Below are positions 1 through 64,000 of a stretch of DNA of 64,000 nucleotides, piece by piece. The stretch is from contig LGRX02003529.1 of assembly GCA_001247695.2 (NCBI GenBank), forward strand, positions 1 through 64,000, in the 5' to 3' direction. Source of the stretch: Cymbomonas tetramitiformis. Lineage: Eukaryota > Chlorophyta > Pyramimonadophyceae > Pyramimonadales > Pyramimonadaceae. The translations under genes were made by a program, and so were the position numbers. The notes beneath the pieces were generated by a model. That model ran no database searches and was not told the origin of the DNA. It saw nothing but the letters and a program-made list of their open reading frames with translations. Each line of letters opens with the position of its first letter. Position 1 is the stretch's first letter.

Positions 1-117
1 AGCGTCCCCCAGGTGCGACACCCTGCTCTGCCCCCTGTATTCAGCGCAGCGTCCCCCAGGTGCGACACCCTGCTCTGCCCCCTGTATTCAGCGCAGCGTC
101 CCCCAGGTGCGACGCCC
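1..117. repeat. 47-bp minisatellite, about 2.5 copies
   Basis: A 47-bp unit starts at 1, 48 and 95. The first two copies are identical and the third is cut short near 117, where the match decays. It continues off the left edge, so the array may be longer. The unit length is not a multiple of three, so any reading frame through it shifts from copy to copy; I regard it as non-coding satellite. Confidence 0.9.
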
Positions 118-1590
118 TTCTTATCTCCTTGCGCGGCTTTTTCACCTTCACATCTTTCACGTGGATAATGCTCAGTGAATAGTTTGCTTTCATGGTATTT
201 GATATTTGCATTGGTGTAACGGATGTTGATGTTTTGTGTGGGAAGGATGCAATGGGCGCTGATTTGCTGTGGGGTCTTTGGATTGGTGCCATGGATATGT
301 AATGCAGAATTTTGTTGTGGATATATCAACCCTTGACATTGGCGATAAGGTGTTCTTTACAATCACTTCAAACCTGAACATCATTTTGTTGTGTCGCTTG
401 CGCTGATGTGGTTGCTGCAGTATATGCCGCTGCATCATCTTTGGTCCTTGGCACTTGGTTGCTTCGATCTGACATGTTTACTACTTCATGCTTATCCTTG
501 CTTCTGTACAGAATTCAGGCTGAGTGTAGCTGGCTGATTGGCTTGAGCAGATTGATCTCGATGCAATCTCGAATCAAATACCGCCTGGCGTACAAATGAT
601 CCTCAAGGATACTCGCATGCCTATCGTCAAAATGAGTGGAAAAGCACGCCGAGGCGAGTAGGTCGATGTTACCGCCAGCACAGTATCCTGCAACAGGAAC
701 GCGCGCAATTTTGTAGTTCTTTTGTTCGGTGCACCCTTACTTGCAGGCTTTGAAGCAACACAGAGATGTTCAGCTTGCGGTTCATTTTTATGACTGCAAC
801 CGAAATTGATAGGAACTCTATGCCTAAATTGTGTTTGGTGCTCGCCATATTGCACTAGGGAAAGGCGAGAAGGAATACACGTTCGTCCCCCTATGTACAA
901 TACACCGTCTGGATCCTGACATTCAGGTTGATCAATGCCCAATTGGTTTCATGGGATTCAATTTTCGTGCATCGATTTTTCGACGCATCAATAGTATTGA
1001 TAATGGTGATTGCATGTTTGATATACTTTGTTTGTCGTTTGGTCACCGCCAATCAATCTTAGACAGCCGAGCGCCGACATCGCTCTGATCACCAATTTTC
1101 GTCAAACCCACACCAGTATAAATCAGTATTAATACTGAGTACCGATATTTCCTCAGTATTGATGCATTGATATGTGCACTGATAAACAAGATATTCACAC
1201 CGGAGGTAGGCACCTCCCATCGTGCATGTAGCATAAAACATGCATCGTAGTAGCTTATATGGCACCATGAATTATACATAACGACGTGTTATAATCCCGA
1301 CGTATTCGCGCATTTGCTTTGGTACGGTATTTACTGCCATTCTATGCCCGGCTATTGTTGCCACTAATGAGTTATTCGCTAGCAAAGAGCTGAATCATTT
1401 TCTAAGTCGAGCTTTCGAAGTGCGCAGAAATATCAATCGCGCCCCTGCGGAATGGGGTGGGGCGCACGTGTGTTACCCACCGCCTGGTGCCGGAGCTCCC
1501 GCAGACAGTCTTGGACGACTGTAGTGCTCCCAGCCTGCGCCTTCGCATTTAACCTCCGCTTCCCCACACACCCTCGAAGGAGTTATGGTG
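118..1590. other. No gene recognised
   Basis: The stretch is AT-richer than its surroundings, with only short overlapping open frames on both strands and no recognisable protein similarity, RNA gene or terminal inverted repeat. From about 1440 the composition becomes GC-richer, leading into the gag-like remnant. Confidence 0.5.
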
Positions 1591-1599
1591 CTTGAGGGA

Positions 1600-3548
1600 G
1601 CTCTATAAAATTTCCCGCTCTTCCGAGACCCCGATGCTGATGAGGAGGACCTTGAGGAAGACGTTGAGGGAAAAGAGCTCGATGAACCCCCTTCTGCTGG
1701 GTCCCCCAGGCGGCAGCGGATGACACCCAGCTGCTCAGCCTCGGCCAGGGTGAGCTGCCGTATCGCGTAGCCTTATGGGCGTTCACCTTCTTATACTTCC
1801 CCCTCCCACTCCTCCTTGTCAGGGCCCTCCCAGCACTCGCCACCGTACGATGGACCCGCGGGATCCACGTTAAACCCATAGTTCCAGGGCCCAGCGACTC
1901 GTCAAGGGGGGCTCTACGGGGAGCAAGGCTGTTATGAGCTTCGCCGTGATGTGCGCAGCGGCCGGGGCAGCGGTGCAGCACCGGTATCTGCTGTAGATAG
2001 CCGCGTACACCTCCGACGTCCACGGGAGTTGCTGCAGATAGAGTGACTCGTGCCGGGGCACTCCGTGCGTACGTGGAGGTTGTATCTGGCAATCATGATT
2101 TGCGGCTCACCATCTTACTCATGGAATGGTGATGCGTGACCCGCTAGACGATTGCATATCTCTTCCCAATCCGCCGGTGATCCTCCTGGGAGTGGGAAGC
2201 CCCCGCCGTGATAAGCCCATGCAAGTGTCGCATCGCCCCAGTCTCAGGCGTAGTCCCATCGTCCGGAAATATGGTTGGAGGATCATGGGGCTGGGCCTCC
2301 GGCATATTCTGCTGGAAATGACGGTACGACTAGTTCGTACAGTCGCTGTCATAATTTCATCCCAGTGTGTCACCTTCGGTGTTCAGCGTGTGACGACACC
2401 TAGACGCAGTACTCATTCCGTTTATCCGAGTTTAGCCTGATCACCGTTGCGGCTAGCGGTTCCCATCTGCATTTCCTGCATTTTCTAGTAGTTTATGGAC
2501 CATTTCATCGCTTCGACACTGCTTATTTCATGTTGACATCTTGTAGGTCGCTTTGAGCAGTTCAGATCGTGTGATGATTCCCCCTACTCTTTATATGGAA
2601 GTGGCTTAGCGCTCGTAGGATGGCGCACGAGCTATGGTGGTGGACGCCTTCACCTTCGACGTCACGAAGAGAAATTTTCTTGTTATTCTCTCTCTCATGT
2701 TGGCTCGTTATATGTATATATATTTGTTTGTTCTTTGTCTCTTGGGAAGTGCTCTATGGAGCTGTCTTGGCGACTTCGCTCCGGCGCGGTGTCGTATCCC
2801 ACTGGTCCAGAACTGTCCGTGCGTGAGCGGGTAGACTGCGAGAATAAGAAGGTCCAAGCCGGCCACATGGTCACCGGAGACGAGTTGACGAAACTCGAGC
2901 ATGTTCCGAAGTTGAATTATGTGGCGGCGATGTTGGAGGTTATTCGTTTACGACTTCGATAGAGAGGAGTCAGAGCACGCGTTATCCGATGCCGACCTGA
3001 TCAAGTTCATCGATACCTTTACAGCGCTGACCACCTCGCCGGACTGGGCAATACTGCTATTTTGTGGGTTCGGTCAACAGTCTGATGTTCCTGAAGATCC
3101 TGGAGAGCAAATGCAACGGTGGGGCCCAGCGCATATGGTGCCACAAGAAGAACCAGGATGCGGGTGCCAACAAAAACGTCCGTTACAATGTCCTGGCAGC
3201 GGCGGTCATTGGGTTCCAGATGGCGGGCATAGAGCCCGGGGTAACATCTACTCGCAAACCATGGATGGCCGACTTCGACATGTCGATTGAGGCGAAGTTG
3301 AGGGCCAATTGCCTCAAGGGGGTTTCTGTCGTCAATCAACCCTTCCGAGTGATGGGAAAGTGGTATGCGCTCACCAGAAGCCCCAGCACCTGCTGATGGA
3401 GCTGGGAGTATCAGTTACTCAGGTACCTTCAGCCAGTGGACATGGAGTCTCTCAGGGATGGTATCTACGACACGTGGCGTAGGCATGGCCAGGATCGGCT
3501 ACCCCTGGAGCTGGTCCAGCTGGATCCCAACTCCAAGTTCTACCCAGT
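1600..3548 (+). pseudogene. Decayed gag/ORF1-like gene, 5' part
   Basis: Plus-strand coding pieces lie in changing frames. An acidic stretch near 1620-1690 is followed by a Ser/Pro/Gly-rich stretch (1750-1900). Segments at about 2735-3060, 3064-3400 and 3420-3548 read like continuous protein but are broken by stops and frameshifts near 2960, 3060 and 3390. The last piece ends in ...F-Y-P-V exactly at the border of the DNA element at 3549. Its frame resumes at 8753 beyond the element, so both halves belong to one interrupted gene. I place it with retroelement gag/ORF1 because the downstream half carries a CCHC zinc knuckle. No reverse transcriptase, protease or integrase is visible. Family identity is inference; the breaks are seen directly. 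Confidence 0.5.
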
Positions 3549-3559
3549 CCCTACCATTT

Positions 3560-4115
3560 TAGAAAATGTTAGTACGCGCACTAACGGTACGCTAAAGACC
3601 CACTAACTATATAAGAGTACGGCGCGTTAGTGTGCATGTACGTACTCTAAAGGCACACTAACCGCAACGTTAGTGTGCCGTTAGGTCGTGCATTCTATGA
3701 AACATACCTTAACGACACCTTAACGGCATACTAACTCAATATGATCACTTGCGTTTAGGACATTAACTGTGCCCTAAGTGTGCATACTAACGGAACAATA
3801 ACGGGACACTAACGACACACTAACAGAGAATATTAACAGGCAGTTAGTTCGTAGATAGTGTATAAGTAGTGCATACTTAGTGTACCTAAACCTTACACAT
3901 TAACGGCATACTAATAACACACTAACTCCGTGCATTAACGGGTGGTTAGTACATAGTTAACACACTGTTAGCATACATTAACTACATGCGAGTTACACAT
4001 TAACTGGTATCCTAGTGTATTAACGGTATACTAACTATGCACATTAACATCAGTTATTGTTAGTGCGTCGTTAGTGTGCTGTTTGTGTGTTTTTAGTAGT
4101 ATATTAACGACACAC
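3560..4115. repeat. Left subterminal ACTAACG-type repeats
   Basis: Dozens of imperfect short motifs of the type CACTAACGG, CATACTAAC and GTTAGTGTGC occur in both orientations with irregular spacing. The same motif family recurs at 5460-6080, 7550-7640 and 8600-8745 inside the same element. Such clusters near both ends are typical transposase binding regions in EnSpm/CACTA-like elements; that role is inferred. Confidence 0.7.
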
Positions 4116-4700
4116 TATACGAGCTTCACGCAGCGCACGAAATCCGCAATAAATAGTGACATAAACAAGCAATGAAGATACGTGCGAAACAGGCTAGCAT
4201 ACGCATGGAACACTCGAGCATGTTTAATACAATCATATTAATACGATAGTGTAGCTAGCTAGGCACGATGGGATACAATTGGGACTACTCATCTCTATCC
4301 TACCAATACGCAAAATAACGTTCTATTCGTACGATTTCTAGTTCCAACACTACGATTGTAAACAATCTATCGACCTAGCACGCTCGAAGGGAAGCTTGAA
4401 GCTCATGAAGTACTCGAGGCGGTCGATTTTCTCCATTTAGGGTTTCTCCAAAACAGCCGATCTGAAAAGTAAAGCAAAGAACCAACACTTAGTAAAAAGC
4501 GGAAAACGCATTAAAGATTCCCTTGTGCAAAACATAACTAGCAACCTAGGAACCTCAAAGAAGCGCGAATGTGAACGCGAGATGATGGTGGAAAAATTGA
4601 TTTCACCACTCGAATATTTTCAGCGATCTGAAAAACAAAACCAACCAAGTAACGTTTAGTAAAGATGAAAAATAATATAAGTGACAAACGAAATTAACGA
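4116..4700. other. No gene recognised (interior of the element)
   Basis: An AT-rich spacer with no open frame of substance and no hairpin or direct repeat that I could detect by eye. A similar spacer continues from 4800 to 5300, where the only notable item is a short (CCATG) run at about 5113-5138. Confidence 0.4.
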
Positions 4701-4721
4701 AGGAAACTGAAAAGGAGAGGT

Positions 4722-4789
4722 GGAGTGAGTTGGATTTGAACCAACTATTTCGAGTGCAAAGGACTCACGGGAATCTTCCCGTTCACTCC
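4722..4789 (-). tRNA. tRNA-like sequence, probably degenerate
   Basis: Read on the minus strand, the ends form a perfect 7-bp acceptor-like stem (GGAGTGA with TCACTCC). Directly inside the 3' strand is a perfect 5-bp T arm with a TTCAAAT loop (4729-4745). The rest does not fold as a normal tRNA: a strong ACGGG/CCCGT hairpin takes the place of the D arm, and the candidate anticodon arm lacks T33. It could be a tRNA pseudogene, an organelle-type tRNA copy, or the head of a tRNA-derived short element. I assign no anticodon. Confidence 0.35.
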
Positions 4790-5300
4790 AAGTCAAAGTT
4801 CCGCGCATGCCAAGGATGAGCGCGCTAAGCACACACAAAATAATACATATACATATAAAAAACATGCACTACAAACCTGTGACATATTGCAGCGAGCAAG
4901 AATGAGAAATATCATAACATGCAACCCGCTGGCGAGGCCACCAAACGCTGCTGCACACTGCTGGACGGTGAAATGTGAAGCGTTGACGACGGTGAGTTTG
5001 AACTTTTACAGTTCCCGTTGCGCGTTGGGGGGCGTGAGAAGTCACAGCACGTCCTCGTCACGCGAGCACGATCGACGATAACGATGACGATGACGAATTC
5101 TGCGAAACGTGTGCCATGCCATGCCATGCCATGCCATCGGACGATTGGAGATGGAATAATCCACCGCATGACGCTCGCGCTCGCGGGTTGGGGATCGCAG
5201 GCACGCAGGTCACGTATCGATCGCGATCGTCATCGATTATTCCACCCCACCTTGCGATTGTGAACTTGATTATTATTTCCGTTACCGAGTGATCATCTGT

Positions 5301-5380
5301 GATCGTAGCTCAGTTGGACATAATGGAAGACCGTGTATCGTGTGAAACCGCCTGCAAAGGTTCAAACCCAGTGCGGTGAT
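5301..5380 (+). pseudogene. tRNA-like sequence with A-box and B-box
   Basis: TAGCTCAGTTGG near the start matches the conserved tRNA D-arm (A-box), and GGTTCAAACCC near the end matches the T-arm (B-box), at normal spacing. The D stem, T stem and acceptor stem pair poorly, so it is unlikely to be a working tRNA. It is more likely a decayed tRNA or the promoter part of a SINE. Confidence 0.35.
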
Positions 5381-5468
5381 ATTTTTATCGCGCGATTCGA
5401 CGCCATTCACGAAAATTTCCGATCACATTTGGGAATTTAGAGTTTTTAGGGAATCTTCCATCGTTGGT

Positions 5469-5808
5469 ACGCTAACGGGACGCTAACGGCAAGCCTTTGC
5501 GCAATAACGTTGCCCTAACTGCACACTAACAAAAGGAATCTTTTAGGGAATATGCCAATGTGAGTTAGTGCATGGCACCTTAACGACGTCACAAGGGGGC
5601 CGTTAGGTGTTTTGTTTCATCCAGTGCACTAACTGGTCGCTAGGTTAGTGCACTGGATGAAACAAAACACCTAACGGCCCCCTTATGACGTCGTTAAGGT
5701 GCCATGCACTAACTCACATTGGCATATTCCCTAAAAGATTCCTTTTGTTAGTGTGCAGTTAGGGCAACGTTATTGCGCAAAGGCTTGCCGTTAGCGTCCC
5801 GTTAGCGT
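5469..5808. repeat. Foldback element: 165-bp near-perfect inverted repeat
   Basis: The arms 5469-5633 and 5644-5808 are reverse complements with a single mismatch seen by eye (CACAAG against the complement of TTATG near the inner third), around a 10-bp loop at 5634-5643. The arms contain the same ACTAACG-type motifs as the element ends. Weaker inverted similarity extends outwards to about 5440 on the left and 6085 on the right. This is typical of a foldback or hairpin MITE, or of a palindromic duplication inside the larger element. Confidence 0.85.
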
Positions 5809-6352
5809 CCAGTTGGCGTCATACTCACAATGGAAGATTCTATAAAGCCTTTAAAAATTCGACTGCTAATTTTTATTCGCAAAAATTCGAAAGTGAAACC
5901 TACCACATCCACACCAACCTTGCTAGAGGCCCGCTTGGCTACTCACGCTTTGCTGGTGATTGGTTTGGTGTACAAAAAACATGCTAACGACGTACTAACT
6001 AAAGCACATTCCCGTTCAGTTAGCGTAACGTTAGTGCCCTAAGGCCTGCCGTTAGCGTACCAACAATGCAACATTCCCCAAAAGATTCCTTCTGATAAAT
6101 TCACACTAACAACGCGACTGTCACATAGTAGGAGGGCGGGGTGGGGTGGGGTGTGCGTGTGGGGCAGAAATGCTATTTGTGCAATGAACAATAAACGTCA
6201 AGGTGAACATTTTGCGACTCTTCGTGCACAAGCCTCTCGCCCGGATCCACCTTCGCCCGAGCCCGATCCCGAGATTTAGTATACCGTTAAGGTACACAAA
6301 ATGCATAAAGGGTATCTTAGGGTACCCTTTAGAGCACTAACAACGTTATTTC

Positions 6353-7412
6353 TTGTGGATGCACAGCTGGAACCGCAAGGTTCGAAGTATTCCCAAGACA
6401 CGCCGAGGTAAATACGCGCAGGCTTTAGGAAAACCCGAACACATTGACGAGCCATTTTTTGGAGCGTACACAGATCCCACAGTATGGCTGGGTCGAAAGT
6501 TCACGGAGTACGAGTCGTTGCTCATGGTCGGGCCGAACCCGGTTTGCCGAAGCTTTTCCTACGTGACCATCGGTGATGGCTTTTATCGCACTGCTGGGAG
6601 TGATCGCAACAAGAGCACCTTACATAGTTATTTCCGGACTTTCTTCATTAATGAGCAGTTGGATAAAGATGGAAGGGTGATCCTGAACAAGAAGGGTTTG
6701 CCTAAAACCAAGGAAGTTGACAGGTGCGTCCTCCCAAATCGGAATAGTATGCGGTTAGTGTATAAACCATACCACTTAATGTACCACGTTCGACCTATCT
6801 ACAGGCATGAAACATGCTGCTGGCTGGGAGTGATCGCGATAATATCAACTATCAACATATACAGCTACTTTCGGGCTTTCTTCGTGAACGAATGTGTGGG
6901 TGAAGGTGGAAAGGTGATCCTGAAACAAAAATGGTGTGACGAAGCCACCGGGTATGTGAGTGCTTACCGAATAAAGATAGTTAGTCTGCGGATAGCGCAT
7001 AAAGTTCTGTACTTGATGCACTATGTCCCAACTAATTGCGTATCAAACATGGTGGCGGTATGCAGGCACGGCCGCATTACAAACATTCTGCGGGTGGAGA
7101 TCGCGGGACGGCTGTACATCTTATTGAGAGTCAAATGGTTGGCAAAGTCAACCGAACAACAAATCAAGGCCTACCGTCAGAGGAACTCGATTCTCGGGCC
7201 GGACGATGTGACTAAGACGGTGTACACCTTCAACCCGCACCGTGACCCACGCGGCTTTCGAGAAGAAAACCGAGCCTTTCATCTTAGCCAACAAAGTTGA
7301 ACAGCAGGTCGTCGTTATACCACATCCGTGCATGGAGACCGCGGTCATTCTTGACCCCACGGCTGACTTTTTTGAATGCCTAAAGCCATCACTTGACTCT
7401 GACGACAACTAG
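6353..7412 (+). pseudogene. Unknown element-borne gene, broken
   Basis: A frame of 315 codons (6353-7300) has an internal duplication: ...S-Y-F-R-T-F-F-I-N-E... near 6640 is echoed by ...S-Y-F-R-A-F-F-V-N-E... near 6870, each followed by a K/G-rich stretch. Near 7230-7250 the convincing coding frame moves to the next phase. It then continues to a stop at 7410-7412 with an acidic D-S-D-D-N tail, whereas the original frame ends in a weak tail at 7300. Possible GT-AG pairs (gacag/gtgcgt near 6722 with ctacag/gcatg near 6804; gtatgtgag near 6951 with atgcag/gcacgg near 7062) suggest repeated exons with introns instead of one frame. I recognise no family. Its place suggests an element-encoded protein. 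Confidence 0.4.
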
Positions 7413-7589
7413 GATGACAACGAGGACTGAACTGATGTTTCGATCGACGGGATTCTAGGCCGTGGACGGTCCCTCGGCATATTGCGTTGTGTGATTTCGT
7501 GGAACACACAGCATGTGCAGTGGTTGCGTACTTTACGCGCATATACCGCTGTAGTACACGTTTAACATGTTGATTAATATATGGTTAAC

Positions 7590-8601
7590 ACATTAACGTG
7601 TGATTATTATAGTGTACTAACGAGCATACTAACGACATGCTAACGTAGCACATTCCCAAAGCAATTTAGCCCCAATATCAGCTTCTTTAAACAGCGGCAT
7701 ACCCCCTTAACTAATGTCCAGTTCGCCATCCAATCACCTTAGAACATCATTGAAGTGCATTTGGACCCCATCCATGATCCACTGCGCACCACGCCACGAG
7801 TCCACCCACTCCCACACTTAAGGAGACTGGGAGTTAGTATACCGTTAACATACTAACGTGTAATTGTCATAGTGTACTAACGAGCAAACTAACGACATGC
7901 TAACGTAGCACATTCCCAAAGCAATTTAGCCCCAATATCAGCTTCTTTAAACAGCGGCATGCCCCCTTAACTAATGTCCAGTTCGCCATCCAATCACCTT
8001 CGAACATCTTTGAAGTGCATTTGGACCCCATCCATGATCCACTACGCACCACACCACGAGTCCACCAACTCCCACACTTAAGGAGACTGGGAGTTAGTAT
8101 GCCGTTAACATACTAACGTGTAATTGTCATAGTGTACTAACGAGCATACTAACGACATGCTAACCTAGCACATTCCCAAAGCAATTTAGCCCCAATATCA
8201 GCTTCTTCAAATCGGGTCAGACTTCCTTAACCAGTGCCCATTTCAAGGTAAGGTTTGCGCGGAGTCCAAAAATGCAAAACCTTTTCAAAATCTAGATTTT
8301 GAGATACGAGCGATTTAAGTTTGCGCTTAAGTATGGTTAAGTATGGGGGGTGACCGAGCGGTATCGACCATAACTTTTCATTAACGTGATCAATTTGATA
8401 CCTGAAGTGCGCAATATGTACAGGGTGCTCTGGGCAACCTATTTATCAAATAAAAGATTTTTGAAAACTTTTTGCATTTTTGGACTCCGCGCAAACCTTA
8501 CCTTGATTTCACCATCCAATCACCTTAGAACATCATTGAAGTGAATCTGGACCCCATCCATGACCCACTATGCACCACACCACGAGTCCACCAACTCCCA
8601 C
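7590..8601. repeat. Three copies of a 260-bp tandem repeat
   Basis: The marker AGTGTACTAACGAGCA occurs at 7611, 7871 and 8131, exactly 260 bp apart (one mismatch in the second copy). Each unit ends in a shared CCACGAGTCCACC...CTCCCACA segment. The third copy is longer because a 262-bp inverted-repeat element is inserted in it. The units include ACTAACG-type motifs. No coding potential was seen. Confidence 0.9.
8244..8505. mobile_element. 262-bp MITE nested in the tandem repeat
   Basis: The ends are a long inverted repeat that starts CAAGGTAAGGTTTGCGCGG and extends about 36 bp with few mismatches. ATTT flanks both sides (8240-8243 and 8506-8509), and the neighbouring 260-bp repeat copies show the uninterrupted context. 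The interior has no open frame. It is a small non-autonomous DNA transposon; the superfamily is not assigned. Confidence 0.85.
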
Positions 8602-8752
8602 ATTCTAGCATACTAACTCACATTGTGTACTCACGCATCGCGTTAGTATGCTGTTAGTACGCTTCCTAAAAGTACGCGGCGTTAGTATGCCGTTAAGGCA
8701 CGATAACACACCGTTAGTGCACATATTAACGTTTTCTAAAATGGTAGGGAGT

Positions 8753-11700
8753 GGAAGGTGGCCTCGGAGGGCGCGGCAGGGTATTCGCCGACACTGCATC
8801 TGCCCAGGAGTACCTACACTTGGGGGAAGGCAGGAGGATGCTCAAGTGTGTTGGCACTGAGCAGGCGGGGCTCACCGCGATCAGAGCGGATGCAGTGCCC
8901 AGGCCACCGCCACCACAGGCCAAGCGCGTGGCGCCACAGCCGTCTGCGCCCGCCGCAGGGGCAGGACCCTCTCGCGCGACCGCTGGGCCGTCTCGAGCCA
9001 GGTCCCCCAGTCGTGAGAAGTTGACACGGCCGAAGTCGCCACCACGCGTGGCGCCAATGCATTCACCAACGCCATCCCCTACTTCCAGCGTCGACATAAT
9101 GGCGGGCAATGTTCGTGAATCGTCACCTCCACCCGCGCTTGCCGCAGCAGCGGGACCCTCGCGTGCGGCCGCTGGCCCATCTCGCGCCAGGTCGCCATCC
9201 TCATCTCCTACTTCCAACGTAGGGTCGTGGGCGAACTCAATTAGAGTCAGGCGTGGTGCCCGATCCCGATCTCCAGGAGACGCACCTCCCTCCCCGCCGT
9301 ACGAGCCATCTCCGGCTCAGACGCCGCTGCTGTCCCCGTCTCCGACAGGGGCATGCACCTCCCTCCCCATCTTCTGTGGGGTCAGATTGGAATGCTGTTC
9401 GAAACGCCACAAGGGTATCCGCCCGGTCAGCGCACGCCTTTCTGAATGCAGGCGAGGTGGAGAACTTGAAGTCCCACAGCAACCTCACTGTATTCCTGGT
9501 GAAGTATGGCGTGGACCGCTGCCGTGACCGCCATGTCGTGTTTCAGCTGGGCACGTGTTATGCTAGGCGAGGTCTTCAACAGCGTAGCCGCGTAACGAGA
9601 TCTCCAACAGCGTAGCGCGAAGGCACGACAAGACGATTGCCTGCGCGCAGCATGGCTGGCATCTCCCTCTGGGGGGACAGACCAAGTCCTCCAGCTTGCT
9701 GGGGGCGGTGGCGTCGGCCTATGCCGACGTAATACAGTTCGGCAGTGAGACTCGGCAGGCGCATACCTGTGTGGGGACGCTGTGCGCGTACGTAACGCGT
9801 CAGGCCGCGCACGTGTTGTGCTGCAAGGAGAACCCGAGTGTCAAGCCAGTCTATTACATCTTCGAAGACCATGAGCGGGTGTTGCCCTGGCATACTCAGT
9901 TTACGGATTCGTACCTCGCAAACGAGGATCGCAAGTTCACACAGGTGACGTATGTATCAAGTGTGAAGGCCGCTCCGTGGGTACACACAATGGTGTCTCC
10001 GTCGAACTTCCCCAGATCGGCGTATTTATGATCCTCATGCATGCCATCGTTGTTTGCGCACAGCTCGTCCAACTTGACTGCGAACGCATCCCAATCCACC
10101 TTCGTGTTGTAGCCGGTCTTGCTCTCTTGGCCCCAGCTCTGACAGCAGCCCCCACCTCTGTGCACCACCCGACGACCCCCGCGCCTGCGACGGCTCCGAC
10201 TGGCTTTGGTCCACGTCATCATCCTCGACCTCACCTTTCACCTAACGCAGCGACCTTTACTCCTGCAGCTACTTCATCGTCCACCGCGGGAGAGCCCAGC
10301 AGCCGTGACCTCATCGGCGAGCAGAAGGTGGAGGACGCGCTAATGAAGCTCGTGAACAAGCTGCCGAAGTTCCCTTCAGAAGGTGATCTGTCCGAAGCCG
10401 ACAAGGTCAACCAGCTGGAGGCCTTCTCTCGAAAGGTCCAGAACTTACTGGACAACAAGCTGGTGATGAGGGCGTGCCGCCAAACTAGCTGCACCGGTGA
10501 GGGATACATTGCCTCCGTCCCTGACATCATGTGGATTGTAGCGGAGGAGTGCTTGCGAGGTGAGCAGCGGGAGTTTGTGGAGAAGGTCGCGGGAGGTGTC
10601 GGCACGTCAGCGGGGTGAATACAGCGGTACGCCGACGCTTACATATTCTTCGGGGACCTGGCCCTCAGCCTGCTGGCCATTGAGAAGCTGCAGAAGCTGC
10701 GTGACGGACTCACACGAAGACAGTCGAGCAAGGAGACGGCCAACGCTTACCACTCGCGACTGTCTGCGCGGCAGCGCACCGTAAACTTCCTGGCCAAGGT
10801 AGTGCCTGGTTGTGTGCCCGTCTCCGACGAGGATTTCGGCCACCACTTCTGGCGGGGGTTGGTGCACCACAGCAAGGTGGGGCTGGAAATGAGGAGGGTG
10901 AACCTGGACCTCAATGATCCAGGGGAGTGGGAGAATCGGGCACGTGCTGAAGGGCACAGCCGAGGCATTACCTCGGCTGTTCTCAAGGTGATCGAGTTCG
11001 CCAGTGACATCGAGGCGAGCAAGGCATCCAAGGCGGCAGACGCAGCCAGCAGAAGAGCCCCAGCACCTTCTGCACCTTTGCACCCCTGCCCCAGCACCTT
11101 CAGCAACGTCGAGGACGTACCCTAAATGCACTGACGGAGTCTGAGCTCGAGCTGGCCGCGGCATCCACACCTCCTCCTCCACCTGGACTGCCCCCTCCTG
11201 GTGCTCCACCTGGCCTCCCGGCTCCAGAGACACGGGAGTGCTACGCGTGTGGAAGGCGTGGACATCTGGTGCGGGATTGCAAGGACGCGGCCAAGCTGGC
11301 TGCGTGGAAGGCGAACGCTCCTAAGAGGTTGTCTCGAGACAGGCGGCAGGTGGCCGCTATGTTCTTCGCCATGGCACACGATGAGGACATCTCGTGGGCA
11401 CCGGTGGAGCTGCGGGGGGAAGTGGAGGCCCTTGCAGCCGCAGACGTCAACGCTGTTCTAGAGTTGGCGGCTCTCACTGATTGTACAGATCTGGTGGAGG
11501 GCATCATTGAGGCGCAGCGGGCGTCCCCGGCGGCCAGCGAGCTGCCGGCCGACTCGGATCGGCAATAGGGTCTAAGGACCCTTTCGGCTGAGGGGCCAGA
11601 AAGTGACACTGGACGTCGCTCTCTTGCCGAAGCCCCTCAACCGGCTCCCGCAGCGGCGGGGGTAACCCCCATCATCGACGACCCCATGCCTGAGCACTAC

Positions 11701-12183
11701 TCCGTGCTAGAACCCTGGGCCTACGAGGGTATCTACAGGCCCTGCTTGGCCGCAGTGTCTGACCGTTTGAATGCTTGGCACTTCAGGCGGCCAGTGGGGG
11801 CGCTTTCCATGGAAGTGTTGATGATGCGACTGCGCAAAAGCCTGAAGCGCAAGTCGACGACGGGGATCCGTACTGCACTGGAACGGATGCAACAAGGTCG
11901 TGGCATGAGGTCGTCTGCCGCGCCAGCTCGGAGGTACAAAAGACGGAGCGAGCTGGATAACGTCAGGAATGAGGTGGACCTGATGCACCTGCAGAAGCAA
12001 GCCCCGACCCACCACACTCCGTTGGGCACGCTCCCACTGCCGACGCAGCAGCAGCGCATGGTCGAGCACGTGTCGGCACTGTTGCAGGGCCCTCCGAGGT
12101 CACGTGGGATGTGCAACGACTCCCCGCACGGGGGGAGAGTTGTGCCAGGAGGCACGACGTACCTGCTGAGACATCCAGAATAG
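8753..12183 (+). pseudogene. Decayed gag/ORF1-like gene, 3' part, with CCHC zinc knuckle
   Basis: This continues the interrupted gene from 3548. The parts are: a Pro/Ser/Arg-rich stretch with two similar G-P-S-R-A-repeats (8900-9230); gag-like helical segments in shifting frames (9360-9560, 9696-10030, 10240-10618, 10802-11125); a proline-rich linker; then a C-X2-C-X4-H-X4-C zinc knuckle (11239-11280) followed by a conserved-looking stretch to a stop at 11566-11568. A further frame with a basic K/R-rich segment runs 11686-12183. At least four frame changes make it non-functional as a single protein. The knuckle is known from gag nucleocapsid proteins. Absence of pol suggests a truncated or gag-only copy. 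No LTRs were identified. Confidence 0.55.
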
Positions 12184-12677
12184 GGGGGTCTGATTTCGAT
12201 GAGAATAATAGTAGCGAACTATTAGGGAAAATAGTGAGTGGATGTGACATTGCTGGAGCGAACAGTTGGGGAAATAATCTGTGAGCTCAGAGTGGTGAAT
12301 AAAGAGAGATCACTGAGTTGGTCTCTCAGACTTGGACAGCAGAAAATAATAACTCTTGCTGTCTGGGTTTATGTGAATAGAAATATATTCTGAAAGTATA
12401 TAAGATCCGATCATATTGCATACTGGATGATAGATAACTCCTGGGAATACCCCTGGGACACACGATGTGTTCTTGACCAGTTTTCCGTAGGCATCGGAAA
12501 CCTGTTCCGACAGCATGCCATATACAGACGGGGGTCAGTCGCGTTCACCAATGTGTCACGATGGAGTCGCGAATCTATAATTCGATCATAGGTTGGTTGT
12601 GATGAATTATACAACTTTTCTCCATGCACAAAAAACCCCCCCACAACATTCTTAGCACAGTCTTCTGTAAACACATG
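12184..12677. other. No gene recognised
   Basis: AT-rich sequence after the last gag-like frame, with only short frames on either strand. No LTR boundary or polypurine tract could be defined. Confidence 0.4.
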
Positions 12678-13080
12678 TATATGACTACATCCACGACTCA
12701 GATAAGATGAGAGTGATAACGGCCAAATTTCAACTTTTGCATATCGCGCGGTTTTTGGGTGGGACCACGGCTATCATATTACATTAGGTCTTGGAAACTA
12801 CAAAGTAACATGCAAAAGCCCAATATGACCTGAGAACTTATATTTTCGTCATATCCAAAATCACCAAAAAGGAAATATCATGAAAAACGGCATTTTTTCG
12901 TTGTTTTTGGGCCCCAGTGATCCAACGGATGGCGGAAAATGTGATTGCAAATGCAAAGAGACTTATTTTAAACATGTGTTATCGCCTGGAACTCGCGGAT
13001 ACCATGAAAAATGCCCTGAGACGCCCATTATCAGCTCACCACTATAAGCATCATATCTGAGTCGTGGATGTAGTCATATA
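12678..13080. mobile_element. 403-bp MITE-like element just 3' of the PKS gene
   Basis: The left end (12678-12704) and the reverse complement of the right end share about 27 bp starting TATATGACTACATCCACG. The interior has no gene. The outer TA dinucleotides could be part of the ends or a TA duplication, so target-site length is undecided. It lies 195 bp downstream of the PKS stop codon (minus strand) and may contribute to the 3' end of that transcript. Confidence 0.7.
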
Positions 13081-13275
13081 TTTAAAATACACACACATTA
13101 TCAAGCGGATTCCCGTAAAAGTTGCTCATTGCACCGAAAACAAAAAAACTACGCGAAAATAAATGGTGCCCCTAGTGGCATGTTTATGGCGTTTGCTAGA
13201 GTAAAAAATACTTAATTGCACTGAACATAATCATCTCCGTTGATCCGTGACACTGAACCATATCTATCTAAAAGG
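13081..13275 (-). other. 3' flank of the PKS gene
   Basis: AT-rich sequence between the stop codon at 13276-13278 and the inverted-repeat element. It is the expected 3' untranslated region. I could not identify a polyadenylation signal with confidence. Confidence 0.4.
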
Positions 13276-13911
13276 TTAGCTACATACGTGACTGGCCTGA
13301 AATGCTTCCATTACTGCGTTCGCAAGGTCGGCAACATTTCGAAGATGTAGTATGGTATCGTGATTACCGGGCACCATTGCAATGTTCATCACTTTTTTAC
13401 ACCACTTCTGGTTCACCTCGGACAGGTTCGCTCTAAGATTCTCAGAGGCACAAATGGTAGTCACATCGCACGCAACATGATTTTGCGGTAAGTACGCCAT
13501 TGCAGCATCCATGCAGTGCCTAATGTGCACTACAGTTGATAGCACTGCTGATTCCCACTCGTGTTGCGGAATATTTTCCGGCACTTCCATTGCCGATGCA
13601 AATTCTGAGAGTGTGACAGGCTGGCATCCCATTCGGTAGCGTGTCAAATACTTGGCAAATAGCTTCAAAGGAATTGGACCCAAGTCCACGATCCCCTCAA
13701 CTGGTCCATCGATGAGCACCAGGTGTTTTACTGCTCGCGCGCCTAGTTGTGATGAAAGCTGACACACAATCTCGAATGCTGGACGACATCCAAAGCTATA
13801 TCCCGCCACGCAGTATGGCCCCGCTGGTTGGATAAATCGCATCGCCTGTATGTACAGGTCCGACATTTCCTGCATGGACTCCGCCAACTCGTCAACATAC
13901 AACAAAGCTGC
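13276..13911 (-). CDS. Giant PKS, exon 4: thioesterase core and C-terminus
   Basis: The last exon encodes most of a type I alpha/beta-hydrolase thioesterase. It shows a Q-P-A-G-P-Y segment, then G-Y-S-F-G with the nucleophile serine (about 13788-13803), L-I-D-G about 27 residues later for the acid, and G-N-H-D-T-I with the catalytic histidine (about 13340-13370). It ends in TAA at 13276-13278. The start at 13911 is set by the acceptor attgag/GCA, which is in phase 0 with the donor at 14069 and places Y-V-D-E-L-A-E just where thioesterases have their helix before the nucleophile elbow. The domain should hydrolyse the finished chain from the upstream ACP. After a sulfotransferase, it should act on a beta-sulfated thioester and trigger decarboxylation. 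The exact acceptor is inferred. Confidence 0.9.
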   Translation of the reverse strand, partial: AALLYVDELAESMQEMSDLYIQAMRFIQPAGPYCVAGYSFGCRPAFEIVCQLSSQLGARAVKHLVLIDGPVEGIVDLGPIPLKLFAKYLTRYRMGCQPVTLSEFASAMEVPENIPQHEWESAVLSTVVHIRHCMDAAMAYLPQNHVACDVTTICASENLRANLSEVNQKWCKKVMNIAMVPGNHDTILHLRNVADLANAVMEAFQASHVCS

Positions 13912-14069
13912 CTCAATCGTGCAACAAGCCAATCATACAACAAGTTGTTGTTGTATGTCGATCACAACACCTTGGCCGCCTATATTTTGTTTCACAAAGT
14001 GAAGGCAGGCAACATGTCCTAAGCGGCAATGCTACTGTCCGTAGGATGAGGGGAAGAAGTACATCGTAC
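13912..14069 (-). other. PKS intron 3 (158 bp)
   Basis: The donor is GTGCAG/gtacga (14069) and the acceptor attgag/GCA (13912). Both neighbouring frames are in phase 0 and the intron contains in-frame stops, so splicing is required to keep the thioesterase in one piece. Confidence 0.75.
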
Positions 14070-14286
14070 CTGCACAGTCTGGCATGTGAGCAAAGTCTGT
14101 CGCGATAGCCGTAGAGCGAAACATGGTCTCTGCAAGTGCTGGCTTAAGTGGGTGAGATTTTCCACATAGCCCGAAACATCGTGCACAATGAAAATGGGAA
14201 GGCCGGAGGTGCAGGTGTTCAAACGGCAAATCTCAGCTGGGGCAGCTGCTGCGAGTTCCGGAGATTTCCACTTTGGTATTGTATAT
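14070..14286 (-). CDS. Giant PKS, exon 3: thioesterase N-terminus
   Basis: A short exon with the first strands of the thioesterase: L-P-I-F-I-V-H-D-V-S-G-Y, the usual oxyanion-side strand and turn, then a helix and R-P-C-F-A-L. The 3' end uses donor GTGCAG/gtacga at 14069. The 5' end is most simply the acceptor gcaaacag/A at 14287, which fits the two leftover bases of exon 2. A second acceptor (gaccag/C, exon start 14346) is also in phase and would add 20 residues. The length chosen (217 nt) keeps the four exons a whole number of codons. Confidence 0.8.
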
Positions 14287-14560
14287 CTGTTTGCAACCCA
14301 AGCCAATTCCCCTTCAGATTGCCCGGGGAAGAGAATCATAATACAGCTGGTCATGGTCGTTGTCCCATGTCCAGTATATCATCTCTCCTCGCATGCTGAG
14401 TTCAGAACTCTGTTATAATCAGTCACGATGAACCTCAAGGACAAGTCATTCTGCTCGCTCTCTGCTTTGCGGTGCAAAGATTAGTTGCATTGCTGGCGAG
14501 CAACAGGAGATAGCCGGAATGGAAAGCGGGGAGAAACGCGGATCTGGGCAATGCACTCAC
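14287..14560 (-). other. PKS intron 2 (274 bp, or 214 bp with the other acceptor)
   Basis: A strong donor CCTTGG/gtgagt sits at 14560, directly before an in-frame TGA that would otherwise end the protein after the sulfotransferase. Acceptors at 14287 or 14347 restore the frame into the thioesterase. Reading through would give a protein ending in a sulfotransferase without a thioesterase. Confidence 0.8.
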
Positions 14561-17500
14561 CCAAGGTTCATGCTGACCGACCGCGTCATCACTTGAGGCG
14601 GGCTAGGCACATGCGCAGTTTGCCATGCATCCGCCAGACTGGGGTCGATGGCGTGGTGCTTCATGACATCGGGGTGCATTGTGGCAATGGCATCGGCGGC
14701 CTGGAATAGGGCCCTGTTGTTGTTGGCGTAAGGGCTGCACATTGCTGGGTCAAACGGGAGCCCGATCATTGCACAGATCCGTCGGAGTTGCGCCTCGGGG
14801 TCGCGCACAAGCTCTTCGTACCGCAGTGCCACCTGCCTCTCCACAGGCACGTCCTGCAAGAACTCCAGCACGTTCGCGTTTGCCTGCGTCCAGTGGGCCT
14901 CCTGGGCTGCCCACGTGGCGCTCTCGTGCTCCACGGGGGCCTCGACTCCGAGCAGCAGCAACTGCTTGATCCGTAGCCTCACAGAAGACGCGATGGCAGC
15001 CGCCGGGTGCCGCGTCAGGTGCACATAGCGTGGGGACTCGAAGTACAGCTCCGCTTTGCGCATCGTGGCGAGGTCCATGACCATCGTTGGCGACTTATCT
15101 ACCAGAATCTGTGGCGACGCTGCGCTCTGAAGCTGGCGGTACACCTCCTTGATGGGACAGCCCGAGGCTGCCATCTGGGCCTCCAGTCCGCGCGCCTCTG
15201 CCAACGAAAGCCCCTGCAGGTGCATGAATGCTTGCAGCAGGCCCTCGTTCAGCCCCAGGGCCTGCACGACGGGGGCGCGCTGCCCCGCTGTTGCAAACTG
15301 GAGCAGGTGCAGCTCCTGCGGTGCGAAGAGTGCAGGGTGCGCATTCAGGCACAGCTGAAGCAGGCTGGAACCGGAGCACGTGCTCGTCAGAATGAAGAGG
15401 GCAGTCGGAAGCTTGTAGGGCAAAGGCGCCTCTATCCTGTTCGCTTCTGCGGTGTTGGCCAGGTGTGCGTCCTCAGCCGCCCTGTGTGCAACCGCCTCGC
15501 TATGCAGGATGCTCGAGAGGAAAGCGTCCCTGGCGTCCGCACCCACCGCAGCTCCGTCGCATGCCAGCTGGATGTCCACGTGCTGCACTAGCTGGGTGAG
15601 TGTCGGGTCGGTCATCAGGAGGTCAGGCACCAGGGACACTCCGAACATGTGCTGCACGTTGTTTCGGAGCTCCACTGCTGTGATGGAATCGATCGTGATG
15701 CCTGCTTCGCCCACCACCTCGCTCAGGGGTATCTCCTTCGAGATTGTGCCTGTAATTCCAAGAGCGTCCTTGATCAGAGTGGAAAGAGATTGCATGAGGT
15801 ACCCCGCGCGAGCCTCCGGATCCCACGATGTGAGGTCTGCCGCTCCAGGTGTCCCAGAGGGGAACTGAGCACTGCTACTCGTTGCAGGGCCGTGTTGGCT
15901 TGGAGGAGTGCTGGCATGAATAGGCACTGCATATGCTTCCGAAGTATCCGTAGGCTCGGAGGCGTCTTCGGGCAAGGAGCCCCGGTGCACACCGTTTGAT
16001 CGACCAATCCGGGTCCAAGAGAGGATGTGGCTGGCTAGGAACGATGTCTGCGTCGGCGCGGGTGATAGCTGTTGCGTGGTCGTCACCGACGTGGCGCTGA
16101 ATTGTGTCATCACTGGTTGTACGAGGCAGGCCAATGCAAGGAGGCCCTGCTGCACGGAAAGCAGCCCCACGCCGTGCTTAGCCATCCGACCAAGCACCGC
16201 CTGTCTCTGGTGGGCAGCCATCCCGATGCCGGCCCATGGGCCCCACTGCACTGTGATCCTGGGAAGTCCTCTGCAGCACTCCAAATTTGCCCAGGAGTCG
16301 ATGGCAGCGTTCGCAGCGGCGTAGTTGGCCTGGCCAACGGAGGTCACCACGGAAGCCATCGACGTGAACTCGCACAGCATTCTTACAGGGTGTGGCGCGC
16401 TTGTGCGGGTGAGTTCCGCGTGCCCCGCCACCTTCGGAGCAGCGACGTGGTTCATCCCCCCGGCACTCTGGTTCAGCAGAAGAGCGTCCTCAATGTACCC
16501 ACTGAGGTGGAACAAACCGTCCAGGGTCGGGGCAGCACCGCTTGTGGCCGTGATCTCCCTCCCTTGGCGCTGAAGTGCATGCTCCACATCCTCGGCAAAC
16601 GCCACATCGCACTGCAATGCGCAGATTGCCGTCGCATCGCTCTCAAACTCAGGGACCTCGAGACGTGGCAATCTTGCCGGCGTGACATAGCCACGCGTGT
16701 TGCGGCCGAGAAGGATGGCGCGGGAAACGTGCAGCTCAGATAGCCACCTTGAGACCAACAACCCAAGCTCGCCCATGCCCCCGCTGATGCCGACTGAGCC
16801 GCACTTGGGCGAAGGCAGTGCAACTTGACAGCCCGTCGTAGGGCGCATTCTCAAAAGGGAAGTCTTGCTCGAGCCCGTGGCGGCGCTGTGAGCGGCGCTT
16901 TGCAGACTGACACAAGAACGCGCCGCACTGCTGCAGTCCACCGCCCTGGACGCCACGTCAGCCTCTGCCGAAGTGGCATAGAGCATGGATTGTAGCATGC
17001 TCATCGAGACCTTGTGGCCCGAAGCAGCAGTACTGCAAACCGGATCCAGCGCCCCTCCTGACGCGCTGCTGGCATCGCAGCCCTGTGGATACTCCAGACG
17101 GTGTGCTGTGCAAGCGTGGGCAGCTTGAAGCAGGAGCAGAGAGCCCTGCGCCACCCTTGTCCCAGCATGCTTCATGTGCCAGCTCTGCATGCCGCCCTGA
17201 AGTCCGACCCGTGAGGCCCATGGCATTGCGGTATTGTTGTATCTGAGCAACGCTGAGGCAAGTGTCGTCTGAAGCAGGACGACGTTCAGCGAATGGCGGC
17301 CGGCCGCCCTGTTGACCTCTGGCCTTTGCTCTGCCACCCGCTCGGGCGGAAGTGCTTGCCACACGCTGCAATAAACAAAAGGCTCGACGCACTGATGGAA
17401 GGGAGGAGGCTCCGAGGTAGGAGAGAGGGCGTATGCGTTGCCACGAGCATGGGGCGCTGTTCGAATGACAAGAGCTTTCAGCTGAAGCAGCACGGATTCC

Positions 17501-20500
17501 TGGGACTCAGCGTGCCAGTCCTGGGTGCTGCCATTGCCGTTATCCTCGAAAAGGCAGTGCAGGTCGACGCGTCCAAGACGTGTACGCGCGTTGCACCCTG
17601 CATAGCTCTGCAGCGTGAGCGGCATGGAAATCCCGATTGCGCTCATATCACAACCATCTCTGAGGAGGCCCAGAGCAGAGGTGGGCAGTGACCCAAGAAG
17701 GCACATGCGGCCATCGCTTGGGCGCCAACCTCTCATCCTCACCGCTTGCCCGCGGGGGCAGGGTATTTGCCCGCTGCCCGCAGGAATTGCCCTGAACGCG
17801 CAGTGCAGCCTCTGCGTCGCCCTGCACGATTTCTCGGTCACAGCTACCTTAGATGGATGACCCAAGTCATGACTCGCCAGCAGAGCACCTCCTGGTACAC
17901 AGCGCTCGACTATGGTCGCAGAATGACTCGCTGTTAAGAAGGCCACAGTGCCCTGGAGCAAAGCAGGCACAGAGATCGCAGGAGTGGGCGGGGCCTCGTT
18001 GGGTATATGCTGCACTGCAAACGTGCCACCAATAGCAAGCGAGCAGCGGAGACATGAGCTGTCAGGCGCGCGGGGCGAAGCAATCGTCTGGGAGAATACT
18101 GAATTGAACAATGCAGCGGACACTGAAGGGGTCAAAGGGTTGGCGGTTATCATTAGGGTCGCCCATGCAAGCGATAAGGGGACCAGGGCTGATGGGGCAA
18201 TGGAGCCAGACTCGTGCCGGTCTTGCACTTGGCAGTGCTCAAGGTGGCGTATTGGCATATCCACGACTACAGCCGACCCGAGTCCAACATCTGTGATGAG
18301 AGCAGCACGGATGGGGGATACCCCCGCTTCCATGGAAGGCTGAAGAAGCTGGCTCGGGCTGGCCACCCAATGGTTCTGCCGATGCCACAGATCTCTGCAA
18401 CCCCCTTTGCTGTCGTGTGGAGGGTGTGGACACGGCGTCGTGGCATGAAGGTGCGAGCAAGCATTGGTGCCCTGGAAGGCGAAGCCACTGGTGCATGCGA
18501 CGCGCTCCATTTGTGTGCGGCTCGATGCGAAGCAGTCAAAGCCAGAAAGTGATGGAAACGGTGCTGGAGTACGGCAACAATTCAGGTTCTGTGGCTCAAG
18601 TGATCCCCACGCTGACACAACGTGTGAATTCAGGAAACGTAAATGATGCATAAACACATGAGATTCAGACGTAAGCTCTCTGACTACTGCAGAAATGCTT
18701 CTCACCCCGGCGGCAGTCTCCGTGTGCCCTACCGCAGACTTCACTGCCCCCAGAACCAGCGATGACCTGCGCCCGCCGCGATTCAGCACCGCTGCGGCCG
18801 CCCCGACCTCGATCGGATCGCCCAGCGCTGTGCCCGTCCCGTGCATCTGCAGAGTCTCCACCTCGCTGCCCGCCCGCCCTGCCCTCGCCAGTGCAGCTCG
18901 CATCACCTGCTGCTGGGCCGGGCCGTTGGGTGCGGTGAGCGAGCTGGAGCGCCCGTCCTGGTTCACGCCGGTGCCCGCAACCGCCACGCCTGTACCCACC
19001 GGCATCTCGTCCGTCATCAGGACATCACTTGCCATCATCACCATCACGCATGCCTCACCCCGCACATACCCGTCTGCATGCGCATCCAGGGTCTTGCATC
19101 GGCTGTCCGGCGCGAGCATGCCGGCGGAGTGGAACACCGCCGTGGTGTGAGGAGTAAGCATCAGGCTCACTCCGCAGCTGGCTGCGCGGGAGCTGTCACC
19201 GTGCGCAATGCCCGTGCAGGCATGGTGCGTGGCCACGAGGGATGACGAGCACGCCGTGTCGATGCTCATGGCCGGACCTTGCAACCCAAAGACGTATGCC
19301 AGGCGCCCAGCTGCCACACTGAGAGTGTTGCCAGTGCCCATGTAGGGGCTGATGGCATGCTCACTGGCAGTGATGAGCTTGGAGTAGTCCGTGCTGGCTA
19401 TGCCCACGTACACCCCCACAGTTGCTGCGGTGACCCGGCTCAGTGACACGTGTGCAGCTGATGGCAGCATCGTGTCTTGCTTATGGTGCTGCGACCCAGC
19501 AGCAGTACTGTCGCACAAACCGCTCCACATGGACTCGAGCAGCAGTCTGTGCTGAGGGTCCATCATCTGTGCCTCATGCGGCCCGATGCCAAACACCTGC
19601 GCATCAAACATGTCCACGTGTGGCAGCATTGCCGCGCATCCCGGCACCAGGCTCCCGCCGCCACCGCTGCCTGATGTCTGTGTGCGCAGCAGGTCAGCGT
19701 CCCAGCGCTCTGCGAGCACCGGCTGCACTCTGTCGGTGTTGCTGTACGGCATCCCCGATCGATCATATGAGTCAGACTGGCATGCCTCCCAGTCTGCCAC
19801 CGCGGTGATGACGATGGCACTCCGGGCACCATCCTCAGTGCTGCCCGTCTTGTCTAGCGCGCTTGTGCCCAGCGATGCCATCTCCACGCCATGGGAGTCC
19901 TCATCACCACTGCCGTGCGCTCCCAGCTGGCTCTGCACATACCCCACGATAGCCGCAGCCGTGGGGTAGTCAAACACCACCGTCACAGGCAGCTCCACAC
20001 CCGCAACACTCTCGATGGCGCTCTTCAGCTCCATGGCCCCGAGGGAGTCCAGCCCCGCATCCATGAGGGGGTCATCCTCACCCACATCAGATCCGATCAC
20101 ACCGTGCACAGCCGCCATCACCTCTGACTGCAGGCTGGCGCGGAGTTTGTGCTGTGTGCTGTGGCTGGGAGCAGGCTGCCACGCACCGACACCTTGCACG
20201 CCCTCGGTGCCACCGATGCGACTGAGATTGGCCTCCTCTGTGAACTCCGCAAACATCTCCGGGACTGTCTTCATCCCATGCAGGAGTACGGGCCAGTCGA
20301 ATGGGCTCGCCGTCAGCAGCGGGCCTGCAGGCATGGCCGTGCCCTGCCGCCACTGCGCCCCCGCCAGCGCACCCTGCAGAGCGCTCAGCCCCTGTGCAGG
20401 TGTGAGCACACCCATGCCGTACCTGGCCATGCGCGCCAGGGTGGCACTGTCTTGGGTGGCCATGCCCCCGGCATCCCACGCGCCCCACTGGATACTCATC

Positions 20501-23500
20501 GCCATGGAGCCCATGTGGTGCTGCTGGTGTGCCCAGGAGTCCAGCCCGGCGTTGGCCGCGGCATAGTTGGCTTGGGCCGGAGAGCCCATGAGAGCAGCGA
20601 TGGACGAGAATGCCACCATGACGTGCTGGGGGCGAGCGGCGAGGGAGGCAAGCATGTTCGGCAGGGTCTGCAGCTTGGGAGCAAAGACCTCGCGGACGCT
20701 GCCTGCGGTCTGGTTGGGGATGAGGGCGTCCCTCAGCACACCTGCGGCGTGGATCATGCCGCAGGCCTGCATGTACTGCTCACGCGCGCCTCGACCTGCT
20801 GCAGTTGCGGGGCGGGGCCTCCTTGCGCCCATGGGAGCACTGCCGAGCATCGCAGCCCGGACCTCCTCGGCACTCGACGTGTCGCACCGGAATATCTGCC
20901 GCGGCGCCGTGCACGCTTGGCGCATGGTGTGGTGTGGATGTGCGGATGGGGTGGGTGCGGCTGTGCCAGACAGCCTGCCGCTGCGCCCGAGCAGCTGCAC
21001 CTGTATGCTGCCACCGTGCCCATCCAGCCAGCTCCCCACCAGCCACCCCAGGGCCCCCAGCCCGCCCGTCACAGCCACCGTCTCCCCACCAGCCTTGGAG
21101 CCGCTCCAGCACCGCACCCTTGTGTCCACCACTGTGCGCCCGCATAGCCGGGGTGCCTGTCCCCGAGCCACGTGCCGCAACGCTGCCTGATATCCCGTGT
21201 GTATGGCGCTGTTGGGCCCATGGTTCATCAGCACTGCTCCAGTGAGGAGGCTGCCGGCCAGGCCGCCGCCGCCCAGTGCCAGGGTGCATGCCAGGTCTCG
21301 CATCGCTGAGCACACGGCACTCACGGCTGCCAGCTCGTGCGCCACCGCCATGGTACACACGTCGGGCCTCTCCATACGGGTGAGGCCCTCGCTCCAGCCT
21401 ACACCAGCCCCGTGCCCGAGCCGCACCACCTGCCCCCCCGCGGCCAGCACACTCAGCTCCAACGCAGCAGAGCCCATGCCGAGGCCGGAGGGCATCATGC
21501 TGAGCACGGTGTGCGGGGCTCCCGTCATGGCGCGGCTCCGCGATGCACCAGCATGGGAGGCGTGTGGCAGAGTGGAAAGCAGCTCCGTGTCACGGGAGCC
21601 TCCAACGTGCTGCACCCCGCAGAGTGAGCGGAGCACGCCCCGCTTCGAGGGGGAGCTGGCCGTGCAGCTCAGCTCGATGCCATGTGCGGCGCTCAGGAAG
21701 TGGACGGTGGCGAGCCCCACGCTGCTGCTGCTGCCGCCTCTGCCCATCACGACCAGCATGCGGCTCGAGGTCAGGTGGCCCTGAGGAACACGCTGCAAGG
21801 CGAGGTGCGCGGTGAGGCAGGGGGTGGGGAGGGCAGCGGCGTGCTGGTAAGGCAGGCAGAGGGGCTTGGGGCACATCATGCCAGGGGCCACAAGAGCGGT
21901 GCAGGAGTTTGGGGAGTATGATGGTGCGAGCCCCATGAGCATGGTTCCTTGGCTGAGGGCATGTGGCGCGGCGCCTGCGAAGCTTGGGAGCACGTTGAGG
22001 ACGCCACAGACGTCGACGGAGGCTGTGGTGGGCTGAGCGACAGCAGATGCCGCCGACGTGAGAGTGGGAATCAGATCGACCGCGCTGAGTACGCAAGCCT
22101 TCACGTCGATCATCGCCGATCCCTCAGTTTCTGCATGGCGCTGACTGTTCTCTCTTTCACGGTATTCTTTGTCCTCGTGCACATTTCTCATATATGTATG
22201 TAACAGCCTTGGGACTTCAAGAGCAGTCAATGGTCGCACCCTATGGTTTTCGTTGTCATCGGATATCGGGGTCACACGAGATAATGCTTGCTCACGAGAA
22301 TGCATTGCCGCGGTATGATGCGTCACTTGCGCAACTGAAAAAGTCATCTGTGGTCTCTCTTGGGAAGCACTTCGCATCAAGCCAATTAGAGAGCTGTCTG
22401 CCATCTGTGTATGGGTTCTATCAGCACTGACTCCAGTGCAACAAAACATCGTCATTCTGGCAGAGACTTGGTGGGTGGGGTGCTCCAGCAACATACCCTG
22501 CCACCACTGCATATGGGCGGTGATTGTGGAGGATGGCTGGTAGCGGGTTCCTGCATTGCGAAGGGGAGCCCAATGTGTGAAGGGAGCGGTTAGCAGATCT
22601 CTGTCAAGAGACTGCTTGGGAGGCGCAGTGCTGACAGTTGGAGGAGCGATGCAGAACTTGCAGCCGCCATCCTCCCGCGTGCTTTGCTGCCAATCCCTGC
22701 ACGTCTGCCAGGCAATGCTGTATATCCGGCACACACTTGATGAGGGAGTGCCCATGCCCCTCATTGGCCTGTGAGAGCGCTCCTCAACGGAAACACCTGG
22801 CTGTCCACGGACGGCTTTGGATTCCATATCGTGGAGCATTGCAACCACCCCTTCACTGTGGCTGATAAAAAAGTGGGAGGAACAGACTGCAGCGTCCAAG
22901 GAGGGGCGAGCGTGCAGCCCTGCAGCCGCAAGGTCGAGCCCACACTGTGGCTTAAGCCAGCTGGAGAAGGCGCGCATTGAGGCTGGCACTCGGAGCGCGC
23001 TGGCACCAGGCCCCACATCAGATTGCGCAGCTTCAGCAGGCACTGAGGCAGCCACGGTGAGCTGCATTGCGTTATCGAGGCATGCGGCCTGCTGTGGCCA
23101 TTCCGGCATGGATCGCCATGGCGAGGGTCCCAAGCATCCAATCGCAAACCCAACATATGGGGCTTGCTTCGACGTGCATCCTACAGGGGCCTGATGCTCC
23201 CAAGCACTGCACTGCAGATTCATCACGAGCGATAAGGCTGCTGGATGGAAGCTCCCAGTCCCATAAAGCGCCCCTCCTCTCTGTGGGCCCTGCCAATGAT
23301 GCCGAGCATCCCATTGCGCAGGCACAATCGTCCTCAAGGAAGCTGTACAATGCTGCTGTGCCGAACGAGCGCTTTCTGCCAACTCGGACACGACACGCAG
23401 GGTGCCTGCAACAGCGCTGCACAGCGCTCGCCACTTCAGCGGTGATCGGGATCCTGCCCCATGGAGCCGAAGTGGCGTTTGCAGCACGATGTCAGAGAGA

Positions 23501-26500
23501 GCGCCAAGGCTGTCGCGGGCCTTGAGGTCGGCCATAATGCTGCACCCCATCTCGAGATACCCGGCCCCGGGGAACAGGGCGGTTCCAGCAATCTGATGAT
23601 CTAGGAAGCAAGAGAAGAACAGGTCATGTTCCCGCTGTTGAAACTCGCAGATGACAGCTGCTCGATCTGCAGAGACCGTGGCTGCGCATAGCCGACTCTG
23701 GCTGGATGCAAGGGACCAGTGACTCTGCCGGAAAAATACACGCTCGAGCAACCACGTGTCTGCGCGAGATTCTGCTATGTCCTGCATATGAGACAGAGTG
23801 GCGTGCCCGTTGGTTCCTTGAAACGCAAATGCACTCAAACTGGCAATCGTGATCGAAGTTGGTGCGGCCCCAAAAGCTTGTCTGGGAAAGTTGACACTGT
23901 CGTGCAGAGTGACCTGCGGAGTAACGAAAATCAAGTGCGGATTCCAAAAACGCATATGAACCAACACGCCAGAGGAATGTCGTAAGCAGGACTGAGCGAC
24001 GGCATGCAAGCTTCTCGCCCCAGCAGCGGTCTCCGTGTGCCCTACCGCAGACTTCACTGCCCCCAGAACCAGCGATGACCTGCGCCCGCCGCGATTCAGC
24101 ACCGCTGCGGCCGCCCCGACCTCGATCGGATCGCCCAGCGCTGTGCCCGTCCCGTGCATCTGCAGAGTCTCCACCTCGCTGCCCGCCCGCCCTGCCCTCG
24201 CCAGTGCAGCTCGCATCACCTGCTGCTGGGCCGGGCCGTTGGGTGCGGTGAGCGAGCTGGAGCGCCCGTCCTGGTTCACGCCGGTGCCCGCAACCGCCAC
24301 GCCTGTACCCACCGGCATCTCGTCCGTCATCAGGACATCACTTGCCATCATCACCATCACGCATGCCTCACCCCGCACATACCCGTCTGCATGCGCATCC
24401 AGGGTCTTGCATCGGCTGTCCGGCGCGAGCATGCCGGCGGAGTGGAACACCGCCGTGGTGTGAGGAGTAAGCATCAGGCTCACTCCGCAGCTGGCTGCGC
24501 GGGAGCTGTCACCGTGCGCAATGCCCGTGCAGGCATGGTGCGTGGCCACGAGGGATGACGAGCACGCCGTGTCGATGCTCATGGCCGGACCTTGCAACCC
24601 AAAGACGTATGCCAGGCGCCCAGCTGCCACACTGAGAGTGTTGCCAGTGCCCATGTAGGGGCTGATGGCATGCTCACTGGCAGTGATGAGCTTGGAGTAG
24701 TCCGTGCTGGCTATGCCCACGTACACCCCCACAGTTGCTGCGGTGACCCGGCTCAGTGACACGTGTGCAGCTGATGGCAGCATCGTGTCTTGCTTATGGT
24801 GCTGCGACCCAGCAGCAGTACTGTCGCACAAACCGCTCCACATGGACTCGAGCAGCAGTCTGTGCTGAGGGTCCATCATCTGTGCCTCATGCGGCCCGAT
24901 GCCAAACACCTGCGCATCAAACATGTCCACGTGTGGCAGCATTGCCGCGCATCCCGGCACCAGGCTCCCGCCGCCACCGCTGCCTGATGTCTGTGTGCGC
25001 AGCAGGTCAGCGTCCCAGCGCTCTGCGAGCACCGGCTGCACTCTGTCGGTGTTGCTGTACGGCATCCCCGATCGATCATATGAGTCAGACTGGCATGCCT
25101 CCCAGTCTGCCACCGCGGTGATGACGATGGCACTCCGGGCACCATCCTCAGTGCTGCCCGTCTTGTCTAGCGCGCTTGTGCCCAGCGATGCCATCTCCAC
25201 GCCATGGGAGTCCTCATCACCACTGCCGTGCGCTCCCAGCTGGCTCTGCACATACCCCACGATAGCCGCAGCCGTGGGGTAGTCAAACACCACCGTCACA
25301 GGCAGCTCCACACCCGCAACACTCTCGATGGCGCTCTTCAGCTCCATGGCCCCGAGGGAGTCCAGCCCCGCATCCATGAGGGGGTCATCCTCACCCACAT
25401 CAGATCCGATCACACCGTGCACAGCCGCCATCACCTCTGACTGCAGGCTGGCGCGGAGTTTGTGCTGTGTGCTGTGGCTGGGAGCAGGCTGCCGCGCACC
25501 GACACCTTGCACGCCCTCGGTGCCACCGATGCGACTGAGATTGGCCTCCTCTGTGAACTCCGCAAACAACTCCGGGACTGTCTTCATCCCATGCAGGAGT
25601 ACGGGCCAGTCGAATGGGCTCGCCGTCAGCAGCGGGCCTGCAGGCATGGCCGTGCCCTGCCGCCACTGCGCCCCCGCCAGCGCACCCTGCAGAGCGCTCA
25701 GCCCCTGTGCAGGTGTGAGCACACCCATGCCGTACCTGGCCATGCGCGCCAGGGTGGCACTGTCTTGGGTGGCCATGCCCCCGGCATCCCACGCGCCCCA
25801 CTGGATACTCATCGCCATGGAGCCCATGTGGTGCTGCTGGTGTGCCCAGGAGTCCAGCCCGGCGTTGGCCGCGGCATAGTTGGCTTGGGCCGGAGAGCCC
25901 ATGAGAGCAGCGATGGACGAGAATGCCACCATGACGTGCTGGGGGCGAGCGGCGAGGGAGGCAAGCATGTTCGGCAGGGTCTGCAGCTTGGGAGCAAAGA
26001 CCTCGCGGACGCTGCCTGCGGTCTGGTTGGGGATGAGGGCGTCCCTCAGCACACCTGCGGCGTGGATCATGCCGCAGGCCTGCATGTACTGCTCACGCGC
26101 GCCTCGACCTGCTGCAGTTGCGGGGCGGGGCCTCCTTGCGCCCATGGGAGCACTGCCGAGCATCGCAGCCCGGACCTCCTCGGCACTCGACGTGTCGCAC
26201 CGGAATATCTGCCGCGGCGCCGTGCACGCTTGGCGCATGGTGTGGTGTGGATGTGCGGATGGGGTGGGTGCGGCTGTGCCAGACAGCCTGCCGCTGCGCC
26301 CGAGCAGCTGCACCTGTATGCTGCCACCGTGCCCATCCAGCCAGCTCCCCACCAGCCACCCCAGGGCCCCCAGCCCGCCCGTCACAGCCACCGTCTCCCC
26401 ACCAGCCTTGGAGCCGCTCCAGCACCGCACCCTTGTGTCCACCACTGTGCGCCCGCATAGCCGGGGTGCCTGTCCCCGAGCCACGTGCCGCAACGCTGCC

Positions 26501-29500
26501 TGATATCCCGTGTGTATGGCGCTGTTGGGCCCATGGTTCATCAGCACTGCTCCAGTGAGGAGGCTGCCGGCCAGGCCGCCGCCGCCCAGTGCCAGGGTGC
26601 ATGCCAGGTCTCGCATCGCTGAGCACACGGCACTCACGGCTGCCAGCTCGTGCGCCACCGCCATGGTACACACGTCGGGCCTCTCCATACGGGTGAGGCC
26701 CTCGCTCCAGCCTACACCAGCCCCGTGCCCGAGCCGCACCACCTGGCCCCCCGCGGCCAGCACACTCAGCTCCAACGCAGCAAAGCCCATGCCGAGGCCG
26801 GAGGGCATCATGCTGAGCACGGTGTGCGGGGCTCCCGTCATGGCGCGGCTCCGCGATGCACCAGCATGGGAGGCGTGTGGCAGAGTGGAAAGCAGCTCCG
26901 TGTCACGGGAGCCTCCAACGTGCTGCACCCCGCAGAGTGAGCGGAGCACGCCCCGCTTCGAGGGGGAGCTGGCCGTGCAGCTCAGCTCGATGCCATGTGC
27001 GGCGCTCAGGAAGTGGACGGTGGCGAGCCCCACGCTGCTGCTGCTGCCGCCTCTGCCCATCACGACCAGCATGCGGCTCGAGGTCAGGTGGCCCTGAGGA
27101 ACACGCTGCAAGGCGAGGTGCGCGGTGAGGCAGGGAGTGGGGAGGGCAGCGGCGTGCTGGTAAGGCAGGCAGAGGGGCTTGGGGCACATCATGCCGGGCT
27201 CTAAGAGCGCGATTATTTCCGTACACCTGCCCATTCCAAGCACGGAATCTCCGATGTTTATTCTTGACGCTTGCTTTTTTATTTGCCTATCCGTCTGCGA
27301 AACATATCCTGAGACGTCGGTGATAGATTTGTTTAAGTTGCTGCAGTTTGCACTCGTCAGCGCAAGCACAATCTCACTTGCTGTCAGCTGTTGACTGACA
27401 ACTGTGACAACATCTAGATGCTTTTCCCAGCGTAACATTTCCCAATTAGTAGCGGTATGTTGCAGGTTTATCGCAAGACCCTTCTTCGTTTGCATCGCGA
27501 CGCCTGCAGCCTCCAAAAGTCTGGGCACACTGCACACAGCTCCCTCCCATGCCACATGGGAAGCGGTCTCTGCATAACATGCTTGCGATGTTGACTCGGG
27601 GGTACTGTTGATGCAATCGTTCCGTTCGGTCCTCCATGCGACTTGTTGATTTTCCTGGGCGGCTGTGCGAACAAGCCCACATAAAGCTTCGTTCGGGGAG
27701 AAAGGAGTGCCTGCAACATGCAAGGCCAGAGCGTTCCCCAGGCCGCGCAGCATCCCACCAGACGTAGCTGCCGTCACACCGACGGCGGCGCTCACACACC
27801 GCAGTAGATCTAGACAGCGGACTCGATCCCGAGACGACATGTTGAGTGGCGTGCCACTTCGGTGTCCTCCAAACGTACACGGTGACCCGCGAAGCCCTTT
27901 ATGCAGACTGGTGGGAGCGATGACCGTGCTATCATGGTGGCTAGGGGACCTTGCGGCGTGCACCCACCCTTCAGAGGGCCGTGGTCGCTGCCTGCCGGGA
28001 TCCGGGCAAGCCACCTGCAACAAAGATGTGTACAAGTGCTGGCTCATGGTACCAGGAGGCAGCACTGCACGCGAAACCTCTCGGGGCACCCGTGCTCGGT
28101 GCAGCACCTTTGCTTGGAGTCCACAGATTTCTGCCATGGCGCCTGGGTCATCACTTAGCACGTAATGCGAGCTCACAATGGGTGAGGTGTCGCACCACAC
28201 TTCGGCGGCTGAGACTGCAGCCACCCAATGCCGATGTTTGTGCACGGCAGCGCGCGTGCTGTATGCCGCAATCGCGGCAGGTACCCGCAAAGGCACGGCT
28301 GCAGCGCGATCCATGGGCAGTGGGACTGAGGCGGTGGCAAGCTGCATCGCATTGTCCAGCACTGCAGGGGCGCCTGCCAAATACCAGTCTGCCTGGTGGA
28401 GCACATGCTCATTCTCCGTTACGCCAAACACGCATCTGCCCGTTGACAGGCTGCAAGCGGGCGTGGTGAGTGTTTGGATCACGGCCTGGCCTCGCTGCTC
28501 CCACCGGGCCGGCCTGGAGTCCATGTCCCAAAGATCCTGGGTCATCCCCAGAGCGTGTCGTACGCACACCACCTTGCCAGAGGCGTGCGTATGACCTCCC
28601 AGCGGACTCTGCAAGGAGGCCAAAGGCGGGTTGAGGCTGCTGATATCCAATTGACCGCAGTGGGAAAGTGTGACGCTGACCGCATCACGCGAACCTGAAG
28701 TCAACTCGCATGGCAGAGGGAGCACTAGGCTGATCAAAGCACAATCTGCAGCTGTGGAACGAGGTGCGTCGGAGGCCATCAGTAGCCTGCAGGCGTCATG
28801 CCCGAGATGCAGGTAGCCGGCGCCAGGGAACAACGCTCTCCCCACAACCCGATGGTGGTACACGTCCGCCAGCCTCGGAGCATCGTGAAGCAGGGCTTGC
28901 AGCTGGAGAAGGGAGCTTGAGAAAGCCGGCACACCATGCACAGTGATCCACGCCGATCTGGGCGCGGCGTCAATCCATGCTCTCGCGTGCTCCCAGGTGC
29001 GCAAGCCCGCCATCTTCAGTTGCGCGCTCGGCGCAATGCCCGCGCTCGTGACTACCGCTTGAGCATTTGTGCCCTGGAAAGCAAAGGAGCTGACTGCAGT
29101 AACAGTGGCCGCTGCACGAAGACAGCAGCTACCGCGCTGCATTGGTGTAGACAGCCGGCCTGAGCGGGAACCTAGCTGATTTGTGAGGATGCTTGCGACG
29201 TAAGCGTTGGGTGATCGTAGATGCTGAATATGAAGTGCACCACCATCACAACGTGCTGCAATGGCGGCAAGAAGGCCGTTGATGCCTGCTGCCGGCTCCG
29301 AATGCCCGACGTGCGATTTCATGGATTGCAGTGGGACAGTGTACGGTCCGGATGCATGCGGCACCAGCTTCCCAAGGTCAGCCAAAACTCCACTGATAGC
29401 ACCAACCTCAATCGGATCGCCCAATGCCGTTCCCGTGCCGTGCATCTCCACCGCAGCCAAAGTGGCAATGTGCCCTGAGCCAGCCTGATGAAGGGCAGCC

Positions 29501-32500
29501 TCGATTACCTGCTTCTGGGCCGGGCCGTTTGGAGCAGTCAGAGAGCTTGCTCGACCGTCCTGATTTATTGCAGATCCAGAAATGAACGGCGGTTCAGCTC
29601 CAATGGATGTAGAGGTCAGCGAGCGATTTCCGTGGGAAGAATGGACAATTGCCGTGACACACGCTTCACTGCGCACGTAGCCGTCCGCAGCGCTGTCCAG
29701 CGTCTTGCACCGCCCATCGCTGGACAGCATGTTGGCGCTGTATATCATCATACTTGCGTGGGGGGTCAGAATCAGGTTGACCCCACATGTCATCGCCGAC
29801 CGGCATTCCCCGCCCACCAGGCTCCGGTGTCCCAGGTAGGTGCCCACGAGAGAGGACGAGCACGCAGTGTCCACACTCACAGCAGGCCCCGTCATGCCAT
29901 ACAGGTATGACAGCCGCCCCGACACCACGCTCACCCCCGTGCCCGTGGCCATGTACGCACTCATGGCTCCGAGCTGGCTCGATGTGATGACTTGGTTGTA
30001 GTCGGGCGCATACACCCCAACGTACACCCCCCACTTCCCGCCACCGTCTTGGCTGCCTGCAGCTCTTCTAGAGGCGGGGGTATGGCTACTGTCGCCGCTA
30101 TTGACCGAAGATGCGGCTTGCGCCTTCCAGCTGCACTCCAGCAGCAGCCTCTGCTGAGGGTCCATGAATGACGCCTCAGTAGCCCCTATCCCGAAGCACG
30201 CCCCGTCGAACATGCTCACGTCACGCACAAAGCTGCCAAAGCGCGGGCCCACCCCGGAAATGTGCGGGCATGGGGTGTCCACATCCCAGCGATCCAAGCT
30301 GACTATCGATACCGAGTCGACACTTCTTGCTGATGCATCTAGTTCTTGGTCATCCACTGAAACTCTCTGGCAAACAGCAGTCATATCAAAGAAGCAGATA
30401 TTTGTATCACGCAGCCCGTCCTGTTTGGACTGGGCTGCCACCTGAAGCACATCACCGGTGCCGTCATGTGGACTGTGGCACATCTGCTCTTCCAAGTGGC
30501 AGACGATGGAGTCTATAGAGGGATAGTCGAAGACGACAGTGACAGGAAGGGTGACCTCGAGGGACCTTTCTATGCCGCTCTTTATCTCGATTGCACTCAG
30601 AGAGCCCAATCCAGAGTCCATCAAGGGCGCATCTTCGTTGATTTGAAAACCGCACACGTGCTCAATGGCCTGGTTCACCTTTTGACGTATAACACCTTGC
30701 GTCATGCACCCCTTGACGTCATTTGGCTCTTGGACCGAGTGTGTGCCGATCTCGCTGCTTTTCACAGCGCCTCCCAAAGATGGTGATGATGCAGCATTAT
30801 CCAAATAAAGGTGCCCAGCCTCGGGAAATGTCTGCCGCAGTAGAGGCCAGTCGAATGGGCTCACCATCAGCAGCGGGCCTGCAGGCATGGCCGTGCCCTG
30901 CCGCCACTGCGCCCCCGCCAGCGCACCCTGCAGAGCGCTCAGCCCCTGTGCAGGTGTGAGCACACCCATGCCGTACCTGGCCATGCGCGCCAGGGTGGCA
31001 CTGTCTTGGGTGGCCATGCCCCCGGCATCCCACGCGCCCCACTGGATACTCATCGCCATGGAGCCCATGTGGTGCTGCTGGTGTGCCCAGGAGTCCAGCC
31101 CGGCGTTGGCCGCGGCATAGTTGGCTTGGGCCGGAGAGCCCATGAGAGCAGCGATGGACGAGAATGCCACCATGACGTGCTGGGGGCGAGCGGCGAGGGA
31201 GGCAAGCATGTTCGGCAGGGTCTGCAGCTTGGGAGCAAAGACCTCGCGGACGCTGCCTGCGGTCTGGTTGGGGATGAGGGCGTCCCTCAGCACACCTGCT
31301 GTATGAAACATCTCTACGTCCGAAGGAGTTCGGAATCTAGTGTCCCCCCACGTGGATGCTGTGAACTCGGCAGCCACGGAAGTGTCACACCTGTGAACGT
31401 GACAGGGGTGTTTGGAATGCCTCAGTCGGTTTTCGGGGGTGCAAGATGATTGGAAGCGCCCACTGCGTGCTAAGAGTGTGACGTGGTGCTCCTTGGCACG
31501 CATCACCCAGCAGGCGACAAGCCTCGCTAGTGCCCCAGTCCCTCCTGTGATGGTTGTGGATCTCTGGATGTCACAGCACGGAGAGTCTGCTCGGTTGTAC
31601 ACCGAGCTGCAGGCGGTGACCATATGGCGAGACACCGAGAGTCCCTGGCGCTGAGCATACAGCTGACCATTTATCTCACGCCTCGGAGCATGCGCGAGGT
31701 TCGCTTTGGCACTGGATGTTGCATCCAAATCGAGCACCTCAGTGGTGACTATAGAACTGTCCTGACCAGCTTGGCGGAGAGCGGCCAAGACGATCTCTCC
31801 AGGCGCAGCGTCAGCAGCCCGAGCCGCGGAATTCCACGAATCGTCATTCACCAATGAATTGACCATGGTGATCGAGAAGGGCTGCGCAAGCTGCACAGCA
31901 TGTAGTGATGCGGCCACGCTGAAAAATCGCGTATGAGGATGCATGCCCCTACTTAAGCACACCATGCGAGCTCCACGGTGCTGCGCAGGGCGAAACAGAG
32001 CGCAACGGAGTGCATTGCAGCCATCAGCTCCTCCAGCAGGCATGCCAGGCTTTCGCTGTCTTCCTAACCACACCACTTTGTATAGGATCTGAGGCTGCGC
32101 TGTGCTCTTTGCCATTGGATAGCTGTGCCTGTGTGTACGACTGTGAGTGTACTGGACATCGCTGAGTTGACTAACAGTGCCAAGCGCTCCTGCATCCAAC
32201 TGTATATATACGTGTTCCTGTGCCCGAATTTTGATTGCCCCTGTGAAAGCACCTCTTGCAGGGCGCCCGTCTGACCACACCATGTGTGCTGCCGCCATAG
32301 TAGGGGAATGTCCGAGTCTCATCTGAGCTGGTAATGGCCATCCGTCTGCACCAAGAGGGCTACCCGCCAGTTGTCCACAATTCTCGGTGACGGCGGATCG
32401 TAAACCAAGAGTGCTACATGTCGGCAAGCGTCCCGTCACAAGGAGCTTAGTCACAAAAGTTGGAGATATGTGGCTGATTGAGGCTGCGCAAAGCTTTTTT

Positions 32501-35500
32501 AGCAAGCGCGTGGCGCCTTCCTGAACGATCGACCGTGTGCGGGGCACCATCTGCACCTCCACTGCATCGGGCACGGTGCGTGGCTGAAAGGACGTCGAGT
32601 ACCCCGAGCAGCATGCTGATGTGGCTGACAGACCAATGCCGCACTTTTGGACTGGCACAGGAGGATACATGTGCCATCTGGCACTTGCATAATCTGATTG
32701 CATGCATAGAACGGTGAGCTTCTCATTTGCATCTGCGTGCTCCCGTGGCAGTAGGCACGGCATTGAGAAATGGCATTCGGTCAGGGCAAATGCAGCAGGA
32801 GAATAGGTAGCACTGAGAACGGATGTAAGACCATACTGAGCGATGTCAAGCAATGAAGGATTGTCAACAAGGTACCCACTGCGGTCATGGTTGACACGTC
32901 GGATGCCCATCCAGTCAGACAGACGCATCGCAAAATCAATTTTAAATTGAAGAGTGGAAATGGTAGTGGCGTTGAAAATGAAATAACGGCCTAAAGGCGC
33001 ATTGGTGGAGCCGGTCCAATAAGAACAGTGCTGCCGAGAACGAATCTCTGAAAGAGAGCTCACGGTAGCGAGGGAACGCATAGAAACGGGATGACCGCTA
33101 AGCGCAACGTGCACGTTGGTGCCCTGAAACGCAAAGGAGCTTCCTGTCAGCAGTGAGGACTCGAAGCGGTTGTGTCCCAGCGTTGCTTTGCAAATATTCA
33201 TTGCGACACTGTCGGACGTTGCAGCGTGCCCAGATGGCTGCGCCACAGAGGAAAGATGCTCGTTTAGTTGGCGAAGGTGCAATATTCCCGTGCATGCCCC
33301 TACTGACATGCTTCGCACGAGCTGCTGAACACACCTCGCCCCAGCAGCGGTCTCCGTGTGCCCTACCGCAGACTTCACTGCCTCCAGAACCAGCGATGTC
33401 CTGCGCCCGCCGCGATTCAGCACCGCTGCGGCCGCCCCGACCTCGATCGGATCGCCCAGCGCTGTGCCCGTCCCGTGCATCTGCAGAGTCTCCACCTCGC
33501 TGCCCGCCCGCCCTGCCCTCGCCAGTGCAGCTCGCATCACCTGCTGCTGGGCCGGGCCGTTGGGTGCGGTGAGCGAGCTGGAGCGCCCGTCCTGGTTCAC
33601 GCCGGTGCCCGCAACCGCCACGCCTGTACCCACCGGCATCTCGTCCGTCATCAGGACATCACTTGCCATCATCACCATCACGCATGCCTCACCCCGCACA
33701 TACCCGTCTGCATGCGCATCCAGGGTCTTGCATCGGCTGTCCGGCGCGAGCATGCCGGCGGAGTGGAACACCGCCGTGGTGTGAGGAGTAAGCATCAGGC
33801 TCACTCCGCAGCTGGCTGCGCGGGAGCTGTCACCGTGCGCAATGCCCGTGCAGGCATGGTGCGTGGCCACGAGGGATGACGAGCACGCCGTGTCGATGCT
33901 CATGGCCGGACCTTGCAACCCAAAGACGTATGCCAGGCGCCCAGCTGCCACACTGAGAGTGTTGCCAGTGCCCATGTAGGGGCTGATGGCATGCTCACTG
34001 GCAGTGATGAGCTTGGAGTAGTCCGTGCTGGCTATGCCCACGTACACCCCCACAGTTGCTGCGGTGACCCGGCTCAGTGACACGTGTGCAGCTGATGGCA
34101 GCATCGTGTCTTGCTTATGGTGCTGCGACCCAGCAGCAGTACTGCTGCACAGACCGCTCCACATGGACTCGAGCAGCAGTCTGTGCTGAGGGTCCATCAT
34201 CTGTGTCTCATGCGGCCCGATGCCAAACACCTGCGCATCAAACATGTCCACGTGTGGCAGCATTGCCGCGCATCCCGGCACCAGGCTCCCGCCGCCACCG
34301 CTGCCTGATGTCTGTGTGCGCAGCAGGTCAGCGTCCCAGCGCTCTGCGAGCACCGGCTGCACTCTGTCGGTGTTGCTGTACGGCATCCCCGATCGATCAT
34401 ATGAGTCAGACTGGCATGCCTCCCAGTCTGCCACCGCGGTGATGACGATGGCACTCCGGGCACCATCCTCAGTGCTGCCCGTCTTGTCTAGCGCGCTTGT
34501 GCCCAGCGATGCCATCTCCACGCCATGGGAGTCCTCATCACCACTGCCGTGCGCTCCCAGCTGGCTCTGCACATACCCCACGATAGCCGCAGCCGTGGGG
34601 TAGTCAAACACCACCGTCACAGGCAGCTCCACACCCGCAACACTCTCGATGGCGCTCTTCAGCTCCATGGCCCCGAGGGAGTCCAGCCCCGCATCCATGA
34701 GGGGGTCATCCTCACCCACATCAGATCCGATCACACCGTGCACAGCCGCCATCACCTCTGACTGCAGGCTGGCGCGGAGTTTGTGCTGTGTGCTGTGGCT
34801 GGGAGCAGGCTGCCGCGCACCGACACCTTGCACGCCCTCGGTGCCACCGATGCGACTGAGATTGGCCTCCTCTGTGAACTCCGCAAACAACTCCGGGACT
34901 GTCTTCATCCCATGCAGGAGTACGGGCCAGTCGAATGGGCTCGCCGTCAGCAGCGGGCCTGCAGGCATGGCCGTGCCCTGCCGCCACTGCGCCCCCGCCA
35001 GCGCACCCTGCAGAGCGCTCAGCCCCTGTGCAGGTGTGAGCACACCCATGCCGTACCTGGCCATGCGCGCCAGGGTGGCACTGTCTTGGGTGGCCATGCC
35101 CCCGGCATCCCACGCGCCCCACTGGATACTCATCGCCATGGAGCCCATGTGGTGCTGCTGGTGTGCCCAGGAGTCCAGCCCGGCGTTGGCCGCGGCATAG
35201 TTGGCTTGGGCCGGAGAGCCCATGAGAGCAGCGATGGACGAGAATGCCACCATGACGTGCTGGGGGCGAGCGGCGAGGGAGGCAAGCATGTTCGGCAGGG
35301 TCTGCAGCTTGGGAGCAAAGACCTCGCGGACGCTGCCTGCGGTCTGGTTGGGGGTGAGGGCGTCCCTCAGCACACCTGCGGCGTGGATCATGCCGCAGGC
35401 CTGCATGTACTGCTCACGCGCGCCTCGACCTGCTGCAGTTGCGGGGCGGGGCCTCCTTGCGCCCATGGGAGCACTGCCGAGCATCGCAGCCCGGACCTCC

Positions 35501-38500
35501 TCGGCACTCGACGTGTCGCACCGGGATATCTGCCGCGGCGCCGTGCACGCTTGGCGCATGGTGTGGTGTGGATGTGCGGCTGTGCCAGGCAGCCTGCCGC
35601 TGCGCCCGAGCAGCTGCACCTGTATGCTGCCACCGTGCCCATCCAGCCAGCTCCCCACCAGCCACCCCAGGGCCCCCAGCCCGCCCGTCACAGCCACCGT
35701 CTCCCCACCAGCCTTGGAGCCGCTCCAGCACCGCACCCTTGTGTCCACTACTGTGCGCCCGCATAGCCGGGGTGCCTGTCCCCGAGCCACGTGCCGCAAC
35801 GCTGCCTGATATCCCGTGTGTATGGCGCTGTTGGGCCCATGGTTCATCAGCACTGCTCCAGTGAGGAGGCTGCCGGCCAGGCCGCCGCCACCGCCCAGTG
35901 CCAGGGTGCATGCCAGGTCTCGCATCGCTGAGCACACGGCACTCACGGCTGCCAGCTCGTGCGCCACCGCCATGGTACACACGCCGGGCCTCTCCATACG
36001 GGTGAGGCCCTCGCTCCAGCCTACACCAGCCCCGTGCCCGAGCCGCACCACCTGGCCCCCCGCGGCCAGCACACTCAGCTCCAACGCAGCGGAGCCCATG
36101 CCGAGGCCGGAGGGCATCATGCTGAGCACGGTGTGCGGGGCTCCCGTCATGGCGCGGCTCCGCGATGCACCAGCATGGGAGGCGTGTGTCAGAGTGGAAA
36201 GCAGCTCCGTGTCACGGGAGCCTCCAACGTGCTGCACCCCGCAGAGTGAGCGGAGCACGCCCCGCTTCGAGGGGGAGCTGGCCGTGCAGCTCAGCTCGAT
36301 GCCATGTGCGGCGCTCAGGAAGTGGACGGTGGCGAGCCCCACGCTGCTGCTGCTGCCGCCTCTGCCCATCACGACCAGCATGCGGCTCGAGGTCAGGTGG
36401 CCCTGAGGAACACGCTGCAAGGCGAGGTGCGCGGTGAGGCAGGGTGTGGGGAGGGCAGCGGCGTGCTGGTAAGGCAGGCAGAGGGGCTTGGGGCACATCA
36501 TGCCAGGGGCCACAAGAGCGGTGCAGGAGTTCGGGGAGTATGATGGTGCGAGCCCCATGAGCATGGTTCCTTGGCTGAGGGCATGTGGCGCGGCGCCTGC
36601 AAAGCTTGGGAGCACGTTGACGACGCCACAGACGTCGATGGAGGCTGTGGTGGGCTGAGCGACAGTAGATGCCGCCGACGTGAGAGTGGGAATCAGATCG
36701 ACCGCGCTGAGTACGCAAGCCTTCACGTTGATAATTGCCAAAGATGAAGCATCTAAGTTTGTAGCATGCGGATTTTTCTTACTTAGATATTCCGCATGAC
36801 CCTCCTGCATTACCTCAGCGGGACTAGTCCTCTCCTCGCGAAAGAGCCTTATACAGTGATTGGTTGCACCATGGATTGCATCTTGCTGAGAAGCTGGAAT
36901 CTGATTCACTTGAGCAGAAAGTGCTTGCGGCCGCACTGGTATGGCAATGCTGTCCATCGCAAAATTACGTACTTCGACCTCTGGTGCCCCTGCAGACATA
37001 AGCAAGCTTGCTAGCCCCATCGGCTGCTTTTGGAGTGATGAGCGATGCGGCGCCAAAGCACCTCTGATCATATTGAAATCGCAGAGATGTACGATAGTGT
37101 GCACCGGGACCTGAGCCACGTTTTGAAGGATTGCAATTCCACCCAAGGATGCTGCGGTCGACTCTCGGGTGCTAATCAAGTGCTCCATACTACGTGGGTA
37201 GGTTCTGGTCCTCCCAAAGTCCTGCGCGCAGAATAGTGAGTGCGCCTCTACCGGGATGAGACTTTGCGGCAAGCCTGCAAGCGCTTCTACATCTCCAGTA
37301 CTCCTCGAAACCACTTCCGTTCTCCTCATGCATGGCTCCGGAGAAGTCCACAGCCATTTCAATCGATATAGGGTGTCACAGCTGCGTGCCCCAGACGATG
37401 TTGGAAGGGCTTTGCAGCGCACGGGCTTGCTAGCAGAGCCTCTGTTTGGCAACTCCTTTGTCTGCAGCGCTCTGATCTCCACGGCCACACGCGCGGATTG
37501 TGTCAGCACAAAATGCGAGGTGGTACAGAACTGAAGGGGATATCCTGCCAGGAGCGTCAAATCGGATGCAACGGAGGCATGCCTCCAGCGGCTATGTGCT
37601 CGGTCTGTGACTGAGTATGCCGCAAGCCCGACTGGGATGCTCAGCTTGCCATTCTTTTCTAGGTATTCTTTGTGCCCGGTTTCTGGAATGAGAGCGACGC
37701 TCAGCTGCATGCTTGTGTCGACCAGTGCAATTGCATGTTGATTGCGACTGCCCAAAGCTGCAAATGCGCATGGTACAGTCATGGAGTTGGCGAGTGGCGA
37801 GGCTGGACTCGTAGTGGCACTTTGGAGACATTGTGCAGCATCGCCGAAGCTATTCGTCCCACATTTCTCCAACATCCAGCTTACGTTCCTCTCGGGCAGG
37901 GGAGGGGAGTTTTGTTCCGCGTTGCAGAGGTTGGTTCTGACATATCCAGAGCAGTGAGTGACATGAATATCCTTTACAGGGAGCTTCTCAGCTGTTGAGA
38001 TCACTGAGATAGAGCCATTGCATAGAGAAAGGGAGATCGCGAGTATGGCGTGCGCGCGCTCTCTGCTCAGCTCACATGGCGCGATGATAACAATATCAGC
38101 AAGTGTTGACCTCAAGTGTTGCGCGTCCACGCCGTGCTGGGCGGAGAACATATATGCCGCGTGCGAGGCATACTCAAAGAATCCAGCACCAGGAAATAAA
38201 GGACGATGCATTACACGGTGGTCCAAAACATAGGAAGCACGCGTAAGCTGAGCTTCCAGGTTGACAGAATTGAATGCCAAATTAAATGATACACCTGAGA
38301 AGTTAAAAGTCTGCAAAGGGCGACACCATGTGTGTACGCGATCAAAGGATCTGAAGGAACTGTAATCAGTGCTGTAGTGGAACGTGTTATAATGCAGTGG
38401 GGCATGGCGTAAAACCACATTCACGTTGGTGCCCTGAAACGCAAAGGAGCTTCCTGTCAGCAGTGAGGACTCGAAGCGGTTGTGTCCCAGCGTTGCCTTG

Positions 38501-41500
38501 CAAATATTCACTGCGACACTGTCGGACGTTGCAGCGTGCCCAGATGGCTGCGCCACAGAGGAAAGATGCTCGTTTAGTTGGCGAAGGTGCAATATTCCCG
38601 TGCATGCCCCTACTGACATGCTTCGCACGAGCTGCTGAACACACCTCGCCCCAGCAGCGGTCTCCGTGTGCCCTACCGCAGACTTCACTGCCTCCAGAAC
38701 CAGCGATGTCCTGCGCCCGCCGCGATTCAGCACCGCTGCGGCCGCCCCGACCTCGATCGGATCGCCCAGCGCTGTGCCCGTCCCGTGCATCTGCAGAGTC
38801 TCCACCTCGCTGCCCGCCCGCCCTGCCCTCGCCAGTGCAGCTCGCATCACCTGCTGCTGGGCCGGGCCGTTGGGTGCGGTGAGCGAGCTGGAGCGCCCGT
38901 CCTGGTTCACGCCGGTGCCCGCAACCGCCACGCCTGTACCCACCGGCATCTCGTCCGTCATCAGGACATCACTTGCCATCATCACCATCACGCATGCCTC
39001 ACCCCGCACATACCCGTCTGCATGCGCATCCAGGGTCTTGCATCGGCTGTCCGGCGCGAGCATGCCGGCGGAGTGGAACACCGCCGTGGTGTGAGGAGTA
39101 AGCATCAGGCTCACTCCGCAGCTGGCTGCGCGGGAGCTGTCACCGTGCGCAATGCCCGTGCAGGCATGGTGCGTGGCCACGAGGGATGACGAGCACGCCG
39201 TGTCGATGCTCATGGCCGGACCTTGCAACCCAAAGACGTATGCCAGGCGCCCAGCTGCCACACTGAGAGTGTTGCCAGTGCCCATGTAGGGGCTGATGGC
39301 ATGCTCACTGGCAGTGATGAGCTTGGAGTAGTCCGTGCTGGCTATGCCCACGTACACCCCCACAGTTGCTGCGGTGACCCGGCTCAGTGACACGTGTGCA
39401 GCTGATGGCAGCATCGTGTCTTGCTTATGGTGCTGCGACCCAGCAGCAGTACTGCTGCACAGACCGCTCCACATGGACTCGAGCAGCAGTCTGTGCTGAG
39501 GGTCCATCATCTGTGTCTCATGCGGCCCGATGCCAAACACCTGCGCATCAAACATGTCCATGTGTGGCAGCATTGCCGCGCATCCCGGCACCAGGCTCCC
39601 GCCGCCACCGCTGCCTGATGTCTGTGTGCGCAGCAGGTCAGCGTCCCAGCGCTCTGCGAGCACCGGCTGCACTCTGTCGGTGTTGCTGTACGGCATCCCC
39701 GATCGATCATATGAGTCAGACTGGCATGCCTCCCAGTCTGCCACCGCGGTGATGACGATGGCACTCCGGGCACCATCCTCAGTGCTGCCCGTCTTGTCTA
39801 GCGCGCTTGTGCCCAGCGATGCCATCTCCACGCCATGGGAGTCCTCATCACCACTGCCGTGCGCTCCCAGCTGGCTCTGCACATACCCCACGATAGCCGC
39901 AGCCGTGGGGTAGTCAAACACCACCGTCACAGGCAGCTCCACACCCGCAACACTCTCGATGGCGCTCTTCAGCTCCATGGCCCCGAGGGAGTCCAGCCCC
40001 GCATCCATGAGGGGGTCATCCTCACCCACATCAGATCCGATCACACCGTGCACAGCCGCCATCACCTCTGACTGCAGGCTGGCGCGGAGTTTGTGCTGTG
40101 TGCTGTGGCTGGGAGCAGGCTGCCGCGCACCGACACCTTGCACGCCCTCGGTGCCACCGATGCGACTGAGATTGGCCTCCTCTGTGAACTCCGCAAATAT
40201 CTCCGGGACTGTCTTCATCCCATGCAGGAGTACGGGCCAGTCGAATGGGCTCGCCGTCAGCAGCGGGCCTGCAGGCATGGCCGTGCCCTGCCGCCACTGC
40301 GCCCCCGCCAGCGCACCCTGCAGAGCGCTCAGCCCCTGTGCAGGTGTGAGCACACCCATGCCGTACCTGGCCATGCGCGCCAGGGTGGCACTGTCTTGGG
40401 TGGCCATGCCCCCGGCATCCCACGCGCCCCACTGGATACTCATCGCCATGGAGCCCATGTGGTGCTGCTGGTGTGCCCAGGAGTCCAGCCCGGCGTTGGC
40501 CGCGGCATAGTTGGCTTGGGCCGGAGAGCCCATGAGAGCAGCGATGGACGAGAATGCCACCATGACGTGCTGGGGGCGAGCGGCGAGGGAGGCAAGCATG
40601 TTCGGCAGGGTCTGCAGCTTGGGAGCAAAGACCTCGCGGACGCTGCCTGCGGTCTGGTTGGGGATGAGGGCGTCCCTCAGCACACCTGCAACGTGGATCA
40701 TGCCGCAGGCCTGCATGTACTGCTCACGCGCGCCTCGACCTGCTGCAGTTGCGGGGCGGGGCCTCCTTGCGCCCATGGGAGCACTGCCGAGCATCGCAGC
40801 CCGGACCTCCTCGGCACTCGACGTGTCGCACCGGGATATCTGCCGCGGCGCCGTGCACGCTTGGCGCATGGTGTGGTGTGGATGTGCGGCTGTGCCAGGC
40901 AGCCTGCCGCTGCGCCCGAGCAGCTGCACCTGTATGCTGCCACCGTGCCCATCCAGCCAGCTCCCCACCAGCCACCCCAGGGCCCCCAGCCCGCCCGTCA
41001 CAGCCATCGTCTCCCCACCAGCCTTGGAGCCGCTCCAGCACCGCACCCTTGTGTCCACCACTGTGCGCCCGCATAGCCGGGGTGCCTGTCCCCGAGCCAC
41101 GTGCCGCAACGCTGCCTGATATCCCGTGTGTATGGCGCTGTTGGGCCCATGGTTCATCAGCACTGCTCCAGTGAGGAGGCTGCCGGCCAGGCCGCCGCCA
41201 CCGCCCAGTGCCAGGGTGCATGCCAGGTCTCGCATCGCTGAGCACACGGCACTCACGGCTGCCAGCTCGTGCGCCACCGCCATGGTACACACGTCGGGCC
41301 TCTCCATACGGGTGAGGCCCTCGCTCCAGCCTACACTAGCCCCGTGCCCGAGCCGCACCACCTGGCCCCCCGCGGCCAGCACACTCAGCTCCAACGCAGC
41401 GGAGCCCATGCCGAGGCCGGAGGGCATCATGCTGAGCACGGTGTGCGGGGCTCCCGTCATGGCGCGGCTCCGCGATGCACCAGCATGGGAGGCGTGTGTC

Positions 41501-44500
41501 AGAGTGGAAAGCAGCTCCGTGTCACGGGAGCCTCCAACGTGCTGCACCCCGCAGAGTGAGCGGAGCACGCCCCGCTTCGAGGGGGAGCTGGCCGTGCAGC
41601 TCAGCTCGATGCCATGTGCGGCGCTCAGGAAGTGGACGGTGGCGAGCCCCACGCTGCTGCTGCTGCCGCCTCTGCCCATCACGACCAGCATGCGGCTCGA
41701 GGTCAGGTGGCCCTGAGGAACACGCTGCAAGGCGAGGTGCGCGGTGAGGCAGGGTGTGGGGAGGGCAGCGGCGTGCTGGTAAGGCAGGCAGAGGGGCTTG
41801 GGGCACATCATGCCAGGGGCCACAAGAGCGGTGCAGGAGTTCGGGGAGTATGATGGTGCGAGCCCCATGAGCATGGTTCCTTGGCTGAGGGCATGTGGCG
41901 CGGCGCCTGCGAAGCTTGGGAGCACGTTGAGGACGCCACAGACGTCGACGGAGGCTGTGGTGGGCTGAGCGACAGCAGATGCCGCCGACGTGAGAGTGGG
42001 AATCAGATCGACCGCGCTGAGTACGCAAGCCTTCACGTCGATAACGCACTCCAGCGCATTGTTGCTCACTTGGGTGTTCGATGTTATGATCCCCTGTGAA
42101 GTCTGAGTGTGCGAATGACTGGATAGCAACACGGGTTTTCTCGCTATGCCACCCATCACCTGTAGAGTGTTGTGAGCCTGCATCTTTGCCACAGGCCGTG
42201 TTGATTTCCCAAAGGTGGCCAAATATGACCTCTTTTCGTGTACCATCTGCAACCTAGACCCCTCGGACCCACTGAGGTCTGTCATATATTCACGGCAGGC
42301 CGAGCTTATCAACGTTCCGCTGCACTCACTCGCGATCCCGGAGTTGCCCAGGGGTCTGCTTGGCAAATTCTCGGCAACTTGGGATGCAAACGCACTGAAC
42401 CATACCACAGGCTTCTCTTCCAACTGTGCGAGGGTCTGGACTACTGATGCGCCCTCGCATTCCTTTCGGAGTGCTCCCACAAGCCCGACATAGTTTCTGT
42501 GCACGCTCTGTTCTGTGTTAGTGGCGATTCTCCTGCAGGTATCAAAGGCACGGGTCCGCATATTGCTCGACTGCTCAGTGATGCGCACACTCGTTCCTGA
42601 AACCCAACCAGGGGTGAAGGCGTCAGGACGCCCTAAGGGCTCAGCAAGCCAGGCGACAGAATACAGAAGCGCCGAGTGCCCGAGAATTGACCGACGTGCC
42701 ACGCCTGCGACCCTGCTCTGCTGACTCGATTTCCCCGGCTGGATAGCTCTGGCCTCCAGGTCCGTGATCTCTGCGCAAACTTCCGCGGCACATCCAGATG
42801 GATGCAGCTTGTGGCTGGTGTGCAGGTGGGCAGATGCCCCGTGAGCATCGATGCGTGCCGTCGCCCAGTGATACAAGCCTTGCATGCGGCGACTGCAGTA
42901 TAGGCCGATGCTTGCCGGAACCCGGATGCTTCGTTGTGTGCCAATGCGCTCGGGTATGGCGGCACAGGTGAGCTGGGTGGTGTTATCCAGGATTGCCGCA
43001 GGTGCCGAACTCGGGGCGCAAGCAGCAGCATGCGGACTGCCGACAAGTCCAACAGCAGCATGGCGATTCGAACCTTGCCGGAAATTCTGAGGCCTGCCAA
43101 TCCCCACTGCTGGGAACATACAGCAGATGCGAGCCAGGGTTGTTATGAAACGCACCGATGTCCCCAGGCATTTCTCGGTGCCCGAGACTTGGCGAGGATA
43201 GAAGGCACTGGGCATCCAGCAGCTGCGGAATGCATTGCACATCACTGCTCCGTGAGCATAAAGCGAGCTGGAAGGAACTCCGTCCTTGTGCAACCTCTGG
43301 TCAGAGACGTCGACGCGGCCATGCATCAGATCGATAGACACATCGGGCCCTGCTTGTACAGGACCTATGCTAGTAGCCAGAATTAATGGCGCCGGAACCA
43401 CAATATTGCTCAGAATGATGGAGGCCGCATTGCTGCACCCAGCAAGCATGATAGCAACAGCATTATGCTTAAGCTGTAAGAATGCTGTTCCGGGAAAGAG
43501 GACTCTGTCGACTACTCTATGGTCCCATATGTAGCTCTGCGACGCAATGTGTGAAACAGTGTGGAAAACTGCTTTTGTCGTCGCCGTTGACTGGCCAAAA
43601 TTTAAGTCTGCTGTCGTGAACTCTGGCAACGGGTTCACCCAATGGCTGGATTTATGATGTGGCCGATGTTCGGCCAACGTCAATCTACTTTCTCCCATGC
43701 CAGCACTCCCAGCAAGGACCCAAACATGAGCATTGGTGCCCTGAAAGGCAAATGAATTGACGCCAATGGATGGCAGCGCTCCTGTGCTGCTGTGCAGTTG
43801 CGAAGAGCAGGATAGAGAAACAGATCCTTGTCCAGAACGTGTATGGAAAAAGTGATGCAAATGCGGGCTGATCGCCACCAGATGCCTGATGGGCGCCGAG
43901 GGCTGCATCATCACCCTTGCACTCGCGCCTATCACCCCAGTCACTCCCGCTGCAGGCTCCGTGTGTCCCATCACCGACTTCACCGCCTGCAGGTGTATGC
44001 TGTACGAGTCTCCCGCCCAGCACCCTGGTTGCACCGCTTGCAGCAGCCCGTGTATGGCCCCCACCTCGATGGGATCTCCCAGTGCTGTGCCAGTGCCATG
44101 CATCTCCAGCCCATTCACGTCGCGTATGCCTCTCTGCGGGGACCCCAACCCGCATATAGCCGCCATGATGACCTGCTGCTGGGCCGGGCCGTTGGGGGCT
44201 GTGAGTGAGCTTGAGCGGCCATCCTGGTTCACTGCTGATCCCTGCATTACTACTGCGCCTGGCGTCACGACACTGCTCGGCGTCTCCGCACCCTCACCAG
44301 CGTGTCCGAGCTTTGGTCCCGCATGCATGGTGATGACGATGCAGGCCTCGCCACGCACGTAGCCGTCCGCAGCGCTGTCCAGCGTCTTGCACCGCCCATC
44401 GCTGGACAGCATGTTGGCGCTGTATATCACCATGCTTGCGTGGGGGGTCAGAATCAGGTTGACCCCACATGTCATCGCCGACCGGCACTCCCCGCCCACC

Positions 44501-47500
44501 AGGCTCCGGTGTCCCAGGTAGGTGCCCACGAGAGAGGATGAGCACGCAGTGTCCACACTCACAGCAGGCCCCGTCATGCCATACAGGTATGACAGCCGCC
44601 CCGACACCACGCTCACCCCCGTGCCCGTGGCCATGTACGCACTCATGGCTCCGAGCTGGCTCGATGTGATGACTTGGTTGTAGTCGGGCGCATACACCCC
44701 AACGTACACCCCCCACTTCCCGCCACCGTCTTGGCTGCCTGCAGCTCTTCTAGAGGCGGGGGTATGGCTACTGTCGTCGCTATTGACCGAAGATGCGGCT
44801 TGCGCCTTCCAGCTGCACTCCAGCAGCAGCCTCTGCTGAGGGTCCATGAATGACGCCTCAGTAGCCCCTATCCCGAAGCACGCCCCGTCGAACATGCTCA
44901 CGTCACGCACAAAGCTGCCAAAGCGCGGGCCCACCCCGGAGATGTGCGGGCATGGGGTGTCCACATCCCAGCGCTCTAACTGAGGCACCACTGTCACACT
45001 GTCCGAGTCAACGTACCAGCAGCCGCTGTCACCATACGCAGATGGGCCATGACCATGCTCTCCCACCAGACTTGATGCTTGAGCCACAGCCCCGATTGCC
45101 ACACACCATGCTGCCGCAGGGTGCATCTCGTGATCACAGAGCACAGGTGCGCTGTGCAGCGCCACTGCATCTGTGGTCACCGCAGCGTCTGGGGGGTCGA
45201 CGGACAGCTCTGTGTGAAGATACTGCACGACTGCATTCACCGAGGGGTAGTCAAACACCACCGTCACCGGAAGTTCCACGTTCAGCGAGCGCTCGATCAT
45301 GGTCTTCACCTCCACCGCAGCCAGAGAATCCAGCCCCGCTTCCATCAGTGGGGCATCCTCATCTATGTCCATCTGAAGAGTGCTCTGCACAGCATGCAGC
45401 ACCTCCCTGCGAATCACCGCTGATGTCAACGCTGCCTCTGTTGCCGATCCGGACACTGTTGTCATCGTGGCCGCGGGGATCTGTGCAGATTCTGCACCAC
45501 TCCCAGCCTCCAATATGCATTGCGCAAACATGTCTGGAATGCCGGGGATCGCCTCGGACATTCTGCTCCAGACGAAGGGGCTGGCCACCAGCTGACCGCC
45601 CATCACGCGCATGCCGCGGCTCGATGCCCGCAGGCTATGCATGCACGCATGCAGCACCGAGAGACCCTGCTCAGGTGTGAGCACCCCGAACCCGTACCGC
45701 TCGGCTCTGAGGAGCGTCCCTCTGTCTTGCATCGCCATGCCGTCTGTCCCCCATGCCCCCCACTGAATACTGATGCACGCCGCGCCTTTATGTTGCTGCT
45801 GCTCGGCCCAAGAGTCAAGCTCTGCATTCGCAGCCGAGTAGCTGGCCTGCCCTGCTGAGCCCACCAACGCCGCCACAGATGAGAATGCCACAGCTACGTC
45901 AAGCGGGTGCGCTGAAAGCGCGGAGCCCGACATGTGTGCCGCCGCACCCAATTTAGGGGCCAGCACCCCATATATGGAGCCAGCGGTCTGGTTGGCCAGC
46001 ACCGCATCCTGCAGAATGCCGGCCGTATGCATGATACCCCCAATGGGGAAGCGCATGCCGTACGGGGAGGACGTCGTGGAGGCGAGGTCCTCCGTGCAGG
46101 AGACATCGACACGAGTCATGTGCATCACGCTGTGGTGGTGAGCCAATGCGGACGAGGGCTGCATCCAGGGCAGCGAGCAAGCAAGGCGGGTACGCCCGGT
46201 GCGGCTGAGGAGGCAAGGGAGGGAGGCAGCGCTGCGGAGCATCCACGTGCCCACGAGCATCCCCAAGGAACCAGTCCCGCCGGTGATTAGAATCCGCCCA
46301 CCTGTTTCTGCTTTCAAATGCCCGCCCGATCTTAAAGCTCTGTCATGCAGTTTGAAGAGCGAGCACTGTTGCACCATCCCACCCTCGATACCTCGCAACT
46401 CGGCGCTCGTGTTGGAGCGGTTGCCAGTCGTTGCACAACGCTGTCTGTGGATATGGCTACTGCAGCTTTCTGCAGTCGAGACGTGCTGTGTTCGGATGCC
46501 TCTCATGTCGGCGCTCATGTGTTCGACGCTGCACGTTTGCATTAATGACCACAATTGCGCCCCAACACCACAGACCGTGCGGCCTGCCTTCATCAACCAT
46601 GTACGGTCGTTGAAGATCAGGCAAGGCTTTGAGCTGTTCAAATGTATAACAAGCAACTGCATTGTCGCACTTGTCATGCGCGCATTCAGACCATCGGGCG
46701 TCGAATGAGAATGTGCGAGGCGGGACATGCTCTCCTGACTCATAGAAAGCCCCATATATTTTGGGCACGGTATCTGTGCGTCACCGGCGCTGCTGCGAGG
46801 ACTGCCTGCGCAAGATCCAGTGACTGACTGCCACTGGGTACTGTATAAACGAGTAAGCATCTCGGATTGAGAGGCAGCGACTGGAAGGACGGAGAACAAG
46901 GTTTGGGGCTTCAAGAATCTGAAGGTCGTGTCCAAAGCTGCGGAGCACATCTGTCGACTCTCAGGGTCAAGGGTGCGGTGAGCTTGGCAAACAGCAGTGC
47001 ATCCATCATCTGCGACAGTGGTTTCACTGCAAGCCACAAGGCGATGGCGAGATGCTGTGCCATCCCGAACGACGTGCGACGCCGCCTGAGCTGCCAGGCT
47101 AAGTGCCCTGCACGGCGCCAACCTTAGGTGGATGCACTGCTCTACATCGTGACTGCTGATGCCAATATGTGATCTCTGGATGGTCAACACTGGAGCTGGG
47201 GATCTCCTCCAGTCGTTGCCAGCACTCGACAAACGTCGCACATCCGCTGGAGCCGCCTGAACTGCTTCTTTGAGAGGGCTGAGAGCAAGGAGTGTCGAGA
47301 TGGCTTGTTTCTGGTGCAGACCATTGGCAGCTGAAATGCTGCCGATGTTTGACATCGTAGAGCAGGCAATCTGGCATGTCATGATGTTATCAACGCAAAA
47401 ATCATGCACGGGGGAACTCGAACTGGCAGTCACACTGCATTCTCCTTGCGAGGGAAGGACCGTGACGTCGGTCGTCGTGTGCGTAGACCTGAATGAATCG

Positions 47501-50500
47501 CAGTCATCACAATCGAGCCCCGCGAGCATGGAGGGGAACACCATATCCACCAAGGTGACTGCGGGCACAGCGCACATGATACCGGCAGCAACCACGGCAC
47601 TCTCGGAGGCTAAAGACTTTGGAAATACTGCTTTGCCGCATACTGCAAATCCCAAAAGGAGGGGCAAGGCGCACATCTGTAATCTCAGCTTGATTTGGGT
47701 CACAGCGAGGTCCATCTCAGCAGATATTGCATGCAAGATTGACGACTGAAGGACTGGGTTCACTGAATGCCGCTTGTGTATAAGCAATCGGTCAAGTTGA
47801 GTCAAAGACGAGGCTAAAGGCGTGGTGCTCGAAGCAGAGAGGACAACATGCGCATTCGTGCCTTGATATGCAAATGAGCTCACACCAGTCCAAGGTATCG
47901 AATTATCAAGATTCCTGAAACACGGTGCCGAAGACAAATTCCCGAAATCGAATTGTCGAGAAATCGAAAATCCATTGCCAGACAGACAGAATGTAACATG
48001 CGGACTGATCGCCACCAGATGCCTGATGGGCGCCGAGGGCTGCATCATCACCCTTGCACTCGCGCCTATCACCCCGGCCACTCCCGCTGCAGGCTCCGTG
48101 TGTCCCATCACCGACTTCACCGCCTGCAGGTGTATGCTGTACGAGTCTCCCGCCCAGCACCCTGGTTGCACCGCTTGCAGCAGCCCGTGTATGGCCCCCA
48201 CCTCGATGGGATCTCCCAGTGCTGTGCCAGTGCCATGCATCTCCAGCCCATTCACGTCGCGTATGCCTCTCTGCGGGGACCCCAACCCGCATATAGCCGC
48301 CATGATGACCTGCTGCTGGGCCGGGCCGTTGGGGGCTGTGAGTGAGCTTGAGCGGCCATCCTGGTTCACTGCTGATCCCTGCATTACTACTGCGCCTGGC
48401 GTCACGACACTGCTCGGCGTCTCCGCACCCTCACCAGCGTGTCCGAGCTTTGGTCCCGCATGCATGGTGATGACGATGCAGGCCTCGCCACGCACGTAGC
48501 CGTCCGCAGCGCTGTCCAGCGTCTTGCACCGCCCATCGCTGGACAGCATGTTGGCGCTGTATATCACCATGCTTGCGTGGGGGGTCAGAATCAGGTTGAC
48601 CCCACATGTCATCGCCGACCGGCACTCCCCGCCCACCAGGCTCCGGTGTCCCAGGTAGGTGCCCACGAGAGAGGATGAGCACGCAGTGTCCACACTCACA
48701 GCAGGCCCCGTCATGCCATACAGGTATGACAGCCGCCCCGACACCACGCTCACCCCCGTGCCCGTGGCCATGTACGCACTCATGGCTCCGAGCTGGCTCG
48801 ATGTGATGACTTGGTTGTAGTCGGGCGCATACACCCCAACGTACACCCCCCACTTCCCGCCACCGTCTTGGCTGCCTGCAGCTCTTCTAGAGGCGGGGGT
48901 ATGGCTACTGTCGTCGCTATTGACCGAAGATGCGGCTTGCGCCTTCCAGCTGCACTCCAGCAGCAGCCTCTGCTGAGGGTCCATGAATGACGCCTCAGTA
49001 GCCCCTATCCCGAAGCACGCCCCGTCGAACATGCTCACGTCACGCACAAAGCTGCCAAAGCGCGGGCCCACCCCGGAGATGTGCGGGCATGGGGTGTCCA
49101 CATCCCAGCGCTCTAACTGAGGCACCACTGTCACACTGTCCGAGTCAACGTACCAGCAGCCGCTGTCACCATACGCAGATGGGCCATGACCATGCTCTCC
49201 CACCAGACTTGATGCTTGAGCCACAGCCCCGATTGCCACACACCATGCTGCCGCAGGGTGCATCTCGTGATCACAGAGCACAGGTGCGCTGTGCAGCGCC
49301 ACTGCATCTGTGGTCACCGCAGCGCCTGGGGGGTCGACGGACAGCTCTGTGTGAAGATACTGCACGACTGCATTCACCGAGGGGTAGTCAAACACCAATG
49401 TCACCGGAAGTTCCACGTTCAGCGAGCGCTCGATCATGGTCGTCACCTCCACCGCAGCCAGAGAATCCAGCCCCGCTTCCATCAGTGGGGCATCCTCATC
49501 TATGTCCATCTGAAGAGTGCTCTGCACAGCATGCAGCACCTCCCTGCGAATCACCGCTGATGTCAACGCTGCCTCTGTTGCCGATCCGGACACTGTTGTC
49601 ATCGTGGCCGCGGGGATCTGTGCAGATTCTGCACCACTCCCAGCCTCCAATATGCATTGCGCAAACATGTCTGGAATGCCGGGGATCGCCTCGGACATTC
49701 TGCTCCAGACGAAGGGGCTGGCCACCAGCTGACCGCCCATCACGCGCATGCCGCGGCTCGATGCCCGCAGGCTATGCATGCACGCATGCAGCACCGAGAG
49801 ACCCTGCTCAGGTGTGAGCACCCCGAACCCGTACCGCTCGGCTCTGAGGAGCGTCCCTCTGTCTTGCATCGCCATGCCGTCTGTCCCCCATGCCCCCCAC
49901 TGAATACTGATGCACGCCGCACCTTTATGTTGCTGCTGCTCGGCCCAAGAGTCAAGCCCTGCATTCGCAGCCGAGTAGCTGGCCTGCCCTGCTGAGCCCA
50001 CCAACGCCGCCACAGATGAGAATGCCACAGCTACGTCAAGCGGGTGCGCTGAAAGCGCGGAGCCCGACATGTGTGCCGCCGCACCCAATTTAGGGGCCAG
50101 CACCCCATATATGGAGCCAGCGGTCTGGTTGGCCAGCACCGCATCCTGCAGAATGCCGGCCGTATGCATGATACCCCCAATGGGGAAGCGCATGCCGTAC
50201 GGGGAGGACGTCGTGGAGGCGAGGTCCTCCGTGCAGGAGACATCGACACGAGTCATGTGCATCACGCTGTGGTGGTGAGCCAATGCGGACGAGGGCTGCA
50301 TCCAGGGCAGCGAGCAAGCAAGGCGGGTACGCCCGGTGCGGCTGAGGAGGCAAGGGAGGGAGGCAGCGCTGCGGAGCATCCACGTGCCCACGAGCATCCC
50401 CAAGGAACCAGTCCCGCCGGTGATTAGAGCTTGTGCACTCCGGCAGTCCGACCACTTTTTGTTTGCGAGAGTTATCGGCGTTCTGAGCAGGTCTGCCATC

Positions 50501-53500
50501 ATCAGTAACTGCCTCACACGCACCTGGTTGGCATCAAAGACGGTCTTCTGCATGGCACCCGTGTTGTCAGCTGAGGCGGCATGCTGAGCCAAGCATCCAG
50601 CCACAGAAGGGATATCCGATTTGCAAGGATGCACTTGGATCATGGCAATCTTTGCGATGGAAGGTGCACCTTCAGCTGCTGCAGTGGAGATCAAAGAGTG
50701 GAGCTGGCTGCAGCTCAAACTGGGTATCGGTCGAGCGACAGTTGCACAGCCGTCGGTGTTACCACTGCTGACCACCTGAGGGCGGTCATGCAGCGAGGGC
50801 CTCTGTGCAAAAAAGTTAAAAGCTGCAAGCAGTGGCACATGCGGGAGCATCTGGGGAAGCGGTCGCATTGTGCCAGCAGCATCAAGGTTGCCCTCGAATG
50901 TGTGTGGATGTACAGGCACCTCCGTCCTTCTCTCCGGAATAAGGATCAGATCGGGAATGGTGCGCCATCTCAGCGTATACAGAGCCTTTGTCACAGAGTG
51001 TGGGGAAGCCACTGGCATCTGCGGAGGCTGACCAATGCCCATGGAGCGCACACCGACGGCTTCAAATAATAAGGTCGCTGCCCTTGGCCCTGACATCATT
51101 CGATGGGTACTGCTTGCTGTGGCTTGCCCATCGCAGGCAGCATGCTCTTGCATCCCAACTGCAGCACATCTAGTGTTGTGGGCCAATGGCATGTAGTAGC
51201 TCAGCAAGGACACCAAGCGGGTGGCATGTGGCGCCAGCACGTTTCTCATCTGAGAGATTCCGGCATCGAGAGTGGTGACGAGGTGCGGGGTTTCCAATGA
51301 GTTGACCGCCACTGGCCACAGCCTCCCCGCAGTGAATGCCGCCCTAGGTAGGATGGGCGCTGCACTCGGACATGCAAGTTGCTGCAAGGATACAGCCAGG
51401 CGCTGTGACGGCACGGGAGATTCGGCCCTGCGTGCTCCAGTGACTGAGCTCGAGCTGATGCAGAGATTGGTGGCAAAGAACGTTGCAATCTCGGTGCGTG
51501 TCCTGCGGAGCGATGTGCTGCCGGATAATGTGATGGCGCTGTTCTTTGAATCGAGTGGCACATGGCAGTGAAGCTCATCGTTCTTTGTCAGCTGGCCTCC
51601 TTCGTCTCCAGCTTTGTCTGACACGAGTGGCAGCACCTGACCCACGAAGAGCATCTCCGACACAGCGACATTGAGCGCACGCATCTCGGAGACCCTCCGG
51701 GAGGCCCGCGTGACTTCTGCGGCAAGCTCCAGAACAGCTGCATCAGGCAGTACGTACATCCGCTGATAGCGGCATTGGCACCAGCACATCATCAGCGCAG
51801 AGCTCAGCTTGCACACAAGCTGCATAGCGTCATCATTGTGACTGGGACTCAAAACATGGGATATCAATGGGCAACTTGCTGGCTGGTACCATAGACATCT
51901 TCGATTAGCAGATCGTGACACGTCTTGATCAAACGGTGTTCTGGAATCCTGCCTGCACGTCACGACGTGCACATTGGTGCCTTGGAATGCAAATGCGCTG
52001 ACTCCAACAGCGGCGCCATGGACACTGCTGCTAGGATGTGGAGCACCCGTTTTGGGTAGCGCCACAATATGCTGCGTGACGGGTCGCATCCCACCCTTTG
52101 ATGATAGAAGGAGGGCACTCCCCACATACGGGTTCAGGGTTCGAAGATAGGGCAATGATGACACTGTCACATGGGTGACTGCATAGGTTGCGTGAAGCAG
52201 CCCGATTAGCCCAGCCGCGGCCTCAGTGTGTCCTAGGAAGGACTTGGCTGCGCTCACTGTGAATGGTGGTGCATGCTCGCTGTGTTGTTTGCACTCTGTG
52301 CGCAGGACAGATCGAGCGGCTCCCAGCTCAATTGGGTCCCCCAGTGGCGTCCCCGTGCCGTGGAGTTGCAACATAGAAACGTTCTCACGTGTTACATCAC
52401 CCTTCAGCAGCGCAGCGGCCATGACGGACTGCTGCGATGGCCCGTTCGGCGCGGTCAGTGAAGCTGTGCGGCCATCCTGACCCGCAGCAGTGCCAAGAAG
52501 GTGGAGTACACAGTCCGAGGTTAGGGCATTTGCAGTCTCTGAGAAAAGCTGCATGGCGCAGCAAGCCTCGCCTCTTCCGTACCCGTCCGCACTGCTGTCA
52601 AGCGCTTTGCACCGCCCGTCGAGGCTGAGCATGCCTGCTGCTGCGATAGTGAGCGCCGTCTCGGCAGAAAGCATCAAGTTCACCCCGGCGGCGGTGGCGC
52701 TCAGCGCCTCTCCATGGTGAAGGCTCCCGAGTGCGAGATGCACAGCCATCAGCGAGGAGGAGCATGCAGTATCAACACTGAGCGCAGCGCCTTTAAAACC
52801 GAACGCATACGCCAGCCGGCCAGCAGCCACGCTCATCGGTACTCCGGTTGCGAGCAAAGGGCTTGCGTGCAAGATGTGCGTCCTGACAGAACTGGCATAT
52901 TCCATGTGCTGAATGCCCACGAGAACCGCATGGCTGGTGCGCTGCTCCGCTCGCAACTCAGGAGATGCGATAGTGGCAGAAATAGAACTGCAGGCCACCT
53001 CTAGGAGGACCCGCTGCTGAGGATCCATGAGGCTGGCTTCGTTCGAACTGATCCCAAAGAGATCAGAATCAAAGAGTTTCACGTCCTTTATGAACGATCC
53101 AAAACGATTGTGGTTGAGCGTGGCAGTACGACTGCTAGTCGAATCTTGCTCAAAGAGGCTGAAGCCTTCGTCCCAACGATCTGCAGGTGAGAGGACAGAG
53201 TTTGGGCACGCCCATGGAACGACACTTTCGCTGTCTGTATCGAAGGACATCCGTGCGGTTATAGCAGTCGTCGCGATGGGACCCAGAGAGGAACTAGGTT
53301 GGGCCCTAGGATCAAGCGGAAGGTCAGGCACTTCTAGCTGATGCTTGTTCGCTGTCACCTGCTCATCCTGGAGCTGAACAGTTACGTATTCCGATAACAA
53401 ACGGATGGAAGGATAGTCAAATGTAATAGATGGTGGCACCTCGATGTGGAACTCGCTTCGTAAGCGCTCGTGGAGCTCGACAGCCGCCAAGGAGTCCACG

Positions 53501-54008
53501 CCTGCATCCATGAGTGGCTCATCGATATCGATGTCCACGCGAGCAATTTCCCTGATAAGGGTAATAATATGGGATTGGACAGACGGCATACTGCGATAGG
53601 TGTTACGGGACTGCCACAGAGCCGATGTGGAAGCAGAGCGCTCGTCAGTCTCGTGCTGAACTGGTTGGCTGCTTTCGGCACGTGATGAGGGGAGCGAGCG
53701 GATGGGCTTAGCTGATGCCGATTTTGACAGGTCAGTGAACAAAAGCCTTCGTTGTGGGTTGGTGCTGTTTACACGCAAAAATGGTATGGTCCTGATACGT
53801 GTGCAGATTACAGACACCCTCGCTAAGATAAGTAAAGGCCAAATGCACTCAGGAGATAAGCTTTCCAACCCAAGAGCGTCAAGTGCGTTGGTCAAGTTTG
53901 CACGTGCGATCATGCCCAAGGACGCAAACGGTCCAAAGTTGACGCTTGTCGTAGCCAGCCCAGCTTGCTGATGTGAATTTGCCAGCGAATCAAGAAATGC
54001 GTTGGCAC
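14561..54008 (-). CDS. Giant AT-less type I modular PKS, exon 2 (39.4 kb)
   Basis: One uninterrupted frame of about 13,150 codons encodes the end of KR2, ACP2, modules 3-9, and module 10 through the sulfotransferase. The ATG at 53919 is not a start: upstream residues in frame give A-N-A-F-L-D-S-L, the usual helix after the KR tyrosine, back to the acceptor gtgcag/GTGCC at 54008. The exon has eight KS, eight full KR plus the KR2 tail, nine ACP, four ER, four DH with intact motifs, four degenerate DH regions and one sulfotransferase. No acyltransferase, methyltransferase or NRPS domain is present, so malonyl units must be loaded by a separate AT. Large blocks are almost identical between modules, which makes the assembled copy number open to doubt. 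Confidence 0.97.
14600..15425 (-). other. PKS-embedded sulfotransferase domain
   Basis: It follows ACP10 directly. L-T-S-T-C-S-G-S-S-L-L (15361-15392) fits the PAPS 5'-phosphosulfate loop, T-R-H-P-A-A-A-I-A-S-S (about 14973-15020) fits the 3'-phosphate motif, and R-Y-E-E-L-V-R-D-P follows later as in the family. In known CurM/Ols-type proteins this domain sulfates the beta-hydroxyl of the ACP-bound chain, and the thioesterase then hydrolyses it with loss of CO2 and sulfate to leave a terminal alkene. The segment P-A-L-F-A-P-Q-E-L-H-L-L after the loop resembles those domains as I remember them. Confidence 0.9.
15575..19755 (-). other. PKS module 10 (terminal): KS-DH(degenerate)-KR-ACP
   Basis: KS about 18480-19755 (D-T-A-C-S-S-S at 19237-19260). 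The region 16815-18475 occupies the place of DH and KR structural half but shows no H-x3-G-x4-P motif. KR about 16010-16805 is distinct from the others: G-G-M-G-E-L-G, I-E-D in the B-type position, and Y-A-A-A-N-A. ACP about 15575-15815 reads I-D-S-I-T-A-V-E-L. Predicted to hand a beta-hydroxyacyl chain to the sulfotransferase. Confidence 0.85.
18712..27197 (-). repeat. Second ER-KR-ACP-KS duplication, period 5,313 bp
   Basis: Copies 24025-27197 and 18712-21884 match each other and the pair at 33-42 kb. They share a small insertion (A-P-T-P-S-A-H) in KR that the other pair lacks. Module 9 stays similar to modules 5 and 6 up to about 22110, while module 8 loses similarity at 27197 inside ER. 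Confidence 0.95.
19910..25060 (-). other. PKS module 9: KS-DH-ER-KR-ACP
   Basis: KS about 23790-25060 (D-T-A-C-S-S-S at 24551-24573). DH about 22780-23640 with H-Q-I-A-G-T-A-L-F-P-G-A-G-Y and L-D-N-A-M-Q-L, both motifs intact. KR structural half 22115-22775. ER about 21160-22110, KR about 20290-21085, ACP about 19910-20165. Predicted full reduction to methylene, so the carbons next to the terminal unit are saturated. Confidence 0.85.
25225..30300 (-). other. PKS module 8: KS-DH-ER-KR-ACP
   Basis: KS about 29050-30300 with D-T-A-C-S-S-S at 29851-29870; its first two thirds copy KS4/KS5 and the rest is different. DH about 28080-28920 with perfect H-R-V-V-G-R-A-L-F-P-G-A-G-Y and L-D-N-A-M-Q-L. 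KR structural half 27470-28075. ER about 26480-27465, of which only the part below 27197 matches the other ERs. KR about 25610-26400 and ACP about 25225-25475. Predicted full reduction. Confidence 0.85.
30480..34375 (-). other. PKS module 7: KS-DH(atypical)-KR-ACP(GSL)
   Basis: KS about 33105-34375, near-identical to KS6. DH-like region 32080-33100 has N-H-D-R-S-G-Y-L-V-D-N-P, one residue longer than H-x3-G-x4-P, and no clear second motif; probably inactive, but a related hot-dog activity cannot be excluded. KR about 30840-31560: the NADPH half (I-T-G-G-T-G-A-L-A) is unique, the catalytic half matches KR5/6/8/9. ACP about 30480-30705 reads G-L-G-S-L-S: the Asp before the phosphopantetheine Ser is Gly. 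Confidence 0.8.
33111..42045 (-). repeat. Tandem ER-KR-ACP-KS duplication, period 5,310 bp
   Basis: Two copies, 38421-42045 and 33111-36735, run from the start of ER through KR and ACP to the last residues of the next KS. Only scattered substitutions are visible by eye. Both share L-P-G-T-A-A-H-P-H-H in KR, separating this pair from the pair in modules 8 and 9. Confidence 0.95.
34540..39685 (-). other. PKS module 6: KS-DH-ER-KR-ACP
   Basis: KS about 38415-39685. DH about 37450-38310: L-D-H-R-V-M-H-R-P-L-F-P-G and L-V-D-T-S-M-Q-L, both catalytic residues kept. KR structural half 36750-37445. ER about 35790-36740, KR about 34920-35705 and ACP about 34540-34790, all near-identical to module 5. 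Predicted full reduction. Confidence 0.85.
39850..44985 (-). other. PKS module 5: KS-DH-ER-KR-ACP
   Basis: KS about 43700-44985, near-identical to KS4 except at its C-terminal end. DH about 42730-43620: W-D-H-R-V-V-D-R-V-L-F-P-G keeps His and Pro (Asp replaces the middle Gly) and I-L-D-N-T-T-Q-L keeps the second motif. KR structural half 42060-42725. ER about 41100-42050 with an NADPH loop of G-G-S-S-S-S-V-G. KR about 40230-41015, B-type (L-R-D). ACP about 39850-40095 with G-L-D-S-L. Predicted full reduction to methylene. Confidence 0.85.
43863..50425 (-). repeat. Tandem KR-ACP-KS duplication, period 4,137 bp
   Basis: Two copies, 48000-50425 and 43863-46288, are almost identical. Each runs from the NADPH motif at the start of KR, through ACP, to just before the C-terminal end of the next KS. 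Between them the KS tail and DH-like region differ strongly. The shared first part of KS8 (about 29675-30295) is a third partial copy. Confidence 0.95.
45230..49120 (-). other. PKS module 4: KS-DH(degenerate)-KR-ACP
   Basis: KS about 47850-49120 with D-T-A-C-S-S-S at 48671-48690. DH-like region 46300-47845: the motif reads F-A-V-C-G-K-A-V-F-P, with Phe where the catalytic His belongs, so it should be inactive. KR about 45550-46295, almost identical to KR3 (one clear change is A-N-A-E-L-D for A-N-A-G-L-D). ACP about 45230-45465. Predicted to leave a beta-hydroxyl. Confidence 0.85.
49370..53205 (-). other. PKS module 3: KS-DH(degenerate)-KR-ACP
   Basis: KS about 51955-53205, with active Cys at 52762-52764, H-G-T-G-T-P-L-G-D-P and G-H-T-E-A-A-A-G. 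The next 1.5 kb (50440-51950) keeps the general shape of DH plus KR structural half (Y-V-L-P-D-A-A-V-L-E-L-A in place of F-P-G-A-x-Y-L-E-L-A) but has lost the catalytic His. KR about 49690-50435, B-type (L-Q-D). ACP about 49370-49600. Predicted product of the step is a beta-hydroxyl. KR3 to KS4 is duplicated as KR4 to KS5. Confidence 0.85.
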
Positions 54009-54659
54009 CTGCACGTTCGAAAAGATCTAATCAGTCAACAAAACTTTCTGAAATCTGCGCTTGGTTTTGAAGGAAACGGTGATTTGCTAGCTGAAAAGAA
54101 GCTTCCTGCCTCACAAAAGAAAGGCGGTAGTGCATAACCTCAGACAACGATAGAAACTTAACTCATCGTTTCTCATTCAGAAACCGTGATTCACGTGTCT
54201 CTTCAGCACAGATTTCACGACCTCCATAGCCGACCTATGGATTCGAGCTGAGGTGCTGATACAAAAGAGGGCGGCCGTGCGTGGGGGTATAAATAAGTGC
54301 TTCCAGGAACCAGGTTCCTTGTACTCATCCGTTTTAAAGTCGATTTCTCGCGGGTTGTGAAGACTTTTGAAAGCATGCACTTTCCCTTCATCTTGAATAT
54401 TGAATAATGACTTTGAGAATAGTGAAATGCGATGCAGCTCTTTTTTCGAGGAGGTAGAGCCCTACTCTTCCTCTTCGTCGGAAATGCGGAGACCGTCAGC
54501 TGATTTTTTCGTCCTTTCAATAGACTCTACTGCTTATTGTTTTTCAATGTTCTTCTCAGTCGAGTGTCGCTGTAGTCCTCTGAAGTCCTAAAGTCCTTGG
54601 GACTTTATAGCTCTAGTCCTTTAGTCCTAGACCTAGTGTAGTCCTAGACTATGGACTAA

Positions 54660-56123
54660 GGCCTGTGCTACACCGGATTTCGGTACACTGTCGAGAAGCA
54701 AATAAGATTCGTTTCGCCGGGTCATACAGTCTCCATATGACCCAGCGATCATTTTCAGACGAGTTATTAAATCTATAAATCACAGTCCGCGCGATCAGAT
54801 TAAAATCGACATTCGCCTGATCGAACGTGCGAACGTGTATAAATGCAGATTTTCCACGTCGAAAACTAGACGACCCGATCTTGAACAGTGTCTGTGATTG
54901 GAAAATGCAGCATATTCTAGTCCAGCGATACACGATCTTCGCACCCCAGCTAGCCGGTGGTCTCTCTGAACCGTTTCCGTTGTTTTGATCTGATGATCCA
55001 GGATTTGTCGCAGGCGACATTTGGGTGACATTTGGTGCAAGCTGAAGACGCCCCATGAAAGGTTCAAGAAATTAAAGAAAGCCACGAGGTTAGGAAACAT
55101 ACCTACGAGCGCGAAATGCTTGTGTTACGTGGTGCACTAGTTGTTTCCCTCTAGCAACGCGACGATTCCAAAGAACATTTTTTCTGTGCGTTCAAGGTTG
55201 TCGATTATGGCTAAGTGAAAACTTCTTGCTCTGGCAGACGAACTCTTCAAAACAAGGATCACGGTAACCAAGCACTTGAACGAGATCGCCATCTTGGGTT
55301 AAGTTAGTCTGGGTTGAGAGTGTATATTTTCGTAGACACAATTTCTGATAAAGAAAATTGAGCTGTGAGATACATGTTCTCTATGGTTATAACACAAGCT
55401 GTCACTTGATTGTTTTCGTTATTACCGTTTGTTTGACAAGCTGTCTTGGGGTGGGAGAGCCAGCATAGCATACGATAGCATGCCATATCCGATATCGATA
55501 TGATTAATGATATGCATATCTTTCCAAACGCCATCGTCATATTGGCCACACGAACTAAAGAAAAAACCAAAAAACTTTTCAAACGCCGTCGTCATATTGG
55601 CCACAGCCTTTTAACAGACAGACACTTATGCTATAACTATAACTAGCAGATTTGAGATTAGCACGCCCCAACCGGCTCACCGTCGGAACCGGCCGGAGTT
55701 ATGACAGACAAGGGAACGTATTCAATTGGCCGCCGGAGCATTTCCATTCACCGGCTACCCACGACCAATAGAACATTAACGATCAAAAAACCGTATCTGA
55801 TCCGATTCCTCCGAATATCCCCAATCATTATATTTTGCACTGTTAAGAAACAGGAAAGGTGTGCGCAAGCATCTTTTTAACTACCATCGTTTCACTGGCT
55901 CACCCCCATTTTCCACTGTTTTCATTGGCCCCCCCCGGCACCGTGATTTCCTATAACGATTTCGAGGTCCCAAATGTTGGACGATTATTTGCTTTTTGGC
56001 ATTTCACAAATAATGACTTCGCATGACCTCGCATGACATCGCCGGATGACAGTCGCGACAGGAGCCAATGAAATCGCTGCGATCAACACATTTGCTTTCC
56101 CAAGTTTCGGTGTAGCACAGGCC
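54660..56123. mobile_element. Harbinger-like non-autonomous element, 1,464 bp
   Basis: The ends are inverted GGCCTGTGCTACACCG with TAA on both sides (54657-54659 and 56124-56126). A TAA/TWA 3-bp duplication and GG-start ends fit PIF/Harbinger; the assignment is inference. Its first 180 bp and last 140 bp match the neighbouring shorter element. No transposase was recognised in the interior. Confidence 0.75.
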
Positions 56124-56247
56124 TAAGTCCTTTCAGCTTCGAGTTCCGACGCGAGAGAGGTTTAGAGCTACACGCGTGTCATATTAGGTCATATGTCATG
56201 TGAATGCCGCTGCCGATGCCGATGCGATCTTCCGATATATCATATAA

Positions 56248-56863
56248 GGCCTGTGCTACACCGGATTTTGGTACACTGTCGAGAAGCAAATAAGATTCGT
56301 TTCGCCGGGTCATACAGTCTCCATATGACCCGGCGATCATTTTCAGACGAGTTATTTAATCTATAAATCACAGTCCGCGCGATCAGATTAAAATCGACAT
56401 TCGCCTTATCGAACGTGCGAAACGACTTAAAAAGGAATATTTCGGGCAAACGCGCGATATGTGTAGGATATGCGCAGAATTCTGATTTTCCGGGCGAGCG
56501 GAAGCATGTGGAACACTCCACGTCGAAAACTAGACGACCCCATCTTGAACAGTGTCTGTGATTGGAAAATGCAGCATATTCTAGTCCAGCGATACACGAT
56601 CTTCGCACCCCGGCTAGCCGGTGGTCTCTGTGAACCGTTCCCGTTTTTTTGATCTGATGATCCAGGATTTGTCCCAGGCGACATTTGGGTGACATTTGGT
56701 GCAAATGTTGTCCAACATTTGGACGATTATTTGCTTTTTGGCATTTCACAAATAATGACTTCGCATGACCTCGCATGACATCGCCGGATGACAGTCGCGA
56801 CAGGAGCCAATGAAATCGCTGCGATCAACACATTTGCTTTCAAGTTTCGGTGTAGCACAGGCC
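56248..56863. mobile_element. Harbinger-like MITE, 616 bp, deletion relative of its neighbour
   Basis: It has the same inverted ends GGCCTGTGCTACACCG and TAA flanks (56245-56247 and 56864-56866) as the 1,464-bp element. The terminal regions and a middle segment (lysine/arginine-free, about 56520-56690) also occur in the larger copy, but about 850 bp of its interior is missing or replaced. It lies in the same orientation within the PKS intron. Confidence 0.8.
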
Positions 56864-57079
56864 TAAACACAAAACAGAAAGATAGGGAAGATCGAGATGC
56901 ATTGCAATAGACGCGCGGCGCGGCGGACGGCCGGACGCGGACACGACCGCCAGACGCCAGACCCCACTCATCAATTTTATGAAAAATAACATAAGAGCTC
57001 TGCAATCATCAGTACAGTACACAGTAGAGATCCTCTCGTCAGAAAATCCTAAATGAACAATGGAAACGGTTGTTCTCAC

Positions 57080-60000
57080 CTGCATAGTGCGACATTCCTT
57101 TTTGTCCCCATACGCTTGAAATGGACGAGAAAAGGAAGAGCTGCTCCAAGGGCTGAATGGTCTGCGCAGACAGCAGCGCTCCCATAATCTTCGGCTCGCA
57201 GACCTTTCCGAAGCCCTGAGATGAGAGGGAGTCGATTGGTTCGTATGCTGATACCCCTGCTGCCATCATCACTTTGTTTTGCGGAGGAAGCCACTCGCGC
57301 GCCCATGTTGATAACGCTTGCATTTCCTGAGTATTACTCGCGTCCCGCTTCACGACCCACACAGCTCCGTCCTCCTCTGCGAGCTCTTGCAACACCTGTC
57401 GCGAACGAAGCGGATTTCTCGACACCAGAAGACAGGCTCCCTGAGCTGCAGCAAAGCTCTTCGCAAGAGGTCCTCCGAGTCCATCCAAGCCTCCGATGAC
57501 GGTCGCGGTGTAGCCTGGCTTATTCGACCACGTGTTGTTGTCGTTGGATAGCGCGCCAATTTTTGGAGCTTGTCTGACCCGAGACGCGTACCATCGACCG
57601 TCCCGCACAGTAAGGCGAGTCTCCTTAGACATGCCGGGATGAGTCAGGCACTGGTGTAAGCCGCTGACTGGTCGGCCATCGGTTTCGAGGATGCCTCCGA
57701 ACTTTCCCGGAGCCTCGAGGGCCCCACAAGTTATCAGCCCTTGAAGCGGTGTCAGAATGAGCGACGGGATATCCGTGTGAGGAGCTCCTAAAGGCGAAAG
57801 CATCCACATTGTCACCTGACGCTCTCTGAACTGAGTGTTCAGCATGGTCTGCAAAATTCTGAGCAGGCTCTCACACCGGGTTTCTAAGTGCTGTTGAGCA
57901 CTCCGTATTGGAATACTGGGCGTCCTCTCTGGAGAAGTGTTGTTATATATCATGACCGTGTTGCGCTGTAAAGCTGTCATCAGCAGGTGAACATGCTTCG
58001 TGGACGAAAAGTGTAGGTCCTTATCCACGTGCAGCATCTCACTCTGCTCCAATTCGGCATGCAAGCATGAGTTCTCGAAAGTCATCTGTTCAGCCTTGAA
58101 GCCAAGAGTTACGAAGAACGTCGAATCAGCCAAGGAAGCTGCCTCCGGCTCAGTGCCTCTCCACACCTCTCCGTTCCATTGCCTTGGGTCCCTGGGCGTC
58201 CACTCTTGCACGTACAGCATCTGATTCGGTCTCAGGACTTCCTCAGCGCCTCCCTCAATGTCCCCAGAAACCTTCGCCGAGTCGTTAACCCGGGCGACGT
58301 TCGAGAACTCGAGCCCGACCAGATGGACCGTCACGTCCTTCATCGGTTCCTGCCCGACGGCATGATTCCTTGAGCAACTCTTCAAAAAGCAGAGCTGCCC
58401 TTCCCACTTTTCCAACGCTCCGCAATGCTGAAGCTGAGGCATATCCGCCAGGCATGTATGCTGTCTCTGAGTGCCACCAGGCTGCAAAAAGTAGGCTCGG
58501 ACTCCAGTGAACAGCATGGACACCTTGTGTGTTGACTTTTTACGAGGGGTGCAAGCACCTCCAACACACGCACTATACACGGACTGCATTGCATACAGTG
58601 GCGAAGCTGGATGTGATGACTTGATACTGGACACGACTTGTCGAGATCTCTGTGCCGCAGAGTACTGGTGCCCCAAACGTGCGATGTTGTGTGTGAATCC
58701 GCTCGATCCGTTGCACCTCGGAGACTGCTGCATTGTGAATGTCCTCAAATACGCGCTGAAGAGCTGCCCGATAGCCACGTGGCCGTGATGATCCATAGTC
58801 GCGGACACAACTCGTCGAGGTGCAAAGTCCAAGTCCTTTTCTGAAACTGACCCGAGGTATCCCGGCATGAACTGCACCGCATGAGCCAGTATGACAAACG
58901 CATCGTTCGTCTGGGCACTCCGGTGCAGATTTCCTGTCATGTGCCCCATCAGAAGAAGAGAGCCCGCAGGCAGGGTAGCTCGTCCGAGTTGGACATGGTC
59001 CCACAGGTGCGCGTTCATGCTCTCCTGCAGGCTGAATTCCACCGAGTGTTTCACACTTAGTGTGCTGTCAGCATGCTGAGCGCGGAGCCCATACCAATCT
59101 TGGGCTCTGAATGAGGAGGCCCAAGCAACCTGTTTGCTTCCAAGTCTCAATTGCTGGGACCCCAGCCAATACGACGAGTGCATTTTAGTCATTACGCAGT
59201 GCGCATTGGTTCCCTGAAAAGCGAAGGCGCTCACACCAGCTGCAAAGCCATGTGCCGCGTGGTTGGTTTGGAGCATCTCTGTTTGCCGAGGCACGTGCAC
59301 CCCACCTGCGACAGTCATCGTTTCTGCTTGGAGGGGAATTGCGATCACATGCGGATTGACCGACACGAGGTGCTTCACTGGGTTCACTCCATCTTGGCAG
59401 AGCACATTGATGGCTGTCACAAAGGCATTAACGCCCGCAGCAGACTCGGCATGACCAAGTGTACTTTTGGCTGCTTGCAGAAGCAGTTTTTGCGGACTTG
59501 TTTGTCGGTTCATAGCAGACCGCATACCGCCGATCTCGATCGGGTCGCCTAAGGAGGTTCCGGTCCCATGAAGTTGCAATAGGCTCAAGAGGTTTAAGGA
59601 GGTGCGTCCCTGGGCGAAAGCTCTGCAGATCACCGTGGACTGGGCCTGCCCACTCGGAGCTGTGAAGGAGCTAGAACGCCCGTCCTGGTTGACAGCACTT
59701 CCGACAAGAGACACCAGCACAGGTCGCGTCTCATCAAGTGTGGTGTCGATGGTAAGTGCAGCACAGCCTTCGGCTCGGACATAACCGTCTGCAGACTTAT
59801 CCAGTGTCTTACATCGGCTATCAATGGACAACATGCCTGCTTGATGGAACACCAGAGTGGTGTGCGGGGTCAGGATGACGTTTGCACCACAACTTATAGC
59901 TGCTGTCGTATCACCTTGCAGAGACTGGCAGGCAAGTGTTGTGGTTACCAAAGAGGATGAGCATGCGGTGTCCACAGTGAGCGCTGGGCCTTGAAACCCG

Positions 60001-63000
60001 AAGCAATACGAAATTCGTCCGCTGCACACGCTGGGCGAGATGCCAGTCCCCATGTACGGGTTCACTTGAACCTTTGAGCGGTCGATTATTCGGCTGAAGT
60101 CCGTGGCTGAAATTCCAGCATAAATGCCCACCGTGTCCAAGGATGTGAGGCGTCCGAGCGTTCGCAACTGCGAGATTGCATGTAGGAGCTGCCTCTGCTG
60201 TGGATCTAGGAACTTGGCCTCTGAATGTGAAATCATGTAGGCTTGAGAATCAAACAAATCGACATCTGGCAGAGTCACCATCCCCGCAGGAACGGGACTT
60301 GACACCTCCAACCAGTCACAATGGGATGATGGGGGGAGTGTCACCAAATCCAACGGCATGATGGTCGGTGACCATTTCTGGTTGCAAACGGAGAGGTCTG
60401 ACACGAGCAATGTGTTGAAACATGGAGCACCATCGTGCTTATTCATTGCAGGAGCCTGTGAAGCTCGAACCAGCTCATCATGCTCCTGGCCATCCTCTGC
60501 CGTCTCGGCGGTCAGGTACCGCGCAATTGCCCCCGCTGTCGGGTAGTCGAATACCAAGGTCACCGGCAGCTCCATGCCAGCTGCTTTCTCGATGGACCCC
60601 TTCAGCTCCACGGCGCCAAGACTGTCCAGCCCAGCATCCATCAGCGGATCATTCTCCGACACCTCTGTGCCCACGATCTGTTGCACCGCATGCATCACGG
60701 CATAGTGCATTTGTGCAGCATGCTGCTGGCGCTGCTGCTGCTGCTGCATGCCGGTATTGCTGCCTTGCTTGCGAGTGCTGCTGGCGATGGCGCCCGTCTG
60801 ACTGTCATCAGTCCCAGCCATAGGAGCCCCAACCTTGACAGGGGGATCAGCAAACTCCGTGAATATGCCCGTGCTGTCCTTCACAACCGCCAGCATACGA
60901 GTCCACGAGATCGGACTCGCGGTCAGGTGCAGCTCCCAACTCACGGACCGCGATGGATGGGCATGAGCGCCACGCAGTGCTCCCTCGAGAGCCGACAGGC
61001 CCTGGCCAGCCATCAGTACGCCGAGCCCGCAGCGCCGCATGCGATCCAGGGTGGCGGGGTCTTGCGTGGCCATGCCTGCCATACCCCAGGCTCCCCACTG
61101 GATACTGATGCCCACCTGCCCGGTGCAGCTCAGCTGTCGAGCCCAGGAGTCCATGGCGGCGTTGGCCGCGCTGTAGTTGCCCTGGGCCGCCGAGCCCAGC
61201 AGAGCCGCAATCGATGAGAATATGACCATATCTTGCATGGGGCTGATAGCCGCCGCACCCTGGCCAAGGTAATCCAGCAGCTTGAGCTTCGCCGCATACA
61301 CCTCGCGCATGCCCTGTGTTGCCTGGTTGGTCAGCACGTTGTCTCTCAGTATCCCCGCAGCATGCATAATTCGGCTCACTGGAGTGCTGTGGATGCTGCC
61401 AGTCAGATCAGCCGCGGTGTCCTCACTGCACGTCACATCGCATCGAGCAACACATATGCTGGCCGCAGACCGCAGGTGCGGTTGGTCAGCACTCGCTCCG
61501 GCGCTGAGGCGCCCGAGACGCCCGAGCAGACGTGCTCGAGACACACTGGCCTGCCGTGTCATCCAGGTTGCCATCAGCAATCCCAGGGCGCCCGTGCCCC
61601 CGCTGATCACCGTGGTGCCCGCGTCATCGCGCAGGCCTGCGCCTGCTCGGTTATGCATCATCACCAGGCGTGTCATGGGCGCGAGCCTTGTCAGGCGCCG
61701 GAGGGCTTGGTGATGACTGATGACAGCATGCGGCCAGCTCACCAGAGCGCTCAGCGCCCCAGCTGAGAGTGCACTCGCCAGGTTGCGCATGGCATCCCCC
61801 GCACACTGCGTGGCCATCACGTCAGAGCTGGCTGCTGTGAGGTATGCCACATCGGCCCGTTGTGCGCTGACCTGCGCTGGGCTCCACAGAGCCCTGTGAG
61901 GCAGATGCATGAAGCGCCCTCCAGGCTGTAGCTGGCTCAGGTGCAGGGCCGCACGGCCAGCCCCCGTGCTCACCACCAGGGCGTAGGAAGCCACGCAGGT
62001 GTGAGGTCCACGGCCAAACACCGAGACCGGTATGTCGGACACGTGCCTCATGTGCAGCAGCGATCGCAACAGCCGCCGCTTGCTGGAGTAGGGGCATGTA
62101 GCGTACACGAGCTCAGGGTCACACAGTGAGGCTGCCATGATTCCGGACACAAGCCCCATGCCGGAGCCGCCTTCGCTTATGAGAATGCGCCCGAAATTGC
62201 TTGCTTGAGACAGCTGCCACGTGCCCAGATTACCTTGGCCAAGCAGCGGGGCCAGCGCGACCTGCATGTTGATGGAGGTGGTGGGCAGAGAGGCAGCCTC
62301 CTCGTGCAGCACGGCTCCGGGCTTCGGGCACAGCAGGTGATGAGCAGTCGAGGTATAGACGGCGTGCCCTACTGCCGGTGCCAGCGCCAGGACTGCATCA
62401 CCCTGGCACACCTTGGCATATGCCACAGGGGCTGCCGTGGTGAGAGGAGCTGTGGGAGAGGCTGTGTTGACCACGAGACCAGACGCGTCACCGTACACGC
62501 TGGTTGCGGCACCGTTCCATCCCGCGCTGGTCTGCACTCCCACCTCTCTGAGCACGCTGCGTACACTCATGCTGACAGCCTGGACACGCAGCGTGACGCC
62601 ATCCGCCGCCCGGCCCGTTGCATCAGACGTCGCTACATGCTGCTGCTGAGTCGAAGGGAAGGACGTGCTGGTCAGGAGACGTGGCCGGCTCACGCTCAGT
62701 CCTGCTGCAGCCCTGTCCCAGCACCTGTCATCCGGGCGCATCAGGCTGTGCAAGTGATCCCCGGATGTGGGCCGAGTCTCCGAAGCTGAGTTGAGGAGGT
62801 GAATGGCGCCATCCAGGGAGGCGCACTCACGCTCGTGTGTGTGCACCAGACTGCGCAGCCCGGCTTGCACACCCGCGCGTGCTGCGGCCGCTGAGGTCAT
62901 CGATGTGCTGGTGGGGCCGAAGTGCAGAGGATGGGCAGCACACGTGGCAAGCTGCCTGGCCTCGCTGGACACCACATTGGGCAGAATATGCAGGAGGTGA

Positions 63001-64000
63001 AGCATGCCTGCAGCGCTGGTCACGGCGGGATGAGCTGGGGTGTGCCGCATGCCGTCGAGGGGCGGGAGGCTATTGGTAGCGAAGGTGAAGGTCGAGGCAG
63101 AGGGCTGTATAGCACGGCTCTGGTGGGTGTCATACGGGGCAGTCTGCTGGGGCACGGTCTGCCAGACCAGCTCGTAGAGCACGGGATCAGCAGCGTCGTT
63201 GGCTGTTGCTTTGCTTTTGCTCGCCACCGATCCTCTTTGTGTATCGTTGCCAAGTTGACGCCTCAGCTTTTTGGTTTCCAAGCCATGCATTTTCCCAACA
63301 AGGTACAGCCCAGTCCTGGCAACCAGGGTGTGATTTGCACAGTCTCTTTCAGGTAAAGCTGGATCAAACTGCACTGTCACATGTAGCCCGGCCGGATGCA
63401 TCTGCGCGTACAAATGGTATGCATGAAGTGCTGCTGGGACGCGCACGGATGGCGTGGGTGTGGCGCTCCATGCGGTGCGCACGGCACCAGGACTCAGCAG
63501 GGCAGCAGCACTGAGCTGCATGCTATTGTCAAGCACGGCTGGATCCATCCATGCTCCCGACATGGTCGGATGATGTGCTGTGGGCACTCTTCCTTGCAGA
63601 GGTGCGTCCACGGCGTGGTGCTGGTGCCCGCTGCATAGCAATCGACGGCAGAGTTGGTACGGGCTGACTGCGGTGAAAGTCCAGCCAGGATTGATTGGCT
63701 CACAGCGCTGCGCCTGCGCGTGAGCTTGAGTAATGCAACCCTTGGAGTGATGAAGATGTGATGAGCCCAGGGTATCCGCTCGCTGGCTGGTAGATATACT
63801 GTATCGACCCTCAGCCAGGTGCACATTCATTTGGAAATGCGAGGATGTCTGGGCTCCCTCGCTAGTCTCAGCTGCCAGTGAGGCCGGGGCGGAGATGATC
63901 AAAGGCGCACTGATCGTCACAGCTGTGAGGGCAATGATGCTCTCTCTGGCACCGGCTCCGGCTATGCAGCCCTTGGCACCACCAAGTGCCACCTCCACGA
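57080..64000 (-). CDS. Giant PKS, exon 1 in window (5' partial)
   Basis: The frame is open to the right edge (first full codon 63998), so the true start lies outside the window. It encodes the C-terminal half of a DH, an ER, a KR and an ACP of module 1, then the KS, DH and most of the KR of module 2. The exon ends at 57080, directly after the KR tyrosine codon and its alanine, with donor gtgaga. Joined to exons 2-4 it gives 15,739 residues in the window. A Gln run lies in the linker before ACP1 (about 60722-60760). As in the other exons, there is no AT between KS and DH. Confidence 0.95.
60490..64000 (-). other. PKS module 1 (partial): DH-ER-KR-ACP
   Basis: DH C-terminal half about 63260-64000, with L-D-N-S-M-Q-L carrying the second catalytic Asp. 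KR structural half about 62620-63250. ER about 61640-62615, with G-G-S-G-M-G as NADPH loop. KR about 60890-61620, with S-G-G-T-G-A-L-G, a B-type L-R-D, and Y-S-A-A-N. ACP about 60490-60715, with the phosphopantetheine serine in D-S-L at 60621-60623. If the unseen KS and DH half are intact, the module makes a fully reduced methylene. This ER is clearly diverged from the four ERs downstream. Confidence 0.85.

Follow-up and report, generated by a model that had tools for sequence, protein, structure and literature searches.

Does a giant polyketide synthase (PKS) of a green alga release its chain as a terminal alkene? The question is raised by one gene in the window, by which we mean the whole stretch of 64,000 nucleotides analysed here (Cymbomonas tetramitiformis contig LGRX02003529.1, positions 1 to 64,000), where a sulfotransferase (ST) and a thioesterase (TE) follow the last PKS module as they do in CurM and Ols. 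The sulfotransferase-thioesterase chemistry of CurM and Ols is established (PMC3903477, PMC6274090), and a sequence-only reading of the window had proposed the same chemistry here. Under this proposal the terminal module would leave a beta-hydroxyacyl-ACP, the ST would sulfate the beta-hydroxyl with PAPS as donor, an FAS-like TE would hydrolyse the thioester, and the beta-sulfated acid would lose CO2 and sulfate to give the terminal alkene. We give a probability of roughly 0.4 to the reading that the giant AT-less PKS ends in KS-KR-ACP, an ST of the CurM/Ols lineage and a spliced, FAS-like PF00975 TE, and releases a terminal alkene. The PKS part of the window and its terminal module are laid out as follows.

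57039..63998, minus strand: large upstream ORF, still open where the window ends, 2319 codons, with KR, ACP and KS, then a KR of which the first part is present
14557..54030, minus strand: giant ORF, one open frame of 13157 codons; by Pfam it begins with the last part of a KR and an ACP, continues with eight KS-containing modules and finishes with the ST
15481..19830, minus strand: terminal module, with KS, KR and ACP by Pfam
18667-19740, minus strand: terminal-module KS, by Pfam
16231-16797, minus strand: terminal-module KR, by Pfam
15577-15714, minus strand: terminal-module ACP, by Pfam

Each of the eight modules of the giant ORF carries KS, KR and ACP by Pfam, and a DH match was found in four of the eight; two of these matches clear the family cut-off and two fall short of it. 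Since the giant ORF opens on the tail of a KR (20.1 bits, below the Pfam family cut-off of 22.6), the ORFs at 57039-63998 and 14557-54030 are probably one gene with an intron of about 3 kb between them. Several KS modules without an integrated AT lie within the window, as in the AT-less multimodular PKSs of algae, and Pfam at E up to 0.1 detected no AT in ten pieces of the PKS ORFs; an N-terminal AT may be present upstream, because the start of the gene lies beyond the window. We set aside the idea that the window is bacterial or viral, since its probable introns and its AT-less giant gene point to a eukaryote. A scan of the window for tRNA genes and Rfam families gave no match. Ten ACP matches were counted in the window, in agreement with the label ACP10 that had been given to the last of them, and the sulfotransferase that had been placed after ACP10 does follow an ACP at the end of the giant ORF.

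The terminal module has the composition that delivery of a beta-hydroxyl would call for. Its active-site motifs read DTACSS, HGTGT, KSAVGHTE, GGMGELG, NYAAAN and TIDSI, so that the Cys-His-His of the KS, the tyrosine and nucleotide motif of the KR and the serine of the ACP are all in place. The last KS lacks NxGH, for which KSAVGHTE is a variant, and GHTE or GHSE stands at that position in all eight KS domains of the giant ORF. DH, ER and AT were not detected in this module by Pfam at E up to 0.1. We rejected a hidden DH, as there was neither a Pfam match nor the dehydratase motif HxxxGxxxxP in the module, and the interval between its KS and KR resembles other modules weakly, at the KS edge. 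Judged by domain content, the earlier expectation that module 10 would deliver a beta-hydroxyl thus stood, a KR being present and no DH detectable.

The domain that follows is an ST of the CurM/Ols lineage, and the positions that bear on its activity are these.

14561..15429, minus strand: ST domain of CurM/Ols lineage, by sequence and fold comparison
15376..15378, minus strand: codon of the 5'-PAPS loop (TCSGSS) that encodes Cys, against Arg in 82 of 82 bacterial rows
14986..15012, minus strand: 3'-phosphate motif RHPAAAIAS with Arg and Ser kept, by alignment

Against the PDB, the ST matched CurM (4gbm) at E 4.7e-57 and Ols (4gox) at 4.6e-51, and the next match stood at 0.023. It is 36% identical to the CurM ST and matched all 80 bacterial loci of our comparison by BLAST, with 32-41% identity among the 20 matches listed. 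The predicted structure has the CurM/Ols ST fold and the model is a confident one, while the single-sequence fold had a mean pLDDT of 37.2. As no closer group was found among solved structures, we rejected the idea of a stray cytosolic or membrane sulfotransferase; grouping with such enzymes had been named beforehand as the outcome to look for, and the domain proved CurM/Ols-like specifically, by both sequence and fold. No relative turned up when the window ST alone was used as query against genome and viral contigs, nor when alignment A1 was run against the viral contigs. In the ST tree the window branch is very long, at 3.6 changes per column, which counts against alkene release; no starred set places the window ST, and it did not group with the three Hydrogenedentota loci (L061, L072 and L079) discussed below.

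Both PAPS motifs had been reported as present, and the two fared differently. The 3' motif (R-H-P...S) is kept, but the 5' loop reads TSTCSGSS in the window where the bacterial CurM/Ols-type rows have Pro-Arg and then GST (82 of 82), so that the basic residue before GST is missing. Of 88 conserved columns, 55 are kept in the window ST and 33 differ, two of these being gaps. Both the cysteine and the 33 of 88 altered columns weigh against alkene release, and they are the main grounds for a quite possible, if tentative, alternative in which the ST is impaired or dead and persists as a structural remnant; the FAS-like TE would then release the beta-hydroxyacyl chain as an acid, by plain hydrolysis, or as a lactone, by cyclisation. 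A loop lysine of NDST1, Lys614, has been described as a catalytic acid (PMC3733922), and a TE of plain FAS/NRPS type, as described below, would suit such an outcome. However, the frame of the ST is unbroken from end to end, the 3' motif and the ELH and DKSP stretches are kept (the conservation of the latter two being partly built in, as the patterns used for locus selection required an ELH or DKSP stretch), the structure model is confident, and Cys may be normal in eukaryotic relatives. Terminal-alkene release requires that the ST would be active despite Cys for Arg, and the window ST thus raises the question of whether a PAPS loop without a basic residue can work.

The TE lies beyond the stop codon of the giant ORF and would be reached by splicing.

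14347..14560, minus strand: predicted intron 1, with a GTGAGT donor overlapping the TGA stop; the alternative is 14287-14560
14070..14346, or 14070-14286, minus strand: predicted TE exon 2, by splice-frame fit
13912..14069, minus strand: predicted intron 2, with donor GTACGA; other donors fit too
13276..13911, minus strand: predicted TE exon 3, PF00975 by Pfam
13795-13797, minus strand: TE Ser codon (GYSFG), placed by alignment
13708-13710, minus strand: TE Asp codon, placed by alignment
13360-13362, minus strand: TE His codon, placed by alignment

For intron 1, whose donor is at 14560, the frame allows two acceptors, giving an exon from 14346 or from 14286. Intron 2 has 11 frame-fitting donor-acceptor pairs: with the GTACGA donor at 14069, exon 3 may start at 13911, 13887, 13878 or 13869, and seven other pairs fit besides. 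The Pfam score varies with this start (13887, 79.3 bits; 13878, 79.2; 13869, 73.6; 13911, 71.0), as does the match to fatty acid synthase TEs in the PDB, which is 7.1e-14 with exon 3 from 13869 and 5.1e-10 from 13911 with the longer exon 2. The last frame alone (13276-13932) already matched PF00975 at E 2.9e-17, and spliced forms reached 2.7e-19 to 6.3e-22. The claim of a TE across two introns with Ser, Asp and His therefore held for the codons, which are in place and on the same strand, but the intron borders are uncertain. The anatomy as first described was in the same way largely right, with KS-KR-ACP-ST and then a TE frame, but not in its 5' PAPS loop and in the placing of these borders.

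Whether ST and TE form one polypeptide bears on the proposal as a whole. Frame-fitting GT-AG introns would splice the TE onto the ST, but an in-frame ATG at 14354 (MTSCIMILF...) stands after the last in-frame stop and ahead of the TE, and the TE could therefore be a separate gene. In that case the TGA at 14557-14559, behind the ST, would end the PKS, and this ATG would be the start of a TE on its own. GC3 is lower in the TE exons (0.522 and 0.505) than in the ST exon (0.773), as two genes might show, but the stop codon coincides exactly with a GTGAGT donor, for which two acceptors further down fit the frame, only about 200 bases lie between the ST and TE parts, and the ST-TE order is that of the bacterial fusions. 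We consider the separate gene unlikely.

In its family, the TE departs from CurM and Ols. PF00975 (cut-off 26.4) was the sole family that it matched at E up to 0.1, with 70.7 bits; its Ser, Asp and His occupy the positions usual for TEs of that family, and its closest PDB structures are animal fatty acid synthase thioesterases. The CurM TE structure 3qit was absent from its PDB matches (23 and 24 in two splice models, E up to 10), and this, too, counts against alkene release. As controls, the Moorena TE (L001) matched 3qit at 1.5e-186, and the best family was Abhydrolase_1 both for this TE (3.9e-31, 109 bits) and for that of the olefin synthase (L062; 1.6e-33, 116.9 bits). PF00975 and CurM-type TEs are both alpha/beta hydrolases, and for this reason the Moorena CurM-type TE scores above the PF00975 cut-off as well (32.5 bits, 1.3e-7), so the two families are not cleanly split. 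The window TE matched those of L072 (1e-10), L061 (2.5e-10) and L079 (4e-7); among CurM-type TEs, its best match had E 0.11. The PF00975 match, the fatty acid synthase TEs as top hits and the missing 3qit match together place the window TE, by sequence comparison, in another family than the CurM/Ols TEs tested. Comparison of the joined TE with CurM/Ols domains had been named as a check, and here it placed the TE outside their family.

We also examined what follows this type of ST in bacteria. Of 173 genome loci, the 80 most similar to the CurM ST were used, a set that is no census. A CurM-type TE follows the ST in the same ORF in 68 of the best 80 of 173 loci; 67 of these 68 TEs match over at least 100 residues, the one of L075 is cut short, and 65 show GHSxG or GQSxG. 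At L069 a CurM-type TE was seen by eye in another frame. The ST locus L021 ends at a contig edge. A PF00975-like TE comes after the ST in three of the best 80 of 173 loci (L061, L072 and L079), of which L072 and L079, whose TEs were run against Pfam, have the order KS-AT-KR-ACP-ST-TE, and L061 was assigned by its match to the window TE. An NRPS condensation domain is the next domain after the ST in seven of the best 80 of 173 loci, in the same ORF at L041 and L073 and in the following ORF at L032, L056, L067, L070 and L071, and it is L070 (41%) that is the top BLAST match of the window ST. As the ST thus stands before PF00975 TEs and condensation domains, the ST domain alone does not predict alkene (decarboxylative) release. 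The halves of the CurM/Ols terminator appear separable, since here, as in some bacterial loci, the ST is found apart from the TE that normally accompanies it, and this warns against predicting a terminal alkene from an ST domain alone.

The condensation domains also count against alkene release in the window, and they bear on a further alternative, in which the ST is active, the sulfate is retained and the product set free is a polyketide acid sulfated at the beta position (or in some other way), because the TE would be without the CurM-type machinery for decarboxylative elimination. Immediate decarboxylative release is impossible at the seven loci with a condensation domain (of the best 80 of 173), and the TE family is unlike that of CurM/Ols, but we consider a retained sulfate unlikely. 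Terminal-alkene release is, at about the probability given above, the leading hypothesis, with an impaired ST and plain hydrolysis close behind. The proposal of the same chemistry is borne out in its ST lineage and its beta-hydroxyl module, but with a TE of another family, the PSB-loop Arg lost and bacterial STs of this kind standing before condensation domains, domain order alone is insufficient for it; decarboxylative elimination would have to proceed with a non-CurM TE, and the alkene itself is a predicted product. It is possible, though less likely than not, that a eukaryotic nuclear megasynthase here combines beta-sulfation and decarboxylative alkene formation through a Cys-loop ST of CurM lineage and a recruited FAS-like TE, with the ST defining alkene release.

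Among known systems, CurM of curacin A (PDB 4gbm, 3qit) shares with the window the ACP-ST-TE order after a KR module. It differs in its TE family (PF00975 only in the window, Abhydrolase_1 best for the Moorena TE), in the PAPS-loop Arg, which is Cys in the window, and in that the window gene is AT-less, giant and with probable introns. Ols (PDB 4gox) likewise has a TE that is best matched by Abhydrolase_1, and it starts from fatty acids via a FAAL domain (PMC3903477), whereas the window encodes a line of many modules. Haliamide is described as a further ST-TE case, its ST being 41% and its TE 37% identical to CurM (PMC6274090). The Hydrogenedentota PKSs L061, L072 and L079 are like the window in having a CurM-type ST and then a PF00975-like TE, but their STs keep the Arg loop, and L072 and L079 carry an AT inside the module.

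A eukaryotic PKS with an ST is already in print. In 2020 a sulfotransferase was reported in a PKS of Emiliania huxleyi that also has three reducing modules and a KR module (PMC7073580); going by the order in the legend to Figure 4 of that paper, this PKS is KB864225. It resembles the window gene in being a modular PKS of a eukaryotic alga that has an ST besides a KR module, a likeness drawn from its description; the published sentence names no TE, and the word alkene occurs 0 times in the main text. The claim that no eukaryotic example had been described can thus be kept for the full ST-TE order only. Among the literature matches listed, which include few subscription papers, none describes an ST with an FAS-like TE or alkene release by a eukaryotic PKS. 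Through the window gene, the way in which a giant PKS of a eukaryote might make a terminal vinyl group becomes open to direct test. The AT-less multimodular PKSs of chlorophytes are like the window gene in being giant, without an integrated AT and with module duplications (PMC4661987), and in the main text of that paper sulfotransferase or sulphotransferase occurs 0 times. Several PKS modules of the window are 98-99% identical to one another along stretches of 389 to 760 residues, which we take as a sign of recent duplication or conversion, and module duplication has been described in algal PKSs (PMC4661987).

Among the best 80 of the 173 genome loci carrying a CurM/Ols-type sulfotransferase, ranked by likeness to the CurM domain, three PKSs from Hydrogenedentota (L061, L072 and L079) were found in which the CurM-type sulfotransferase is followed by a PF00975-like thioesterase instead of the CurM-type one. 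In seven further loci of these 80, from Chloroflexota and Hydrogenedentota (L032, L041, L056, L067, L070, L071 and L073), the CurM-type sulfotransferase is followed by NRPS condensation domains, and in L056, L067, L070 and L071 the next ORF carries a TubC-like docking domain. Since a condensation domain comes after it, the sulfotransferase of these seven loci is placed within the assembly line and is not terminal.

Within the PKS of the window (15481-53340), modules have long stretches in common that are 98-99% identical at the protein level, for example 755 residues in one module pair and 389 residues in another. Such near-identity points to duplication or gene conversion in the recent past, or else poses a risk for the assembly. 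The gap separating the two large PKS ORFs (54031-57041) is probably an intron, and three families of direct repeats, 97-98% identical, were noticed inside it.

Beyond the thioesterase end, the following features were observed:

5469-5808, inverted repeat with arms of 165 bases, 99% complementary, and a spacer of 10 bases

7574-8244 and 8508-8614, tandem repeat of three copies at 260-base spacing; another piece related to it lies downstream

11008-11565, + strand, ORF encoding a CCHC zinc knuckle, about 1.7 kb past the thioesterase end

The zinc knuckle ORF is possibly part of a retroelement.
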